NCBI GenBank assembly: GCA_017992175.1
Contig: JAGOPD010000001.1
Coordinates: forward strand, 62,001-126,000
From: Candidatus Saccharicenans sp.
GTDB lineage: Bacteria > Acidobacteriota > Aminicenantia > Aminicenantales > Saccharicenantaceae
DNA length: 64,000 nucleotides
Direction of reading: 5' to 3'
Below are positions 1 through 64,000 of the stretch, in pieces. Every line of letters starts with the position of its first letter. The first letter of the stretch is position 1. Both the position numbers and the translations under genes were made by a program. The notes beneath the pieces are model-generated. The model saw only the letters and a program-made list of their open reading frames with translations, did not search any database and was not told the origin of the DNA.

Positions 1-162
1 ACCAATAAGATCCCGGCCGTTTTTTCTAAGCCAGGTTCTGGCCCCGTATCTAACAGCAACCGGTAAAGTAACCTTTCCTTCGACCAGAAGATTAATTCTA
101 AGACAGGCTTAATCACCCGGAAAACTTTTATTCCTGGTCAGAACTGAAGGTCTAAACACAAT

Positions 163-237
163 TGGTGGGCGGTACTGGGTTCGAACCAGTGACCTCCGGT
201 TTGTAAGACCGACACTCTGCCCCTGAGCTAACCGCCC
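163..237 (-). tRNA. tRNA-Val (anticodon UAC)
   Basis: On the minus strand this folds as a complete cloverleaf. The 7-bp acceptor pairs GGGCGGT with ACCGCCC, the anticodon loop is CTTACAA giving UAC (valine, GUA codons), the T-arm carries TTCGAAC, and the 3' CCA is encoded. The anticodon stem TCGGT/ACCGG includes one T-G pair. It is transcribed away from the large fusion gene that starts at 390. Confidence 0.95.
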
Positions 238-254
238 GGCCAGAACTTATGATT

Positions 255-283
255 AACTTAAGAGAAACTAATTCCAATGTCAA
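255..283 (-). promoter_or_regulatory. Probable sigma70-type promoter of tRNA-Val
   Basis: On the minus strand TTGACA (278-283) is followed after 17 bases by TAAGTT (255-260), about 18 bases before the 5' end of the tRNA. The -35 box is perfect and the -10 box is weak, so the assignment rests mainly on spacing and position. Confidence 0.5.
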
Positions 284-309
284 GCCGGTCAGGAAGAGCC
301 ACCGCTTCT

Positions 310-338
310 TTGACTCAGCTGGTTAGATAGATTAAAAT
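310..338 (+). promoter_or_regulatory. Candidate promoter for the AMP-ligase/GNAT gene
   Basis: TTGACT (310-315), a 17-base spacer and TAAAAT (333-338) lie about 50 bases before the ATG at 390. It faces away from the tRNA-Val promoter, so the 238-389 gap looks like a divergent promoter region. The rest of 1-162 shows no gene or clear signal. Confidence 0.5.
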
Positions 339-389
339 AAAAACTAATAAAAATGTTGCCAGTCTTAAAGGCCTGTTAATTATTGATTC

Positions 390-3300
390 ATGCCCGATAA
401 AAACGATTTATCATCCTCAGCAAAACTTTCGCTGGAAGAGCTATTAAATTCCTGGCTATCCCAACCACTGCCGGCCAGTCCGGCTTTAGCTGAGAAGATC
501 GTAACTACCGCCTCAACACTCCTGGCTTCCGGTCAGGCCGACAGCCTGAAGCCCGAGACGATCAGAACCTATCTGAATGTGACTTCCACCGCCACTTTTT
601 TAACCGGCCTGCCTTATCCGGAAAAAAACTGGGAATGGGCTGAGACCTGTTTCCAGTTTATTCAGAGAATTGATTATAGCCTGTTAGATTTATTTGAAGA
701 TAGAATTAAAGAAAATCATGACCAGGTGCTTTTTATTGACCTGTCTTCTTTGAAAACAGGCAACTGGACTTATTCGGAAATTGCTTCATACCTGAAACTG
801 CTGGCCGGGTATTTTTATCTTCTGGCCGGACCCGGAGAACCACGGGTAGCCATTTTCAGCGAAAATCATTTTGATTCGGCCTGCAGTGATCTGGCCTGTC
901 TTTTTTATGATATTCTGGTAACGCCTCTTAACCCGAGTTTTAACCTTGAAAATCTCGAACTGATTTTTAATCAGCTCGGGATCAACATTGTCATAACTGA
1001 CAACCTGGAAAGGTTGAGATTACTCGAACAGCTGAAGCAGAAAACCGGACTTAATTTTGAAATCTTAGGGCTGCAGAGAATCGAACCGGCGGGCGGGTCA
1101 AGATATCTGGGTGAGCAAATCAGAAGTTTGAATCCAAAGGAAATAGAGCAGGTTCTAGCCCGGCGGCCCCGCTTCCGCCTGACCCAGGTTTCAACCGTCA
1201 TGTATACGTCGGGTAGCACCGGTATTCCAAAGGGTGTTTCTTTCTCCACCTACAATCTTATTTCCAAAAGATTTGCCCGGGGAGCTGCTTTACCAGCAGT
1301 GGGACAGGATGAAGTTCTGCTGAGTTTTTTGCCTCTGTATCATACTTTTGGCCGGTATTTTGAACTGCTGGGCTCTATCTTCTGGCGCGGCACCTATGTT
1401 TTTTCGGGCAATCCTTCCATAGATACACTTTTAAGCTTGTTCCCCAAGGTCAACCCGACTGGCCTGGTCAGCGTACCAATTCGCTGGGTCCAGATCTATG
1501 AAAGATGCCGGGCGGCCGTGGCTGGAGCCAGAACTGAGCAGGAAAAAAATGAAGAGGTCAGGAGGATCGTCGGCTCCAGGCTCAGCTGGGGAATCTCGGC
1601 TGCTGGTTATCTTGAGCCCCGGATTTTCCATTTTTTCGCTAAATACGGGATTGATCTTATTTCTGGTTTTGGACTGACAGAAGCAACCGGCGGCTTAACC
1701 ATGACCTTGCCAGGCCGCTATGTTGACGATACTCAGGGCTGCCCTTTGCCTGGAGTCGAGCTGAAGTTAAGTCCAGAAGGGGAACTCTTAGCCCGGGGTC
1801 ACTATATCGCCCGCTATCTGGAAGATAAGGGACCAGGCGATGACCTTCCTTATCCTGGCCAGCCTGGCTCTGATTACTGGCTTAAAACCGGCGATATCTT
1901 TGAGGTTTTACCCAACGGTTATTTCCGGCTGGTCGATCGGATAAAGGATATTTATAAAAATAACCGCGGTCAGACCATTGCCCCGAGAAAAGTAGAGGAT
2001 AAATTCAAGTCTGTCCCCGGTTTTAAAAATGTTTTTCTGGTAGGAGATGGCCAGCCCTATAACGTTCTGCTCATTGTTCCCGATACCAGTGCACCGGAAC
2101 TGACCGCCTATCCCGGGCCGGAAGGAGAAAGGGAATATTATAAGAGGATTATAGAAGCGGCTAACCTGAGCCTGGCTCCTTATGAACGGGTGATCAAGTT
2201 TGCCCTTCTGGATAGAGATTTTTCTGGCGAGAAAGGCGAACTGACAGCTAAAGGTTCCTTTAACCGGAAAAAAATCGTGGCCAATTTTTCTGAGCTGATT
2301 AAACACCTTTACCAAAAAGATTATCTCAGCCTGAGTTCCAGGGATTTCAATCTGAAGCTTCCTTTCTGGCTGATCAGAGATCTTGGTTTGATTGAAGAAG
2401 ATTTTAGCTTAGAAGGTGACCGGCTGGTTATTGCTGGCCGTAAGTCTTCTCTGACCTTAGGCTATGATCAGCAGAGCCAGAAGTTTCTTATCGGGGATCT
2501 CTTCTACGAGACTAAAGACAGGACAATAGATCTGGGTTTATTTGCCCGTCAGCCTCTTCTGTGGGGTGGAAATCCATCTCTGGCCAACTTTCTCGTCTGC
2601 CGGGAAGGCTGGGATACACCTTTGGGAAATGTTTCTAACCGGGTCTGGCTGCCCCCTGAGCCGCCTGGTCCGGGCCAGCGGGATTTTCCACCGCCTAAGG
2701 GAGTGAGTGATTTAACCTTGCTCAAGGTTCATGAGCTAATCTCCAGGCTTTTCTTTGGTTCGGAAGAGGAAGCCAGGGGGACGATGAAAGATCTGGAAAG
2801 GCTTTTTTATCAGGCTGAAAATCTCAGACTGTCGATTCTAATCAGGCTGCGACTGGAAGCTCTGGCCAATCATCCTATAGAAAGTGTTCGTTGCTGGGCC
2901 TACCGGCTTCTTCTTCTTGACCAGCCTCTACCTGAGTACACTCCTTCCCTCTCGGCTTTTGTTGAATCGGGATTAACTTTTTTGAATGAAGAATCAATTG
3001 AAGAAATCTCTTCTTCGGCCCTGGGCGGCGGCCAGTTTGAAGCCCTTCGCCGGCGGTTAGCCAATTACCGGAAGTCATTGAAATGGCCAGCTTCCGCTGC
3101 AACCGTTAATCAATTTTTGCATATTTTTAAGTTGTTGTCTGACTTCGCTACCATTCATCCGGAGTTTAGTTCTGAAGTTATTGCCGAGCTGGCCAGCTGG
3201 GCCCTGCACCGGAAAGACCAAATTCTCGCTTCCGAAGCTCTTAAAATAATGGAAAATCTTTACAGCCTTTTTAGGTTGCGGCTAAAAGTTAGATTACCCG

Positions 3301-5012
3301 GTGATATTAAAGAGAGGATTGCCGGGAGACTGCGGATTGGTAGCGATTTTCCCGGCCCGGAAAAAAAGCTGATCAGCGAGACTCTGTCCGAACCGACCTT
3401 TCTGGCTGAAAGTATAGCTTTTGCCTACGGCTTCAAGGCCTTTAATCCAGAAGGACTGGCTTCCGGCGAGATCAGAGTCTCCAGAGTAGCTTCCCTTTAC
3501 CCTGGCCTTCATTTGCGGGTTTGCCTGAACACTTCTCAGGGTGAGCATTATGACCTGAGAGTGGAAATTTTAAAAGGCCGTTTTAGCCAGCCGGTCCTGG
3601 ATAAAATTTTATGGCATTTATGTCTGTCTGAGGATTTTAGTTATCCTCGTCTTTTGCCTCGACTGGCCAGCTGGCGGCCGGATTTGAAAGCTATCAGTTA
3701 CCGCTTCTTTAGCCGTCTCAATGTCAGCGAAAGAATCAGAGATTATGCCACCCGCCCCGGCGGGCCGATTTCTTTAGTCACTCCACAGGAGTGGCGGATG
3801 CTTTATATTGAAGCCATCGGAGTAATTCTGAAGGCCTTAGCTGCTTCAGACTTCCGGATTATCCCTGGCCAGGGCTTACCTGAAAATATCTGTGTAGATG
3901 GAGAGCAGCCTGGTCTGATCGAACTGGGCGAGATAAAACCATATAAAGGACCTCTGTCTTTAATGCGGCTTTTAATTGAGAATTTCTACCTGAGGGTCGT
4001 GGCCGCTTATCCCTGGGCCAGAAAAATAATAGATCTAAGCTGGATCTTTGATGCCTGTTTCGAAGTCTGGGAAGAAAAGCAGGCCCTGAACTTCCTGGAG
4101 GAGCTTTTCCACGAGCTTCAGCGGGAGGATATCGAAGCAGAGGGTTTTGGCTCCTTTCGTTTCCAACTGGAAAGCTATTTAAGCGAAATCCGCCAGAATC
4201 CGGTTATGCCCGTTTCGGTTTTAACTGCTATCCGTCAATATAAAGAATGGGAACTAACCAACGGCCAGGCTACTCCTTTCGAGCGGGAGAAAAAAGTTAT
4301 CGAACTCATCAATGACTTTCATCTGAACTCTCGTCCGGAGCTGCTGAGATTTTATGTTTACCGTCATACCTATTTTTCTTCAGCTCCGGCTGAAGTCATC
4401 ATGGCTTTTGAAACCTTACTCAACAAAATGAAAAATCAGCCTGATAAGCTGGCTATCCAGTTTGTTGAACTATCTGAAATCCAATCGAATCTTGAGTCGG
4501 AAGAAGACCGTCAGGTATTCAGCCGGCTGGTTTTTCCCAGGGCAACTCAGGCCAAAGATCTGAACCTGGCCAAAACAGGCGAGTCAGGGCGGGAAAGGCT
4601 GATCATAAAATCAACCATTTCCGATCGGCTGGGTAACCAGTTTACCTTCCGGGAGAGTTATGAGCCGGCGGAGATTGGCCAGCTCTATCACCTTTTTCTC
4701 CTGGACAATTACCCCCGGGTGATTTCTCAGCTAAATCATAACCTGGTTCTGGTTGATGAAGATGGCCTGGTCCTGGGTGGGATTTGCTTCCGGAACCTGT
4801 CTTCAGAGGTCGTCTTTATGGAAGGAATCGTTGTCGCCCAGCAACATAAGCAGAGTGGTCTGGGCCGGGCGATGCTCCGGGATTTTACCGAAAGAATGAG
4901 GAATTCAGGCGTCAAGCTGGTAATGACTCATTATTTAATTCCATTCTTTTTTATGAAGGAAGGCTTCGTCCTGGATAAAAGATGGGGAGCGCTGGTCAAG
5001 TATCTGAGTTAA
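390..5012 (+). CDS. AMP-forming acyl-CoA ligase-like / helical / GNAT acetyltransferase fusion (1540 aa)
   Basis: The N-terminal ~640 residues are an ANL-superfamily adenylate-forming domain. The phosphate-binding loop TSGSTGIPKG lies at about 273-282, a GFGLTEATGG-type A5 motif follows near residue 430, and KTGDIFE plus LVDRIKDIYK represent the A7/A8 region. Residues ~700-1390 are long, helix-rich and not recognised. Residues ~1400-1540 resemble a GNAT acetyltransferase, with an acetyl-CoA loop QHKQSGLGRAM near 1485. A protein this long is far beyond the ~500-650 residues of a normal acyl-CoA synthetase. The substrate is unknown; long-chain acids are plausible because the ligase part resembles FadD-like enzymes. 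The ATG start has no strong Shine-Dalgarno. The gene stands alone between a tRNA and rplU. Confidence 0.8.
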   Translation: MPDKNDLSSSAKLSLEELLNSWLSQPLPASPALAEKIVTTASTLLASGQADSLKPETIRTYLNVTSTATFLTGLPYPEKNWEWAETCFQFIQRIDYSLLDLFEDRIKENHDQVLFIDLSSLKTGNWTYSEIASYLKLLAGYFYLLAGPGEPRVAIFSENHFDSACSDLACLFYDILVTPLNPSFNLENLELIFNQLGINIVITDNLERLRLLEQLKQKTGLNFEILGLQRIEPAGGSRYLGEQIRSLNPKEIEQVLARRPRFRLTQVSTVMYTSGSTGIPKGVSFSTYNLISKRFARGAALPAVGQDEVLLSFLPLYHTFGRYFELLGSIFWRGTYVFSGNPSIDTLLSLFPKVNPTGLVSVPIRWVQIYERCRAAVAGARTEQEKNEEVRRIVGSRLSWGISAAGYLEPRIFHFFAKYGIDLISGFGLTEATGGLTMTLPGRYVDDTQGCPLPGVELKLSPEGELLARGHYIARYLEDKGPGDDLPYPGQPGSDYWLKTGDIFEVLPNGYFRLVDRIKDIYKNNRGQTIAPRKVEDKFKSVPGFKNVFLVGDGQPYNVLLIVPDTSAPELTAYPGPEGEREYYKRIIEAANLSLAPYERVIKFALLDRDFSGEKGELTAKGSFNRKKIVANFSELIKHLYQKDYLSLSSRDFNLKLPFWLIRDLGLIEEDFSLEGDRLVIAGRKSSLTLGYDQQSQKFLIGDLFYETKDRTIDLGLFARQPLLWGGNPSLANFLVCREGWDTPLGNVSNRVWLPPEPPGPGQRDFPPPKGVSDLTLLKVHELISRLFFGSEEEARGTMKDLERLFYQAENLRLSILIRLRLEALANHPIESVRCWAYRLLLLDQPLPEYTPSLSAFVESGLTFLNEESIEEISSSALGGGQFEALRRRLANYRKSLKWPASAATVNQFLHIFKLLSDFATIHPEFSSEVIAELASWALHRKDQILASEALKIMENLYSLFRLRLKVRLPGDIKERIAGRLRIGSDFPGPEKKLISETLSEPTFLAESIAFAYGFKAFNPEGLASGEIRVSRVASLYPGLHLRVCLNTSQGEHYDLRVEILKGRFSQPVLDKILWHLCLSEDFSYPRLLPRLASWRPDLKAISYRFFSRLNVSERIRDYATRPGGPISLVTPQEWRMLYIEAIGVILKALAASDFRIIPGQGLPENICVDGEQPGLIELGEIKPYKGPLSLMRLLIENFYLRVVAAYPWARKIIDLSWIFDACFEVWEEKQALNFLEELFHELQREDIEAEGFGSFRFQLESYLSEIRQNPVMPVSVLTAIRQYKEWELTNGQATPFEREKKVIELINDFHLNSRPELLRFYVYRHTYFSSAPAEVIMAFETLLNKMKNQPDKLAIQFVELSEIQSNLESEEDRQVFSRLVFPRATQAKDLNLAKTGESGRERLIIKSTISDRLGNQFTFRESYEPAEIGQLYHLFLLDNYPRVISQLNHNLVLVDEDGLVLGGICFRNLSSEVVFMEGIVVAQQHKQSGLGRAMLRDFTERMRNSGVKLVMTHYLIPFFFMKEGFVLDKRWGALVKYLS

Positions 5013-5032
5013 CCCCAGGCTACTTGACCAGC
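4991..5032. repeat. Perfect 12-bp inverted repeat across a stop codon
   Basis: GCTGGTCAAGTA (4991-5002) and TACTTGACCAGC (5021-5032) are exact reverse complements separated by 18 bases. The left arm lies inside the end of the AMP-ligase/GNAT gene and the right arm lies just upstream of the rplU promoter. There is no T-run, so it is not a standard intrinsic terminator on either strand. Confidence 0.7.
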
Positions 5033-5039
5033 TATCTGG

Positions 5040-5068
5040 TTGACATAAAATGGCTTATATGTTAAATT
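5040..5068 (+). promoter_or_regulatory. Promoter of the rplU-rpmA operon
   Basis: TTGACA (5040-5045), a 17-base spacer and TAAATT (5063-5068) sit 38 bases before the rplU ATG. The position and the perfect -35 box make this the likely main promoter of the ribosomal-protein pair. Confidence 0.65.
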
Positions 5069-5105
5069 TAAGGCTCAATTTTTATCCCCGGAAAGGTGAA
5101 AAGCC

Positions 5106-5609
5106 ATGTTTGCAGTAATTAAAACAGGCGGCAAGCAGTATCGAGTGAAAGAAGGAGATGTCCTCTCAATAGAAAAACTTGAGGTCCAGGCAGGAGAAGA
5201 GGTTGTTTTTGATCAGGTCTTGTTGATCGAAGACGAAGGGCAAATACTGGTTGGAAACCCGTATGTGGAAAGAGCTATGGTCAAAGGTCAGGCAGTTGAA
5301 ACTTATAAGGATGATAAAGTAACCGTCTTCAAAAAGAAAAAGAGGAAAGGCTATCGCCGGACCAGAGGTCATCGCCAGCTACTGACTAAAGTCAAAATTG
5401 CAGCTATTTATCCTGAAGGGTCGGCTGAAACAGCGGGTAAATCAGCAGCCAGGCCGGCTGAAAAACCAGCGGAGGAGCCAGTTAAGACCAGGACCAGAAA
5501 GAGCCCGGCTAAAGCCGCCGCCGTTACTTCCGGAGAAAAAGCTCCGGCGAAAAAGGCACCAAGGACAAAAAAGAAGATTGAGGATAAGGAAGAAGACAAG
5601 GAGAACTGA
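5106..5609 (+). CDS. rplU: 50S ribosomal protein L21 with a long basic C-terminal tail
   Basis: Structural protein of the large ribosomal subunit that contacts 23S rRNA. Residues 1-~103 match the full L21 family from [14 protein letters not shown] to the GHRQ..TKVKI region. The remaining ~64 residues are a low-complexity tail rich in Ala, Lys, Pro and Glu, absent from standard L21 (about 103 aa). The start is preceded by GGAAAGGTG. It lies two bases before rpmA, the usual bacterial arrangement. The tail is probably disordered and its role is unknown. Confidence 0.97.
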
Positions 5610-5611
5610 GT

Positions 5612-5881
5612 ATGGCTCATAAGAGATCAGGTGTAAATGGCAGAGATTCTAATCCGAAACATCTCGGGGTTAAGACTTTTGGCGGGGAAAGGGTAACGGC
5701 TGGTTCGATTCTGGTCAGACAGAGGGGAACGAGGCTAAAACCTGGACTGAATGTCAGGCGGGGAGGCGATGATACTCTTTATGCCCTGATAGAAGGCCAG
5801 GTCAGATATGAAAACAAAGGGAGGATGGGAAAATTTGTTTCGGTTTTGCCCCTGGAGGAAAAGACCGGAACCACCTCTTAA
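5612..5881 (+). CDS. rpmA: 50S ribosomal protein L27
   Basis: L27 (89 aa), whose N-terminal arm reaches the peptidyl-transferase centre. The start [19 protein letters not shown] is characteristic; there is no Firmicutes-type cleavable N-terminal extension. The ATG is separated from the rplU stop by two bases, so the two are translationally coupled. obg follows after 103 bases, the common L21-L27-Obg order. Confidence 0.97.
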
Positions 5882-5984
5882 AAATGGGACAAGCTCCCTG
5901 CCTTCTTAACTCCATCAAGCTTAAGGCTATCAGGTTAAGGTTTATCGCAGCGGCCTTCAGGCTCTCTCTACAGCAGGTATCAAA

Positions 5985-7013
5985 TTGTTTATTGATCGGG
6001 TAAAAGTTCAGCTGTTAGCTGGCAAAGGAGGAGATGGCTGCGTCAGCTTCCGGCGTGAATACCGTGTTCCCAAAGGCGGACCTGATGGCGGGCGCGGCGG
6101 CGACGGCGGCAACATCTACCTGGTAAGTGATCAGAGCCTGAATACTCTGGCTTTCTTCCGTTTTCATCCGGTTAATAAGGCCAAAAAGGGAGCTAATGGC
6201 CAGGGCTCGAACCGGCAGGGGAAAAAAGGGCAGGATCTGTATCTAAGAGTTCCGGTTGGGACCATGGTGAAGGAGGCTTCTTCGGGGCTGGTCCTTCATG
6301 ATTTTCTGAAGCCTGGTGAAATTTATTTGGCGGCTAAAGGCGGAAGGGGAGGCCGGGGAAATGCCAGCTTTGCTACTTCCACCCACCAGGTGCCAAGAGA
6401 ATTTGAAAAAGGGAAACCTGGTCAGGAAATAGAAGCCGTTCTAGAATTGAAATTGATTGCTGATGTTGGCCTGGTCGGTTTTCCCAACGCTGGCAAATCC
6501 ACCTTGATTTCTAAGATATCAGCGGCCCGGCCCCTCATTGCTGATTACCCCTTCACCACTCTAACTCCCAATCTGGGAGTGGTCGACCTGGGTGAAAACA
6601 GGAGCCTGGTGGTAGCTGATATTCCAGGCTTGATTGAAGGGGCTCATCACGGGCAGGGCCTGGGAATACAGTTTCTAAGGCATATAGAAAGAACAAGATT
6701 ACTCGTTCAGCTGATTGATGTTTCTCCTCTGACTCAGAGAGATCCGGTCAGGGATTACGAGATAATTCAGAACGAGCTTAGAGCCTTCAATCCTGATCTT
6801 CTGGCCAGAAAGCAGATTATTGCTGCCAATAAAATTGATCTACTGAGTGACCGCCAGTCAGAGCGCTTGCTGTCGGTCAAAAGATTAGCCCGGCGGGAAA
6901 AGAAGCCGTTTGTGGCTATCTCTGCCGCCAGTGGTGAAGGTTTAGCCAGACTGGTGAGTTTGATGGCCAGAATGTTAAAAGATGAAAAGGCCGGAAAATT
7001 AGTTACAGATTAA
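5985..7013 (+). CDS. obgE: GTPase Obg/CgtA
   Basis: Obg-family GTPase involved in late 50S subunit assembly and stress signalling. The glycine-rich Obg fold occupies residues 1-~158 (GGDGCVSFRREYR, GGRGGDGG). The G domain shows G1 GFPNAGKST, G3 DIPGLIEGA and G4 NKID. At 342 residues it ends soon after the G domain, so the variable C-terminal OCT domain is missing. The start is a TTG; the encoded MFIDRVKV aligns with the usual Obg N-terminus. Confidence 0.95.
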   Translation: MFIDRVKVQLLAGKGGDGCVSFRREYRVPKGGPDGGRGGDGGNIYLVSDQSLNTLAFFRFHPVNKAKKGANGQGSNRQGKKGQDLYLRVPVGTMVKEASSGLVLHDFLKPGEIYLAAKGGRGGRGNASFATSTHQVPREFEKGKPGQEIEAVLELKLIADVGLVGFPNAGKSTLISKISAARPLIADYPFTTLTPNLGVVDLGENRSLVVADIPGLIEGAHHGQGLGIQFLRHIERTRLLVQLIDVSPLTQRDPVRDYEIIQNELRAFNPDLLARKQIIAANKIDLLSDRQSERLLSVKRLARREKKPFVAISAASGEGLARLVSLMARMLKDEKAGKLVTD

Positions 7014-7041
7014 CAAAGAATGATAAGATGAGTTAGAAAAA

Positions 7042-7692
7042 ATGGCTTTAACCGGTCTGTTTGGAGGAACTTTTAACCCGATTCATAATGGCCATTTACG
7101 GGCAGCCGAAGAAGTCCAGCATTATTTGCCCCTGGACCGAATTTTGTTCATCCCTTCCTATGTGCCTCCTCACAAAGATCCGACAGAGGTAGTGCCAGCC
7201 TGGCAACGGCTCAGAATGGTAGAAATAGCCTGCCAGGATCATCCTGGATTTGTGGTTTCTGACCTCGAGGTTAAAAATCCTGGTCCTTCTTATTCAATCA
7301 TCACTTTAAGAAAACTTAAGGAACTTTACCCCCTGGACATTTTCTGGTTTATTCTTGGTTCTGATGCTTTCTTAGAGATAGAAACCTGGAAAGATTACAC
7401 CCAGCTTCTTCAAGAATGTTCTTTAGCCATAGTCAAACGCCCCGGCAGCGAGCTGGAAAAATTAAATAAAGTAATCTACAAAATAAAACCAGGACTGGTG
7501 GTGAAACTGAACAAGCGGAGAAAGTCAGAAATCAAAGATAGTGGCCGGCCCGGGCTTTATCTCATTGATATCGAGGCACTTGATATTTCTTCTTCTGAAA
7601 TAAGGCGAAGGCTGCGGACTGGACAGCCGGTGACTGGCCTGGTGCCCCCCGGCGTCGAAAATTATATAATGGAAAATCATTTATATTATTGA
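7042..7692 (+). CDS. nadD: Nicotinate-nucleotide adenylyltransferase
   Basis: Transfers AMP from ATP to nicotinate mononucleotide, giving deamido-NAD in NAD biosynthesis. The nucleotidyltransferase signature GGTFNPIHNGH is at the N-terminus (residues 8-18) and ISSSEIRRRL near the C-terminus. The length of 216 aa is typical. It sits between obg and rsfS in a common bacterial order. The NAD synthetase genes of the same pathway are nearby on the other strand (11065-12730). Confidence 0.95.
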   Translation: MALTGLFGGTFNPIHNGHLRAAEEVQHYLPLDRILFIPSYVPPHKDPTEVVPAWQRLRMVEIACQDHPGFVVSDLEVKNPGPSYSIITLRKLKELYPLDIFWFILGSDAFLEIETWKDYTQLLQECSLAIVKRPGSELEKLNKVIYKIKPGLVVKLNKRRKSEIKDSGRPGLYLIDIEALDISSSEIRRRLRTGQPVTGLVPPGVENYIMENHLYY

Positions 7693-7715
7693 CTGAAAGG
7701 AGATAAGGAGAAAAA

Positions 7716-8084
7716 TTGAAAAACGGAGAAAAAAAATTCACCAAGCGCAGTTTACCCCAGGAAGTTAAACTTTCCATTAAGGCCAGCCAGGCTAAGAAAG
7801 CAGAAGGATTGTGTGTGCTTGACCTGCGGGAGCTGACCAGCTTTACTGATTTCTTTATCATTATGAATGGAAATTCTTCCCGGCAAAATGTAGCTATCTA
7901 TCAGCATATTGAAGAGGAATTAAGAAAAGAAAAGATAAATCCCTTCGGAGTGGAGGGGCTGGAGCGTGGTGACTGGATTCTCATTGACTATGGTTCTTTA
8001 GTTATTCATATATTTTCCAAAGCTACCAGGGAGCATTTTGCTCTGGAAAAACTCTGGGCTGATGCTCCCAGGCTTGATTATTGA
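7716..8084 (+). CDS. rsfS: Ribosome silencing factor RsfS
   Basis: RsfS (Iojap/DUF143) binds L14 on the 50S subunit and blocks subunit joining in starvation. The 122-residue protein carries the family core VLDLRELTSFTDFFIIMNG and the DWILIDYGSLVIHIF strand pair. Translation starts at a TTG placed five bases after a strong AAGGAGATAAGGAG Shine-Dalgarno, which decides the start. It follows nadD by 23 bases. Confidence 0.94.
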   Translation: MKNGEKKFTKRSLPQEVKLSIKASQAKKAEGLCVLDLRELTSFTDFFIIMNGNSSRQNVAIYQHIEEELRKEKINPFGVEGLERGDWILIDYGSLVIHIFSKATREHFALEKLWADAPRLDY

Positions 8085-8103
8085 TTAAATTGGTTTTTTC
8101 CTC

Positions 8104-8132
8104 TTGACTTTTAACCCATAAATATTTATTTA
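8104..8132 (+). promoter_or_regulatory. Candidate promoter of rlmH
   Basis: TTGACT (8104-8109), a 17-base spacer and TATTTA (8127-8132) lie in the 64-base gap before rlmH. Initiation about seven bases after the -10 box would leave a leader of only about 10 bases, and no clear Shine-Dalgarno is seen there. Confidence 0.5.
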
Positions 8133-8148
8133 TTAGAAACCGATTAGC

Positions 8149-8616
8149 ATGAGACTTTTATTTGTCTGGCCAGGGAAAACCAGAAATGCCAGTTACCGGG
8201 CTGTGCAGCAGGAATATCTGGAGAAAATAAAGCTGTTAGCCCAGGTCAGGCTGGTAGAAACCCAGGTGGCCAGAGGACTTGAAGAAAAATGGGCCGAAAA
8301 GATTCTGGAAAAGGAGGCTCAAGGACTTGAAAAATATGCTAAGGATGGATATATTATCTGCCTTTCTGACGGCGGAAAAGAATTGAGTTCGGAGGAATTG
8401 GCTGGTTTAATGGAATTAAAAAGCGTAAATTCGGGCCGCCAGCTGATTTTTCTGGTTGGAGGTTTTCTTGGTCTGGCTCCGAGGATAATGGAGAAAGCTG
8501 ATTTGAAATTATCCCTGTCCAGGATGACTTTTTCTCATGAGCTGGCCAGGACTGTCCTGCTGGAACAGGTTTACCGGGCTTTGAACTTAATCAAAGGTTA
8601 CGCTTATCCTAAATAA
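8149..8616 (+). CDS. rlmH: 23S rRNA pseudouridine-1915 N3-methyltransferase RlmH
   Basis: SPOUT-class methyltransferase that modifies pseudouridine 1915 in helix 69 of 23S rRNA. The 155-residue length is standard. The C-terminal knot signature is visible: IFLVGGFLGLAPRI, LSLSRMTFSHELAR and LLEQVYRALNLIKGYAYPK, close to the usual GGxxG, SLSxMTxxHxLxR and YHK motifs with the last residues changed to YPK. Confidence 0.94.
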   Translation: MRLLFVWPGKTRNASYRAVQQEYLEKIKLLAQVRLVETQVARGLEEKWAEKILEKEAQGLEKYAKDGYIICLSDGGKELSSEELAGLMELKSVNSGRQLIFLVGGFLGLAPRIMEKADLKLSLSRMTFSHELARTVLLEQVYRALNLIKGYAYPK

Positions 8617-8627
8617 CAGGGGGTCAT

Positions 8628-9005
8628 ATGCCTGAAAAATTCAAGTTATCGAAGAAAGAAAAAGAAGAATTCAGAAAATTGCTGCTCGAAAGAAAAAACA
8701 ACATCATCAAAAAGTTGAGCCAGTTTTACCGCGAGAGCCAGGAAATTGAAACCAACACCGCCCTTGATGTCGTTGACAAGGCTGAAACATCTTATACCAA
8801 AGAATTCCTTCTGGGGCTGACCGATAGTGAACGCGAGCAGCTGCAGCAAATTGATCAGGCTCTGGATAGATTGGAAAAAGGTGAATATGGCCATTGTCAG
8901 GTCTGCCATAAAGAAATCGGGAAAAAGCGCCTGCTAATTATTCCCTGGACACCATATTGTATAAGCTGCCAGGAGAAGATCGAAGGCGGAACACCAGAGA
9001 AGTGA
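8628..9005 (+). CDS. DksA/TraR-family C4 zinc-finger protein
   Basis: A 125-residue member of the DksA/TraR family, whose members bind the secondary channel of RNA polymerase with ppGpp in characterised cases. Residues ~1-85 are coiled-coil-like and contain DVVDKAE at the expected coiled-coil tip. The C4 zinc finger is CQVC...CISC near the C-terminus. It is shorter than E. coli DksA (151 aa), so the precise subfamily is not certain. Its stop overlaps the proposed GTG start of comF. Confidence 0.9.
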   Translation: MPEKFKLSKKEKEEFRKLLLERKNNIIKKLSQFYRESQEIETNTALDVVDKAETSYTKEFLLGLTDSEREQLQQIDQALDRLEKGEYGHCQVCHKEIGKKRLLIIPWTPYCISCQEKIEGGTPEK

Positions 9006-9739
9006 CCATTTTAAAATCAGTTAACCGGTTGACCCTGCCGGTTAAGCTGGCTATTTTTCCTTCCTTCTGCCAGCTTTGTGGTCAGCTTCTCCTTGAACCT
9101 GAAGAAAAGGTAATCTGCCGCCAGTGCCTGGATCAGATTGATATCCATCAGGGGCCGGTCTGCCGGGTCTGCGGCCGGTTTCTTTATCAGGGAAAAGAAC
9201 CGGATTCGCTTTGCCTGGAGTGCCAGAACATCTTGCCTCCTTATGAACTCCATCGTTCCCTTGGGCCATATTCGGGACGTTTGAAAGAAATCATTATCCT
9301 TCTTAAGTACAAGGGGAATGAACCGCTGGCCTCTTCTCTGTCTGAACATCTTTACCGGCATTTTGGACCACAGGGAATACTGGCCGGAGTTGACCTGATT
9401 GTGCCTGTTCCTCTTCACCGCCGGAAACAAAGACAGAGAGGTTTTAATCAAGCCGAGCTTTTAGCCCGGGGGCTATCAAAACTGACGGGCAGCCCGCTTG
9501 GCCGGGGAATCTTGATCAAGACCAGAAATACCCCTTCCCAGGTTAGTCTTGAAGCCAGAAAGAGGGGATCGAATTTAAAAGGAGCTTTTGCCGTCCGGAA
9601 GGCAGGCCTGATCCGGAAACAGATAATATTGCTTATAGATGATGTTTATACCACCGGTTCGACTATCAGGGAATGCGCTTTAACCCTCAAGAAGGCAGGA
9701 GCTGAGGAAATTAGAGCCATCACTCTGGCCAGGGCTTAA
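9002..9739 (+). CDS. ComF-family phosphoribosyltransferase-like protein
   Basis: ComF-type protein (245 aa from the proposed start), related to DNA-uptake protein ComFC. N-terminal paired cysteines (CQLCGQ, CRQC, CRVCG, CLEC) form a zinc-binding region. The phosphoribosyltransferase signature ILLIDDVYTTGSTI lies near the C-terminus. The open frame extends to a TTG at 8957 inside the dksA-like gene. I prefer the GTG at 9002, which overlaps the upstream TGA by two bases and removes a non-family extension. Natural competence cannot be inferred from this gene alone. Confidence 0.88.
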   Translation: MTILKSVNRLTLPVKLAIFPSFCQLCGQLLLEPEEKVICRQCLDQIDIHQGPVCRVCGRFLYQGKEPDSLCLECQNILPPYELHRSLGPYSGRLKEIIILLKYKGNEPLASSLSEHLYRHFGPQGILAGVDLIVPVPLHRRKQRQRGFNQAELLARGLSKLTGSPLGRGILIKTRNTPSQVSLEARKRGSNLKGAFAVRKAGLIRKQIILLIDDVYTTGSTIRECALTLKKAGAEEIRAITLARA

Positions 9740-9741
9740 AT

Positions 9742-9773
9742 AAAAAAAAGCCCCTGCCTTTTGGGCAGAGGCC
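9742..9773 (-). terminator. Intrinsic terminator of hsp20
   Basis: Read on the minus strand, a GC-rich hairpin (GGCCTCTGCCC, AAAA loop, GGCAGGGGC) at 9750-9773 is followed by a run of eight T (9742-9749). It lies between the convergent comF and hsp20 genes and fits termination of hsp20. Confidence 0.85.
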
Positions 9774-9799
9774 TTGACAGCCAAAGCTTTAGTTAATCA

Positions 9800-10285
9800 T
9801 TACTTAGAAGATTTTTCTTCAGCCTTTTCCCCGCTACCTGGTTTAAGGATTTTTACCTTTTTCGGTTTGACCTCAGTTTTCTTTGGCAGATGGACTTTCA
9901 ACAAGCCATTTTCAAACTCGGCGCTGATATTATCGTAATCTACGTAATTGGGCAAAGTGAATGACCTGAAGAATGAGCCATAAGCCCGTTCAATTCGATG
10001 ATAATTCTCTTCCTTGGTCTCTTTTTCCAGCTTTCTTTCGCCTTTAATCGAGAGGGTGCCGTCTTCAACCTTAATCTCAACATCTTTCTCATTGACGCCC
10101 GGAAGCTCAGCTGACATGACGAGCTCGTTCTCAGTTTCATAAATATCAACAGCTGGAGACCAGGTGGATTGCATCAGCTCCGAATCCTCAAACCGAAGCG
10201 TAGGAAAAGAGTCTTCAAATAGTCTGTTCATTCTGTCGCGCAGAATTGTTAAATCCCTGAAAGGATCCCATTTAGTGATAGCCAT
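9800..10285 (-). CDS. Hsp20/alpha-crystallin small heat-shock protein
   Basis: ATP-independent holdase chaperone of the cytoplasm (161 aa). The alpha-crystallin domain spans about residues 40-145, with PAVDIYETENELVMSAELPG at its start and NGLLKVHLPK near its end. The tail is Lys/Glu-rich. The ATG is preceded by AGAGGAGGTT. The gene is monocistronic with its own promoter and terminator. No CIRCE element (TTAGCACTC-N9-GAGTGCTAA) is present upstream. Confidence 0.94.
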   Translation of the reverse strand: MAITKWDPFRDLTILRDRMNRLFEDSFPTLRFEDSELMQSTWSPAVDIYETENELVMSAELPGVNEKDVEIKVEDGTLSIKGERKLEKETKEENYHRIERAYGSFFRSFTLPNYVDYDNISAEFENGLLKVHLPKKTEVKPKKVKILKPGSGEKAEEKSSK

Positions 10286-10323
10286 GGTTTAACCTCCTCT
10301 CATAAATTCTTTAGTCATTCATT

Positions 10324-10352
10324 AATATAATATCGTAGTATATATTTGTCAA
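10324..10352 (-). promoter_or_regulatory. Consensus sigma70-type promoter of hsp20
   Basis: On the minus strand TTGACA (10347-10352), exactly 17 bases and TATATT (10324-10329) lie about 40 bases before the ATG. The spacer and -10 region are very A/T-rich, with AATATA and TATATT arms facing each other, which could also bind a regulator. Confidence 0.8.
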
Positions 10353-10367
10353 GTATTTTGAAAAAAA

Positions 10368-11045
10368 TTATTTACCCCTTATTAGGATAGTGGCTTCACC
10401 TTTCAACCTGTCCTCAGAGACTTTTGAGGCCAGATTATCGAGATTTCCCCTGATGAATTCCTCGTGGATCTTGGTTATTTCCCTGGCCAGAACAGCTTCC
10501 CTTGGCCCAAAGACCTCTCTGGCCACTTCTATAAACTGGTTGAATTTTCTCATTGGTAGGAAAAAGACCAGGGTTGCTTCTTCTTCTGCCACTTTCTGAA
10601 GGAAATTCTTTAATCCTACCCTTTTGACCGGGGGGAACCCAATAAAAAGCACTCTATGAGTCGGGAGCCCGGCTGCCGATAGAGCGGCCGTCAGAGCACT
10701 CGGGCCAGGAACTGGTATAACCTCAATACCACCGTCGATAGCGGCTTTAATCAGGGGGAAACCAGGATCGGATATACCAGGGGTCCCGGCATCTGAGACC
10801 AGGGCTATATCCTTTCCCTGTTCAAGGATGGATATAATCAGGGGAATCTTCTGCTTTTCCCGCGGTTGGAAGTAAGAAATGAGTCTTTTTTTCAGCCCAA
10901 AGGCATTAAGTAGCTTGACCGTCTGCCTGGTATCTTCGCAGGCAATAGCTTCAACCTCATTGAGGACTTGAAGTGCCCGGCTGGTAATGTCCTGCAGGTT
11001 GCCAATCGGAGTGCTGACTATAAATAACCGCCCTTTTTGACTCAT
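10368..11045 (-). CDS. rsmI: 16S rRNA (cytidine-1402-2'-O)-methyltransferase RsmI
   Basis: Methylates the 2'-O of C1402 in the decoding centre of 16S rRNA. The tetrapyrrole-methylase-type fold is shown by GRLFIVSTPIGNLQDITSRAL at the start, EDTRQTVKLL, SDAGTPGISDPG and PGPSALTAALSAAGLP. The open frame reaches 11129, but 28 residues there have no family match and overlap nadE. I take the ATG at 11045 (225 aa). Length is slightly short of E. coli RsmI because the C-terminal helical domain is reduced. Confidence 0.93.
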   Translation of the reverse strand: MSQKGRLFIVSTPIGNLQDITSRALQVLNEVEAIACEDTRQTVKLLNAFGLKKRLISYFQPREKQKIPLIISILEQGKDIALVSDAGTPGISDPGFPLIKAAIDGGIEVIPVPGPSALTAALSAAGLPTHRVLFIGFPPVKRVGLKNFLQKVAEEEATLVFFLPMRKFNQFIEVAREVFGPREAVLAREITKIHEEFIRGNLDNLASKVSEDRLKGEATILIRGK

Positions 11046-11064
11046 TTTTTCTTGATGGACGGGG

Positions 11065-11877
11065 TTATTTCCCCCAATCATAAGGATAGAGAAAATCATG
11101 ACCGATAGTCCGCTCGGACAGTTTGGCAATTGGAGGCATTTTCCTTTTGTATTCGGCTTTTCTGATTAATTCGGCTACCCGCCGGACTTTTTTTTCTTCC
11201 AGTCCTGCCTTGATAACCTCATCTGCCGTCAGCCGTTCATCCACCAGCTTGAAAAGAACGCTATCGAGTTCTTCATAACTAAGCCCAATTTCTCCCTCGT
11301 CAGTCTGGTCAGGCCAGAGGCCAGCCGTTGGCTTCCTCCGGAGAATTTGTTCTGGGACTTTGAGATACTGCCCCAGCTCCCGAAGCTGAGTCTTATAAAG
11401 ATCCCCCATAGGATTTATCCCGCAGGCCATATCCCCATGAATTGTCCCATAGCCTATTAATAATTCAGTTTTATTGCTTGTCCCGAGAATCATAGCCTTC
11501 AGCCGGGCCGAATAGTCATAAAGGATGGACATCCGCTCTCTGGCCATCTTGTTACCTTTGAGAACAGGATTATCGGTAGGATGCCCTGAAAAATAGGCGT
11601 CGATCTGGGGGGAAATGTCAATCGTTTCAAATTTTATCCCAAGAATCTGGCTGACCTCCTTCGCCAGGCTGACGCCTTCCTGATCATAATCCTTATAGGG
11701 CAGAATCAGGCCAAAGACATTGACCGAGCCAACGGCTTTGACCGCCAAGTAGGCACAGACGGTAGAATCAAGGCCCCCTGACAGGCCAATGATATTCCGT
11801 TCAAAGCCGGCTTTCTGGCTTTCTTCCTTGATAAAATTAATTAAAACCTTGGTAACAAGAGGGCAATTAATCTTCAT
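11065..11877 (-). CDS. nadE: NAD+ synthetase (synthetase domain only)
   Basis: Amidates deamido-NAD to NAD using ATP. The N-type ATP-pyrophosphatase loop SGGLDSTV is near residue 32, and GTSNKTELLIGYGTIHGDMACGINP and KPTAGLWPDQTDEGEIGLSYEELD are standard NadE signatures. I start it at the ATG at 11877 (MKIN), which has AGGGA five bases upstream, instead of an earlier ATG at 11931. It then has 270 residues and no glutaminase domain. The upstream nitrilase-family gene overlaps it by 11 bases and may supply ammonia from glutamine. Confidence 0.92.
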   Translation of the reverse strand: MKINCPLVTKVLINFIKEESQKAGFERNIIGLSGGLDSTVCAYLAVKAVGSVNVFGLILPYKDYDQEGVSLAKEVSQILGIKFETIDISPQIDAYFSGHPTDNPVLKGNKMARERMSILYDYSARLKAMILGTSNKTELLIGYGTIHGDMACGINPMGDLYKTQLRELGQYLKVPEQILRRKPTAGLWPDQTDEGEIGLSYEELDSVLFKLVDERLTADEVIKAGLEEKKVRRVAELIRKAEYKRKMPPIAKLSERTIGHDFLYPYDWGK

Positions 11878-12730
11878 CTTTTTCCCTGAGCAACCGGCCA
11901 AGAGAGTGCCAGATGACTTCCGGCCGTTCATCCCGGTAATATGGCCTGTTTTTTCTGGCCTTCCTGATCAGGTCAAAATCGATTTCCTGAAGTGAAAAGT
12001 CTGGCTCCAGATAGGGTAATTTAAGGCAAGGCTGTCCGTCGGGCGTGTAAATAAATGACCCGCCGGCAAAAGTTATTCCATCTTCAAGTCCCACCCGGTT
12101 GCAATAAATCAGATAGGCACTGGAAAAATAAGAAACGGCCTGACCCATTAATTCCCAGCTCTGGCTAGAGGCAAAGCCCTGGCTTTCCTTATCGGTTATC
12201 CCGCGGCCCGGGGCAGCAGAAATAGTAATAATCAGACCAGCTCCGCCGGCCAGCAGGCAATAACTTGAACTATAATGAAGGAAATCCCGGCAGATGAGCA
12301 AGCCAGCCCGGATTCCTCCAACCGCCAAGGTCCTGAATTCATGTCCTTTAGCGAAAAAACGGGCCTCTTCAAACATACCAGAAGTCGGCAGAAAAACCTT
12401 ACGGTGAATATGGGCTATCTCTCCTCTGGTTAAATAGGCAACCGAGTTATAAAAAAGGCCTGGATTTTCCCTTCTTTCTTCGACCAAACCAAAGACTAAA
12501 TCAATATCTCGCGAAGCCGTCAGCAGTCTGGCCATAATGGGCGAAGTTTCAGGCCTGATAGCTACTTCCGGAACCAGATCTTTAAGAGAATAGCCGGTCA
12601 GACTGAGCTCCGGGAAGATGATCAGGTCGGCTTTTTCTTTAACGGCTTTTTCAATAAATTCAAGGTGCATCTCTAAATTCTTATCAACCAGGCCCAGAAG
12701 CGGACTGATTTGAGCAATAGCTATTTTCAT
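11867..12730 (-). CDS. Carbon-nitrogen hydrolase (nitrilase family), probable glutaminase partner of NadE
   Basis: Nitrilase-superfamily amidase of 287 residues from the ATG at 12730 (MKIAIAQISP). The catalytic triad is visible: Glu in IIFPELSLTGY, Lys in HIHRKVFLPTSGMFEE and Cys in LLICRDFLHY. In glutamine-dependent NAD synthetases this domain is fused to the N-terminus of NadE; here it is a separate, overlapping gene directly upstream of nadE. That context suggests it delivers ammonia to NadE. A longer frame to 12808 has an unrelated 26-residue extension. Confidence 0.85.
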   Translation of the reverse strand: MKIAIAQISPLLGLVDKNLEMHLEFIEKAVKEKADLIIFPELSLTGYSLKDLVPEVAIRPETSPIMARLLTASRDIDLVFGLVEERRENPGLFYNSVAYLTRGEIAHIHRKVFLPTSGMFEEARFFAKGHEFRTLAVGGIRAGLLICRDFLHYSSSYCLLAGGAGLIITISAAPGRGITDKESQGFASSQSWELMGQAVSYFSSAYLIYCNRVGLEDGITFAGGSFIYTPDGQPCLKLPYLEPDFSLQEIDFDLIRKARKNRPYYRDERPEVIWHSLGRLLREKDED

Positions 12731-12857
12731 AAGGAATAAATAACATAAAATAAAGACTTCTGTCCAATTTTCACTTAGTTTCCTATTATTTTCTCTAAAA
12801 AGTTGCAAAAACAGGTCAGTTCTTATAAATTATAAGAAAGGCAATCAGGAATAATAA

Positions 12858-14306
12858 GTGCAACATATCGCTCTGGCTTTAAAAGATATTTATTTTCAAG
12901 GGAAAAGCGGCCGTTTAGTTATAAGAAGAAAAGAGATAGAAAAATATATTTTTTTCATCGAAGGTAAACCGTTTCAAGTCAAGACTAATGTTAAGTCGGA
13001 AAGATTAGGGGAAATACTTTTTAAACTTCAGAAAATTCAGCAGGACACTTTTTCTAAAATAGACGATTATATTGAAGCCAATCAGCCTCTGGGCGAAAGC
13101 CTGAAAAAGAGCGGAGCCATAAAAGAGACGGATCTCAGAGAGGCTCTGGCCTTTCAAATCAGGGATGCCCTTTTAAATGTTTTTAACTATTTTGATGCTG
13201 AGCTTTCCTTTCAAGAACGGTCGGATCTAAAACCACCGGCTGAGTTTCCAGCTTTAGATTTACCGTTTATTATTGACTATGGCATCCGCCGGATGAAATA
13301 TGATGCTTCCCTCCAGAAATTTTTTAGCGGTAAAAAGCTGATCCTGAAAAACACCAAGTATGCTTACCTCTTGACTGATGAAGAAAAGAGCTTGCTCCAG
13401 CCTTTTTCAACCAGGCAGGAAATTGACCGGCTACCTATTCCAGCCGGGTTTTCTTCTGATAGTTTTTTCCGCTGTCTGTACCTTTTTTATTGCTTGGAGA
13501 TGATCGAAGTTTCAGGCTCTGATACTTCTTCTCGAAAAGCTGATCAAGAGGGCCAGAAGTATAAGGATCAGGACCTGGACGAAATTGAAGAGCGGCTGGA
13601 AGAACTAAAAGAAATAAAGGCCGGTTTAAAGACCAAAAATTTTTACGAGTTACTGGGTGTTAACCGGACAGCTACCGAAGAAGAAATCAAAAAAGCCTAT
13701 TTTGGCCTGGCCCGTAAATATCATCCCGATCGCTTCAATCAGCAGGTCAAAGATACTTCCCTGATAAATGAAATATTCAATAGCCTGACCAGTGCTTACC
13801 GGATTTTAATTGATCCGCAAAAACGCCGAGAATATGATTCTCAACTGACTACCGTTGTCCAGGAATCGGCCGACGATCAAGCCAAAAAGGCAGAGATTAA
13901 ATACCGCCAGGCCAAGACTTTGTTTAATCAGGGCATGTATGAAGAAGCCATCGTTTTTCTGGAGGAGGCCCTTCGCCTTCGCCGGGGGAAAGCCGAATAT
14001 TTCCTGTTATTGGCCCTGGCCGAATCAAAACTTGAAGCCTATAAGAAAAAGGCCGAACAGGATTTTCTCCAGGCAATCGAATTACAGTCCTGGAATGCTG
14101 AGGCCTATTTAGGGCTGGGCTTGCTCTACATGAATGAGGGATTAAAAATCAAAGCCAGAAAACAATTGGAAAAAGCGCTGGAAATAGATCCTGACCGCCA
14201 ACAAACTAAAGCTCTGCTGGCCGAACTCGGTAAGAAAGGGAAAAAAACCGGCCTGAAATCAATTTTAGGCCTTGATTTCTCTGATCTGTTCAAAAAGAAA
14301 AAATAA
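12858..14306 (+). CDS. PATAN/DUF4388-like – DnaJ – TPR fusion protein
   Basis: A 482-residue cytoplasmic protein starting at GTG with AGGA upstream. Residues ~1-120 resemble the DUF4388/PATAN module (GKSGRLVIRRKEIEKYIFFIEG, LGEILFKLQKI), found in signalling and gliding-related proteins of Myxococcota and Acidobacteriota. Residues ~260-325 are a J domain with FYELLGV and the HPD motif near 287, so it should stimulate an Hsp70/DnaK. Residues ~345-460 hold about three TPR repeats. No DnaJ Gly/Phe or zinc region is present, so it is not general DnaJ. It is convergent with ligA. Confidence 0.85.
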   Translation: MQHIALALKDIYFQGKSGRLVIRRKEIEKYIFFIEGKPFQVKTNVKSERLGEILFKLQKIQQDTFSKIDDYIEANQPLGESLKKSGAIKETDLREALAFQIRDALLNVFNYFDAELSFQERSDLKPPAEFPALDLPFIIDYGIRRMKYDASLQKFFSGKKLILKNTKYAYLLTDEEKSLLQPFSTRQEIDRLPIPAGFSSDSFFRCLYLFYCLEMIEVSGSDTSSRKADQEGQKYKDQDLDEIEERLEELKEIKAGLKTKNFYELLGVNRTATEEEIKKAYFGLARKYHPDRFNQQVKDTSLINEIFNSLTSAYRILIDPQKRREYDSQLTTVVQESADDQAKKAEIKYRQAKTLFNQGMYEEAIVFLEEALRLRRGKAEYFLLLALAESKLEAYKKKAEQDFLQAIELQSWNAEAYLGLGLLYMNEGLKIKARKQLEKALEIDPDRQQTKALLAELGKKGKKTGLKSILGLDFSDLFKKKK

Positions 14307-14307
14307 C

Positions 14308-16341
<2,034 letters not shown>

Positions 16342-16437
16342 TTACAAAAAAAGGGGCTAAGAGTTAATCCGCCTTTCCTGAATTAGTTTTCCCCCTGCCT
16401 ATTAGAGCTTGAAGTGCCGGTTATTCGTTTTAACTTA

Positions 16438-17616
16438 CTATTTGGCCCCCAGTCTCCTTTTGGTTTCTTCGACCAGCCGGTTGAATTTGTCAATAGCTGC
16501 TTGCTGTTGCTTTTTCAGGCTTTCTATTTCAGCTTTTTTGGCTTCAATATCACCCATAAATTCCTTCATTTTTTGCTTGTCTTTCTCTGACATGTCTTCT
16601 TCATTTTTGCCGCCAAACCGTTCATTAAAGATCTGGGTCAGTTCTTCCAGCTCTTTAGCTTTAGTCTGCAAAGCCAGAACGGTTTCATTATATTTTAGAT
16701 CCTTGTTCATGGTGTAAAACAAGCTTTCGGCCATCTTCATCGCCTGCTGAGAATTGGCGTTGGGAAGAAGAGCCGCTTCCAGTGAATAGCGGACAGCTTC
16801 GTTGACCAGCGCAGGGTCGCTCTGGGCTTTTTTAGCCAGAAGAACAGCAATCGAAAAGGCTATCTCGCCGCTTTTCTTTTTATTATAGGCTTCTTTTAAA
16901 AAGATCAGGGCTTCTTCATTTCTGTTGGCCTTCATCAACAACTGTCCGAGGAAAAGAGCGTCGTTGGGGTCTTTACTCTGATTATAAATAGTCCGGAAAA
17001 CCTTTTCAGCTTCGGTATAATTCTTGGCCTCATAAAGTTCTCTGCCCATTTTCTTTAAAGGATGCAGAACTTTTGGGTCTTTTAAAAACGAATAGGCGGT
17101 AAGATAGGCCTCAATAGCCCCATTGGTGTCTTTAGACTTTTCGGCCGCACTGGCCAGGGTTAAATAGCCGGCGCCGATCATTCGGTTCCACTGCTCCGGG
17201 TTAGACTCTTCCTTATTTTTGTTAGTCTTAGCCAGTTCAATCACCTGGTTGGCATAGTTCCTGGCTTTATCCAGGTTCTGCCCCTGATAAGTATAAACTC
17301 CGCTTAAGGTCAACAGGACCTGGCATTTGGTCGTATCATCGAGGCCCCCAGCGCTCAGAGCTTTTTCTCCATAATTAATAGTCTCTTCAACCGTTTTGGT
17401 TTTACAGGGAGTCAGGCACAGGTTAGCATAGGCATAATTTTCATAGGTTGTGCCTTTACCTGCATAAGTTGTCACATAACTTTTAAGCAATTGAACTCGC
17501 TGGCAGGGATCGCTGGCTTGCATGGCTTTGATATAAGCTTCGTCAGCTGGATTCTGGGCCAGAGCCAGACTACTGGCAGCGATTAAAAGGAAAAGCATCA
17601 GCTGAATTCTTTTCAT
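16438..17616 (-). CDS. Secreted or periplasmic TPR-repeat protein
   Basis: A 392-residue protein with an N-terminal signal peptide (MKRIQLMLFLLIAASSLALAQ, predicted cleavage after ALA). TPR-like helices follow from about 30 to 300. A C-terminal coiled coil rich in Lys/Glu (about 310-392) ends in VEETKRRLGAK. An upstream ATG at 17631 exists, but GAGAGG is correctly spaced for the ATG at 17616. No enzyme domain is seen. It may act as a scaffold in the envelope; that is inference. Confidence 0.75.
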   Translation of the reverse strand: MKRIQLMLFLLIAASSLALAQNPADEAYIKAMQASDPCQRVQLLKSYVTTYAGKGTTYENYAYANLCLTPCKTKTVEETINYGEKALSAGGLDDTTKCQVLLTLSGVYTYQGQNLDKARNYANQVIELAKTNKNKEESNPEQWNRMIGAGYLTLASAAEKSKDTNGAIEAYLTAYSFLKDPKVLHPLKKMGRELYEAKNYTEAEKVFRTIYNQSKDPNDALFLGQLLMKANRNEEALIFLKEAYNKKKSGEIAFSIAVLLAKKAQSDPALVNEAVRYSLEAALLPNANSQQAMKMAESLFYTMNKDLKYNETVLALQTKAKELEELTQIFNERFGGKNEEDMSEKDKQKMKEFMGDIEAKKAEIESLKKQQQAAIDKFNRLVEETKRRLGAK

Positions 17617-17775
17617 CTCTAAACCTCTCATCTAAGTTAATTTCTAAATATCTTGCCCTTAAAAAAGAAAAAAGTCAATTGTTTATGTTAACCTGCTTTA
17701 AGCCCGGCTAGATAGGCTGGTTAGACTTAACTTTTTTACTCATATATAATTAAAACCGGGAAAAGAGAACAAAAG

Positions 17776-18711
17776 ATGCAGGCTTTTGAACAAATTTTTC
17801 TGGCCGAGACCGGGCTCAAGCTCGAGGCCGGTGTCCCTCTGGCCGCCTACTCCAGTTTCAAAATAGGAGGTCCGGCCCGCTTTTTTACCGAAGTCATTAA
17901 TCTTGATCAACTGCTAAAGGCAGTTGGAACTGCCAGGCAATACCGGTTTCCTTTCTATCTCATCGGAGGAGGTTATAATCTGCTTTTTGATGATGCCGGA
18001 TACCAGGGGTTGATCATCAGAAACAAAGCTTCGGCCATAAGTTACCATCCAGACCAGGGCCTGCTGGCCATAGATTCGGGCAGTGATCTTCAGACCGTGG
18101 TCAAAATGACGGTTTCTTCAGGTTTGACCGGCCTGGAATTTCTGGCTGGTATTCCGGGGACGGTAGGAGGAGCAATTTATGGCAACGCCGGGGCTTTCGG
18201 CCGGGCCATCGGTGAGAAAACAACCGGGGTTTTAACCCTTGACAGTGAGGGACAGCCAGTTAGCCTGAACCAGCCTTCTTTAGGATTTGGTTACAGGTCA
18301 TCTAACTTCAAGAAAAATCATCAGCCTATTTTAAAAGCCTTTTTATCCGTTGCCCCAGGTGAAAAAGATGAAATTGACCAGCTGGTCAAAGACTACCTTG
18401 AACAGCGACGCCGCCGTCACCCGCCGCGGACGACTGCCTGTGCCGGGAGTTATTTTAAAAATCCAGTTTTACCTGATGGGCAGCGGCTGGCTGCCGGTTT
18501 ATTGCTGGAAAAATCAGGGGCTAAAGGAATGCAGGTCGGGCAGGCAGCTGTTTATTCCGGGCACTGTAACTTTATTATCAACCTGGGCGGGGCAACTGCC
18601 CGTGATGTTCTGGAACTTGCCCGCCGCCTTCAGGAAAAAGTTCAGGAAAATTACGGCCTGTGGCTGGAAGAAGAAGTCATTTTTGTTCCAGCAGATGCTT
18701 CAATGCTTTAA
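17776..18711 (+). CDS. murB: UDP-N-acetylenolpyruvoylglucosamine reductase
   Basis: FAD-dependent enzyme that reduces UDP-GlcNAc-enolpyruvate to UDP-MurNAc in peptidoglycan synthesis. The FAD domain has YSSFKIGGPARFF and LIGGGYNLLFDD; GLEFLAGIPGTVGGAIYGNAGAFG is characteristic. The catalytic Ser is in AGSYFKNP and a C-terminal Glu in EEEVIFV. The 311-residue length and the absence of a long insertion fit the type II form. Its 3' end overlaps the convergent DUF2520 gene by 35 bases. Confidence 0.95.
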   Translation: MQAFEQIFLAETGLKLEAGVPLAAYSSFKIGGPARFFTEVINLDQLLKAVGTARQYRFPFYLIGGGYNLLFDDAGYQGLIIRNKASAISYHPDQGLLAIDSGSDLQTVVKMTVSSGLTGLEFLAGIPGTVGGAIYGNAGAFGRAIGEKTTGVLTLDSEGQPVSLNQPSLGFGYRSSNFKKNHQPILKAFLSVAPGEKDEIDQLVKDYLEQRRRRHPPRTTACAGSYFKNPVLPDGQRLAAGLLLEKSGAKGMQVGQAAVYSGHCNFIINLGGATARDVLELARRLQEKVQENYGLWLEEEVIFVPADASML

Positions 18712-19537
18712 CTTTTTTTTTCTCCAACCCTCTGTTCTCTGCCAGATTTAAAGCCTGGAGAGACATCAACCGGTATAGTTTTTCAAGGTCTGGCTTTGGA
18801 GACAGAGCTTTCAAATGTTCTCTTACCGTCTCTATATCGCCCCTTAAAACCGGTCCGGTCAGACTCCGTTCACAGCCCAGTTTTCTGACATTATTGAGAG
18901 TCTTATTAAGCAAAGGATAAATAACCTCAAGATAGGTTTTCTCTTCGAATCCCAGAAGCTCAAAGAGGCTCTTAGCTTCTGACAGGAGAACTACCATAAA
19001 ATTAGAAGTTATCGAGCAGGCCAGATGGTATAAGACCTTATTTTCAGGAGAAATCAAAATTACCCCGGCCTGGAGCTTTTTAGCCAGGAATTGGCCCAGC
19101 TTGACTGCTTTCTGATCCCCTTCCAATCCGAAAAAAATACCCTGGAAAATATCCGGATCTGGAGGAGTGTCAGCGAAGGTTTGGACAGGATGTAAAGAAG
19201 CCACAGCAGCTCCCCGCCGGGAGAGAGGTTGAAGAACTTCGGAGGAGACAGCTCCACTGGTCTGAAAAACATACTTGCCGCGGAGATCGAGGGCTGATAG
19301 CTCTCGAGCCACTTTAGCTATTAATCCGTCTGGAACACAGATAAAAGTTATCCCCGCCGCTCCGGCTGCCCGGCAGTTGTCCCTGGTGGCTTTTCCCTGT
19401 TTGATTATTCTTCTGGCCCGGCGGGCAGCTTGGAGGTCGCAGTCAGAAATATATTCTAATTGAAAACCGTGATTGGCTAAAGCCAGACCCAAGGAAACTC
19501 CAACTTTCCCCGCTCCGATAATAGAAAAACTTTTCAT
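18677..19537 (-). CDS. Rossmann-fold DUF2520-family oxidoreductase-like protein
   Basis: A 286-residue protein with an N-terminal NAD(P)-binding motif IGAGKVGVSLG and a C-terminal helical domain of the DUF2520 type (LYHLACSITSNFMVVLLSEAKSLF). Relatives resemble ketopantoate reductase/prephenate dehydrogenase folds, but the substrate is not established. The start ATG overlaps the stop of the upstream YacP-like gene by four bases, so the two are probably co-translated. Confidence 0.82.
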   Translation of the reverse strand: MKSFSIIGAGKVGVSLGLALANHGFQLEYISDCDLQAARRARRIIKQGKATRDNCRAAGAAGITFICVPDGLIAKVARELSALDLRGKYVFQTSGAVSSEVLQPLSRRGAAVASLHPVQTFADTPPDPDIFQGIFFGLEGDQKAVKLGQFLAKKLQAGVILISPENKVLYHLACSITSNFMVVLLSEAKSLFELLGFEEKTYLEVIYPLLNKTLNNVRKLGCERSLTGPVLRGDIETVREHLKALSPKPDLEKLYRLMSLQALNLAENRGLEKKKVKALKHLLEQK

Positions 19538-20007
19538 TTTCGACCAAAAAGCTCGGTCCAGAGTGAAATCTCAAGCGGAGTCGAATCATCGGCCTGTTTC
19601 TCGAGTTCCCGGCTGACCCGGTTGTCTTTTAAAACTTTTTTCAATTCCTTCAGGAACTCCTGGCAGGTCATGGACTTAACACCCCGCTGTCTGGCAATTT
19701 CCCTTACCCCGCGGTCAGAACTGATAACCTGATAATAACGCCGGTCTTTTTTAAGGCCGAGTAATCCTTCAATCAATTCATCAGCTGATTGACCGGGTTC
19801 TGGAAATAGAATGGTGAATTTCGAATTGAGCTGAATAAGGCGGTCTTCTTCCGGTGGGCGGCCATCGAAAACCAGAAAGACCCTGGATCTGGTGGCTTTT
19901 TGAAAGAGAAGCAAGCGGCCGATTAGCTGGCTGCGGCTGGAGAGGTTATATTTAAAATAGGGGTCAGCCTGTCCCATCAGATTGTTACCATCAATCAGAT
20001 AAGCCAT
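19534..20007 (-). CDS. YacP/Rae1-type NYN-domain ribonuclease
   Basis: A 157-residue NYN (PIN-like) nuclease family protein. The acidic N-terminal motif LIDGNNLMGQ, FLVFDGRPPEED and SSDRGVREIARQRGV carry the conserved metal-binding acidic residues of the fold. The Bacillus subtilis relative YacP (Rae1) cleaves mRNA at the ribosomal A site; whether this one does is inference. It is followed with a four-base overlap by the DUF2520 gene. Confidence 0.85.
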   Translation of the reverse strand: MAYLIDGNNLMGQADPYFKYNLSSRSQLIGRLLLFQKATRSRVFLVFDGRPPEEDRLIQLNSKFTILFPEPGQSADELIEGLLGLKKDRRYYQVISSDRGVREIARQRGVKSMTCQEFLKELKKVLKDNRVSRELEKQADDSTPLEISLWTELFGRK

Positions 20008-20082
20008 AACTTGCTTCCAGCTTTATAGTCTTTATGAATTCAGACCGTCCTCCTGGGCTTTGATCTGAGCTGCTTAGCCAGC

Positions 20083-20427
20083 TCAACCTGGCGGCCAGCC
20101 GAAACGGCGGCCACCAAGAAGATGAACATGAAAGTGATATACTTCCTGGCCAGAATCGGGCCCGGTATTAATTACCAGCCTGAAACCATTATTCCCCAGA
20201 CCTTTATCTTCAGCTACTTTTCTGGATGCCAGAAGAATATATCCAAGCAACTCCTGATCACTTTCCTCAGCTGCCTTCAATGAAGCCACATGTTTCTTAG
20301 GAATTATCAGAATATGGGTTGGAGCCTGGGGGTTGATATCTTCAAAAGCCAGCACTTGCTCATCTTCATAAACTAATTTCGAAGGGATCTCTTTACTGAT
20401 AATCCGGCAGAAAAGACAATCAGTCAT
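20083..20427 (-). CDS. HIT-family nucleotide-binding protein (HinT-like)
   Basis: A 114-residue histidine-triad protein, probably an adenosine phosphoramidase. It begins with CLFCRIISKEIPSKLVYEDE and has the PTHILIIPKKHVAS segment. The triad near the C-terminus reads HFHVHLLGG. It begins inside the murA stop codon (ATGA overlap), so both belong to one transcription unit. Confidence 0.93.
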   Translation of the reverse strand: MTDCLFCRIISKEIPSKLVYEDEQVLAFEDINPQAPTHILIIPKKHVASLKAAEESDQELLGYILLASRKVAEDKGLGNNGFRLVINTGPDSGQEVYHFHVHLLGGRRFGWPPG

Positions 20428-21737
20428 GATTTAACCTCCGCCTTTTTATTGTTATTGTTATTGTTATTATTGTTTGTGAAACGTTCAATTCTGACCCCGA
20501 GGTGGCGAAGCTTCTCTTCAATTTTTTCATAGCCACGGTCAAGATGCTCGATTTCATTAATGGTTGTCTGGCCGGTAGCAATTAAGCCAGCCAGGACCAG
20601 ACAGGCCGAAGCCCGGAGATCAGTGGCCATAACTTCTGCCCCGGACAGGTGAGTTTTGCCTCTGATAATAGCTTTATCCCCTTCGATTTCAATCCAGGCT
20701 CCGAGGCGGACTAACTCATTGGCGTGAGCGAAGCGCCGGTCAAAAATCGTTTCAGTAATAATGGAACGGCCGTTAGCTTGAGTCATCAGGACCATAAACT
20801 GAGCCTGCATATCAGTCGGAAAACCTGGATAAGGGGCAGTGGTTATATCCAGAGGCTTCAGGTCTTCTCCGCCCTTGATTCTTACGATATTCCGCCCGGG
20901 TAGTTCGACTTGACTGCCGGCCATGACCAGTTTATCCATAACCGCTTCGACCTGCTTGGGCTCAACTTCTTTTAGAATGAGGTCGCCTCCGGTCAGGGCC
21001 GAAGCCACCAGGAAAGTCCCGGCTTCAATCCGGTCAGGAATAATGCGGTGCTCGGCTCCACTCAGCTCCCTGGTCCCGGTGATTCTCAGTGTTTCTTCTC
21101 CTATACCGTCTATTTTAGCTCCCATCCTGATCAGCAGCTCACAGAGATTAACCACTTCTGGCTCGAGAGCGCAGTTTTTAAGGATGGTTTCTCCCTTGGC
21201 CAGACAAGCGGCCATGACCAGATTTTCAGTTCCGGTCACCGTCTTTTTTTCAAATTCAATTTCTGTCCCTTTAAGCCTTTTGGCCTCAGCTATTATATAG
21301 CCGTGTTCAATCTTCAGGTTGGCCCCAAGCTTCTGCAAGCCGCTAATATGGAGGTCAACCGGCCTCGTTCCAATGGCACAGCCGCCGGGCAGGGCGACTG
21401 TCGCCTGACCGCTCCTGGCCAGAAGAGGGCCCAGAACCAGAATCGAAGCCCTCATGGCCCGCACCAGTTTATAAGGAGCCTGAGTCGATTTAATTCTTTT
21501 TACCTCCAGACTGAGAGTCTTCTGGTTTTCATCGAGAGAATAGCTGGCTCCCAACTCACCGACCAGGGTCAACATGGTTTGAACATCTTTAACCAGAGGG
21601 ACATTGGTCAACTCGACCCGGTCTTCGGTCAGAAGACAGGCAGCGATGGCTGGCAGAACGGCATTTTTCGCTCCGCTAATGGTTACCTCGCCCTGCAGGC
21701 AATATGGTTTTTCGGTATAAATTCTCAAAGCTTCCAT
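20424..21737 (-). CDS. murA: UDP-N-acetylglucosamine 1-carboxyvinyltransferase
   Basis: First committed step of peptidoglycan synthesis: transfers enolpyruvate from PEP to UDP-GlcNAc. The 437 residues show GAKNAVLPAIAACLL near the N-terminus and the catalytic Cys in GGCAIGTRPVDLH, so the enzyme is the fosfomycin-sensitive Cys type. GFPTDMQAQFM is also present. The C-terminus carries nine consecutive Asn before KKAEVKS, a tail outside the conserved fold. murB of the same pathway lies 1.7 kb away on the other strand. Confidence 0.95.
   Translation of the reverse strand: MEALRIYTEKPYCLQGEVTISGAKNAVLPAIAACLLTEDRVELTNVPLVKDVQTMLTLVGELGASYSLDENQKTLSLEVKRIKSTQAPYKLVRAMRASILVLGPLLARSGQATVALPGGCAIGTRPVDLHISGLQKLGANLKIEHGYIIAEAKRLKGTEIEFEKKTVTGTENLVMAACLAKGETILKNCALEPEVVNLCELLIRMGAKIDGIGEETLRITGTRELSGAEHRIIPDRIEAGTFLVASALTGGDLILKEVEPKQVEAVMDKLVMAGSQVELPGRNIVRIKGGEDLKPLDITTAPYPGFPTDMQAQFMVLMTQANGRSIITETIFDRRFAHANELVRLGAWIEIEGDKAIIRGKTHLSGAEVMATDLRASACLVLAGLIATGQTTINEIEHLDRGYEKIEEKLRHLGVRIERFTNNNNNNNNNKKAEVKS
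20448..20474 (-). repeat. Asn-codon microsatellite at the 3' end of murA
   Basis: Nine in-frame AAC/AAT codons, mostly alternating, form a short tandem repeat encoding nine Asn. The next codons AAA AAG extend the low-complexity stretch. Such repeats are prone to slippage; gain or loss of a six-base unit would keep the frame. Confidence 0.9.
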
Positions 21738-21863
21738 GCCTCGATTTTAGTTTAGCTGAGGGCAAAATTCAAACGGTTAAAGTCGGGACAGGACCGTGAG
21801 ACTGTTTTTTGACCAATAAGACTATTTATCTGGCAAAAGCGGGGCTCCGGTTCAAATTTAAAT

Positions 21864-21894
21864 CAAAAAAAAGGGCTGCCCGGTTGGGCAGCCC
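21864..21894 (-). terminator. Intrinsic terminator of citrate synthase gene
   Basis: On the minus strand a perfect 9-bp stem GGGCTGCCC/GGGCAGCCC with a four-base loop (21873-21894) is followed by a run of T (21864-21872). It lies 28 bases after the gltA stop. Confidence 0.92.
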
Positions 21895-21921
21895 TTAATC
21901 TTCAGTTTAAAAAAGCCAGCT

Positions 21922-23244
21922 TCAGGCTTTAGGTGCCTGCTGGGAAGCTATGAATTGCTCAACCCATTCAGTTGTAATGCTCTTGGGCCGTTCAATTGGC
22001 AAGCCCAGTCCTCTGTCCCAAACGAGCTGGGCCAGAACACCCAGGGCTCTCGACACACCAAAGAAGACGGTATAGAAGTCATACTCTTTTACGCCATAGT
22101 GCCAGAGCAAACAACCAGAATGAGCATCAACGTTCGGCCAGGGGTTTTTGGCCTTGCCGTGTTTGGTCAGAATGTCGGGAGCGACCTCAAAGACCAGACT
22201 GACAACTTTGAAGATCTCATCATCAGGCAGGTGTTTAAGGGCAAATTCTCTTTGAGCCATGAATCTGGGGTCGGTCTTGCGAAGAACAGCATGGCCATAG
22301 CCAGGCACGACTTTGCCAGCGTTCAGGGTATCCCAGATATACTGGCTGATCTGATCTTTGGTCGGAGTACTGCCCAGTTTTTCCATTAATTCCATAATCC
22401 AGCGGAGAACTTCCTGGTTAGCCAGTCCATGCAGAGGGCCAGCCAACCCGTCCATCGAAGCTGATAAGGAATAGTAAGCATCGGATAAGGCTGAGCCGAC
22501 CAAATGGCAGGTGTGAGCTGAAACATTGCCGCCTTCGTGGTCGCAGTGGAGAACCAGATAGAGCCTCATTAAATCTTTGAAAGCCGGATCATCTGTTATA
22601 CCCAGCATATGAGCAAAATTGGCACCCCAATCCAACTTGGGATCGGCTGGAATGTGCTTGTCGCCATAGTAAGTGCGCCGGTAAATATAGGCGGCAATAG
22701 CTGGCAATTTGGCCAGGATATTCATGGTGTCTTCATACATTGGATCCCAGTAGTCCAGCTTGTGAATGCCCTGCCGGTATCTTTCGGCAAAAACCGAGTC
22801 CTTCTGGAGCTGGAGAATAGCCATCGCAAATTGGGTCATGGGGTGAGTCTCAGCCGGAATGGCCTTCATCACCTCAATCAGGTATTTGGGAAGTTCGCTT
22901 CTCTTCCGCCATTCTTCAGAAATTTCCAGGCAATCCTCATAGGTGGGAATATCGCCGGTGAGCAGAAGATAAAACATTCCTTCGGGCAGTGGTTCTTCGC
23001 TGCCGGGGGCTTTCGGCAGTTTCTCCCTGACCTCCGGGATGGTGTAACCACGGAAGCGAATGCCTTCATTGGGGTCGAGGGCGGAGCATTCCCACATCAT
23101 GCACTTCACGCTCCTCATGCCGCCATAGGCCTGGGAAATGGTCACATCGGAAATTTTGAGTTCCCCATGGTCTTTCAGAATCTTCTGAATCCTGTCGCGC
23201 ATGGGCATCATTTTGGAAACAAACTTTTCTTTTAAATTAGCCAT
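21922..23244 (-). CDS. gltA: Citrate synthase of the eukaryotic (mitochondrial) type
   Basis: Condenses acetyl-CoA and oxaloacetate to citrate. The sequence resembles mitochondrial citrate synthases throughout, e.g. [48 protein letters not shown]-like and [16 protein letters not shown] segments. The catalytic residues are His272 ([11 protein letters not shown]), His318 (GYGHAVL) and Asp373 (NVDAHSG), each two positions before the pig enzyme numbering. At 440 aa it matches the eukaryotic form and lacks the NADH-regulatory domain of E. coli GltA. Similar enzymes are known from Geobacter. A strong SD (AAAGGAGG) precedes the ATG. Confidence 0.95.
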
Positions 23245-23315
23245 TCAGAAAACCTCCTTTGGGCTATAAATTACTATTAAATTTTAAAGCTAAGCTTAGA
23301 AATGTTTAGAGCCAG

Positions 23316-23345
23316 AATATAACATTTCAGCTAAATTCAAGTCAA
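23316..23345 (-). promoter_or_regulatory. Promoter of gltA
   Basis: On the minus strand TTGACT (23340-23345), an 18-base spacer and TATATT (23316-23321) lie about 70 bases before the start codon, in the divergent gap between gltA and lemA. Confidence 0.65.
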
Positions 23346-23454
23346 TTGAATTTTTTCTTCAGGTTATTAAAGCTTGATTTTTTTGATTAAGACTAATATC
23401 CTGCTTTCATCAAACCTTTGTAAAGACAAAAATAAGGCTTGAAAGGAGAAACAA

Positions 23455-24009
23455 ATGGGTGCGCTGATCATTCTCTTGATTATTATCGGGCTGCTGCTCG
23501 TCATGGGTATAGCTATTTACAACAGCCTGGTTGTTCTGAGAAACCGCTGTGATAACGCCTGGTCACAAGTTGATGTCCAGCTCAGGCGGCGCTATGACCT
23601 GATACCGAATCTGGTCGAAACGGTAAAAGGTTATGCCAAGCATGAGAGAGAGGTTTTTGAAAAAGTAACTGAAGCCAGGACGAAGGCCATTAATGCCCAG
23701 ACCGTCAAAGAGCAGGGTGAAGCCGAAAACATGTTAACCGGGGCCTTGAAATCACTCTTTGCCGTGGTCGAAAACTATCCGGAACTCAAAGCCAACCAGA
23801 ATTTCCTTTTGCTGCAGGAAGAGCTGGCCGGCACGGAAGGCAAGATCGCTTATGCCCGGCAGTTCTATAATGATACCGTCATGAAATTCAACATGAAGCA
23901 ACAGGTTTTTCCTTCCAATATTATTGCTGGTATGTTTGGTTTTAAGCCGAGAGAGTATTTCGAAATTGAAGAGCCAGAGGCTCGCGGGCCGGTCAAAGTT
24001 TCCTTTTGA
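23455..24009 (+). CDS. LemA-family membrane protein
   Basis: A 184-residue LemA protein. One N-terminal membrane helix (residues ~2-24) is followed by NNSLV-like [40 protein letters not shown], the strongest family signature, and by an all-helical domain. The role is not firmly established; LemA genes are commonly paired with HtpX- or TPM-type proteins, as here. SD AAAGGAG lies eight bases before the ATG. Confidence 0.93.
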
Positions 24010-24070
24010 GACTCTGATCAGAAAGCGTCAGCCTGCTCGGCTTAAAGCTGACCGAAGATAGTTATATCTA

Positions 24071-24979
24071 ATGTATGAACAGATCACAGCCAATAAAGTC
24101 AAATCAGTTTTTCTGGTTTTGTTTTTTGCTGCCTTAGTTCTGCTGGTGATCTGGGCCTTCGAGCAGGTGACGGGCTGGGGACGGGGCGCGCTGGTTATTG
24201 CTCTGATTATCTCCTTAGCCTCAGCTGTCGGCGGCTATTATTCCAGTGATAAAATTGTCCTGGCCATCAGTCATGCCCGGCCCGCTTCCAAAGAAGAATA
24301 TCCTTATCTCTATAACTTAGTTGAGGGGCTGGCCCTGGCTGCCGGTCTCCCCACTCCTCGCTGCTATGTAATTGATGATACCGCCCCGAATGCTTTTGCT
24401 ACCGGGCGGAACCCTGAACATTCAGTGATTTGTGTTACTACCGGTCTACTCCAGAAGATGAATCGCCTTGAGCTGGAAGGCGTTATTGCCCACGAGATGT
24501 CTCATATCAAAAATTATGACGTCCGCCTGCAAACGGTGGCAGTGGTCATGGTCGGAATAATTGCTCTGTTATCCGACTGGATGCTGCGCAGCTTCTGGTG
24601 GGGCGGCGGCCGGAGAAGAAACAAGGAAAAAGGCGGAGGTCAGGCTGGAGCCATTCTGTTGGTCATCGGTCTGGTGCTGGCCATTCTGTCGCCTCTTATT
24701 GCTCAGTTGATGCAACTGGCTATTTCCCGGCGGCGGGAGTTTCTGGCTGATGCTAACGGAGCCATGCTGACCAGATATCCAGCCGGGCTGGCCTCGGCTC
24801 TAAAAAAACTGGCAGCCGATCCGGAGCCGCTGGAAGTGGCTAACAAAGCCACTGCTCATCTTTACATTGTCAATCCCCTGAAGAACATCAAAGGCCGGGT
24901 TAATAAACTCTTCAGCACTCACCCCCCGATTGAGGCCAGAATTGCTGCCCTGGAAAAAATGTCTTTTGATAAAACTTGA
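24071..24979 (+). CDS. HtpX-like M48-family membrane metalloprotease
   Basis: A 302-residue zinc protease with membrane quality-control function in characterised relatives. Two N-terminal membrane helices (about 15-65) precede the zinc site HEMSH (in VIAHEMSHIKNYD). Two further hydrophobic segments follow (about 155-175 and 198-222), and the third ligand Glu is in SRRREFLADANGAMLTRYP. It lies 61 bases after lemA and is probably in the same operon. Confidence 0.92.
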   Translation: MYEQITANKVKSVFLVLFFAALVLLVIWAFEQVTGWGRGALVIALIISLASAVGGYYSSDKIVLAISHARPASKEEYPYLYNLVEGLALAAGLPTPRCYVIDDTAPNAFATGRNPEHSVICVTTGLLQKMNRLELEGVIAHEMSHIKNYDVRLQTVAVVMVGIIALLSDWMLRSFWWGGGRRRNKEKGGGQAGAILLVIGLVLAILSPLIAQLMQLAISRRREFLADANGAMLTRYPAGLASALKKLAADPEPLEVANKATAHLYIVNPLKNIKGRVNKLFSTHPPIEARIAALEKMSFDKT

Positions 24980-25063
24980 GGCTCACTGGTTTAATCTGAT
25001 TATTCCCGGATTAAGAGAGTAAGCACGGGCCAATCAAAGCCGCCGGGGAGAAGAAGACGCGGC

Positions 25064-25092
25064 TTGCAAGTTAAGTAGTCTTTGTTTATAAT
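25064..25092 (+). promoter_or_regulatory. Promoter of tRNA-Asp
   Basis: TTGCAA (25064-25069), 17 bases and a perfect TATAAT (25087-25092) lie 16 bases before the tRNA. The stretch 24980-25063 holds only a weak hairpin (TTAATCTG...CGGATTAA) and no gene. Confidence 0.75.
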
Positions 25093-25107
25093 TTACTCGC
25101 CCTGAGC

Positions 25108-25184
25108 GGGGTCGTAGTTCAGCTGGTTAGAACGCCGGCCTGTCACGCCGGAGGTCGCGAGTTCGAGCCTCGTCGGCCCCGCCA
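25108..25184 (+). tRNA. tRNA-Asp (anticodon GUC)
   Basis: Complete cloverleaf with acceptor GGGGTCG/CGGCCCC, D-arm GTTC...GAAC, anticodon stem GCCGG... with loop CTGTCAC giving GUC, T-loop TTCGAGC and an encoded CCA end. Bases 25185-25311 downstream hold no gene apart from the leader of the next regulator. Confidence 0.97.
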
Positions 25185-25311
25185 TTTCAATCTAAATATT
25201 AGCTGGAAATTATTTTTTTAAGTTTCTTAAAGGGCGGGGCAACTGCCACCGGGTCTTTCTTTCCTCTCGCTTGTATGTTATAAATAATTCTAATTAATTC
25301 AGGAGGGACCG

Positions 25312-25689
25312 ATGTCCGATAAAACCAGAATTCTCGTTATAGATGATGACCCAGCTATCTGTGTCTCGGTCAAAGCCATCCTTGAAGCCAGCGGTTATAA
25401 AACCTTCACGGCTTTGAGCGGCCAGGCTGGATTGGAACTTTTCCGCCAGGTTCAGCCGGATATAGTCTTGTGCGACATGATGATGGAAGATATCGATGCC
25501 GGGGCCAAAGTGGCTGGAGTGATCAAAAAAGAGAAGCCTGACCTTCCAGTTTTTCTGCTCAGCACCATCGGTGATGCCACGGCCAGGACAATCGGCCTTG
25601 ATGACCTGGGTTTTAATGGTGTTTTCCAGAAGCCGGTCAATTTTGATTTACTTCTCAGTGTCCTGGAAAAACACAGAAAAAAGCCCTGA
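25312..25689 (+). CDS. CheY-like single-domain response regulator
   Basis: A 125-residue receiver domain without an output domain. The acidic pocket is IDDDP (11-13), the phospho-acceptor is Asp55 (IVLCDMMM), and the conserved Lys lies in FQKPV near the C-terminus. The ATG follows CAGGAGGG. It precedes the hydrogenase locus in the same direction, and a similar receiver follows that locus at 36406, so it is probably part of that signalling system. Confidence 0.85.
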   Translation: MSDKTRILVIDDDPAICVSVKAILEASGYKTFTALSGQAGLELFRQVQPDIVLCDMMMEDIDAGAKVAGVIKKEKPDLPVFLLSTIGDATARTIGLDDLGFNGVFQKPVNFDLLLSVLEKHRKKP

Positions 25690-25719
25690 GGAATTTCCGG
25701 CTGCGAACCAGGTTTTAAA

Positions 25720-26232
25720 ATGAGTCTCTCCTTAGCAGACCTTTTCCGCCAAAATTCAGACCTGGAGGCTTTTTGTCAGGAAGTCAGAAAACTGGATGGT
25801 AGTTTTAACCTGACCACAAGCGAGATGGAAGCCTTAGGGCAGGCTTATTTTGAGCTTTATCCGGAGAAATATGTTCAGAGGGACCTGGCCGAAGTCAGGT
25901 TGGGATATCAGCTGGCCAGATGCTGCTTGCTGGAAAAGGCCCTGGCTGGCTTACCCGACAAAATTAAAAATTTTTTCAGGCAGGCTTTTGATCAGCCTGA
26001 ATCAATTGCCCGGCTGATGGAGGATGTTCACCGGCCAGAGGAAGCCTCTCTTCTGGCTTCTTCTTTTAACCGGCTTCAAGTTTCGCTGGATCAATTGAAA
26101 TCGGCTATTGATGAATTGCCCAAGGGTATGATCAAGGAGAGGTTCCTGGGCGGGATTTCAACCCTTTTTAATACCAGGTATTTGCTAAACATCTTTATCT
26201 CGCGCCTCAGTTCCAAGAGTTTACAAGGTTAG
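25720..26232 (+). CDS. Hypothetical helical protein upstream of the hydrogenase operon
   Basis: A 170-residue soluble protein that I do not recognise. It is predicted mostly helical with many Leu heptads, has few Cys (about two), no signal peptide and no membrane segment. It lies 30 bases after a receiver gene and 81 bases before the FdhA-like gene, all in one direction, so it is likely to be functionally linked to one of them. A chaperone or phosphorelay partner is possible but unproven. Confidence 0.6.
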   Translation: MSLSLADLFRQNSDLEAFCQEVRKLDGSFNLTTSEMEALGQAYFELYPEKYVQRDLAEVRLGYQLARCCLLEKALAGLPDKIKNFFRQAFDQPESIARLMEDVHRPEEASLLASSFNRLQVSLDQLKSAIDELPKGMIKERFLGGISTLFNTRYLLNIFISRLSSKSLQG

Positions 26233-26313
26233 GTTTTTCTGTTATTTTTTAACTTAAGACGCCAGAGAAAAAGGACATAATTCTAAAGACCTGATTGCCG
26301 AGGAGAAAAAAGA

Positions 26314-28332
26314 GTGCCTTACTATCGAGGTATATGTAACTTCTGCGGTACCGGTTGTGGTCACCTTCTCCGGGTGGAAGACAACCGGGTCCGTGGTGTT
26401 TATCCTCTGTCCGGTCATCCTCTGAGCCGCGGGCGGTTGTGTGTCCGGGGCTGGCATATTCATGAACTTCTTCAGACCGAAGATAGGATTACTCAACCGC
26501 TGATAAAAGACCAGGGTCATTTCAATCAGGTTTCTTTCCAGGCAGCCATTGATTTTGTTGCTCAAAAAATCAAAAATATTCCTGGCCGCCAGGTGGCTTT
26601 TCTTGGTTCTCCGCGGGCTTCAAATGAAGAGAATTACCTTTTAGAAAAATTTGCCCGGGCGGTTATTAAGACTAATAATCTCAGCCTGTCTTCGGACGCT
26701 GGCCAGGAAGAAAGTGCCAGGGTGCTCCTTGAAGGTTGCGGCTGGCCGGCTATGACCGGCTCCCTGTCCGAATTAAGGCAGGCTGACTTTATTTTAGTGG
26801 TGGGCGGTGACCTGACCAAACAAAATCCGATTATTGCCAGTGAAATTCATTATGCCCATCGAGCTGGGGCTTTCTTAGCAACTATTTCTCCCCGGAAAAC
26901 TCAGATGGCCAGGCTCAGCCAGGTTCATTTAAGGCCCAAGCCAGGAACAATTTTTTACCTCCTTCAGGCTTTAGCCAGGATCATAGCCGATGAAGGGAAA
27001 ATTGATTTTGAATATTTATCAAAATTTACGGCCGACAGCCAGAGTTTCCTCGACGGATTGAAGCTGGTTGAACTTGATCAGGTCGTAAAAATTACCGGGA
27101 TAGAAAAAAAGCAGATAATCAATCTGGCTGGCCAGCTGGCCGAGTCGAATTCGGCTTATGCTTTTTATCCAACCGGAGTCCAGAGCCTGGACAGTCGGAC
27201 CATGGCTGCTCTCTTCAACCTTTTTCTTTTAGCCGGTAAAATTGGTCGGCGGGGGAGTGGCCTTAGTCCGGTCACCGGGGTTAGCAATCTTCTGGGCAGC
27301 TATGATCTTGGTGTTTCACCGGTTTTTCTTCCGGGCTACGCGCGGGCCGAAGATGAGCAGGCCTGGAAAAAACTGGAGAATTTCTGGCAGGTTAAACTCG
27401 ACCGCTGGCCGGGTAGAAATGTTGATGCCTGCCTGTCTGACCATGAAGCTATCAAGGCCCTGTTTATCGTTGATCATGATGAAGAAATAATCAGGCATGT
27501 TAACCGGATTAAACAACTTGATTTAGTAGTCTATTTTGGCGCCTATCATAATTCTTTTGCTTCTCTAGCTGATGTCATTTTCCCCCGGACCAGCTATGCC
27601 GAAGGCGATGGAACTTATACTAACTCTGAACGGCGGGTTCAGCTGGTTAAGAAAAGGGTTGAACCGCCGGCCGGGGTTCGCCCTTTATGGGAAACGCTGA
27701 CCGGTCTGGCCGGAGCCCTGGGGCATAACTGGCAATATCATTCAGCTGAAGATATTATGGGCGAGATAAGCCAGCTGGTCCCTTTTTATTCCGGTCTGAC
27801 TTATGAAAAACTCACTACCCGGCTTGGCCTGAAATGGCCCTGTGATGACCTTCATCCCGAGGGGACGGATTGTCTCCTGGCGGAAGAAGCCAGCCGCCGT
27901 TTTAAGTTTATTCCGGTTGACTGGCTGGATAACGGTGCTGCTTGCCATCAACAGGTCCAGAAGGATTTTCCCTTACAGCTGGTGGTGGGACGCAGCAATT
28001 ATTTCTGGCACCAGAATTCGGTAATGAAAAGGACCTTCATTCCCAAACGTGAATATAACGCTCTGCTTCTTCTTTATCCCAGAGGTTTTGTCGAAATCTC
28101 AGAAGAAGATGCCAGGCGTCTCGGTTTAAGAGAGAAACAGCCAGTCCGGGTGGTGGCTGAATCAGCTGAAGTCAGGCTGGCCGTCAGGATTTCCCGCGAC
28201 ATTCTGCCCGGGATGCTTTACATTCCTTATTTTATTGACGAGATGATTCCTGAATTTCTTCACCGGCAGGTTGTTGATCTCGAAAAGAATGAAGAATTTT
28301 TCCTGCCTGTCCGGCTGGAAAAGGTGGAGTAA
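26314..28332 (+). CDS. FdhA-like molybdopterin oxidoreductase subunit lacking the usual Cys/Sec
   Basis: A 672-residue protein of the FdhA/NuoG-like molybdopterin family. Cys8, Cys11, Cys15 and Cys43 bind an N-terminal [4Fe-4S] cluster. The bis-MGD domains are recognisable (GRRGSGLSPVTGVSNLLGSYDLG; YAEGDGTYTNSERRVQ; C-terminal GRSNYFWHQ..FVEISEEDARRLGL). In formate dehydrogenases a Cys or Sec followed by His ligates Mo near residue 140 (VUHGPSVAG in FdhF). The matching stretch here is SLSSDAGQEESARV (124-137), with neither. The only nearby Cys is Cys142, just before PAM. The frame has no in-frame TGA, so no selenocysteine. It starts at GTG. Function as formate dehydrogenase is therefore doubtful. 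Confidence 0.85.
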   Translation: MPYYRGICNFCGTGCGHLLRVEDNRVRGVYPLSGHPLSRGRLCVRGWHIHELLQTEDRITQPLIKDQGHFNQVSFQAAIDFVAQKIKNIPGRQVAFLGSPRASNEENYLLEKFARAVIKTNNLSLSSDAGQEESARVLLEGCGWPAMTGSLSELRQADFILVVGGDLTKQNPIIASEIHYAHRAGAFLATISPRKTQMARLSQVHLRPKPGTIFYLLQALARIIADEGKIDFEYLSKFTADSQSFLDGLKLVELDQVVKITGIEKKQIINLAGQLAESNSAYAFYPTGVQSLDSRTMAALFNLFLLAGKIGRRGSGLSPVTGVSNLLGSYDLGVSPVFLPGYARAEDEQAWKKLENFWQVKLDRWPGRNVDACLSDHEAIKALFIVDHDEEIIRHVNRIKQLDLVVYFGAYHNSFASLADVIFPRTSYAEGDGTYTNSERRVQLVKKRVEPPAGVRPLWETLTGLAGALGHNWQYHSAEDIMGEISQLVPFYSGLTYEKLTTRLGLKWPCDDLHPEGTDCLLAEEASRRFKFIPVDWLDNGAACHQQVQKDFPLQLVVGRSNYFWHQNSVMKRTFIPKREYNALLLLYPRGFVEISEEDARRLGLREKQPVRVVAESAEVRLAVRISRDILPGMLYIPYFIDEMIPEFLHRQVVDLEKNEEFFLPVRLEKVE

Positions 28333-28335
28333 ATT

Positions 28336-29403
28336 ATGTACTGGCTGACCAGCGAACAGTTAGAACTTCTGGTTAAAAAACTGGCTCAAGAATATAAAAT
28401 TTTTGGCCCCCGCCACGACCGGGTTTCAAACGAAGTGATTTTTGATCTTTTAACTGACCTCTCCGAGCTGGACCTCCAGGCGGCCATTCCCTATAATCCG
28501 CCCAAGTTCATTCTTTTCCCCCACCTGGAGGAAATCCTCAGGTACCGTTATGAACCAGAGAGTAAACAGGCTCGAATCGAACAGCTCAATCTCCTGGAGC
28601 CTAAAGCTCTGGTCGGTTTGAGATCATGCGACCTGACCGGTTTGCTCTGTCTTGACCGCTTTTTCCTCGGGCAGGAGTTTGTGGATGAATTTTATTTAGC
28701 CCACCGGAAAAAATTGTTTATTATTTCCAACACCTGTCTCCGGCCTTTTCCCCAGTGTTTCTGTGTCTGTACGGACAGCGGGCCGGCTGCCAAAGAAGGA
28801 TTCGACCTCAATTTGACTCTGGCCAGCCGGGGCTATCTGGTTGAAGCTGGCTCTAAGAAGGGCCAGGCCCTGATTGATGAACTTAAGTTGCCAGAAGCAG
28901 GACGGGAAGCTTCTGCTCTTCAGAAAAAGATTATAGATGATTCTGTTTCCTCCTTTGACCGCTGGGCTTTAGAAAATAAAGCCTGGATTTCACGGGCCAC
29001 CAACCGGTTAACCACCGGTTTTATTAAACCTGAAGTCTGGGAATATATTGGCAATCAGTGCTTTGAATGCGGAGCTTGCTCTTTTGTCTGTCCCACCTGT
29101 TCCTGTTTCAATATTGAAGAGGCTAACCAGGAGAGCGGCGAGACTAACCGGCTGAGGACCTGGGACTCCTGTTCCTTTGAGGGCTATACCAAAATGGCTG
29201 GCGACAATAATCCCAGGAAGCCAGTTGAAGACCGCCGCAACAAGAGATTCTTTTGTAAATTGTCCTATTCCCAATCAAAAAAATATCTGCGCCCGGGGTG
29301 CGTGGGCTGTGGCCGCTGTGCCCGGGTTTGTCCCGGAGATATAGGTCTGCCCAATGTCGTAACTTATATCAGGCGGGAAATAACCGGAGAGGCTGGAGAA
29401 TAA
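28336..29403 (+). CDS. HydB/AsrA-like iron-sulfur electron-transfer subunit
   Basis: A 355-residue protein of the sulfhydrogenase beta / anaerobic sulfite reductase subunit A family. The family region includes GLRSCDLTGLLCLDRFF and a Cys-rich FPQCFCVC loop. Two [4Fe-4S] motifs close the protein: CFECGACSFVCPTC and CVGCGRCARVCPGD. In sulfhydrogenases this subunit shuttles electrons between the flavoprotein HydG and the catalytic part. It starts three bases after the FdhA-like gene, indicating tight co-translation. Confidence 0.88.
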   Translation: MYWLTSEQLELLVKKLAQEYKIFGPRHDRVSNEVIFDLLTDLSELDLQAAIPYNPPKFILFPHLEEILRYRYEPESKQARIEQLNLLEPKALVGLRSCDLTGLLCLDRFFLGQEFVDEFYLAHRKKLFIISNTCLRPFPQCFCVCTDSGPAAKEGFDLNLTLASRGYLVEAGSKKGQALIDELKLPEAGREASALQKKIIDDSVSSFDRWALENKAWISRATNRLTTGFIKPEVWEYIGNQCFECGACSFVCPTCSCFNIEEANQESGETNRLRTWDSCSFEGYTKMAGDNNPRKPVEDRRNKRFFCKLSYSQSKKYLRPGCVGCGRCARVCPGDIGLPNVVTYIRREITGEAGE

Positions 29404-29408
29404 AAATT

Positions 29409-30248
29409 ATGGATAAGAGTCTCGTGCCAATTACCTCAGTTCCGGAAATAGCTACCATCGTTGACATCCGCGATGAGATAGATGAGGTCAAGAGCTTCTA
29501 TTTCACCTTTGACCGGCCGGAAATTGAGCAGGCCTTTAGAATCCGTTCCGGTCAGTTCATTATGTGTACCGTTTTCAAAGCAGGCGAGTTTGCTGTTTCT
29601 TTACCATTTAGCCCAGAGAACGACCGCAAGCACCTGTCAGTCAGAAGAGTTGGTAAAGTCACTGCTGCCCTCCATCAGCTTGAGCCGGGAGATAAAATCG
29701 GAGTCAGAGGGCCATTTGGCAATGGTTTCCCCTTTGAAGAAATAAAAGGCAGTAACATTATTTATGTGGCGGGAGGCATTGGACTTATTCCGCTTCGCTC
29801 CTCAATTGTCCATGTCCTTCAGCACCGTCAGGATTTTGGCCGGGTCATTCTGGTTTATGGGGCCAAGAGTTCTAAGGAACTGATGTACAAGGAGAGCATA
29901 AAAGAATGGCAGTCCACTGAAAATTTTGAAACGCATTTTACCATTGACCGCTCTGAACCAGGCTGGTCAGGAGACGTGGGTTTTGTCAATCAATTGACGG
30001 CCAAACTTGAACTGCCGGTAGAAGAAACTGTGGCTTTTGTCTGTGGCCCGCCAGTGATGTTTAACGCTGTTATTAAGGAACTGAAATTAAAAGGAATAAA
30101 AGAACAGAATATTTATTCTACCCTGGAAAGGCACATGAAGTGCGGGATTGGCAAGTGCCAGCACTGTGCCATTGGCCGGACTCTGGTCTGTGTGGATGGC
30201 CCGGTTTATACCTATAAGCAAATCAGGACCTTAGGAGAGCAGATTTAA
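29409..30248 (+). CDS. HydG/AsrB-like FAD/NAD(P)-binding reductase subunit
   Basis: A 279-residue ferredoxin-NADP reductase-fold protein. An FAD domain is followed by the NAD(P) domain with IYVAGGIGLIPLRS and a VCGPPVMF motif. A C-terminal [2Fe-2S] binding motif CGIGKCQHCAIG...CVDGP is typical of the sulfhydrogenase gamma/AsrB/dihydroorotate dehydrogenase PyrK group. An upstream frame to 29298 overlaps the previous gene with non-family sequence, so the ATG at 29409 is preferred. It probably feeds NAD(P)H electrons into, or accepts them from, the complex. Confidence 0.9.
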   Translation: MDKSLVPITSVPEIATIVDIRDEIDEVKSFYFTFDRPEIEQAFRIRSGQFIMCTVFKAGEFAVSLPFSPENDRKHLSVRRVGKVTAALHQLEPGDKIGVRGPFGNGFPFEEIKGSNIIYVAGGIGLIPLRSSIVHVLQHRQDFGRVILVYGAKSSKELMYKESIKEWQSTENFETHFTIDRSEPGWSGDVGFVNQLTAKLELPVEETVAFVCGPPVMFNAVIKELKLKGIKEQNIYSTLERHMKCGIGKCQHCAIGRTLVCVDGPVYTYKQIRTLGEQI

Positions 30249-30249
30249 A

Positions 30250-30789
30250 ATGGAAGCACTTGAGCTCTGGCAGCGAGTTCTTCAGGGAAAGACCTGTTTA
30301 GCCGGTATTGGCAACGAATTGCGCGGCGATGACGGCTTTGGCCCTTATTTCATAGAATTAATGAAAGAAAAATCGTTATTTCCGTCAGCTAACCTGCTAA
30401 CGGTGGAGGATGTGCCTGAAAATTATGCTTTTCCTCTCTCTGAAAAAGACGTTGACAATGTAGTTTTTGTTGATGCTGTTCTTCTCAAGGCCCCTCCCGG
30501 GACAGTCATCTTTGGCCCGCTGGCTGAGTTCGAAGAAATAGGCGAGATTGTCTCCACCCATAAATTATCATTAAAGCTAACTTCCCAGTTGATAGAAAAA
30601 ACCGGCAAGAAGGTTTTTCTCCTGGGAGTAGTACCTGAAACTACCAGTTTCGGGCAGGAGCTCTCCCCTGCTATCAAAAAGATCACCGAGGAGCTGGCTA
30701 CTCTGACCGAGCAGCTGGTTAATAAAAAGTTCTCAGTTAATGGCCCGGAAGCGCCGGCCGGGGTTCAACTTGAAAGGAAAAAAGGCTGA
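30250..30789 (+). CDS. [NiFe] hydrogenase maturation protease (HycI-like)
   Basis: Cleaves the C-terminal extension of the large subunit after nickel insertion. The 179 residues carry the family start LAGIGNELRGDDGFGPYF with the metal-binding acidic residues, VVFVDAV and the conserved His in STHKLSL. It lies two bases after the reductase gene, and its target, the large subunit at 32684, keeps a 30-residue tail after its last nickel ligand, as expected for a processed hydrogenase. Confidence 0.92.
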   Translation: MEALELWQRVLQGKTCLAGIGNELRGDDGFGPYFIELMKEKSLFPSANLLTVEDVPENYAFPLSEKDVDNVVFVDAVLLKAPPGTVIFGPLAEFEEIGEIVSTHKLSLKLTSQLIEKTGKKVFLLGVVPETTSFGQELSPAIKKITEELATLTEQLVNKKFSVNGPEAPAGVQLERKKG

Positions 30790-32687
30790 TGACTATTCTG
30801 TCAGGCTTCAGTTTATTCTGGCTGACCTTGCTCCTGTCGGCTCTGCTGGCTCTGGTTTTCAGAAAGATGACAAATTTTATCCGCCTGGCCGGGACTTTTT
30901 TAATTGCTCTTAGCTGTCTTTGGCTGATTTTCCTCTCTTTATCTGTGCTGGGAACAGGGGGCTCGCCACTTGAATTTGAGATAGAAGCCGGAAGCTTTCA
31001 TCTCCCGTTTTTAATTGATGGCCTGTCGGCTCTTTTTCTTCTGCTTCTGGCTGTTTTAACTCTGGCGGCAACTGTTTTTTCCGTTGATTTTGTTAAGAAT
31101 TATGGGGCTGAAAAAATCCGGAAGTTTTATCTGGCTCTGCCCTTTTTTATTGGGGGGCTGGCCGGACTGCTGACAGCCGATGACCTTGGGCCTGGCTTTA
31201 CCCTTGCCTGGCAGTTAATGGCTATTTCTTCTTATATCCTGGTCAGAGAGGGCAGGCCGGCCAGGGCTTCAGCCAGACCGGCTTTAGTTTATCTGGTTTT
31301 TATGGAAACCGCCTGGTTACTGATCACTGGCTCGGCTTTTCTGGCCTCCGGCTATCAATTTGGTGATTCTTTAGCCACCATCGGCCTGAAGCTGGCTTCG
31401 AGCAGCACCTCCCGGGCTATCATTTTTTTTAGCCTTCTCTTTCTCGGTTTCGGTATTAAGACCGGGATTTTCCCTTTTGGCCAATTGTGGATTCCAGGTG
31501 CCTATTCGACAGCCTGGCCTCAGGTTTCTTCTCTCCTGGCTGGCATCCTGGAAAAGACTGGAGTCTTCGGCCTGGTCCGGGTCTTTTTCTTTGTGGCTAA
31601 AGAAGCCAGGTCAGCTTTTAATCCTGATCTCTGGGGAAAAACCCTGGTGGTGGCCGGCACCCTGACTCTTTTTATCGGGACAGTTCAGGCCATCAAACAA
31701 AGCGATTATCTCCGGCTTCTGGCTTATAGTTCCATCGGTCAGGTTGGCTATATAATTTTTGCTCTGGGCAGTAGCCTTTTAGCCTGGAGCAGTCCCTGGC
31801 CTCTGGCTAAATCCTTAGCCCCGGTGATATTTATTGGGGCCGTTTATCATAGCCTTAATCATGGCATTTTTAAGAGCTTGCTTTTTCTGCTGGGAGGGAA
31901 TCTCCTCTACGCCACTGGTACTCGCGATCTGAACCGGTTGGGCGGGCTGCTGGCCATTATGCCCGTCAGTGGTTTTCTGGCGGCCGTCGCTTCTTATTCT
32001 ATCTCTGGGATGCCTGCTTCCAGCGGCTTTGTCAGCAAGTGGTTAATGATTTCGTCCAATTTTCTGGCGGGCCGGGGCAGCCTGCTCTTAACCCTGGCGG
32101 GTATCATTGCTCTCTTCACGGCGGCTTTTACCTTAGCCTGCTATGTCAAATTTTTTGGTCTGGCCTTTACTTCGGCTGGAGCCCGCTGGAAAGTCAAAAA
32201 AGAAGTCAAAGAGGTCCCCTGGCGCCTGCTGGCTTCTGAAATTTTTCTGACCATCATCTGTCTGACTCAAGCTTTTCTGCCGATGGGTTATGTCAGTCTG
32301 GCCGGCCGGAGCCTTAAACTTTCACCTGGTTTCCTTCTGCCGGAAGCTGGAGCTGATAGCCTCAGCGGAAATATGTTTAGCTTAAAAATATACAATGGCC
32401 AGGAACTGCTGGCCGCCACGGCCCCGGTTTTCCTGTTGCTTCTGGTTATTCTGCTGGCTGGCCTGGCTTACTGGTTCAGCCGGTCCGCCCGTCCGGCTGA
32501 GGTTAAAGTGCCTGCCTGGCTGTCGGGTTACCAGGATTTAAATCAAAACAACGTCTATACCGACCGCCATCTGTTTTCAGATCTTAAAAAATTTTTCTGG
32601 TGGACAGGCGGCTCACCCAAGCCTGTTGTTGATGATACTGAACTGGCCGGGCCGGCTGAGGCCGGGAAAGAAGGTGAAGTCGAATGA
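30789..32687 (+). CDS. HyfB/NuoL-type proton-translocating membrane subunit
   Basis: A 632-residue antiporter-like membrane protein with about 14-15 hydrophobic helices and a helix-disrupting pattern typical of the NuoL/M/N family. Recognisable are KTGIFPFGQLWIPGAYSTAWPQVSSLLAG and SLNHGIFKSLLFLLGGN, which hold the conserved Lys/His of the ion channel. It is the only antiporter-like subunit in the locus, so ion pumping probably relies on one such module. It overlaps both neighbouring genes by a few bases. Confidence 0.9.
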   Translation: MTILSGFSLFWLTLLLSALLALVFRKMTNFIRLAGTFLIALSCLWLIFLSLSVLGTGGSPLEFEIEAGSFHLPFLIDGLSALFLLLLAVLTLAATVFSVDFVKNYGAEKIRKFYLALPFFIGGLAGLLTADDLGPGFTLAWQLMAISSYILVREGRPARASARPALVYLVFMETAWLLITGSAFLASGYQFGDSLATIGLKLASSSTSRAIIFFSLLFLGFGIKTGIFPFGQLWIPGAYSTAWPQVSSLLAGILEKTGVFGLVRVFFFVAKEARSAFNPDLWGKTLVVAGTLTLFIGTVQAIKQSDYLRLLAYSSIGQVGYIIFALGSSLLAWSSPWPLAKSLAPVIFIGAVYHSLNHGIFKSLLFLLGGNLLYATGTRDLNRLGGLLAIMPVSGFLAAVASYSISGMPASSGFVSKWLMISSNFLAGRGSLLLTLAGIIALFTAAFTLACYVKFFGLAFTSAGARWKVKKEVKEVPWRLLASEIFLTIICLTQAFLPMGYVSLAGRSLKLSPGFLLPEAGADSLSGNMFSLKIYNGQELLAATAPVFLLLLVILLAGLAYWFSRSARPAEVKVPAWLSGYQDLNQNNVYTDRHLFSDLKKFFWWTGGSPKPVVDDTELAGPAEAGKEGEVE

Positions 32688-34378
32688 GCAGAAAAGAAGA
32701 GCTGCTGGAGTTACTTAAAGAAAAATTAAAGGCAGATTTTTTGGCTGAAGATTTCTCCACGGAAGGCAAGTGCCTGTTTATTGACCTAAAAAAAGAGTCT
32801 CTGGTAGAAGCCGCTAAAATACTGATGAGCCAGGGGGCCCGCTATCAGGCAGGTGTTGGCTATGATGCCAGAAAAAGCGGCCGCGGACTGGCCCTGGTTC
32901 ACACGTTTGCCTTTGATTCTGATTCGCTGCTGGTGGCTATCAGGGCTTTTACCCCCGAAGACCACCCTGAATTCGAGTCGCTAACCCCGCTTATTCCCGG
33001 GGCTGGGTGGTCAGAGCGTGAATATATTGATCTTCTTGGTCTTCATTTTAATAACCACCCCAATCCCAAACGGCTGGTTCTATCTGATGACTGGCCAGAG
33101 GGAATTTATCCGCTCCGCCAGGATGTCCCCTACGATCTGATGCCTCCTTCGGCCGAAGAGGTCGCTTTCAGGCTGGATGAAGCCCCGCCTGGCAGTTCGA
33201 TCATTCCCTTTGGACCTTTTCATGCCTGTCTTCATGAACCGGCCCATTTCGCTGTCTATGTTGATGGCGAAGAGATAAAAGGCTGCGAATACCGGGGATT
33301 CATGGTCCACCGGGGAATAGAAAAATTAGCGGCGACAGAACTGATTTACAGCGAAATACCATTTGTGGCTGAACGAATTTGCGGGATCTGCGGTTCAGTT
33401 CATTCAGTCAATTATGCCCAGGCAGTAGAATCGGCCGCCGGTCTCAAAATTCCACGACGGGCTGAGTTTATCCGGACAATTATGCTTGAAATTGAAAGGC
33501 TTCATTCCCACCTGATGTGGCTGGGAGTGGCTGGACATCTTATTGGTTTTGATACTGTTTTCATGCAGGCCTGGAGAATAAGAGAAAAAATAATGTGGCT
33601 GGCCGAAAGCCTGACCGGCAACAGGAAAACTTACGGAATGGTAATCATCGGCGGTGTTCGCCGGGATATTGACCGGGAAAAGGCCAGTCAGGTCAAAAAG
33701 ACTTTAGCTGAAGTTGAAAAAGACCTGCTGGCTCTGGATAAGGCCATTATCAAAGATAGAGCCATTCATAGAAGAACCAAAGGTGTTGGCTTTCTTTCTA
33801 AGGAAAAAGCCATTGAATGGAGTCTGGTTGGCCCGGTGGCCAGAGCCAGAGGACTGACCATTGATGCCAGAAAAGACCATCCCTATGCTGCTTATGATGA
33901 GATGAAGTTCGAGGTGGCGGTGGCTGAGTCCGGTGACGTCTGGGGAACACTGGTGGTGAGGATTAAAGAAATTTATGAAGCCATCAAAATCATCAATCAG
34001 TGCCTGGAAAAACTGGCTTCTATCCCTGAAAATTCTCCCTTAGCGGTGGAACTGGATTCACCGGTTCCGGCTGGCCGGCAGGCGCTATCGGTGGTAGAAG
34101 CTCCACGGGGAGAGGCGGTGCATTATCTGCTGACGGGAGATGATAACCGGCCGGAGCGCTGGCGGGTGAGGGCTCCAACTTATCCCAACCTGCAAGCCGT
34201 TCCGGACATGCTGCTGAATAATAGGCTGGCTGATTTTCCAATTATTGTTGGCTCCATTGATCCCTGTATTTCCTGTACTGACCGGATAGCGGTGATTGAC
34301 CGCCATTCAGCTGCAGCCAAAATGTTAAGCCGGCAGGAGCTGGAAAAGCTGTCGAGAGAAATGAGGTCTAAGACATGA
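32684..34378 (+). CDS. Group 4 [NiFe] hydrogenase large subunit (HycE-like, NuoC-NuoD fusion)
   Basis: Catalytic nickel subunit of 564 residues. The N-terminal ~160 residues are NuoC/30-kDa-like (GAGWSEREYIDLLGLHF), the rest is NuoD/large-subunit-like. Both nickel-ligand pairs are present: Cys233 and Cys236 in RICGICGSVHS, and Cys528 and Cys531 in DPCISCTDR. The 30 residues after Arg534 are a probable cleavable C-terminal peptide. With four intact Cys ligands it should be an active hydrogenase, not a Complex I subunit, which lacks them. Confidence 0.95.
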   Translation: MSRKEELLELLKEKLKADFLAEDFSTEGKCLFIDLKKESLVEAAKILMSQGARYQAGVGYDARKSGRGLALVHTFAFDSDSLLVAIRAFTPEDHPEFESLTPLIPGAGWSEREYIDLLGLHFNNHPNPKRLVLSDDWPEGIYPLRQDVPYDLMPPSAEEVAFRLDEAPPGSSIIPFGPFHACLHEPAHFAVYVDGEEIKGCEYRGFMVHRGIEKLAATELIYSEIPFVAERICGICGSVHSVNYAQAVESAAGLKIPRRAEFIRTIMLEIERLHSHLMWLGVAGHLIGFDTVFMQAWRIREKIMWLAESLTGNRKTYGMVIIGGVRRDIDREKASQVKKTLAEVEKDLLALDKAIIKDRAIHRRTKGVGFLSKEKAIEWSLVGPVARARGLTIDARKDHPYAAYDEMKFEVAVAESGDVWGTLVVRIKEIYEAIKIINQCLEKLASIPENSPLAVELDSPVPAGRQALSVVEAPRGEAVHYLLTGDDNRPERWRVRAPTYPNLQAVPDMLLNNRLADFPIIVGSIDPCISCTDRIAVIDRHSAAAKMLSRQELEKLSREMRSKT

Positions 34379-35274
34379 AGGTGGTGGCAGTCTTCATCAA
34401 TTTAATCTTTTTTCTCCTGCTGGCGCCTTTTCTGGAAGGAGTGATGAGAAAACTAACGGCCAGGATTCAATCCAGGCAGGGCCCGCCTCTTTATCAGCCT
34501 TATCTTGACCTGCTGAAACTCCTGGGCAAAGAAAATTTAAATGCCGGAGGAAACTGGGCCTTTCGTTTGGCGCCTATCCTGTCTTTTAGCTCAATGCTGG
34601 CGGTCATCGCTCTCATTCCCTTAACGGGCCAGGCCAATATATTAGCCCATTCCTCAGATTTAATGACGTTGATTTATTTTTTGACTCTGAGCGGTTTTTG
34701 CCTGCTGGTAGGAGCTTTGGCCAGCGGGAATCCTTTTGCCGCGGTGGGAGCCAGCCGGGAAATGATGACTACGGTCATGCTGGAACCGGTTCTGGCTATG
34801 CTGTTAATTCTGGGAGCAGTCAAAAACGGCAGCTTCTCTTTAGCTGCAGCTGTGCCGGGAGTAGCCTCGGCCCGTGGTATTTCTTATTTTCTCATGTTAG
34901 CTGTTTATCTTCTGGCTCTTCAGGCTTTTGTTTCCAGGCAGCCATTCGATATAGCTGAAGCTGAGGTTGAGATCCTGGAGGGGCCCTATCTGGAGTACAG
35001 CGGGCCAAACTATGCTCTATTACACTATACCCTGAACCTCAAAAGAATGTTTTATGCCTGGCTTCTTATTTCCTGTTTTTTGAATTTTATCTTGCCGGCC
35101 AATTTTATTCTGAGCCTGCTGTTACAAACGGTCCTGATCATCGTTGTCTTTGTTCTAATTTCTGCGGTCGGGGCTACTCATCCCCGGTTCAGGATTGATC
35201 AGGCTCTTAAATATTATGCCCTGCTTCTGATTTTAGCTTTGATAGCTATTAGCTTCGGGGTCAAGGGTTGGTAA
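34375..35274 (+). CDS. HycD/NuoH-type membrane subunit
   Basis: A 299-residue membrane anchor with about eight helices. Family motifs are ARIQSRQGPPLYQPYLDLLKLLGKE at the N-terminus and the acidic loop QPFDIAEAEVEILEGPYLEYSG. It connects the hydrogenase arm to the pumping subunit in group 4 hydrogenases. The ATG overlaps the large-subunit stop by four bases. Confidence 0.93.
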   Translation: MKVVAVFINLIFFLLLAPFLEGVMRKLTARIQSRQGPPLYQPYLDLLKLLGKENLNAGGNWAFRLAPILSFSSMLAVIALIPLTGQANILAHSSDLMTLIYFLTLSGFCLLVGALASGNPFAAVGASREMMTTVMLEPVLAMLLILGAVKNGSFSLAAAVPGVASARGISYFLMLAVYLLALQAFVSRQPFDIAEAEVEILEGPYLEYSGPNYALLHYTLNLKRMFYAWLLISCFLNFILPANFILSLLLQTVLIIVVFVLISAVGATHPRFRIDQALKYYALLLILALIAISFGVKGW

Positions 35275-35294
35275 AGTGAAAGGCAAGGCTGAAG

Positions 35295-35840
35295 ATGTGG
35301 ATCTGGAATAAAATTAAACAGCTGGCTATTTCTTCCAGGACGGGGGTGGTTACCCTTCGCTATCCTTTTAAACCAAGACCAGCCCCGGCCGGTTTCCGGG
35401 GCCAGCCAGTCTGGGATCATACCAAGTGCATTGGCTGTGCCGGTTGTGCCAGTAACTGCCCGGCCAGAACTATTTTCCTGCGGGATATTTGCCAGGAAAT
35501 CAGGATTCTACTCTACGATTCAGCCCGCTGTACTTACTGCGGCCGGTGTGCCGACCTCTGCCCGGAAAAGGCTATTACCATGAGTGATAATTTCGAGCTG
35601 GCTTCAGATCACCGCCAGGACATAACTCAAACCCTTGAGCTGTTTATGATGACCTGCCAGCGCTGCGGCCGCTGCTATGATCTGGAAATAAAAAATAGGC
35701 TCGACAAACTTCAAACTCTGGGCTACCGTTATGACAGCCTGGAATTCAGAAAAGTTATCAGACAGTCGACTCCTGAATTTGAGCCTGAGCTTCTGGAGAA
35801 GACAACCGTTTATCACCGGCCCGAAAAATCGGAGAAATGA
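35295..35840 (+). CDS. HycF/NuoI-type ferredoxin subunit with two 4Fe-4S motifs and a third Cys group
   Basis: A 181-residue iron-sulfur protein. The two standard motifs are CIGCAGCASNCP and CTYCGRCADLCP. A further CQRCGRCYD group near residue 120 could bind an extra cluster or zinc; it has only three closely spaced Cys. It relays electrons between the NAD(P)H/FdhA-like module and the proximal cluster of the small subunit. It shares an ATGA overlap with the next gene. Confidence 0.9.
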   Translation: MWIWNKIKQLAISSRTGVVTLRYPFKPRPAPAGFRGQPVWDHTKCIGCAGCASNCPARTIFLRDICQEIRILLYDSARCTYCGRCADLCPEKAITMSDNFELASDHRQDITQTLELFMMTCQRCGRCYDLEIKNRLDKLQTLGYRYDSLEFRKVIRQSTPEFEPELLEKTTVYHRPEKSEK

Positions 35841-36403
35841 ATATGTTGAAAAAATTATCTGCCAGAGCCTTTTGCCGCTCGGTCTGGGTTTATCATTGCA
35901 ACAGCGGAGCCTGTAATGGCTGCGATATAGAAATTCTTAATGTCCTGACGCCTTATTATGATGTGGAGAGATTTGGCATCAGGTTAGTTGCTTCTCCCCG
36001 TCAGGCTGATGCCATTCTTCTGTCCGGAGCCGTGACCAGGCCGACCTTACCCTTAGTAAAAAAGGCCTACCAGGCTGTGCCGGCTCCCAAACTGGTTTTT
36101 GCCATTGGCTCCTGTGCTATCGGGGGAGGCTGCTGGTATGATACCTATAATGTGACTGGCGGCGGAGATAAAGCTATTCCAGTCAACTATTTTATTCCCG
36201 GCTGCCCGCCGCGGCCCGAAGCCATCATTTTTGGCGTAGCCCTGGCCCTGGGCCTGGTTGATAAAAAAGTGGCACCGGTCGAGCTCAAGCAAATGGAGTT
36301 CCCGGTTGATATGTACCGGCAGTCAAAAATTCTGGAGAGCAATAAGGTGATCTATCAACTTTTGGGTGAAGAGGATGACCGCCTCGGCTCCGGGAGGAAA
36401 TAA
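35837..36403 (+). CDS. [NiFe] hydrogenase small subunit (HycG/NuoB-like)
   Basis: A 188-residue small subunit that carries the proximal [4Fe-4S] cluster next to the nickel site. The ligands are Cys26 and Cys29 in GACNGCDIE, a Cys in IGSCAIGGG and a Cys in PGCPPRPEAI. The short length and lack of extra clusters place it with group 4 and Complex I homologues. It closes the hydrogenase gene set, and three bases later the signalling genes begin. Confidence 0.94.
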   Translation: MNMLKKLSARAFCRSVWVYHCNSGACNGCDIEILNVLTPYYDVERFGIRLVASPRQADAILLSGAVTRPTLPLVKKAYQAVPAPKLVFAIGSCAIGGGCWYDTYNVTGGGDKAIPVNYFIPGCPPRPEAIIFGVALALGLVDKKVAPVELKQMEFPVDMYRQSKILESNKVIYQLLGEEDDRLGSGRK

Positions 36404-36405
36404 CC

Positions 36406-36810
36406 ATGCCCGTGATTCTGCTGGTAGATGACGACCGTGACCTGACTGACAGCCTGAGTCAGATTCTGCGCCTGAAGGGCTATGAAGTGGTGGTGGCTTA
36501 CAGCGGGACAGAAGGCTTGAAAAAGCTGGTCGAAACCAGACCGGATCTGGTCATTATGGATGTCATGATGGAGACTGACACGGCTGGCTTTGAAGCGATT
36601 TATAAGATCAGAAGTGACCGGCCGGATTCAAAATTCAAAGAGTTCAAAGATCTGCCGATCATCATTCTGACCGCCATTGATCAGGTGACCAACGCCAGAT
36701 TTTCCCTCGATCAGGAGGAGAGCTTTTTGCCCGGTCATAACGAATTTCTGAACAAGCCGGTTGATCCGGATGAGTTACTGGAAAAGATCGGGAAGTATCT
36801 TAACAAGTAA
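36406..36810 (+). CDS. Receiver-domain response regulator at the end of the hydrogenase operon
   Basis: A 134-residue stand-alone receiver. The acidic pocket is VDDDRD (8-10), the phospho-acceptor is Asp52 in LVIMDVMM and the switch Lys lies in NKPVDP. An insertion around residues 66-78 (SDRPDSKFKEFKDLP) makes it longer than CheY. It begins two bases after the small-subunit gene, so it is almost surely co-transcribed with the hydrogenase. No DNA-binding output is present. Confidence 0.9.
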   Translation: MPVILLVDDDRDLTDSLSQILRLKGYEVVVAYSGTEGLKKLVETRPDLVIMDVMMETDTAGFEAIYKIRSDRPDSKFKEFKDLPIIILTAIDQVTNARFSLDQEESFLPGHNEFLNKPVDPDELLEKIGKYLNK

Positions 36811-36811
36811 G

Positions 36812-38755
36812 ATGAATCTCCAAAAATTTCTGGAAAAAACAGCTGCTTTGAGATCAAGCTTGCGTTTCAAGCTGATCACCGGCTTGCTGGCCATTGTTTT
36901 TTTGATGGGGGCCTTGTCTATTTTTATCGGCATAAATTCTATTAACCGCAATGTCATCAGGGAAGCCTACGACAATCTGCGCAATAGCCTGAAAGCTATC
37001 AATGATCTCTATCAGGAAGAAATAAACACCAGATCGAAAATTGTAGAGTATCTGTCCAGAACCTCAGAAATAGTTAACGCTACGGCCGCAGGAAACCGGG
37101 AATATCTTTTTGAAAAACTGGTTCAGATCAAAGAAGAATTCGGGTTTGACATAGTCAACGTGGTCAAGCCGGATGGAACAATTCTGGTTAGAGCTAACAA
37201 CTTTGAGGCTTATGGAGATAGCGTTAGTCACTATAAGTTTATTCAGTGGGTGTTAAAGAACCGCCAGCCAGCTGCCGGCACTGGTATCCTGGGCTATGAA
37301 AATATAAAAAATGAAGGCCCTGACCTGGCCGAAAGGACCTTGATCAATGTTATCCCTACTCCCCGGGCCCGCAGCCTGCGCCGGGAAGTCGAAGAGAGAG
37401 CCCTGGTGCTGAAAACAGTGGTGCCTATTTTCCAGCGAAATAAGCTGGTCGGCGTTCTGTATGCAGCTGTTTTGCTTAACAACAATGAACGTTTTATAGA
37501 TCGCTTTAAGAGATTAATTTTTAAAGAAGAAAGAATAAAAGGCAAGGATGCCGGAACGATTACCATCTTTTTAGACGATGTCCGGGTAGCAACCAATGTC
37601 CTGGATAAAGACGGGAGACGGGCAGTCGGGACGATCGTCTCAGAAGAAGTTTATCATCAGGTGTTTGAACAGGGACAGGACTGGCTGGGGCGGGCTTTTG
37701 TCGTCAACGATTATTATCTTTCAGGTTATCGGCTGCTGCGTGATATTGAAGGCCAGCCAGTCGGGATGCTGTATGTCGGCCTCCTGCAGGCCAAATTTGA
37801 TCAGATTTTGCGGCAAACTACCATTTTGTATTTCGTTCTGATTTTCCTCATGACCGGCATTGCTATTTATATTTCTACTTACCTGGTTAACGTTTATACC
37901 AGGCCAATAAACAGAATGATCAAACTAACGGCTGAAGTAGCCCGGGGCAATTATCATCTCCTTGATATTTCGCCGGAAGAAAGCGAGGAGATAAAAGAAG
38001 TAGAAGAGTCGTTTAATGCTATGGTTAAAGCTATTGAGGAGAGAGATAACCGTTTGAAAGAACTGACTGAGAAAACGATTCTGCGTTCCGAGAAACTGGC
38101 TTCCGTTGGCCGGCTGGCAGCCGGGATTGCTCATGAAATCAACAATCCTCTGACCGGGGTTTTGACTTATAGCAGCCTTTTACTGGAAGAATTAAAAGGC
38201 ACGCCATATGAGGAAGATCTGAAAATAATTAAAGAAGAGACCCTGCGCTGCCGTAAGATAGTCAGAGGGCTGCTCGACTTCGCCCGCGATTACAAGCCGG
38301 AAGAAGTCAGAGTCAATCTGAATACTCTGATTGAAGAAACCCTGCAGATTCTCGAAAACCATGTCAATTTCCAGAATATCAAGATTATTAAAAATCTTGA
38401 TCAGGGCTTGCCGGAAGTTAAAGTTGATGCTGATGAGTTCCGCTCGGTCATTAATAATCTGGCTGTTAATGCGGCTGATGCTATGCCCACTGGCGGCCAG
38501 TTGACCATTTCAACTGTCTATGATTCTCTGGCGAAGCAGGTCATAATAAGAGTAGCTGATACGGGTGTCGGGATAAGCGAGGAAAATCTCAAACGAATTT
38601 TCGAGCCTTTTTTCACCACCAAGGAGAAAGGTCAGGGCACAGGCCTGGGGCTGGCCATGGCTTATGGAGCTATCAAGCGGCACAATGGCACAATTGAGGT
38701 CAAAAGCCAGCTCGGACAGGGAACTGAGTTCGTGATAAAATTGCCGGTGGACTAG
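36812..38755 (+). CDS. Membrane histidine kinase with extracytoplasmic Cache-like sensor
   Basis: A 647-residue sensor kinase. One membrane helix (about 20-40) is followed by a ~300-residue extracytoplasmic region with Cache-like features, a second helix (about 345-370), a HAMP domain and the HisKA phosphorylation box GIAHEINNPL with His441. The HATPase_c domain shows N, G1 (DTGVGIS) and G2 (GTGLGLAMAYG) boxes. An earlier frame to 36761 overlaps the receiver gene; the ATG at 36812 right after its TAA is preferred. The ligand is unknown; its place suggests a redox or fermentation metabolite. Confidence 0.9.
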   Translation: MNLQKFLEKTAALRSSLRFKLITGLLAIVFLMGALSIFIGINSINRNVIREAYDNLRNSLKAINDLYQEEINTRSKIVEYLSRTSEIVNATAAGNREYLFEKLVQIKEEFGFDIVNVVKPDGTILVRANNFEAYGDSVSHYKFIQWVLKNRQPAAGTGILGYENIKNEGPDLAERTLINVIPTPRARSLRREVEERALVLKTVVPIFQRNKLVGVLYAAVLLNNNERFIDRFKRLIFKEERIKGKDAGTITIFLDDVRVATNVLDKDGRRAVGTIVSEEVYHQVFEQGQDWLGRAFVVNDYYLSGYRLLRDIEGQPVGMLYVGLLQAKFDQILRQTTILYFVLIFLMTGIAIYISTYLVNVYTRPINRMIKLTAEVARGNYHLLDISPEESEEIKEVEESFNAMVKAIEERDNRLKELTEKTILRSEKLASVGRLAAGIAHEINNPLTGVLTYSSLLLEELKGTPYEEDLKIIKEETLRCRKIVRGLLDFARDYKPEEVRVNLNTLIEETLQILENHVNFQNIKIIKNLDQGLPEVKVDADEFRSVINNLAVNAADAMPTGGQLTISTVYDSLAKQVIIRVADTGVGISEENLKRIFEPFFTTKEKGQGTGLGLAMAYGAIKRHNGTIEVKSQLGQGTEFVIKLPVD

Positions 38756-38774
38756 AGCCGGAAGGAGATCAGAC

Positions 38775-39839
38775 ATGAGCAAACCAAGGGTTCTCTTTAT
38801 TGACGATGAAGATATCGTTCTGCGCAGCTGCCGCCGGATTTTTGCTTCGTCAGATTATGAGATAGATACTGCTCAGTCGGCCGAAGAGGGGCTGAGCAAA
38901 GCTATTAATGAAGATTATGACCTGGTCGTTACCGATTTAAAGATGCCAGGGATTGGCGGGCTGGAAGTGCTATCCAGGCTGAGAAAAGTCAGACCTGATA
39001 CCACAGTCATTATTTTTACCGGCTATGCCAGTGTTGATACAGCTCGTGAGGCCCTGAAGAATGGAGCTTTTGATTACATTCCAAAACCTTTTACGCCGGA
39101 GGAGATAAGAGAAGTCATCAAGAATGCGCTGGAAGCCAGAGCCGGCAAACAACGCAGCATGCTTGATCTGATGGCGATTGTCTCCCATGAATTGAAAAGC
39201 CCGCTGTCTGCGCTTCATACCACCGCTTCCACTCTATACAAAGGTTATTTTGGCCAGCTGTCGCCCGAACAGATGAAAATTCTTGAGACCATCATTCGCA
39301 ACTGCGAATATCTGGAAGATATCATCCGCAGCTATTTAGACCTGTCGAAGATGGAACTTGACCAGCTGGAAGCTTTCCTGGAGGAAATCTATTTCATTAA
39401 AGATGTCGTCGAAGAGGTTCTTAATCTGCCCGAAATTACTGACAGCGGGAAAAAGATGAAAATCACTCGGGATTTTCCTGAGGAGGCCAGAATTAACGGC
39501 GACCCGAGATTATTAAAAATTTTAGTCAGGAACCTGGTCAATAATGCTATTAAGTACGGATATGAAGGAACAGAAATCAAGCTCGGCCTGAAGAAGAAAG
39601 GCTCGGAAATGATCTTTTCCGTCCATAATCAGGGTGTCGGGATCAAGCCGGAAGATGGCCAGCGTCTCTTCCGGAAATTTGAAAGGCTAAAACAGCCTGG
39701 AACAGAAGGCGTTAAGGGTTCCGGCCTTGGCCTTTATATCTGTAAGAAAATCGTTGACAGTCATAAGGGACGAATCTGGTTTGAATCGGAACCGGGGCAA
39801 TGGGTAACATTTTATGTTGCTCTGCCCTTGGTCAGCTGA
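38775..39839 (+). CDS. Soluble receiver–histidine kinase hybrid
   Basis: A 354-residue protein with an N-terminal receiver domain (Asp10, Asp11, phospho-acceptor Asp54 in LVVTDLKMP, Lys in PKPFTPEE) joined to a HisKA box VSHELKSPLSALH (His ~138) and a HATPase_c domain (GVGIKPEDG; GSGLGLYICKK). It has no membrane segment. Receiver-first kinases usually sit in the middle of a phosphorelay, so it could take phosphate from the upstream kinase. It follows that kinase by 19 bases after GGAAGGAGA. Confidence 0.92.
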   Translation: MSKPRVLFIDDEDIVLRSCRRIFASSDYEIDTAQSAEEGLSKAINEDYDLVVTDLKMPGIGGLEVLSRLRKVRPDTTVIIFTGYASVDTAREALKNGAFDYIPKPFTPEEIREVIKNALEARAGKQRSMLDLMAIVSHELKSPLSALHTTASTLYKGYFGQLSPEQMKILETIIRNCEYLEDIIRSYLDLSKMELDQLEAFLEEIYFIKDVVEEVLNLPEITDSGKKMKITRDFPEEARINGDPRLLKILVRNLVNNAIKYGYEGTEIKLGLKKKGSEMIFSVHNQGVGIKPEDGQRLFRKFERLKQPGTEGVKGSGLGLYICKKIVDSHKGRIWFESEPGQWVTFYVALPLVS

Positions 39840-40013
39840 AATAATGAGCCTCAAAGATTGACGGGGGCGGGGATCATTTAAGACTAACAGAGCCGGGGCA
39901 ATTACCATTGCTCATCAGTTTTTGGCTGCTGGCGGGCCGGCTGGTCAGGACTGAATTTCAAGGTTAGACCATTTTCCCAGGATATCATTTCCCAGTCTAA
40001 ATATGGCTTTTAA

Positions 40014-40043
40014 TTGACAATGGGGGCGGGTCTCCCCTATAAT
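40014..40043 (+). promoter_or_regulatory. Consensus promoter of tmRNA
   Basis: TTGACA (40014-40019), an 18-base G/C-rich spacer and TATAAT (40038-40043) place transcription start at or just before the mature tmRNA 5' end (40053). Upstream bases 39840-40013 hold no gene and no clear terminator for the kinase operon. Confidence 0.85.
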
Positions 40044-40052
40044 TTAGATGTC

Positions 40053-40403
40053 GGGGGCGAAATGGACTCGACGGAGGTAGTGAAGCAGAAGCTGCAGGCC
40101 GAGGTCCCATCAACCTCGTTAAACAGGTGGGAAAAAATTAACTGCAGAACCTGTTGCAGTCGCTGCCTGATAGAAAGTGCAGCCGTTTCCGCCAGCCTGT
40201 CCTGCGGGCTAGTGGAAACGCCGTTTAGCAGGATAGTCCGGCGGGTGTGCTCAGGGCTCGCTGGATGAAATGCCTCTTGAGCTGGTTGAGTGGAGCTCTT
40301 CCTCTTCAAGAACTGCTCAACAAGATGCAATGAAGAGGATAAGCCTGTAGAGGCAACTGTGGAATGCCTTCGGACGCGGGTTCGATTCCCGCCGCCTCCA
40401 CCA
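40053..40403 (+). ncRNA. ssrA: tmRNA (transfer-messenger RNA)
   Basis: Rescues stalled ribosomes by trans-translation. The 5' end GGGGGCGAAATGGACTCGACGG and the 3' end GGTTCGATTCCCGCCGCCTCCACCA form the tRNA-Ala-like part; GGGGGCG pairs with CGCCTCC and CCA is encoded. The tag frame ends GCA GAA CCT GTT GCA GTC GCT GCC TGA (40144-40170), giving a peptide ending AEPVAVAA. The resume codon is not certain; the frame is closed by TAA about 30 bases upstream. G/C-rich arms downstream fit pseudoknots. Short open frames in this region are artefacts. Confidence 0.96.
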
Positions 40404-40434
40404 TTTTTTTATCAGGTTAAAGTTTTAGATAAAG

Positions 40435-41685
40435 ATGATGCCGAAATACATAAAGATTTTTTTAACCTTGACCTTAGTTGCCAGCCTGGGTTTGGCCAGT
40501 GTCCCTGGCTGTCTTCGGGCAGAGGCTCCAGCCGGTGCCAAAGCCGCTCCGGTAATAAAAGTCACAGTTGAAGATTCTCTTGAAGTCACGCGGGTCAAAA
40601 TCAGCGGCAGTTCTAATCTTGTTTATAATCTGAAGAAATCATCTGATTGGCTGATTGTTACCTTTAGAGCCCTGGCTGGTCTTAAGCTGGAGAAAAGTCC
40701 TTTTACCAGTCAAGTAGTTAAATCGGTTGATCTGGCTAAATCGCCTGAAGCCTATTTACTGATCATTAAAGCTGTCTCGCCAGACTTTTCTTTCAGTCAT
40801 TCAGCCAGAAAGAGCCCTTTTGAACTCACCATCGATTTAAAGTTGAAGAACATGGTAGCAGCTAAAGAAGCCAAACCAAGTGAAACTCCGGCCAAAACTT
40901 CCCCCCTGGCCAGCGGCCAGGGGAATCCTCCCCCGGCGGTTAACCAATCAGTCGACCGGGCGGCTCAGGGCCTGACTTCCAGCCAGTCTGAAAAAAAAGC
41001 TTTTAAAACTATTGTGATTGATCCCGGCCATGGAGGAATTGAAACTGGAGCCAGAGGTAATTACGGGACCCTGGAAAAAGATATCACCCTGGAAGTGGCC
41101 AAAAAGCTCAAAGAAAGAATTGAAAGGGATCTTAAATACCGGGTGGTTATAACCAGGGAAGCCGACGTGGTGGTGGGGCTGGAGCGGCGAGCAGCCGTGG
41201 CCAATAACAACAAAGCTGATCTTTTTATCAGTATTCATGCCAATGGTTCAAAGAGAGCCAAAGCCCGGGGCTCAGAAACTTACTTTTTAAGCCTTAATGC
41301 TACTGATGAAGAATCCAGGCGCTTAGCCTATTTTGAAAATAATTCGGGCGAATTGGAAAACCGCCTGGGGGAGCAGGATTTTGATGATCTGAAACTTATC
41401 CTGTGGGATATGGCTCAATCGGCCTACCTCAAGCAAAGCAGCCAGCTGGCTGACCTTGTTCAGAACCAGCTCAACCAATTATTGAACACTCAAAATCGAG
41501 GCATCAAGCAGGCTCCTTTTAAGGTTCTGACCGGTGTTGCCTGTCCGGCCATCCTGGTGGAAATTGCCTTTATTACCAACCCGGAAGAAGAAAAGAAGCT
41601 GCAATCGGAAGAGTTCCAAACCCAGGTGGCGGAAGCTATCTATCAAGGTTTAGGCGAATATTTTCAGCTATATGAAAAGCCATGA
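40435..41685 (+). CDS. N-acetylmuramoyl-L-alanine amidase (AMIN + Amidase_3)
   Basis: Exported peptidoglycan amidase of 416 residues for daughter-cell separation or wall turnover. A signal peptide (about 1-30) precedes an AMIN domain (~35-140), a Pro/Ala-rich linker and an Amidase_3 catalytic domain (~195-412). Zinc-site residues are in IDPGHGGIETGARG, SIHANG and the C-terminal Glu in LVEIAFITNPEE. Two adjacent ATGs (40435, 40438) are possible. The next gene overlaps by four bases. Confidence 0.92.
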   Translation: MMPKYIKIFLTLTLVASLGLASVPGCLRAEAPAGAKAAPVIKVTVEDSLEVTRVKISGSSNLVYNLKKSSDWLIVTFRALAGLKLEKSPFTSQVVKSVDLAKSPEAYLLIIKAVSPDFSFSHSARKSPFELTIDLKLKNMVAAKEAKPSETPAKTSPLASGQGNPPPAVNQSVDRAAQGLTSSQSEKKAFKTIVIDPGHGGIETGARGNYGTLEKDITLEVAKKLKERIERDLKYRVVITREADVVVGLERRAAVANNNKADLFISIHANGSKRAKARGSETYFLSLNATDEESRRLAYFENNSGELENRLGEQDFDDLKLILWDMAQSAYLKQSSQLADLVQNQLNQLLNTQNRGIKQAPFKVLTGVACPAILVEIAFITNPEEEKKLQSEEFQTQVAEAIYQGLGEYFQLYEKP

Positions 41686-42269
41686 AAAACAACAGGAATA
41701 AAAAGAAGAAGCTAAGAACCCTGCTGATTTTGTTCATAGTTTTGGCCGTCATCATGATATTTTTATTTGGCAGCCGGAAAGAAAAGATCAGGCACGAGAG
41801 AGAGGCAGGCAGAACTGACCAGGTGAGCGGGGAAAAAGCCGACCTGCCAATGAAACAGGTGACCTTGTTTTTTCTATCAGACACTGACGGCCTGCTGCAT
41901 CCAGAAGAAAGAGAAATACCGGAATCAGATCTTAGCGGCGAGGCCAGAGCTGTTGTCGAAGAATTGATTAAAGGCCCGCAAACCGGGCTGATGGGGATAA
42001 TCCCGGAAAATACCAGGTTACGGCAATTATTTGTGACGGCTGACGGACTGGCTTATGTCGATCTTTCCCGCCAGGTGACGGAGGCCAATTTTTATGGATC
42101 GTCAGGAGAAATGGCTGTTGTTTATTCGATTGTTGATTCCCTGGCCTATAACTTTAAAGCTATTAAAAAAGTCAGCCTGCTTATTGAAGGTAATGAACGG
42201 GAAACCCTGGGTGGACATGTTGATCTCTCCAATCCTTTTCAACCGGACTATTCTTTGATTGCTCGTTAG
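41682..42269 (+). CDS. GerMN-domain membrane-anchored protein
   Basis: A 195-residue protein with a basic N-terminus, one membrane helix (about 12-31) and an extracytoplasmic GerMN domain, recognised from VTLFFLSDTDGLLHPEEREI, ELIKGPQTGLMGIIPENTRLR and AYVDLSRQ. In spore formers the domain occurs in germination and sporulation proteins; in non-spore formers it often neighbours amidases, as here. A wall-associated role is inferred. It shares an ATGA overlap with the amidase gene. Confidence 0.87.
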   Translation: MKNNRNKKKKLRTLLILFIVLAVIMIFLFGSRKEKIRHEREAGRTDQVSGEKADLPMKQVTLFFLSDTDGLLHPEEREIPESDLSGEARAVVEELIKGPQTGLMGIIPENTRLRQLFVTADGLAYVDLSRQVTEANFYGSSGEMAVVYSIVDSLAYNFKAIKKVSLLIEGNERETLGGHVDLSNPFQPDYSLIAR

Positions 42270-42288
42270 CCGGCCAAGGTGAACCTTT

Positions 42289-43623
42289 ATGACCAGCCTA
42301 AAAAAACTACCCCGGGTAGTCATCCTTGGCTATCCCAATGTTGGAAAATCTACTCTATTTAACCGCCTGCTTGGCCAGCGCAAAGCTCTGGTCCATTCCC
42401 TGCCGGGCATGACCAGGGACCTCCTGACGGGAGTAGTCAGACAGGCTGGCCGCGAGTATCTGCTGGTTGATACCGGTGGTTTTACGGCTGGAGAAACGGA
42501 TCCTATTTCTATTATAGTCAGAGAAAAAGCCCTGGAAGCAGCCAGGACAGGTGACGTCTTGATTTTTCTGGCTGACGGCCAGCGCCCGCTGTCCAGGGGA
42601 GAAGAGGAGCTTTTTATCCAGCTGGAGAAACTTAACCGGCCAGTTCTCCTGGTGGTGAATAAAATAGACAGCCCTCAGAGCCAGGTTGATCTGTCAGATT
42701 TTTACCGGCTGGGGCAGCCTGATTTTCTAACCATCTCGGCCGAACACAAACTCAATCTTGATTGGCTGCGGGAAAGAATCCTGGAGCTCCTGCCAGTCAG
42801 ACCCGGGTCCGGAGAAACTGAACAATCGGGTGAGAACATTCTAAAAATAGCCATTGTCGGCCGGATAAATGTCGGGAAATCATCACTCATTAACCGCCTC
42901 GGCGGTGAAGAAAGGCTGCTGGTCAGCGAAATCCCCGGGACAACCAGGGATAGTGTCGATACTCTGATTACGAGAAACAAAAAAACTTATTGCCTGATAG
43001 ATACAGCTGGCCTCAGAAAATTCAGCGGGGCCACCGACTCAAGGGAAAAAGCCGGAATTATCAGGGCAGAGAAAAATATAAAAGAAGCAGATGTTATCTG
43101 CCTGGTCATGGACGTCAAGGAATTTACCACCCGCCAGGACGCCAGGATTGCCAGCCTGGCTTTCGAGTCAGGCAAACCGCTAATCATAGCTCTAAATAAA
43201 TGGGATTTGGTGGAAAAATCCAAGGTTAACCCGGATCAAATAAAAAATTATGTTTTTGAACGGCTCCATTTTGTTGACTATGCCCCGCTCATTTTTGTTT
43301 CAGCCGTCACCGGCCAGAGAGTGGTTAAAATCCTTGATCTGGCTGAAGAGGTTTATAGCGCGGCCTCCAAAAAAATTGAGACCCGGGTTTTAAATCAATT
43401 CTGGGAGAAATTTTCCCGGGTCTATCCACCGAAGGGCCTTAATGGCTCGCCCCTTAAAATTAAATACCTGGTCCAAAGAGGGGTCAGGCCGCCCGTCTTC
43501 ATCCTTTTCGGTCATACCGGGAGCAAGCTGCAACCTGCCTATGAGAAATTTTTGGCTGATACCTTTAGAAAAAACTTTAAATTTACCGGTACCCCGTTAA
43601 TTTTCAGAGTCAGGCGGGGGTGA
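42289..43623 (+). CDS. der: Ribosome-assembly GTPase Der (EngA)
   Basis: Double-GTPase needed for 50S subunit assembly (444 aa). The first G domain has GYPNVGKST and DTGGF, the second GRINVGKSSL and DTAGLRKF; NKID and NKWD are the G4 motifs. A C-terminal KH-like domain (about 360-444) contains GLNGSPLKIKYLVQRGVRPP. It follows the GerMN gene by 19 bases. Confidence 0.96.
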   Translation: MTSLKKLPRVVILGYPNVGKSTLFNRLLGQRKALVHSLPGMTRDLLTGVVRQAGREYLLVDTGGFTAGETDPISIIVREKALEAARTGDVLIFLADGQRPLSRGEEELFIQLEKLNRPVLLVVNKIDSPQSQVDLSDFYRLGQPDFLTISAEHKLNLDWLRERILELLPVRPGSGETEQSGENILKIAIVGRINVGKSSLINRLGGEERLLVSEIPGTTRDSVDTLITRNKKTYCLIDTAGLRKFSGATDSREKAGIIRAEKNIKEADVICLVMDVKEFTTRQDARIASLAFESGKPLIIALNKWDLVEKSKVNPDQIKNYVFERLHFVDYAPLIFVSAVTGQRVVKILDLAEEVYSAASKKIETRVLNQFWEKFSRVYPPKGLNGSPLKIKYLVQRGVRPPVFILFGHTGSKLQPAYEKFLADTFRKNFKFTGTPLIFRVRRG

Positions 43624-43650
43624 CTTTTGACAGGTCAAGTTCATTTTTTC

Positions 43651-43679
43651 TTGACTTTAAAGGCATATTCTTATATAAA
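43651..43679 (+). promoter_or_regulatory. Promoter of the TPR lipoprotein gene
   Basis: TTGACT (43651-43656), 17 bases and TATAAA (43674-43679) lie 43 bases before the preferred start. A small inverted repeat TTGAC-AG-GTCAA occurs just upstream (43627-43638). Confidence 0.65.
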
Positions 43680-43722
43680 TTTAGTCTAATTATTAGAAGA
43701 CCAGATGATTAAGGAGGTCATG

Positions 43723-44733
43723 ATGTCTCGTCAGAGGATAAACAGCTTGGCCGTCATCGTTTTAGCCTTAGCTGTTCTTGTGACCGCAACCAGTTGCGAG
43801 AAGCTTAAGGTCAATAACTTGCAGGCTAACTATCATTTTAAAAAAGCCAACAACTTGTTCAGGGAAGGTAAATACCGGAATGCTGTCACTGAGTATGAGC
43901 TGGCTTTGAAATACAAACCGGATTTAGTTCAGGCTTATCGCTACATTGGTGAAAGCTACAAACAGCTTTTTAAGCCGGGTGTCAAGTCCGCCTTGAACCA
44001 GGAATTTGAAACCAAAGCCCTGGAAGCTCTGAACAAAGCGATGGAGATTGATCCTAATAATATCGAGATTATCTATTCCTTAGGCGATATGTATGACAAG
44101 CTGAGAAAGTTTCCAGAAGCGGAAAAGCTCTATTTAAGAATTCTGGAGCTCGATCCCCAGAATATGGATAATTTTTATGTGGTCGCTGAATTCTATAGCC
44201 ATTACGCCGGTGAAATTCCAGAGGCTGCCAAGAGAGCAGAAACCATGTATCTCCGGCGGATAGAAGCTGATCCTGAAAATCCTGTGGGTTATTCCTATGC
44301 AGCCAATTATTATCAACAGTTACCTGTTTCCCCGGATAATCTGGAGGGAGCAATAGAGAATTTTGATAAAGCCAATATGTTCTGGGAAAAAAGGATATCG
44401 CTGACTCCTGATAATCCCGAGGTCTGGCTGGCCAAAGGTGTGAATCGCTGGAGCCTGGCCTACCGTTTCCAAGGTTTGCCAGCGGCCGAGAGATTGGCTG
44501 CAGCCAGAGATGCACTTCAAGCCATTGAAAAAGCCAGCCAGCTTGATCCCAACTACCCTGAGCCTTATGCTTGGTTGAGTGTTCTCTACAAGAGCGTTCT
44601 GTCCAATCTTGAGCCAGATAAAGCTGCCCGATACAATGCTGAAGGTGATAAATACAGTGAAAAGTTTAACGACCTGAGAAACAAAGCAGCTGAAAAGAAG
44701 AAACTTGAAGAAGAATTAAAGAAAGTAGGGTAA
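43723..44733 (+). CDS. TPR-repeat lipoprotein
   Basis: A 336-residue protein with a lipoprotein-type signal ending at Cys25 (VTATSC). At least five TPR motifs follow (for example AVTEYELALKYKPDLVQAYRYIG and ALEALNKAMEIDPNNIEIIYSLG). Three ATGs compete; AGGAGG at 43712-43717 is best spaced (five bases) for the ATG at 43723. No catalytic domain is seen. It is monocistronic with its own promoter and terminator and probably acts as an envelope scaffold. Confidence 0.82.
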   Translation: MSRQRINSLAVIVLALAVLVTATSCEKLKVNNLQANYHFKKANNLFREGKYRNAVTEYELALKYKPDLVQAYRYIGESYKQLFKPGVKSALNQEFETKALEALNKAMEIDPNNIEIIYSLGDMYDKLRKFPEAEKLYLRILELDPQNMDNFYVVAEFYSHYAGEIPEAAKRAETMYLRRIEADPENPVGYSYAANYYQQLPVSPDNLEGAIENFDKANMFWEKRISLTPDNPEVWLAKGVNRWSLAYRFQGLPAAERLAAARDALQAIEKASQLDPNYPEPYAWLSVLYKSVLSNLEPDKAARYNAEGDKYSEKFNDLRNKAAEKKKLEEELKKVG

Positions 44734-44750
44734 CCTTAAGACTTGATTCA

Positions 44751-44787
44751 AGGGCAGGTTGAAATTAATCGGCCTGCCCTTTTTTTA
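44751..44787 (+). terminator. Intrinsic terminator after the TPR lipoprotein gene
   Basis: AGGGCAGG (44751-44758) pairs perfectly with CCTGCCCT (44773-44780) across a 14-base loop and is followed by seven T (44781-44787). The rhomboid gene begins eleven bases later. Confidence 0.9.
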
Positions 44788-44797
44788 TTTATTTTAA

Positions 44798-45475
44798 ATG
44801 TTTATCCCGTTAAAGGATGAAAATCCCGCCGAAAAGTTTCCCCTTATTACCATCAGCCTGCTGGCTATCAACTGTCTGCTCTTTATCTATCAAGCCCTAT
44901 CGCCTCAAGGCCTGGAATACTATGTACTTAAATTTGGCATCATCCCCTATGAAATAACCCACTGGAATTTTCAGGCAGCTGTTCCCAGAATTGCCTGGCC
45001 GTTGAGCTTGCTGACCGGGATGTTTCTTCACGGCAGCCTCTGGCATGTCGGCGGCAATATGCTTTATCTCTGGATTTTTGGCAATAATGTTGAAGAGGTC
45101 ATGGGGCATTTAAGATATTTATTCTTATATCTTGCCTCTGGATTATCAGCTTCCCTGCTTCAAGTCATCTTTTCCCCCAATTCGCAGGTGCCAATGATCG
45201 GGGCCAGCGGGGCGATAGCCGGTGTGCTTGGGGCTTATCTGGTGATGTTCCCGTCAGCCAGGATTAAAACCCTGTTGTTTCTGTTTATCTATGTCACCAT
45301 CATTTATGTCCCGGCCTGGATCTTCCTCGGGGTGTGGTTTGTTTTGCAGCTATCTAATGCTGGCCTGGGGGGCGGAGTAGCCTGGTTTGCCCATATCGGG
45401 GGTTTTATAACCGGGCTGGGCTGGAGCTGGCTAAGACTCAAGAAGGGGCTGAATGTCAACAATCATTATTCCTGA
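44798..45475 (+). CDS. Rhomboid-family intramembrane serine protease
   Basis: A 225-residue membrane protein with six or seven helices. The catalytic dyad is Ser ~137 in GASGAIAG and His ~198 in FAHIGGFITG; the loop-1 motif is HGSLWHVGGNMLYLWIFG. It starts at an ATG within a T-rich stretch just after a terminator, with no obvious Shine-Dalgarno. Substrates are unknown. Confidence 0.92.
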   Translation: MFIPLKDENPAEKFPLITISLLAINCLLFIYQALSPQGLEYYVLKFGIIPYEITHWNFQAAVPRIAWPLSLLTGMFLHGSLWHVGGNMLYLWIFGNNVEEVMGHLRYLFLYLASGLSASLLQVIFSPNSQVPMIGASGAIAGVLGAYLVMFPSARIKTLLFLFIYVTIIYVPAWIFLGVWFVLQLSNAGLGGGVAWFAHIGGFITGLGWSWLRLKKGLNVNNHYS

Positions 45476-45535
45476 TTTAATCTTGAAATCAGGCTGGAGA
45501 AAAGCTATAATCAACCTTTCAGAAAGCTCAGTTTA

Positions 45536-45564
45536 TTGACAATTTAGTCATAATTTAGTATTTT
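45536..45564 (+). promoter_or_regulatory. Promoter of the rplM translation operon
   Basis: TTGACA (45536-45541), 17 bases and TATTTT (45559-45564) lie upstream of rplM. A second, perfect TATAAT at 45575-45580 has only a poor -35 match, so two overlapping start sites are possible. Confidence 0.65.
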
Positions 45565-45610
45565 TACTCATCGCTATAATTGTATTTTCTTTATAAGACA
45601 GGGTAGGCAT

Positions 45611-46039
45611 ATGAAGACTTATCATCCAAAAAAAGACGAGATCCAGCAGAAATGGTGGCTGGTCAATGCTGACGGTCAGATTCTGGGCAGGCTGGCGACA
45701 GAAGTAGCCATCCTTCTCCGGGGCAAGAACAAAACCCGATTTGCTCCTAATGTGGACAGCGGTGATTTTGTGGTGGTGGTTAACGCTGACCGGATAAAGG
45801 TCACCGGTAACAAACTTGAAGATAAAATCTACTATCATCACAGCCTTTATCCCGGCGGTTTAAGAGAGACAAAACTTAAAGAAATGCTGGAACGAAAACC
45901 AGAAGAAGTTATTCGCCAGGCCGTCTGGGGTATGATCCCAAAGAACAAGCTGGGGCGGTCAATTCTGAAAAAGCTTAAGGTTTACCGGGGGCCTGACCAC
46001 CCGCACCAGGCTCAGAACCCCGAAGAATATAAGATTTAG
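45611..46039 (+). CDS. rplM: 50S ribosomal protein L13
   Basis: L13 (142 aa), an early-assembly protein of the large subunit. Characteristic segments are WWLVNADGQILGRLATEVAILLRGKNK, DFVVVVNADRIKVTGNK and GMIPKNKLGRSILKKLKVYRGPDHPH. It opens a six-gene translation operon. Confidence 0.97.
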   Translation: MKTYHPKKDEIQQKWWLVNADGQILGRLATEVAILLRGKNKTRFAPNVDSGDFVVVVNADRIKVTGNKLEDKIYYHHSLYPGGLRETKLKEMLERKPEEVIRQAVWGMIPKNKLGRSILKKLKVYRGPDHPHQAQNPEEYKI

Positions 46040-46047
46040 GAGGCACC

Positions 46048-46452
46048 TTGAGTCTCATCCAATATTACGGAACAGGAAAACGGAAAAATGCTATTGCCCG
46101 GGTTTTTCTTCGCTCAGGCAAGGGAGATATCACTCTCGTTGTCAATAAAAAAATTCACCCTTTTGAAGAATATTTTAAACTGGAATCGTTGCGCTCGGTC
46201 ATTCATCAGCCTTTAAGGCTGACCGAAACAGACAATAAGTTTGATATTTTTATGAGGATTGAGGGTGGAGGAATTCATGGCCAGGCAGAAGCTGTCAGAC
46301 TGGGCTTAGCCCGGGCTTTGCTTGAATTCAATAAAGAACTTAAGCCGGTCTTAAGAAATGCCGGACTGCTGACCAGGGATTCAAGAATTAAAGAGAGGAA
46401 GAAATATGGCCTGCTGGCAGCCAGAAAGGCACCACAGTATCATAAGAGATAA
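46048..46452 (+). CDS. rpsI: 30S ribosomal protein S9
   Basis: S9 (134 aa) reaches the P-site tRNA with its C-terminal tail (KKYGLLAARKAPQYHKR). YYGTGKRKNAIARVFLRSGKGDI is the N-terminal signature. It starts at a TTG five bases after TTAGGAGG, which also overlaps the L13 stop region. L13-S9 pairing is universal. Confidence 0.97.
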   Translation: MSLIQYYGTGKRKNAIARVFLRSGKGDITLVVNKKIHPFEEYFKLESLRSVIHQPLRLTETDNKFDIFMRIEGGGIHGQAEAVRLGLARALLEFNKELKPVLRNAGLLTRDSRIKERKKYGLLAARKAPQYHKR

Positions 46453-46476
46453 AGATTTAGCCGTGGAGGGATAGCT

Positions 46477-47265
46477 TTGGTTTCAGTTATGATGAAAGAA
46501 TTGTTAGAAGCTGGCGTTCACTTCGGGCATCAGACCCGGCGCTGGAATCCCAAGATGAAAGAGTTCATCTTTGGACAGAGAAACGGGATCTATATCATCG
46601 ATCTGCAGAAAACCATTAAGAATTTCAAAGAGGCTTTACAGTTTGTCCGGACAACTGCTGAAAATGGCCGCGATGTTCTATTTATCGGCACCAAGAAGCA
46701 GGCTCAGGATATTATCAGGGATTATGCCACCAAATGCGAATCGAGCTATGTAAATCAGCGCTGGCTCGGCGGCCTGCTGACCAATTTTAAAACCATCAGA
46801 GGCAGCGTTGATAAGCTGGTCGAAATGGAAGAAATGAGGGAAGACGGACGCTGGGATCTTCTGCCTAAAAAAGAGCAATACCGGCGGGAAAAAGTCTATA
46901 AAAAACTGCAGAAAAACCTGGGCGGATTGAAAAAGATGACCGAGTTGCCGGGTGCTATTTTTATTATTGATTCCTCGAAAGAAGAAATTGCCATAGCCGA
47001 AGCTAAAAAAGTTGGTATTCCTATTGTGGCGGTGGTGGATACTAATGGCAATCCGGAGGGAATAGATTATCCTATTCCTGGCAATGATGATGCCGTCAGA
47101 GCTATTGAACTTTTTGCCTCTAAAGTGGCTGAAGCGATTATTGAGGGGAAAAAGGCCAGATTAGCTCAGGGCCTGATGGAAGAGAAAAAAGAAGAAGTCT
47201 TAAATGAAGCGGCTGCCGAAGAAGCAGGGGCTGACCTGACAGATAAAGAAGAAAAAATCGACTAA
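46477..47265 (+). CDS. rpsB: 30S ribosomal protein S2
   Basis: S2 (262 aa) with [25 protein letters not shown] near the start and [17 protein letters not shown] near the end; the C-terminal ~30 residues are acidic. The TTG start is supported by GGAGGG six bases upstream; an ATG four codons later (MMKELL) is the alternative. Confidence 0.96.
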
Positions 47266-47285
47266 CCTATTTAAAGGAGAAAAGA

Positions 47286-47882
47286 ATGGATATTACCGCT
47301 CAACAGGTAAAAGAGTTAAGGGATAGAACAGGAATCGGGATGATGGAGTGCAAGGAAGCTCTGCAGGAATGTGGCGGAGACATTGAAAAAGCCATCGAAA
47401 TTCTGAGGAAAAAAGGCCATGCCCGGGCCCAGGAAAAGGCCGACCGGCAGGCAGCTGACGGAGCGGTTGGATCTTACATTCATGCCAATGATAGACTGGG
47501 TGTGCTGATTGAAGTCAATTGCGAAACAGATTTCGTGGCCCGTAACGATGAATTTAAGGAACTGGTCAAAAACCTGGCCATGCAAGTCGCTGCTTCTAAT
47601 CCGACTTATATTTCCAGCGAAGACGTGCCGGCCGAGATAATCGACAGAGAAAAAGAAATTATTAAAGCTCAGATTCAGGATACCAAGAAGCCACCTCAAA
47701 TTATCGAGCAGATTGTTGAAGGCAAGCTTAAGAAATTTTTTGAAGAAGTCTGCCTGCTCGATCAGCCCTACATCAGAGATGATAAAATCAAGGTCCGGGA
47801 TCTGGTTAATTCTCATATTGCTAAATTTGGTGAAAATATTAAGATCAGACGGTTTGCTCGCTTCGAGATCGGAAAATATTAG
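47286..47882 (+). CDS. tsf: Translation elongation factor Ts
   Basis: Nucleotide-exchange factor for EF-Tu. The N-terminal UBA-like domain reads VKELRDRTGIGMMECKEALQE, followed by GAVGSYIHANDRLGVLIEVNCETDFVARND. At 198 residues it is the short form, like that of Thermus, with one core subdomain. SD AAAGGAGA lies before the ATG. Confidence 0.97.
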   Translation: MDITAQQVKELRDRTGIGMMECKEALQECGGDIEKAIEILRKKGHARAQEKADRQAADGAVGSYIHANDRLGVLIEVNCETDFVARNDEFKELVKNLAMQVAASNPTYISSEDVPAEIIDREKEIIKAQIQDTKKPPQIIEQIVEGKLKKFFEEVCLLDQPYIRDDKIKVRDLVNSHIAKFGENIKIRRFARFEIGKY

Positions 47883-47898
47883 AATTGGCAGATAAATC

Positions 47899-48618
47899 AT
47901 GAGCGAGGGCCAGCCAGCTTATCGACGGGTTCTTCTGAAACTATCAGGAGAAGCTTTGCGGGGGGAACTGCCCTACGGAATAGATTTCAAACGAACCAGA
48001 GCCATAGCCCGGGAACTAAAGGACAGCCATGAGCTGGGAGTGGATATTGCTATCATGATTGGCGGAGGCAATATCTTCCGTGGCTCTCAGGGCGTAGCCG
48101 AAGGCATGGACCGGGTGACAGCCGACCACATTGGCCTGCTGGCCACAGTTATCAATGGCCTGGCTCTTCAGGATGCCCTGGAGAAAGAAGGTCTGGTTAC
48201 CAGGCTGATTTCAGCCATTGAAATAAAAGCCGTGGCTGAACCATTCATCAGAAGGCGGGTGCTCCGGCACCTGGAAAAAGGCCGGGTGGTGGTTTTTACC
48301 GCCGGTCTGGGCAGCCCCTATTTTACGACTGATACGGCAGCTGTCCTCAGAGCTCTCGAAATTAAAGCGGAAGTCATCCTCAAGGCGACTAAGGTTGATG
48401 GAGTTTATACAGCTGATCCCATGGTTGATGCCGGGGCGACCAGATTTGAATCTATCAAATTTCTGGAAGTGATGCAGCAGGAGCTCAAGGTTATGGACAG
48501 TACCGCCATCAGCCTTTGCAAGGATAACGATCTTCCTATTATTGTTTTTAACCTCAACCAGCCGGGCAATATTATGAAAGCTATTCTGGGCCAGAACGTA
48601 GGCACCAAAGTTTCATAA
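47899..48618 (+). CDS. pyrH: UMP kinase
   Basis: Hexameric amino-acid-kinase-family enzyme converting UMP to UDP (239 aa). Motifs are [41 protein letters not shown] and [13 protein letters not shown]. It stands between tsf and frr, the usual order. Confidence 0.97.
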
Positions 48619-48651
48619 CTCTGGCTAGAATAAATACAGGGAGGGCCGACC

Positions 48652-49209
48652 ATGGTTAGAGATATCCTCAAAGACACCGAAAAAAAAATGAAGGCTTCGC
48701 TTGATTATTTCCGCAAAGAGATCAGTAAACTCCGGACCGGCCGGGCCAATATCAGCCTATTTGAAGACATAAAAGTGATGTACTACGGGACCCCGACGCC
48801 CATTAATCAGGTGGCCACCATCGGAGTGCCCGATCCGACTTTAATCACTGTGCAGCCCTGGGATCCGGGCCTGATGGAAGCAGTTGATAAGGCTATCCGC
48901 TCGTCCGACCTCGGTTTTAATCCCATAAATGACGGACGGGTAATTAAAGTGCCGGTGCCGCCGCTGGATGAAGAAAGACGGAAGGAATTAGCCAGAAAAG
49001 CCGGGAAAATGCTCGAAGAAGAAAAAACTGCCCTGCGCAACATGAGAAGGGACAGCAAAGAATATATCGAAAAGCTCGAAAAGGATAAAAAGATTACCGA
49101 GGACGATAAATTTCTGGGACTGGAAAAACTACAGGAGCTGCTGGACGAGTATGTAAAACAGGCCGAAGAAATAGCTGCGGCCAAAGAGAAAGAAATCCTG
49201 GAAGGCTAA
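48652..49209 (+). CDS. frr: Ribosome recycling factor
   Basis: Splits post-termination ribosomes with EF-G. The 185-residue length is standard, with LRTGRANISLFEDIKVMYYG, RSSDLGFNPINDGRVIKVPVPPLDEERR and the long helical C-terminus. GGAGGG precedes the ATG. Its stop overlaps the convergent lolA-like gene by four bases, leaving no room for a terminator between them. Confidence 0.97.
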   Translation: MVRDILKDTEKKMKASLDYFRKEISKLRTGRANISLFEDIKVMYYGTPTPINQVATIGVPDPTLITVQPWDPGLMEAVDKAIRSSDLGFNPINDGRVIKVPVPPLDEERRKELARKAGKMLEEEKTALRNMRRDSKEYIEKLEKDKKITEDDKFLGLEKLQELLDEYVKQAEEIAAAKEKEILEG

Positions 49210-49928
49210 TCGCCTTCAATTATTTCACAATCAGCCGGGACTTTAAGTTCAAAAAGCTCATCACTCAATTTCCGGTCAAGCTTGAACTGGCTGAAATGAT
49301 ATTCAAGCTTGCTGCCGGTTGGCTCAAAGAGGATGGCTTTTAAAATCAGATAGGTTTTCCGGTCAATTTCGAGCAGCAGATAAGAATATTGGCCTGGCTC
49401 CTTGGGTGTCAGTTTGATCTGATAAACATTTTTCTGGCGGCTGGGGAAAGAGCTGGCGCTGATTTCATACCTGTCCAGCAGGTTGGAATTGCCGGAGAGC
49501 AAGCCCAGGATTTCGGTGGTCTGCCATTCAGTCTCGGCCTCTTTCTTAAGCAACTGCTTGTCGTCTGGAAAGTAAAGCCAGAGGGTCTGGCCCTTAATCA
49601 AAAAAATCTGTTTCTCAGGCGAACTGTACTCCCAGCGCATCCGGTCAGGACGGCGGATAAAGACTCTCCCCTGACCCGAAACCGGTTCCTCCACCTGAGT
49701 CGAATAATAATACTGACTGAAATTAGCTTCGAGACTGGTAACAGAGCTCAGTTTTTTCCAGAGGTTCAAGGCCACGGTTTGGGGGTCAAATTCTTGAGCC
49801 AGGGCGGGCGGCAAGCTCAACTGATAGCTTGAAAGAAGGAGAAGGATAAGGCAGGCTGCTTTCCTGCCGGATTTTAGAAAATTAAAAGCGGCCAGCCGGC
49901 CAGGGCCAGTCTTTTTTTTGCCTTCCAT
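49206..49928 (-). CDS. LolA-like outer-membrane lipoprotein carrier
   Basis: Periplasmic chaperone that moves lipoproteins from the inner to the outer membrane. A basic N-terminus and hydrophobic signal (residues ~22-44) precede the LolA fold, with TSLEANFSQYYYSTQ, GQGRVFIRRPDRMRWEYSSPEKQIFLIKG and TLWLYFPDDKQ. The 240-residue length fits. It supports an outer membrane in this organism. LolB was not seen in the window. Confidence 0.9.
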   Translation of the reverse strand: MEGKKKTGPGRLAAFNFLKSGRKAACLILLLLSSYQLSLPPALAQEFDPQTVALNLWKKLSSVTSLEANFSQYYYSTQVEEPVSGQGRVFIRRPDRMRWEYSSPEKQIFLIKGQTLWLYFPDDKQLLKKEAETEWQTTEILGLLSGNSNLLDRYEISASSFPSRQKNVYQIKLTPKEPGQYSYLLLEIDRKTYLILKAILFEPTGSKLEYHFSQFKLDRKLSDELFELKVPADCEIIEGD

Positions 49929-50030
49929 TTAGTCATACCTTTTACTTTAAGTGCCTCTATATTCTTACCGACTGGACTCATTCTGTCAATCTGGAAAGAA
50001 AAGGCGGCCATCTTCAGTCTGGAATCTTTC

Positions 50031-50059
50031 TTGACAATCGGCTGGAAAGCAGTTAAAAG
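50031..50059 (+). promoter_or_regulatory. Candidate promoter of the secreted TPR gene
   Basis: TTGACA (50031-50036), 17 bases and TAAAAG (50054-50059) lie 30 bases before the ATG at 50090. A second TTGACA on the other strand (49984-49989) faces lolA, so the two -35 boxes are back to back. Confidence 0.55.
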
Positions 50060-50089
50060 AAAAAGACCGATTTATTCAGGAGGGAATGG

Positions 50090-50884
50090 ATGATTAAAGA
50101 TTCCAGGAAGTTTGTCTGGGTATGGTTCCTCAGCCTGGGTTTACTGGCCGGGCCGGTGCTGGGGCAAACAGTCCAGGAGTTTATTAAGAGCGGCGATGAG
50201 TTTTATAATCAATGGGATGACCAGAAAGCGCTAGATGAGTATCTTAAGGCTCTTCAGCTCGAGCCGCAGAATTATGAGGCTCTGTGGAAAGCTTCACGCA
50301 GCTATACGGATCTGGCTGATGTGATTACCGGTCAGAGCAAGGAAGTTAATGCCAGAAAATTTGACCTGTATGCCAAAGGTGAAACTTATGCCCGCCGGGC
50401 AAAAGCTGTGAATCCGGATGATACCTGGGGGCATTTTTTCCTGTCAGCTTCCTTAGGCAAAAAGATCCTGCTTCAAGGTAAAAAAGAGCAAATTGATGCC
50501 TCCAAAACAGTCAAAGCTGAAATTGACCGGGCGATTGAACTCGACCCGAATAATGACCTGGCTTATCATGCTCTCGGTCGCTGGCATCGCCGGATGGCTG
50601 AAATTGGCGGGGCAAAAAGAGCTCTCGGCAGCCTGATTTATGGCTCGATTCCCAAAGGTTCTTTTGAGGAATCGGAAAAATGGCTGAAAAAAGCCTTAGA
50701 GCTCAGGCCTGACTATATCAATCATCACCTTGAGCTTGGCCGGACTTATGCCGATATGAAAAGAGAGGCTCTGGCTATTGAGGAATTCAACCAGTGTTTA
50801 GCCCTGCCTGAAAGTTGTTCAAAGGACAAAACTTTGAAGGAGGAAGCCAGGGCCGAACTGGAAAAGCTGAACAAGAAGGGCTGA
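50090..50884 (+). CDS. Secreted TPR-repeat protein
   Basis: A 264-residue protein with a signal peptide (about 1-25, ending VLGQ) and four or five TPR units, e.g. FIKSGDEFYNQWDDQKALDE and KALELRPDYINHHLELG. GGAGGG precedes the ATG. No other domain is present. It resembles other TPR proteins in the window (16438, 43723) in design but is not an obvious copy of either. Confidence 0.8.
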   Translation: MIKDSRKFVWVWFLSLGLLAGPVLGQTVQEFIKSGDEFYNQWDDQKALDEYLKALQLEPQNYEALWKASRSYTDLADVITGQSKEVNARKFDLYAKGETYARRAKAVNPDDTWGHFFLSASLGKKILLQGKKEQIDASKTVKAEIDRAIELDPNNDLAYHALGRWHRRMAEIGGAKRALGSLIYGSIPKGSFEESEKWLKKALELRPDYINHHLELGRTYADMKREALAIEEFNQCLALPESCSKDKTLKEEARAELEKLNKKG

Positions 50885-50973
50885 AAGATAATCAGGCCTG
50901 GTCTGAAAAGATTCAGGCTGGCGGCTTTAACTGACCGGTCAGGACCTGACCGCCGCCAGGCGAACTGGCTTGG

Positions 50974-51561
50974 TCAGTTAGCTTTTCTTAGCTTATACTC
51001 ATCTTCAGAAAAGACTTGAGCTTCAAAAACTTCGAGGCTGATGTTTCCCCGTCTCCACTCATCCGGCGGTAACCCGGCTTTCAAACAGCCATGACTGAGG
51101 TAAGTCTCCAGATCCCAGCCGTATTCAACCGGGACCTGAGGCAACAGTAAGCCCTGATTATAACCCTGGCTGACGATAATCCCGTGACGGCCAACAACTA
51201 CTTCTTCCGGCCGGTCAATTTTCTTTGGCCTGGTCAGGACAGAAATTTCGATGGACAATTTATCAAGTTCATCGGGGGATAAAGACGGGAAACGGTAATC
51301 CTCAGTGGCGGCGGCGATGGCCATTTCCTGAATTGTTTGATAGAGAGGTTTATAAGGCAGGGGATAACCAAGGCAGCCCCTCAACTGGCCATTGACCTTT
51401 AGGGTGACAAAAGCTCCCTGTTTTTTAGTTAGCCGGGGATGGCCCGGGCTAACGGCTGGCAGCTGGCCTTCTGTTAAATAAAGGGTGATGGTTTCCCGGG
51501 CCAATTTTAATAGGAAAACTTTCTCTTCATCAGTGAGAAAATCCGGATTGTTTTCGGTCAT
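50974..51561 (-). CDS. AMMECR1-domain protein (AmmeMemoRadiSam system A-like)
   Basis: A 195-residue AMMECR1 protein. The family signature is GCLGYPLPYKPLYQTIQEMAIAAATEDYRF, followed by EISVLTRPKKI and GIIVSQGYNQGLLLPQV. GGAGGAAG is correctly spaced for the ATG at 51561, so the ATG at 51579 is less likely. In many genomes it is linked to MEMO and radical-SAM genes; neither is visible here. The biochemical role is unresolved. Confidence 0.9.
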   Translation of the reverse strand: MTENNPDFLTDEEKVFLLKLARETITLYLTEGQLPAVSPGHPRLTKKQGAFVTLKVNGQLRGCLGYPLPYKPLYQTIQEMAIAAATEDYRFPSLSPDELDKLSIEISVLTRPKKIDRPEEVVVGRHGIIVSQGYNQGLLLPQVPVEYGWDLETYLSHGCLKAGLPPDEWRRGNISLEVFEAQVFSEDEYKLRKAN

Positions 51562-51967
51562 TTCCTTCCTCCATTTCAATCAGCAGCCGGTCAGGCCTGG
51601 CCAGATAGAAACGGCCGTTAAATCTGACTATCCGGCTTTGAAACCTGAGACCGGCTGGCCTGGCTGTTTTAATAGAGAGGATAACTTTTTCGCAGAATAG
51701 AGGCTGCTGGACATTTTTTTTCAGTTGGGCCTCCTGGCCGAAATTAAACAGGCCCAGAACCTGAAGCCGCTGCTGGCTTTCTGCCCCGGCCAGGGTTTCC
51801 GGCCGAAAAAGCCGGGATCGGGGGATGACGGCAATTTTTTGAACCAGATAAGCCTGGACCAGTTTACGGCCAAAAAGAAAACCGGAAAGATTGGCTGACG
51901 GGACCTGACTGGTATGAGCCAGAAAAAGTAAGTCTTCCCAGGGCTGGTTGAGGATGATCAGGTCCAT
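51530..51967 (-). CDS. Hypothetical protein upstream of AMMECR1
   Basis: A 145-residue protein of unknown function. It overlaps the AMMECR1 gene start by about 32 bases in another frame, and so is probably co-translated. The N-terminal half (LSGFLFGRKLVQAYLVQKIAVIP) loosely recalls a JAB/MPN fold, but the H-x-H...D zinc motif is absent. No signal peptide or membrane helix is seen. Confidence 0.6.
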   Translation of the reverse strand: MDLIILNQPWEDLLFLAHTSQVPSANLSGFLFGRKLVQAYLVQKIAVIPRSRLFRPETLAGAESQQRLQVLGLFNFGQEAQLKKNVQQPLFCEKVILSIKTARPAGLRFQSRIVRFNGRFYLARPDRLLIEMEEGNDRKQSGFSH

Positions 51968-52012
51968 TTTTTTTAATTATATCATACCTGAAACCCTCCA
52001 GCCAAAATCAAC

Positions 52013-52041
52013 TTGACGAGCTATTTAGTTTGGCATAATAT
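52013..52041 (+). promoter_or_regulatory. Candidate promoter of the MBL hydrolase gene
   Basis: TTGACG (52013-52018), 17 bases and TAATAT (52036-52041) end 14 bases before the ATG at 52056, so the transcript would have a very short leader. Confidence 0.55.
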
Positions 52042-52055
52042 CAAAACAAAAAGAG

Positions 52056-52676
52056 ATGAATTATCAACTGGTCATCGTCGGGCCGCTTGAGACTAATTGT
52101 TATCTTTTCTTCTGCCCGGAGACGAAGCAATGTGCCATTATCGATCCCGGAGCTGAGGCCGAAAAAATCTTTGAGGCTATTTCCTTCTTAAGTTTGAAAC
52201 CGGTTATTATCCTTAATACCCATGGTCATGTAGACCATACGGGAGCTAACCTTGATTTAAAGGAAAGATATCAAATCCCAATTGCCCTTCATCCCGGTGA
52301 TCTGCCCTTGCTAGAAGAGTATTTCCAGCTGGAATTTGGGTTGATGCTGGGAGCCCGGCCAGCGCCTAATCCTGACCGTCTTCTGACCGATGGCGAAAAA
52401 ATCTCTGTTGGCCGGAGTGTTCTGCAGGTAATTCACTCTCCAGGTCATAGCCCGGGCAGTGTCTGCTTTTATACTGATCATCTGCTTTTTGCCGGCGATA
52501 CTCTTTTCTCGGGGGGAGTTGGGAGGACCGACCTCCCGGGTGGTTCCTGGAAGGACTTAGCTCACTCCTTAAAAGCCAGAGTCATGACCTTACCGGATGA
52601 AACTATGGTGCTGCCCGGCCATGGGCCGAAAACGACCATCGGAGAAGAAAGAGAATCCAATCCTTATCTTGAATGA
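52056..52676 (+). CDS. Metallo-beta-lactamase-fold hydrolase (glyoxalase II-like)
   Basis: A 206-residue dinuclear metal hydrolase. The metal ligands are visible in THGHVDHTGAN, SPGHSPGS, FAGDTLFSGGVGRTDL and LPGHGPKT, all in the expected order of the glyoxalase II-like group. It lacks the C-terminal HAGH domain of true GloB, so the substrate may be another thioester or a persulfide. Its TGA overlaps the ATG of the recombinase gene. Confidence 0.92.
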   Translation: MNYQLVIVGPLETNCYLFFCPETKQCAIIDPGAEAEKIFEAISFLSLKPVIILNTHGHVDHTGANLDLKERYQIPIALHPGDLPLLEEYFQLEFGLMLGARPAPNPDRLLTDGEKISVGRSVLQVIHSPGHSPGSVCFYTDHLLFAGDTLFSGGVGRTDLPGGSWKDLAHSLKARVMTLPDETMVLPGHGPKTTIGEERESNPYLE

Positions 52677-53575
52677 AAACCAGAAAAGAATCGGCCCAGA
52701 ATTTACTCAAGACTTATGGCGGTTACCTGACAGTCGAAAAAGGCCTGTCTCCAAATACTGTTAGCTCTTATGCTCTTGATATTGAGAAGCTGCTTGGCTA
52801 TTGTTCCGGCCAGAAAAAGAGCCTGGTCAGAGCCAAGGAAGCCGAGCTGATCAACTTCATTCATCTTCAGGCCCAATCTGGCCTGTCGGCCAGGTCTTTG
52901 GCCCGGTTAGTCTCTTCGATCAAATCCTTCTACCGTTTTTTGCAGCTGGAAAATTATATTGAAACCAATCCGGCCAGCCGTTTGAGTTCTCCGGCTCTCT
53001 GGTTTACCCTGCCCCAGGTTTTAACCGAAGAAGAGGTGGTCAAACTGCTGGAACAGCCTGACCTCAACCGTCCCCAGGGCCTTAGGGACCGGGCCCTGCT
53101 TGAAATTCTCTATGGCAGCGGGCTCAGAGTGTCAGAACTGGTCAAACTTGAACTCAAGGATATCAGGCTCAGAGATGGTTTTCTGCTGTGTAAAGGGAAA
53201 GGAAACAAGGAAAGGATAGTCCCGGTCGGCCGGGCAGCCAGTCACTGGCTAAAAACTTACCTGGGGGACATCCGGCCTGGCTGGGATAAAAAGGGTTCAT
53301 CTGTAGTTTTCCTCACCAGGCGCGGTTCGGGCTTTACCCGTCAGGGAGTCTGGAAATTGCTCAAGGCCTATGGCCAGAAGGCCGGATTGTCAGAGAAAAT
53401 TCATCCCCATATTCTCCGGCACTCTTTTGCCACTCATCTTCTGGAGCACGGGGCTGACCTGCGCTCGGTTCAGATGTTGCTCGGTCACAGCCAGATTACT
53501 ACTACTCAGATTTATACCCACGTCAGCCGGGAAAGGCTCCGTCAAATTTATGACCGCTATCATCCCCGGGCCTGA
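52673..53575 (+). CDS. Tyrosine recombinase XerC/XerD-like
   Basis: Site-specific recombinase of 300 residues, probably resolving chromosome dimers at a dif site. The N-terminal SAM-like DNA-binding domain is followed by the catalytic domain with Arg in YGSGLRVSELVKL, Lys in GKGNKERIVPV, HxxR in HILRHSFATHLLEHG and the Tyr in TTQIYTHV. Nothing around it suggests an integron or phage, so a housekeeping Xer is more likely than an integrase. Confidence 0.93.
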   Translation: MKTRKESAQNLLKTYGGYLTVEKGLSPNTVSSYALDIEKLLGYCSGQKKSLVRAKEAELINFIHLQAQSGLSARSLARLVSSIKSFYRFLQLENYIETNPASRLSSPALWFTLPQVLTEEEVVKLLEQPDLNRPQGLRDRALLEILYGSGLRVSELVKLELKDIRLRDGFLLCKGKGNKERIVPVGRAASHWLKTYLGDIRPGWDKKGSSVVFLTRRGSGFTRQGVWKLLKAYGQKAGLSEKIHPHILRHSFATHLLEHGADLRSVQMLLGHSQITTTQIYTHVSRERLRQIYDRYHPRA

Positions 53576-53709
53576 TGGCCGTCTGGAATTAACCACAGAA
53601 CCTGTCACTGCTTCAGCTAGCTTTTTTACCCAGGATCAATCATTTCTAGCCGTAAGTATTTTAACCAACCGGTTGACAACCAGTCCTGGTGATGGTAGAT
53701 TGTTAAACT

Positions 53710-53753
53710 TGACAGATTAGTGTCTATACTATATAGTTTACTAAGTATACTTT
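53710..53753 (+). promoter_or_regulatory. TetR promoter overlapping two 10-bp palindromes (putative operators)
   Basis: TTGACA (53710-53715), 17 bases and TATAGT (53733-53738) form the likely promoter. The -10 box is part of the perfect palindrome ACTATATAGT (53729-53738). A second perfect palindrome AAGTATACTT lies at 53744-53753. Their centres are 15 bp apart, and both lie before the TetR start, as expected for autorepression. Another candidate promoter, TTGACA (53673) with TAGATT (53696), lies upstream. Confidence 0.7.
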
Positions 53754-53781
53754 AGAGTTTAATAAACCCAGAGGATTAAAA

Positions 53782-54462
53782 TTGAAATTAGCTGCTCAGG
53801 AACGAAAAGAGAGAATTCAGGCTGAGTATAAAAAGCTGATGCTGGCCGCAGCCGAAAGGGTCATCTGCCGCCATGGTTATCAGTCAGCTACGATGGATGA
53901 AATTGCCCGAGAAGCCGAGTTTTCGAAAGCTACCCTTTATAAATATTTTAAGAACAAGGGTGAGATTTTTCTTGAAATCATTCTCCAGTATGTGGAAGAA
54001 ATCAGAACTGAGCTGATGACTATCAGCCAATCCAAGCTCCAGCCAGAAGACAAATTAAAAAAGATTATTTTTACGGTGATAAACATCCAGAGCCGGAAGG
54101 AAAATATTGCCAGGCTCATTCTCCAGGATAAAAGCCTGCATGATTTTCTCCGCCGGATTTTTATCTCAATTAAAGAAGACAAGCAAGAATATTTACAGGC
54201 CCAGAAATATTTTAAAGCCAAAAGAGAAGAGGTCTTTGAGGCGGCCTGTAAAACCATCATTGAGGGCATCGAGAAAGGCCGGTTTATCCAGACCTCGCCA
54301 GCTCTCATTGTCAAATATGTCAGGGCGATGATTGAGGGTCTGGTTTATAGCCGTTTCTGGCAAGAAAAAAGGCTATCAGCCCAGGAGGAGACAGACCAGA
54401 TGTTCAGACTATTGATGGAGGGAATTGCTACCAAACCCGTCCAGAAGGGAGAAGCTAAATGA
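53782..54462 (+). CDS. TetR/AcrR-family transcriptional regulator of the efflux operon
   Basis: A 226-residue regulator. The N-terminal helix-turn-helix is ATMDEIAREAEFSKATLYKYF followed by KNKGEIFLEI, and the C-terminal domain is a ligand-binding helical bundle. It starts at a TTG preceded by AGAGGA. It is the first gene before tolC, adaptor and RND genes with a four-base overlap, so it probably represses its own operon until a toxic compound binds. Confidence 0.93.
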   Translation: MKLAAQERKERIQAEYKKLMLAAAERVICRHGYQSATMDEIAREAEFSKATLYKYFKNKGEIFLEIILQYVEEIRTELMTISQSKLQPEDKLKKIIFTVINIQSRKENIARLILQDKSLHDFLRRIFISIKEDKQEYLQAQKYFKAKREEVFEAACKTIIEGIEKGRFIQTSPALIVKYVRAMIEGLVYSRFWQEKRLSAQEETDQMFRLLMEGIATKPVQKGEAK

Positions 54463-55814
54463 GGGATAAAAAATTTTGGTTAGCGGTCTTGACCTTACTC
54501 GGTTGCGGCTGGCTATCTTTATCAGCTCAGCCGGTTGAGCCGAAGAAAATGGAATTGACCTTAAGTGATTGCTTGAGACTGGCTCTGGAACAAAATCCTT
54601 TTTATCTTTCCACTCAGGAAAAGGAGAGCCAGGCTAAGGCTCAGGTCCGCCAGGCTGTCTCAAACTTTTTCCCTAACGTCAGTGCCCAGGGAACGGATAT
54701 TCTTGATAAAAAAGTATTTACGATAGAAATCCCGCCGATGGTCCCTGGCCAATCGCCGCAGAGAGTCAGATTCGATTTTACCCGGAACTATCAAATGACC
54801 TTGAATTTTTCTTTTCCTCTTTTTACCAGTGGCCGGTTGATGTCAGGCTACAAGCAAGCCGACTACAATTATCAGGCTACCAAAGCCTCTATTCGCCAGA
54901 CCAGGCAGGAAACTGTCTATAATGTTAAAAGTGCTTTTTACGCTTATCTGCTGGCTCGGGATTTTCAGATTGTTGCTCAAGAATCGGTTGACCTGGCTGA
55001 AAAGCACCTGACCAATGCCAGAAATCTGTATGAAGTTGGAATGGCCACCAAACTGGATCTGCTGCGAGCTGAAGTGCAATTGGCGAATTTACAGCCACAG
55101 CTCATCAAGGCAAAAAATGCTTTGAATCTGTCCGAGCTGGCCCTGAAGAATCTTATCGGTGTTGAGCTTAACCAGCCAATTGAGATTAAAGGCCAGCTAT
55201 CTTTCGAAGAAGTTCAGATTAATTCGGAGGAAGCTGTTCAAAAAGCCCTGCTGAATCGGCCGGAAGTCCATCAGCTCAGCTATCAGCGGATGATGAGCGA
55301 GCAGATGTTTAAACTGGCTAAAGCCAATGAATTGCCTTCTCTGGCTATTGGCGGCAGCCTTAGTTACTGGTCCAATTCTTTAGCCCTGAAAAAGAATAAC
55401 TGGGAAAATTATTATACCATCAGTTTGGTCTTGAATATTCCCATCTTTAAGGGATTTGCCAATGAGGCTCAGGCGGCTCAGGCTAAGGCCCTGACCAGAC
55501 AGCTGGATTATTCAATGAAAGGTCTGGTTGAGGCGGTCAAGTTAGAAGTTCAACAGGCGGTGCTTAATTATCAACAGGCTAAAGAAGCCGTCGCCTCACA
55601 GGAGAAAAATGTGGAACAAGCTCAGGAGGCTGTCCGGCTGGCTGAGCTGAATTTCTCAGAAGGATTGGCCACCACGCTGGATGTGACCACTGCTCAGGTG
55701 GCTTTAAGTCAGGCCAGAACCAACTATGCTCAGGCTCTGTATGATTGCCTGATGGCCCTGGCCGAGCTGGAAAAGGCTGTCGGTGAAAGCAGCTTTGGTC
55801 CAGAGACTAATTAA
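54459..55814 (+). CDS. TolC-family outer-membrane efflux protein
   Basis: A 451-residue outer-membrane channel. A signal peptide (about 1-23, ending LSAQ) is followed by two OEP repeats with LTLSDCLRLALEQNPFYLS and KLDLLRAEVQLANLQPQL / TLDVTTAQVALSQARTNYAQALYD, the second being the mirror motif. It is the outer component for the adaptor and pump encoded next. It confirms an outer membrane. Confidence 0.93.
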   Translation: MRDKKFWLAVLTLLGCGWLSLSAQPVEPKKMELTLSDCLRLALEQNPFYLSTQEKESQAKAQVRQAVSNFFPNVSAQGTDILDKKVFTIEIPPMVPGQSPQRVRFDFTRNYQMTLNFSFPLFTSGRLMSGYKQADYNYQATKASIRQTRQETVYNVKSAFYAYLLARDFQIVAQESVDLAEKHLTNARNLYEVGMATKLDLLRAEVQLANLQPQLIKAKNALNLSELALKNLIGVELNQPIEIKGQLSFEEVQINSEEAVQKALLNRPEVHQLSYQRMMSEQMFKLAKANELPSLAIGGSLSYWSNSLALKKNNWENYYTISLVLNIPIFKGFANEAQAAQAKALTRQLDYSMKGLVEAVKLEVQQAVLNYQQAKEAVASQEKNVEQAQEAVRLAELNFSEGLATTLDVTTAQVALSQARTNYAQALYDCLMALAELEKAVGESSFGPETN

Positions 55815-55870
55815 TCCTTGAGGCTTTTTTCATGAATAAAAAGAAACTTAGCACTTTTGAGGAGGATAGA

Positions 55871-57004
55871 ATGCTAAAGAAGGTTAAAGGTATTCCCGTA
55901 ATACTGGTTCTGTGTGGTTTGCTTCTTTTAACTTTTTCTGCTTGCCAGACAAGAACAGAGGATAAAAATACTCTCAACAATCAGACTCAAATAGAATACA
56001 GGCCTGTTCAGGTCAAAGTCTATAAAGTTACCGGACAGAAAATCGCAGAAAAATTAACTTATACAGCGGTTCTTGAGGCCTGGAAGAAACAGGTCATAAC
56101 TCCTGATATTTCAGGCAAAATTGCCAGAATCTATGTTAATGAAGGTGACCGCGTTAAAGCCGGACAATTGCTGGCTGAACTTGATACCAGAGCTATCAGG
56201 TTGCAATTAGAACAGGCAGAAGCAGCTCTGGCCGCAGCCAAGGCCAACCTGGAGGACGCCAGGAAAAATATGGACAGGATGGAAAGGCTTTTTCAGGAAA
56301 AGGCCGTTTCAGAGCAACAATATGAAAAAGCCAGATTGGTGCTGGAAGCAGCTCAGGCTCAAAAAGACCAAGCCGAAGCTGCGGTTAATCTGGCCAAGCA
56401 CAACCTGGAAGTATCTCTGATGAAAGCTCCTTTCGACGGAGTGATTGCTTCTAAAAATGCAGAGGAAGGTGATGTCATTAATCCGATGATGGCTGGTATG
56501 TCTGCCAGTTCGGGTGTTCTGAGTCTGGCCAATTATTCGCGGATCAAGGTTAAATTTGATGTAGCCCCTGAAGACATTCATAAGATTTCTCGCGGTCAGA
56601 AGGTTTATCTGGAAGGGTATGATCTTCCAGGGCAAAGATTTGAAGGAGAGATTTCGGTAGTTAACTCTGCTGCTGATCTCCAGACAAAAAAGTTCAGAGT
56701 CGAGGCTCTGATTAATAATCCCGAGCTCCAGCTCAAACCAGGTATGTTCGGTCAGGTTATCATCGAAGTTAAATCAAAGGAAGATGTTCTGGCAGTTCCT
56801 TTAAAAGCCCTGCTAGAAAATTCTTATGTGATGGTCGTAGAAGGTAACAAAGCAGTGAGAAAAAATGTCACCACTGGTTTAAAAAATAAGGACTTGATCG
56901 AGATAACATCAGGCTTAAATGAGAATGATCTGGTCATTGTGGAAGGAAATTTTGGGTTACCGGACGGCAATCCAGTGGAGATCCAGAATGAGGTGGCAAA
57001 ATGA
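55871..57004 (+). CDS. RND efflux periplasmic adaptor (membrane fusion lipoprotein)
   Basis: A 377-residue adaptor with a lipoprotein signal ending at Cys25 (TFSAC). The barrel-sandwich half motif is ISGKIARIYVNEGDRVKAGQLLAELD, followed by a coiled-coil hairpin and the second half motif LMKAPFDGVIASKNAEEGDVI. GAGGAGG five bases before the ATG at 55871 decides this start over one at 55832. It should dock the pump (next gene, four-base overlap) to the TolC protein. Confidence 0.93.
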   Translation: MLKKVKGIPVILVLCGLLLLTFSACQTRTEDKNTLNNQTQIEYRPVQVKVYKVTGQKIAEKLTYTAVLEAWKKQVITPDISGKIARIYVNEGDRVKAGQLLAELDTRAIRLQLEQAEAALAAAKANLEDARKNMDRMERLFQEKAVSEQQYEKARLVLEAAQAQKDQAEAAVNLAKHNLEVSLMKAPFDGVIASKNAEEGDVINPMMAGMSASSGVLSLANYSRIKVKFDVAPEDIHKISRGQKVYLEGYDLPGQRFEGEISVVNSAADLQTKKFRVEALINNPELQLKPGMFGQVIIEVKSKEDVLAVPLKALLENSYVMVVEGNKAVRKNVTTGLKNKDLIEITSGLNENDLVIVEGNFGLPDGNPVEIQNEVAK

Positions 57005-60000
57005 ACATTTCTGAATTCTCGGTCAAGCGCAAAGTCACAGCCTCGATGATCGTTATGATCATCGTGGTCTTTGGCCTAATTTCGGTGACCAGGCTCGGCC
57101 TGGATTTGATGCCGGACCTGGAATTTCCAACTGTATCAATCATTACCACTTACCGTGGAGCTTCTTCTGAAGACATTGAAGCAACCATAACGGAAAATAT
57201 CGAGCAATGGATAAGTTCGGTCAAGGATGTCAAAAAGATAACTTCTACCAGCTCAGAAGGTGTCTCGGCTATCAGGGTCGAATTTGAGTGGGGAACCAAT
57301 ACTGATTTTGCTGCTCAGGATATTCGAGACCAGCTGGGATTGTATGAACAATTTCTTCCAGAAAATGCGGATAGTCCGGTAGTGGTTAAATTTGATGTGT
57401 CTCAGCTGCCGATCATATTTTATGGAATAACAGCTAACGGCACCATGTCCACCTATCGTTTGAAGAAGCTGATTGAAGATGAAATCAAACCACGGCTGGA
57501 AAGGATCGATGGTGTTGCTTCGGCTCTGGTCTATTCAAGTGACGACCGGGAAATCAGGGTAGAAGTTGATAAAAATGCTATGGTTGCCCGCAACCTGTCT
57601 TTAAATCAGGTGATGATGGCTCTGGCTGCTGAGAACCTGAACACACCGGCTGGCGATTTAACCGAAGGGCACGAATCGCTAATTGTCAGAGCGGTCGGGG
57701 AATTCAAAAGTCTTGAAGATATTAAAAATGTGGTCGTCGGTTTGTCTCAGCGCGGTGAGCCAATTTATGTAAAAGATATTGCTCAGGTGAAAGATACTTT
57801 TAAAGAGACTCATACGGTGGGCCGCATCCAGGGGGAAAGAGGAGTTTTTCTGATCGTTAATAAAAGATCAGGGGCTAATGTGGCAGCGGTGGGCAAAAAG
57901 GTCAAGCAAGAGGTAGCCAGATTAGCCACCAACTTACCTCAGGGGATCAGGTTTACCCCGGTTATGGACCAGGATGATATGGTTAGACGGGTAACCAGCA
58001 ATACAGCCAATACAGCCTGGCAGGGCGGACTGCTGGCTGCCCTCTTAATCTTTTTATTTCTGCGTAACTGGCGGCCGACTCTTATTATCTCTTTGTCCAT
58101 ACCACTTTCGGTTATTACGACTTTTATTGGCCTCTACTTTGCCGGTTATACTTTTAATATCATGACACTGGCCGGGCTGGCTCTGGGTGTCGGTATGCTG
58201 GTGGATAACTCCATTGTGGTCATAGAAAATACCTTCCGGCATCTGGAACAGGGAGAGCCAGTCGATCAGGCCTCGGTGGTTGGTGCGTCAGAAGTAGGTA
58301 TGGCTATTACCGCTTCTACTTTGACCACCGTTATTGTCTTTTTGCCGATTGTCTTTGCCACCGGGATTGTGGCCAAACTGACCACCACCATGGCGGTTAC
58401 AGTGACTATTGCTCTGTTTTCTTCTCTTTTTGTGGCACTCACTATTGTCCCTCTTTTTTCCTCTATCTTTTACCGGGGTAAGGGCAGCGAGGTGGTCAAT
58501 AGAAATGCCATGAGAGAGGCCAGATTCGAAGGAGGACGTCGTATATATCGGAAGTTACTGACCGATGCTCTGAAAAAAAGAAAATATGTCCTGGGTACAG
58601 TAGTTGCACTTTTCATTATTTCCGTGGCGATTATTCCTTTTATGAAGACTGAATTTCTGCCTGAATCTGACCAGCAATCAATTCTGCTCAAAGTGACGCT
58701 GCCAGTTGGTACCGCTATTGAAGAAACCGACCGAGTCATCGCCCAGGCTGAAAAACTATTCCTGCAACAGCCGGAGGTGCTGGTTGCCTCAGTACAGGCC
58801 GGTTCTTCAGCCGAGCAAAATCGGATGGGAGCTGGTGGCAGGATGAGTTTAAGCGGCCAGCATGAAGGTTTGATAATTGTCAGACTTGTTCCCAAAGAAG
58901 AACGAAAATTTTCTGATAAGGAGATACTGGAAAGAGTCAGAAAGTCATTACCTTCTCTGACCAATGTCAAATTTGAACAGATCAATATGGGCTCCAGCGC
59001 CATCACTGGAGCAGCTGCTCCGGTTGAGATCAAAGTTTTTGGCCAGGATTTCGACCTTCTTAAGCAGCTGGCTGACAGTATTGTGTATAAAATAAAAGAC
59101 ATAGAAGGGCTGCGCGATGTAACTCATATTCTGACTGAAGGTAGCCCCGAACATCAATTTATTCTTGACCGGGAAAGGGCCTCAAGATTGGGCCTGTCCA
59201 TAGGCCAGATCTCAGACCTCGTTCTGACCGGTACTCAGGGAAAAGTTGTCAATAGATACCGCGATGGAAAAGACGAGATTGATATCAGGCTGATTTTATC
59301 TGAAGAGTATCGTGAGTCTCTGGATGAAATTAAGACCTTGCCTTTATCATCAGCCACCGGCAAAACTATTTATCTCAGCCAGGTATCAGACTGGCAACGC
59401 GGTATCGGTCCCCTGAAGATTACCAGAGAAAACCAGCTACGTGAGGTTTCGGTCACTGCCAACATTATTGGCCGGGACCTGGGAAGTATTATGGGAGATA
59501 TCAGGGAGAGATTAGCTGGTTTTGAGCAACAACTGCCAGAAGGTTATTTTATTGAATATGGCGGAGACTATGAAGAGATGGTTGATACTTTCAAAATCCT
59601 GATTGCTGCCTTAGCTGTTGCTGTTCTTTTAATTTATATGGTCATGGCTGCCCAATTTGAGCACTTTCTCCATCCTTTTGTGGTCATGTTTACTTTGCCT
59701 CTGGCTTTAATTGGCGTGGTATTTAGCCTGCTTATTGCTGGTCAGTCTATCAGCCTGGTCTCTCTGGTTGGGGTGATTATTCTGGCTGGTGTGGCAGTTA
59801 ATAATGGAATAGTTATGATTGACTATATTAATCAACTAATCAGAAGAGGTGTGGAAAAGAGGAGAGCAGTTATTGAAGGAGCAGTGACCAGGTTGCGGCC
59901 AGTTTTACTGACAGCTTTAACCACTATTCTCGGCGTTATTCCTATGGCTGTATCGAGATCTTCTGGTTCAGAAATCAGATCGCCCATGGGCATGGTTATG

Positions 60001-60120
60001 CTGGGAGGCTTGATCGTTTGTACGTTTCTGACTCTGTTTATTATCCCGATTCTGTACAGCCTGTTTAATAAAATTTCCTTTAAGGATTATGTTCCAAAAG
60101 ATGAAGACCGCTTAGTATAA
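57001..60120 (+). CDS. RND-family multidrug efflux transporter
   Basis: A 1039-residue inner-membrane proton-driven pump with 12 helices and two large periplasmic loops. Signatures include the N-terminal ISEFSVKRKVTASMIV and GLDLMPDLEFPTVSI, the TM4 proton-relay motif ALGVGMLVDNSIVVIENTFRHLEQG and VNNGIVMIDYINQLIRRG near TM10. It has one Asp in the TM4 motif where AcrB has two. It belongs to the HAE-1-like hydrophobe exporters; the substrate cannot be read from sequence. Confidence 0.94.
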   Translation: MNISEFSVKRKVTASMIVMIIVVFGLISVTRLGLDLMPDLEFPTVSIITTYRGASSEDIEATITENIEQWISSVKDVKKITSTSSEGVSAIRVEFEWGTNTDFAAQDIRDQLGLYEQFLPENADSPVVVKFDVSQLPIIFYGITANGTMSTYRLKKLIEDEIKPRLERIDGVASALVYSSDDREIRVEVDKNAMVARNLSLNQVMMALAAENLNTPAGDLTEGHESLIVRAVGEFKSLEDIKNVVVGLSQRGEPIYVKDIAQVKDTFKETHTVGRIQGERGVFLIVNKRSGANVAAVGKKVKQEVARLATNLPQGIRFTPVMDQDDMVRRVTSNTANTAWQGGLLAALLIFLFLRNWRPTLIISLSIPLSVITTFIGLYFAGYTFNIMTLAGLALGVGMLVDNSIVVIENTFRHLEQGEPVDQASVVGASEVGMAITASTLTTVIVFLPIVFATGIVAKLTTTMAVTVTIALFSSLFVALTIVPLFSSIFYRGKGSEVVNRNAMREARFEGGRRIYRKLLTDALKKRKYVLGTVVALFIISVAIIPFMKTEFLPESDQQSILLKVTLPVGTAIEETDRVIAQAEKLFLQQPEVLVASVQAGSSAEQNRMGAGGRMSLSGQHEGLIIVRLVPKEERKFSDKEILERVRKSLPSLTNVKFEQINMGSSAITGAAAPVEIKVFGQDFDLLKQLADSIVYKIKDIEGLRDVTHILTEGSPEHQFILDRERASRLGLSIGQISDLVLTGTQGKVVNRYRDGKDEIDIRLILSEEYRESLDEIKTLPLSSATGKTIYLSQVSDWQRGIGPLKITRENQLREVSVTANIIGRDLGSIMGDIRERLAGFEQQLPEGYFIEYGGDYEEMVDTFKILIAALAVAVLLIYMVMAAQFEHFLHPFVVMFTLPLALIGVVFSLLIAGQSISLVSLVGVIILAGVAVNNGIVMIDYINQLIRRGVEKRRAVIEGAVTRLRPVLLTALTTILGVIPMAVSRSSGSEIRSPMGMVMLGGLIVCTFLTLFIIPILYSLFNKISFKDYVPKDEDRLV

Positions 60121-60136
60121 ATACCAGCTGATATGA

Positions 60137-60167
60137 GGGGGCAGCCGGGCGGCTGCCCCCTTTTTTT
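60137..60167 (+). terminator. Intrinsic terminator of the efflux operon
   Basis: A perfect 10-bp stem GGGGGCAGCC/GGCTGCCCCC with a GGGC loop (60137-60160) is followed by seven T (60161-60167). It lies 17 bases after the pump stop codon. Confidence 0.95.
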
Positions 60168-60352
60168 GTTTTGATTCGCACCAAAAATCGCAGCCAATTG
60201 GCTTGATTTTTTCTCACTTACGCTTTCATTTTTCAGATCCCAAGTTTATCTCTGGCTAAGATGCCTGTTACTCTGGACGAACGTGATTAAAGGTTTGCTT
60301 GAAAGCCAGAAATTTATTATGCTTATTCTGACCTGACTCAGAGGAGGACGGG

Positions 60353-62593
60353 GTGAGAAGAAGAATCGTTTTAAAAAGATTTTTTGGCTATTTGATTTGG
60401 TTTTTCATTTTGGTTAATAGCTTTAATCTTCAGGGGCTGGCCGCTCCCAGGAAAATTATTTATCTGGATGCCTCTATCTTACCTGAGGGCCCATTAAAAA
60501 GATGGCATAATCTGGGAACAATCGGTGGCGATTTTATACCTGTTTTTCGAAGTCTGCCCTCAGTTCAGCCGGTCAGTGGCCAGAGGGGGGTTAATCTAAC
60601 CGGCCGGGATATTCTACTTCGTTCAACTTTTACTCCACCCTCGAGCCTTAATGGGCAGAAGCCATTTACTATTTTAGCCAAGGTTTATTTTAATGAATTA
60701 GGCCAGCGACAGATAATACTTAACTGGTCGCAGGAGGTGGAGAGTTCAGCTATTTTTGGCCTGGGCAAAGGGCTGGATGCCGCTTTCTATAATTCAGTTA
60801 AGAACAGACTGGGATATAAGGGAGGCTTCCCTCTACAAAAAACCTGGCATCTACTGGCCCTGGTTTATGACCAGCAAAAAATCAGCATTTATGTTGATGG
60901 CTGGCTCAATAGCCAGATTGATGCACGGCTGGACATCAAATCCGGCAAATCTATTTATCTGGGCGGGCAGGTCATCACCGGCTTTCCTCTGCCTTTTGAT
61001 CCTCTTAATGGTTATCTGGCCACTCTGGAAGTTCTGGATGAGGCTCTGAGCCCGATGACCATCTGGAATCTGGCCGGTCATCGGGAGGCGATTCCCGTCT
61101 ATCCGGCCGAAGGAGAAGTTCTGCAGACTGTTTCAACCAGCCTGAAATGGGAAAAAGGCGATGACCGGGCAGCCCTTTTTTCGGTATACTTTTCTTCCTC
61201 CAAAGAAGAGGTAGAGAAAGGAGTAAAGAAGGCCGCTAAGGGAAATTTCCCGGCAGAAAGCCAGGCTTGCGATCTCACCGGCCTTCGTCCTGGCCAGGTT
61301 TATTTCTGGCGGGTAGATCAACTGGATGCTCAGGGAAAACTACTCCAGGCAGGCCAGCTGAGGAGCTTTGCTGTTGATGACGGTTCTGCCCGGAATCCTT
61401 CTCCTCACCATCTTCATGGCAGTGTCCGTTCTGATTTGAAGCAACTCAGCTGGAAACCAGGGCCCTGGGCCACCTCTCAGGACATTTATTTCAGTTCAGA
61501 CCTTAAAAAATTGGAAAAGAGCAAACCGGCGGCCAGAGGAATTAAACCCGGTTCAGACTTTTTTTACCTGCCTGAAAAAGAACTTGATTATGGGCACAGC
61601 TATTACTGGAAAGTTACAACCAAAAATGATCGTCTGCCTGAATCTCCCGGTCAGCTTTGGTCTTTCCGTGTGCAAGATCAGCTTGAAGAGGATGATCTGA
61701 CTTTCTTCGTGGTCTCAGACCTGCATTATGGCGGAACTGTCAATTTCCGGAAATTGAACAGGCAGACGGTGGAGGCCATGAACTCCCTGCCGGGCCAGCT
61801 TTACCCTGAGGACAAAGGTGTTAAGGGCAAGGTTCATATACCCAGAGGGGTGGTCATTACCGGGGATATTGTCGATGATGGCTCCGCGCCTGACATCGAA
61901 AAAACCTGGCAGGAGTATGTTGAGGATTATGGCTTGACTGGCGATAAACTTCTGGCTTTTCCTGTTTATGAGGGTTTTGGGGAAAGCGACGGCCCTTCTT
62001 CCGGGCTGGTCAGAGTTAATCTAAAAAGCCGTAACCGCCTCCGGTCTGGTCTTCGAAGTATTTCGGCCGATGGCCTCCATTATTCCTGGGATTGGGGCCA
62101 GGTTCATTTCGTTCAGTTGAATCTTTACCCCGGCAGTGCCGGAGAAGAATATCTGAATATCTGGAGAAGAAGAGTCAGCGGTGATGCCCGCTATCCGAAA
62201 CACAGCCTGGAATTTCTGATCGATGACCTGAGAAGAAATGTCGGTAGCAGCGGCCGGCCGGTAGTTTTGTTTGAACATTACGGCTTTGATTCCTGGAGTG
62301 AAGCTTTCTGGACCGAAAAAGAAAGAAGTGCTTTCCTCCAGACTATTCAGCCATATAACATTATCGCTATTTTCTGGGGACATTCAGAAGTCCCGCAAGG
62401 TTTCAGCTGGAATGGTATCAAGACCTGGTGCGCCGGGACAAGCAATCATGATCCTGACCCGGGCGAATTTCTGGTGGTTAAAATTACCACCGGCCGGAAA
62501 AATGGACAACTGGTCGTAGCCACCCGGGAAATTAATAGCTGGGGCTCGGTTGACAAGACCAGCTTTCCGGTCAAAAAGGCACCTCAAAAATAG
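60353..62593 (+). CDS. Secreted LamG – FnIII-like – metallophosphoesterase-like protein
   Basis: A 746-residue exported protein starting at GTG after GAGGAGG. A signal peptide (about 1-30) precedes a LamG/concanavalin-like domain (~45-245), two fibronectin-III-like units (~250-445) and a calcineurin-type phosphoesterase domain (~450-740). The domain has DLHYGG near 454 and GDIVDDG near 503. The usual GNHD is replaced by GESD (in YEGFGESDGP, ~540), and the final GHxH by GHSE (~675). The metal site is therefore probably altered or inactive. It may be an extracellular binding or degradative enzyme; the substrate is unknown. Confidence 0.82.
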   Translation: MRRRIVLKRFFGYLIWFFILVNSFNLQGLAAPRKIIYLDASILPEGPLKRWHNLGTIGGDFIPVFRSLPSVQPVSGQRGVNLTGRDILLRSTFTPPSSLNGQKPFTILAKVYFNELGQRQIILNWSQEVESSAIFGLGKGLDAAFYNSVKNRLGYKGGFPLQKTWHLLALVYDQQKISIYVDGWLNSQIDARLDIKSGKSIYLGGQVITGFPLPFDPLNGYLATLEVLDEALSPMTIWNLAGHREAIPVYPAEGEVLQTVSTSLKWEKGDDRAALFSVYFSSSKEEVEKGVKKAAKGNFPAESQACDLTGLRPGQVYFWRVDQLDAQGKLLQAGQLRSFAVDDGSARNPSPHHLHGSVRSDLKQLSWKPGPWATSQDIYFSSDLKKLEKSKPAARGIKPGSDFFYLPEKELDYGHSYYWKVTTKNDRLPESPGQLWSFRVQDQLEEDDLTFFVVSDLHYGGTVNFRKLNRQTVEAMNSLPGQLYPEDKGVKGKVHIPRGVVITGDIVDDGSAPDIEKTWQEYVEDYGLTGDKLLAFPVYEGFGESDGPSSGLVRVNLKSRNRLRSGLRSISADGLHYSWDWGQVHFVQLNLYPGSAGEEYLNIWRRRVSGDARYPKHSLEFLIDDLRRNVGSSGRPVVLFEHYGFDSWSEAFWTEKERSAFLQTIQPYNIIAIFWGHSEVPQGFSWNGIKTWCAGTSNHDPDPGEFLVVKITTGRKNGQLVVATREINSWGSVDKTSFPVKKAPQK

Positions 62594-62626
62594 CCCGGCT
62601 TTGATCTTCTAAAATTTCCATCAGTC

Positions 62627-63772
62627 TTAAGTTTTATATTTTAAAAAGACTCCGATATTACCATAATGTTTCAATCTGGTCAGTGAATTAAGCTGATAAA
62701 CAGGGACTCCCCTGGCTAAAGCCAGTTCGACTGCTTCATCAACAATATCAGCGGCCGGCTCGGTTTTAACCAGACAAACCGGGCAGGTTTCAGTCTGAAG
62801 ATAAAGGTTGTGACATTTGGGGCAAACCCGGCCGGGCTGAGAAAAATTATGAGTAACAATCAGCGATTGAGCTTCAAAGGAATTAAGTTTTCGCAACGAA
62901 TCGGCCAGGCCGGCTACCGCCCGTCCGCCCCGCTCCAGTTCGTCAATGAATTTCTTGACCAGTTCTTCCTCTTGAGCTTTCTTGAGCTGTCCCTCAAACT
63001 CAGCACATTCTTTAAGTATCCTGGATTCAGCTGTATCAGGCCTGGCCTTAATCCGGCCTTTTAGTTTTCCCTTGACATAGGAATGAAATAAAGACTCAAG
63101 CTGAGAATAAAATTCATCATCGCTGCCAACCAGCAGCCAGTCGAACTGATTCCGATTCAAGATCTCGAAGGTTTTTTCAGCTGATTTTTTGAAATGGTCG
63201 AGAAGATGGGCTTCAATATGCCGTTCTATTCTCTTTGATTCGTAGCCTTCAAAACCGCCTTTTTTAACTTGCTTCGGAACGTCGCTGGTCAGGCGGTCAA
63301 TCAGTTTTATTTCACCTAAGTAAATTTCGTACCACTTAGCCTCCTTTCTATTAATCAGAAAGACTAACATTTTTTTAAATCTTTCGAGGATAGCCGTTAA
63401 GGGCCTGGTATAAAAGTCAAAATCTATGATAACCCGGTTACGCGGGCCATGGGGCAGTTCCAGCTCTTGCCAGTAATTCTGCCCGGAGCAGGAGAAAATA
63501 GCCAGTCCGGGCGACTTGAACGGGCTAAGTTTTTTCTGACAGAATTGCGAGATTTTTTCCAGGTCGGCCTGGATTGAGTTTTTGATTTCAGGAGAAAGGT
63601 TCTTGGCTTCCAGCTCCTGTTTGGCCTGGTTGATTAAAGCTTTGCCGGCAGCGTTAATAGCCTTCAAGGTTTGCTGGCTTTTATCGGTATTCAGGTAAAA
63701 GCTGGTCGCCTGATGGGGAGTGGTTTTCTGGCGGGCTAATTCTTCGATTTGAGAAGTGCTCGTTAATTTCAT
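62627..63772 (-). CDS. baeRF-family protein (bacterial archaeo-eukaryotic release factor-like)
   Basis: A 381-residue soluble protein resembling the bacterial eRF1/Dom34/Vms1-like families. RNRVIIDFDFYTRPLTAIL and EGYESKRIERHIEAHLLDHFKKSAEK mark the middle domain, DWLLVGSDDEF the next strand, and CPKCHNLYLQTETCPVC a C-terminal zinc-ribbon-type motif within the L7Ae-like domain. The family is thought to act on ribosomes or peptidyl-tRNA; that is prediction. TTAGGAGGAGG precedes the ATG. It is convergent with the phosphoesterase-like gene. Confidence 0.8.
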   Translation of the reverse strand: MKLTSTSQIEELARQKTTPHQATSFYLNTDKSQQTLKAINAAGKALINQAKQELEAKNLSPEIKNSIQADLEKISQFCQKKLSPFKSPGLAIFSCSGQNYWQELELPHGPRNRVIIDFDFYTRPLTAILERFKKMLVFLINRKEAKWYEIYLGEIKLIDRLTSDVPKQVKKGGFEGYESKRIERHIEAHLLDHFKKSAEKTFEILNRNQFDWLLVGSDDEFYSQLESLFHSYVKGKLKGRIKARPDTAESRILKECAEFEGQLKKAQEEELVKKFIDELERGGRAVAGLADSLRKLNSFEAQSLIVTHNFSQPGRVCPKCHNLYLQTETCPVCLVKTEPAADIVDEAVELALARGVPVYQLNSLTRLKHYGNIGVFLKYKT

Positions 63773-63856
63773 GATACCTCCTCCTAAAAAGAATTTGGAT
63801 GAAAAAATGAATATGTTTTGAAAGACAAGGCTGCTGATTTTAAGACCACTAATTTT

Positions 63857-63885
63857 AAATTAAGACTCCTGCCGCCTTTTGTCAA
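63857..63885 (-). promoter_or_regulatory. Candidate promoter of the baeRF gene
   Basis: On the minus strand TTGACA (63880-63885), 17 bases and TAATTT (63857-63862) lie about 85 bases upstream of the ATG at 63772. The remaining 63886-64000 shows no gene or clear signal. Confidence 0.5.
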
Positions 63886-64000
63886 GTTTCTAAACAGGGG
63901 AGGCAATCTATATTTCCTGATTGTTTCTCTTTTCTCTGGATAGTTTTTATCTTAATCTGCCTCCTTTACAGATCAGCTCTAAATTTATATAATTAGACTG

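Follow-up and report, generated by a model that had tools for sequence, protein, structure and literature searches.

NuoG of complex I is a degenerate molybdoenzyme subunit, and its origin is debated. Formate hydrogenlyase (FHL)-type complexes have been proposed as the nearest hydrogenase ancestors of complex I (PMC9474812). When the literature was searched for a named family of loci in which a group 4 [NiFe] hydrogenase is joined to a formate dehydrogenase (FDH)-like protein, only one paper was obtained, on Saganbacteria RX5A (Matheus Carnevali et al. 2019, PMC6349859). The portions of that paper drawn on here describe an 'enigmatic' group 4 [NiFe] locus with antiporter-like subunits, cooF, asrA and asrB, together with a molybdopterin protein that is an FDH by HMMs and unclassifiable by phylogeny; the hydrogenase is related to those of Zixibacteria and Omnitrophica, and an Mbh-like role was proposed for it.

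The locus considered here is from Candidatus Saccharicenans sp. (Aminicenantes), an uncultured subsurface bacterium. Its product is most likely an NAD(P)H:H+ oxidoreductase linked to the membrane, in which the relic of an FDH, now Mo-free, acts as conduit or scaffold. It lies in a 64,000-nucleotide stretch of DNA, the window (GCA_017992175.1, contig JAGOPD010000001.1, 62,001-126,000), whose numbering is used throughout. Nine genes, from the FdhA-like gene to HycG, form an operon on the plus strand at 26314-36403, with intergenic distances of -4 to +20 bases, as for a single operon, and with overlapping start and stop codons among the later genes. Gene families were assigned by Pfam/NCBIfam profile scans and matches to PDB chains, and the operon and its neighbors are as follows.

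25312-25689, plus strand: RR1, a stand-alone response-regulator receiver, syntenic in Aminicenantes loci
25720-26232, plus strand: orf170, an all-helical protein with no Pfam match, co-conserved with the locus
26314-28332, plus strand: FdhA-like protein, 672 amino acids, GTG start, with Molybdop_Fe4S4, Molybdopterin and Molydop_binding domains
28336-29403, plus strand: HydB/AsrA-like iron-sulfur subunit with Fer4_22; nearest solved chain 9nez_B (P. furiosus sulfhydrogenase I beta)
29409-30248, plus strand: HydG/AsrB-like FAD, NAD(P) and [2Fe-2S] subunit, ATG at 29409; nearest solved chain 9nez_C
30250-30789, plus strand: HycI-type [NiFe] hydrogenase maturation protease, above the TIGR00072 cut-off
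30789-32687, plus strand: HyfB/HycC-like antiporter-like membrane subunit, with Gln for the TM5 Glu and with the TM7 Lys and TM12 Lys retained
32684-34378, plus strand: HycE-like large subunit with a fused NuoC domain, four Ni-ligating Cys and a C-terminal extension for HycI cleavage
34375-35274, plus strand: HycD/NuoH-like membrane anchor, E-channel glutamates retained
35295-35840, plus strand: HycF-like 2x[4Fe-4S] subunit, by family profiles
35837-36403, plus strand: HycG/NuoB-like small subunit with the proximal-cluster cysteines
36406-36810, plus strand: RR2, a stand-alone response-regulator receiver
36806-38755, plus strand: Cache-domain sensor histidine kinase, start position uncertain
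38775-39839, plus strand: HK2, a receiver and histidine-kinase hybrid

A longer GTG reading frame for HydG, opening at 29298, runs into HydB, and the ATG at 29409 is taken as its start. The confident, all-helical model of orf170 has no PDB match with E < 0.001. Neither the reading-frame list nor the family scan gave a gene for a HycB-type four-cluster linker within 25312-39839. A preliminary description of this DNA had its reading frames, coordinates and residues correct, and its families were upheld by the profile and PDB matches; the HycI-type protease gene within the operon, and the flanking two-component genes and orf170 that travel with it, were absent from that description.

The FdhA-like protein has its [4Fe-4S] cysteines at 8, 11, 15 and 43, and all four are invariant across the 32 family members compared. 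Its residues 124-137 are SLSSDAGQEESARV, and ungapped alignment with E. coli FdhF, fixed for this loop by the spacing from NN121-122, brings Sec140 onto G130 and His141 onto Q131. Lys44 corresponds to R45. Arg333 falls on T321, a further catalytic loss that the preliminary description had not recorded, positions 140, 141 and 333 being what we take to be the FDH catalytic residues. When the 32 members were set against 25 FDHs (24 from the same phylum plus FdhF), position 140 was U or C in every FDH and G (29), W (2) or H (1) in the family, and position 333 was R in every FDH and T (23), A (6), P (2) or V (1) in the family, while a His aligns at 141 in 12 members and is gone from the other 20. 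Of the other compared positions, several of which presumably contact MGD in FdhF, K44 is present in 25/25 FDHs and R in 32/32 members, and N176 has become D in all 32; NuoG has the same residue at both. D202, Q335, G402 and E403 are each lost from the whole family or nearly so. A pattern common to 31 relatives is neither chance nor sequencing error, and the absence of the catalytic Cys/Sec and of Arg333 is a clade trait of the family. Aligned with FdhF and NuoG, as had been proposed at the outset, none of the 32 members has Cys or Sec at position 140; Cys142, which might have taken the place of the Mo ligand, is unconserved, relatives carrying T, G or A there, and is rejected as very unlikely in that role. 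Selenocysteine was also considered and rejected, as the gene has no in-frame TGA, versus one in most true FDHs of the phylum.

On TIGR01591 (FDH alpha) the protein scores 438.8 bits, below the equivalog cut-off of 666 (for comparison, 761 for the true FDH of a relative), and on TIGR01973 (NuoG) it scores 140.4 bits, below the cut-off of 470; the family scan found in it none of the NuoG N-terminal 2Fe-2S and 4Fe-4S domains. Among solved chains it is nearest to an F420-linked FDH, whose Sec position holds a non-standard residue (printed X). In the tree the family is a single clade (support 100/99) on a long stem nested among FDHs, and the clade takes in L092, which belongs to another Acidobacteriota family and is 37% identical, so the catalytic loss is ancient and has been maintained. 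NuoG is placed outside the clade on a very long branch. Foldseek with the AlphaFold model (mean pLDDT 78.6) likewise ranks FDHs best, with a TM-score of 0.84 for FdhF versus 0.64 for NuoG, the comparison being one of overall fold, since pLDDT falls below 50 in the Fe-S loops and in part of the pterin loops, leaving the Mo pocket poorly defined. The protein is thus an FDH by descent and fold, and descent from NuoG is rejected by both tree and fold. Because the tree nests the family in FDHs and the fold is nearer to FDH than to NuoG, sequence and model together point to a dead FDH whose likeness to NuoG arose by convergence. The earlier suggestion of a NuoG-like conduit is therefore apt as an analogy and wrong as to ancestry; of the structure prediction it called for, the fold came out FDH-like and the Mo-site loops at low confidence.

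FdhD is required for FDH activity. None of 40 related genomes gave an FdhD match, with the control matched in 8 of 14, and MoaA, MoeA and MoaC were each undetected in five carriers of the locus, G019, G024, G036, G418 and G423. G024 nevertheless encodes a conventional Cys-FDH, above the TIGR01591 cut-off, so part of these absences may be assembly gaps; in several genomes that have them the molybdenum cofactor (Moco) genes are clustered, and a single gap could drop all three. Absence of Moco genes was for these reasons rejected as proof of a Mo-free state and is kept as support only. G019 and G036 encode other molybdopterin-fold proteins that lack the FDH residues and, on reading of their sequences, are NuoG- or ActB-like. 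With the catalytic residues gone clade-wide, FdhD undetected and the three Moco genes undetected in five carriers, formate oxidation by the FdhA-like protein is very unlikely, as far as sequence can tell, and the doubt that the preliminary description had cast on it, from the missing Mo-ligating Cys/Sec, is well borne out.

An FHL with an altered yet working formate site would fit the FHL-like HycE, HycG, HycF, HycD and HyfB, the E. coli HycE that is the best PDB match of the large subunit, and the FDH fold that the model suggests has been kept. It is scarcely credible given that Sec/Cys140 and Arg333 are missing in 32/32 members and His141 in 20/32, that FdhD is undetected and HycB missing, and that the TIGR01591 score falls below its cut-off. 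The conclusion that this is not a standard FHL stands, as both a catalytic FDH and HycB are wanting.

Pterin binding as such is a separate matter. MoaA was found in 16 of 18 same-genus relatives, and for that reason the FdhA-like protein of the window's own lineage could still hold a pterin. A more active role, with Mo- or W-pterin bound via another ligand, such as the conserved acidic D128/E, and another substrate turned over, has in its favor, besides this Moco gene in most of the genus, pterin-domain folds that are intact in the family scan, a D or E at residue 128 in all except the most distant member and a nearly invariant WHxN motif (565-568). Yet essentially no member keeps the FDH-conserved K44, N176, H181, D202, Q335, G402 and E403, some of which have changed toward NuoG, and the motifs are equally kept in carriers with no detected Moco synthesis genes, which makes such an enzyme decidedly unlikely.

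The hydrogenase site is intact. The large subunit has the Ni motifs RICGIC (C233, C236) and DPCISC (C528, C531), and the four cysteines are kept in all orthologs except one or two, the exceptions being attributed to an internal deletion in L023 and a contig end in L033. Its nearest PDB chain is HycE of E. coli FHL (7z0s_E), at 421 bits versus 256 for Mbh; it is of the NuoCD/HycE type, not a group 3 large subunit, and with its HycG, HycF, HycD and HycC-type partners it has what an FHL hydrogenase has. The enzyme would accordingly be one of FHL build, group 4a-like by best PDB match, and the complete hydrogenase of the preliminary description (a large subunit with four Ni cysteines, small subunit, HycF, HycD and HyfB) was recovered by the family and PDB matches.

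That description also called the complex energy-conserving, and here the membrane arm speaks both ways. HycD Glu130, 138, 199, 201, 203 and 206 and Tyr102 (E. coli numbering) are kept in 20/20, so that the E-channel glutamates are intact, and Arg108 is Gly; in HyfB the TM5 Glu is Gln in every intact copy examined, with the TM7 and TM12 lysines kept, and this substitution would weaken the case for ion pumping via HyfB. E. coli HycC has the opposite pattern, with Leu208 and Glu135, and its E135A variant shows little loss of H2 production (PMC9474812).

HydB and HydG have as nearest solved chains the beta and gamma subunits of P. furiosus sulfhydrogenase I (SHI) and match their families below the equivalog cut-offs. 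The [2Fe-2S] site cysteines of HydG are kept in 22/22 and its FAD/NAD motifs are well conserved, and the predicted NAD(P)H linkage, as first suggested for the HydG-like subunit, is well supported by the sequences of the pair. HydG has an invariant Asp about where Thr apparently stands in NADPH-linked SHI gamma, in a weakly aligned region; at what FNR-type homology suggests is the 2'-phosphate-contact site, such an Asp would lean to NADH, suggestively and not decisively given the alignment.

FHL apart, ferredoxin is the usual partner of group 4 hydrogenases. The present complex might use it too, with ferredoxin as the real or an additional donor docking on the FdhA-like/HydB module, either as a ferredoxin hydrogenase or with confurcation of ferredoxin and NAD(P)H to H2. 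H2 evolution would then become exergonic, and as the same-genus genomes searched gave no Rnf above cut-off, hydrogenases may have to reoxidize ferredoxin. The window's genome does, though, have a separate Mrp-linked group 4 hydrogenase of ferredoxin type, assigned by reading sequences, which suits ferredoxin and would leave the complex described here free for another donor. The strictly co-conserved FAD/NAD(P) subunit favors a nicotinamide donor and there was no sign of a second flavin subunit of any known bifurcating type, so that a ferredoxin donor is judged unlikely. By the same reading of sequences the genome has a HoxEFUYH-like group 3d cluster too; a search of the genus for FeFe hydrogenases gave none.

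The named relatives comprise Ca. Aminicenantes, Ca. Saccharicenans and uncultured Spirochaetes. The order FdhA-HydB-HydG-(HycI)-HyfB-HycE-HycD-HycF-HycG recurs in several Aminicenantes families, in Spirochaetes and in one more family of Acidobacteriota, and is kept in nearly all complete copies; HycI was undetected by similarity in a few (L035, L037, L038, L039, L063 and L065). In Aminicenantes the flanking RR1, orf170, RR2, Cache histidine kinase and receiver-kinase hybrid are also kept, Spirochaetes loci retain part of these genes nearby, and the L092 locus has the core genes without the regulatory flanks or orf170. As the FdhA-HydB-HydG block precedes the hydrogenase genes, the operon could be read as encoding two enzymes that share only regulation: a soluble NAD(P)H oxidoreductase made of FdhA, HydB and HydG, and a group 4 hydrogenase unrelated to it. 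This is improbable: in the uncut loci examined, which were found via the FdhA-like protein, the block is always with the hydrogenase and never apart from it, the later genes are linked by their overlapping start and stop codons, and in FHL, by analogy, an FDH-type subunit is joined to HycB/HycF.

The reading judged probable, with some reserve, is that the complex is a membrane-bound [NiFe] hydrogenase resembling complex I, that the dead FDH serves it as Fe-S conduit or scaffold, and that NAD(P)H is the likeliest donor. Electrons from NAD(P)H would most likely enter at the FAD of HydG and pass from its [2Fe-2S] cluster to the HydB clusters, the [4Fe-4S] cluster of the FdhA-like protein, HycF, HycG and the [NiFe] site of HycE, where H2 would be made or used reversibly; HycD and HyfB would couple this flow to an ion gradient. 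At cellular potentials, making H2 with electrons from NAD(P)H sits close to equilibrium or runs uphill, and for this reason the membrane arm may either draw on the gradient to drive H2 out or earn one on H2 oxidation. No HycB-like bridge is encoded for docking of the FdhA-like protein, which may, like complex I cluster N7, sit off the main electron path. We offer more tentatively, at somewhat under an even chance, that the logic of complex I was here invented a second time, independently, by combining a Mo-free FDH-derived conduit, an FNR-type NAD(P)H module and a proton-coupled [NiFe] hydrogenase; if so, a membrane-linked NAD(P)H:H+ oxidoreductase works between NAD(P)H and H2 and spends or earns an ion gradient in doing so. 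The complex would give fermenting Aminicenantes and Spirochaetes a direct membrane-linked NAD(P)H-H2 route. Annotating such genes as FDH would be wrong, as would metabolic models that rely on that annotation for formate use.

As described, the RX5A locus shares with the present one a group 4 hydrogenase, an FDH-like molybdopterin protein and asrA/asrB, the HydB and HydG families, and differs in its cooF, which has no counterpart here; the description drawn on does not take up its active-site residues. Compared in this way, the two are probably of the same kind. The locus type is therefore not wholly new. What is added is that the catalytic residues are lost throughout the clade, together with evidence on distribution and cofactor genes, the origin from FDHs and the regulatory neighbors. 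With P. furiosus SHI (group 3b, 9nez) the likeness is confined to HydB (beta) and HydG (gamma), SHI being soluble, with a group 3b hydrogenase and neither membrane arm nor FDH-like subunit. E. coli FHL-1 (Hyd-3/FdhF; PMC9474812) has in common the HycE, HycG, HycF, HycD and HycC-type modules, a subunit of FdhF fold and the HycD E-channel glutamates, whereas here HycB is missing, the FdhF-like subunit is dead, HydB and HydG are added, and the antiporter subunit has the TM7 Lys with a TM5 Gln, the reverse of FHL-1. The locus looks like a parallel to complex I, an FHL-like complex in which the FDH died and was kept and a different NAD(P)H module was added. Both have a NuoB/C/D/H/I/L core, probably NADH input, and a Mo-enzyme-derived subunit, presumably Mo-free here as in NuoG, for electron transfer or structure, with the same changes of Lys44 to Arg and N176 to D; the differences are that an FNR-type HydG stands in place of NuoEF, the FDH-like subunit has its own, separate origin among FDHs, and the chain ends at [NiFe] and not at quinone.

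In the closest relative (89%), L041 (UBA6228), the locus lacks an internal stretch that runs from HyfB to the kinase and corresponds to 31406-38092 of the window. The joint lies at L041 15073-15091, and about 19 bases there are common to both sides; the gap is either a true deletion or an assembly collapse.

Two other stretches of the window's own genome encode hydrogenases:

L112 (G000:C24:42000-58000), 5272-15260, minus strand: second group 4 [NiFe] hydrogenase with Mrp-type subunits, a maturation protease close by
L113 (G000:C11:48000-62000), 4020-9758, minus strand: HoxEFUYH-like NAD-linked hydrogenase cluster, including a protease and a HypB-like gene, immediately upstream of the window

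True Cys formate dehydrogenases occur in L093 and L094, loci from a different Acidobacteriota family, where they adjoin apparent genes for Moco biosynthesis and ABC transport; L093 also has NuoE/NuoF-type genes in the vicinity. In G024, a relative carrying the hydrogenase locus, one contig holds both the FdhA-like protein lacking the catalytic residues and a conventional enzyme:

L131 (G024:C71:17905-19872): conventional Cys formate dehydrogenase

No FdhD, MoaA, MoeA or MoaC was found in genome G024.

The operon is flanked by the following genes:

25312-25689, plus strand: stand-alone receiver, 5′ flank
25720-26232, plus strand: orf170, conserved all-helical protein
36406-39839, plus strand: second stand-alone receiver, Cache sensor kinase and receiver-kinase hybrid, 3′ flank

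orf170 has no family in Pfam and no structural match in PDB. It accompanies both the hydrogenase locus and the two-component genes around it, in Spirochaetes as well, and may serve the sensor system as an accessory. Neither the two receivers nor the Cache kinase nor the hybrid has a DNA-binding output domain, and regulation of a hydrogenase by such a flanking two-component set is unusual.
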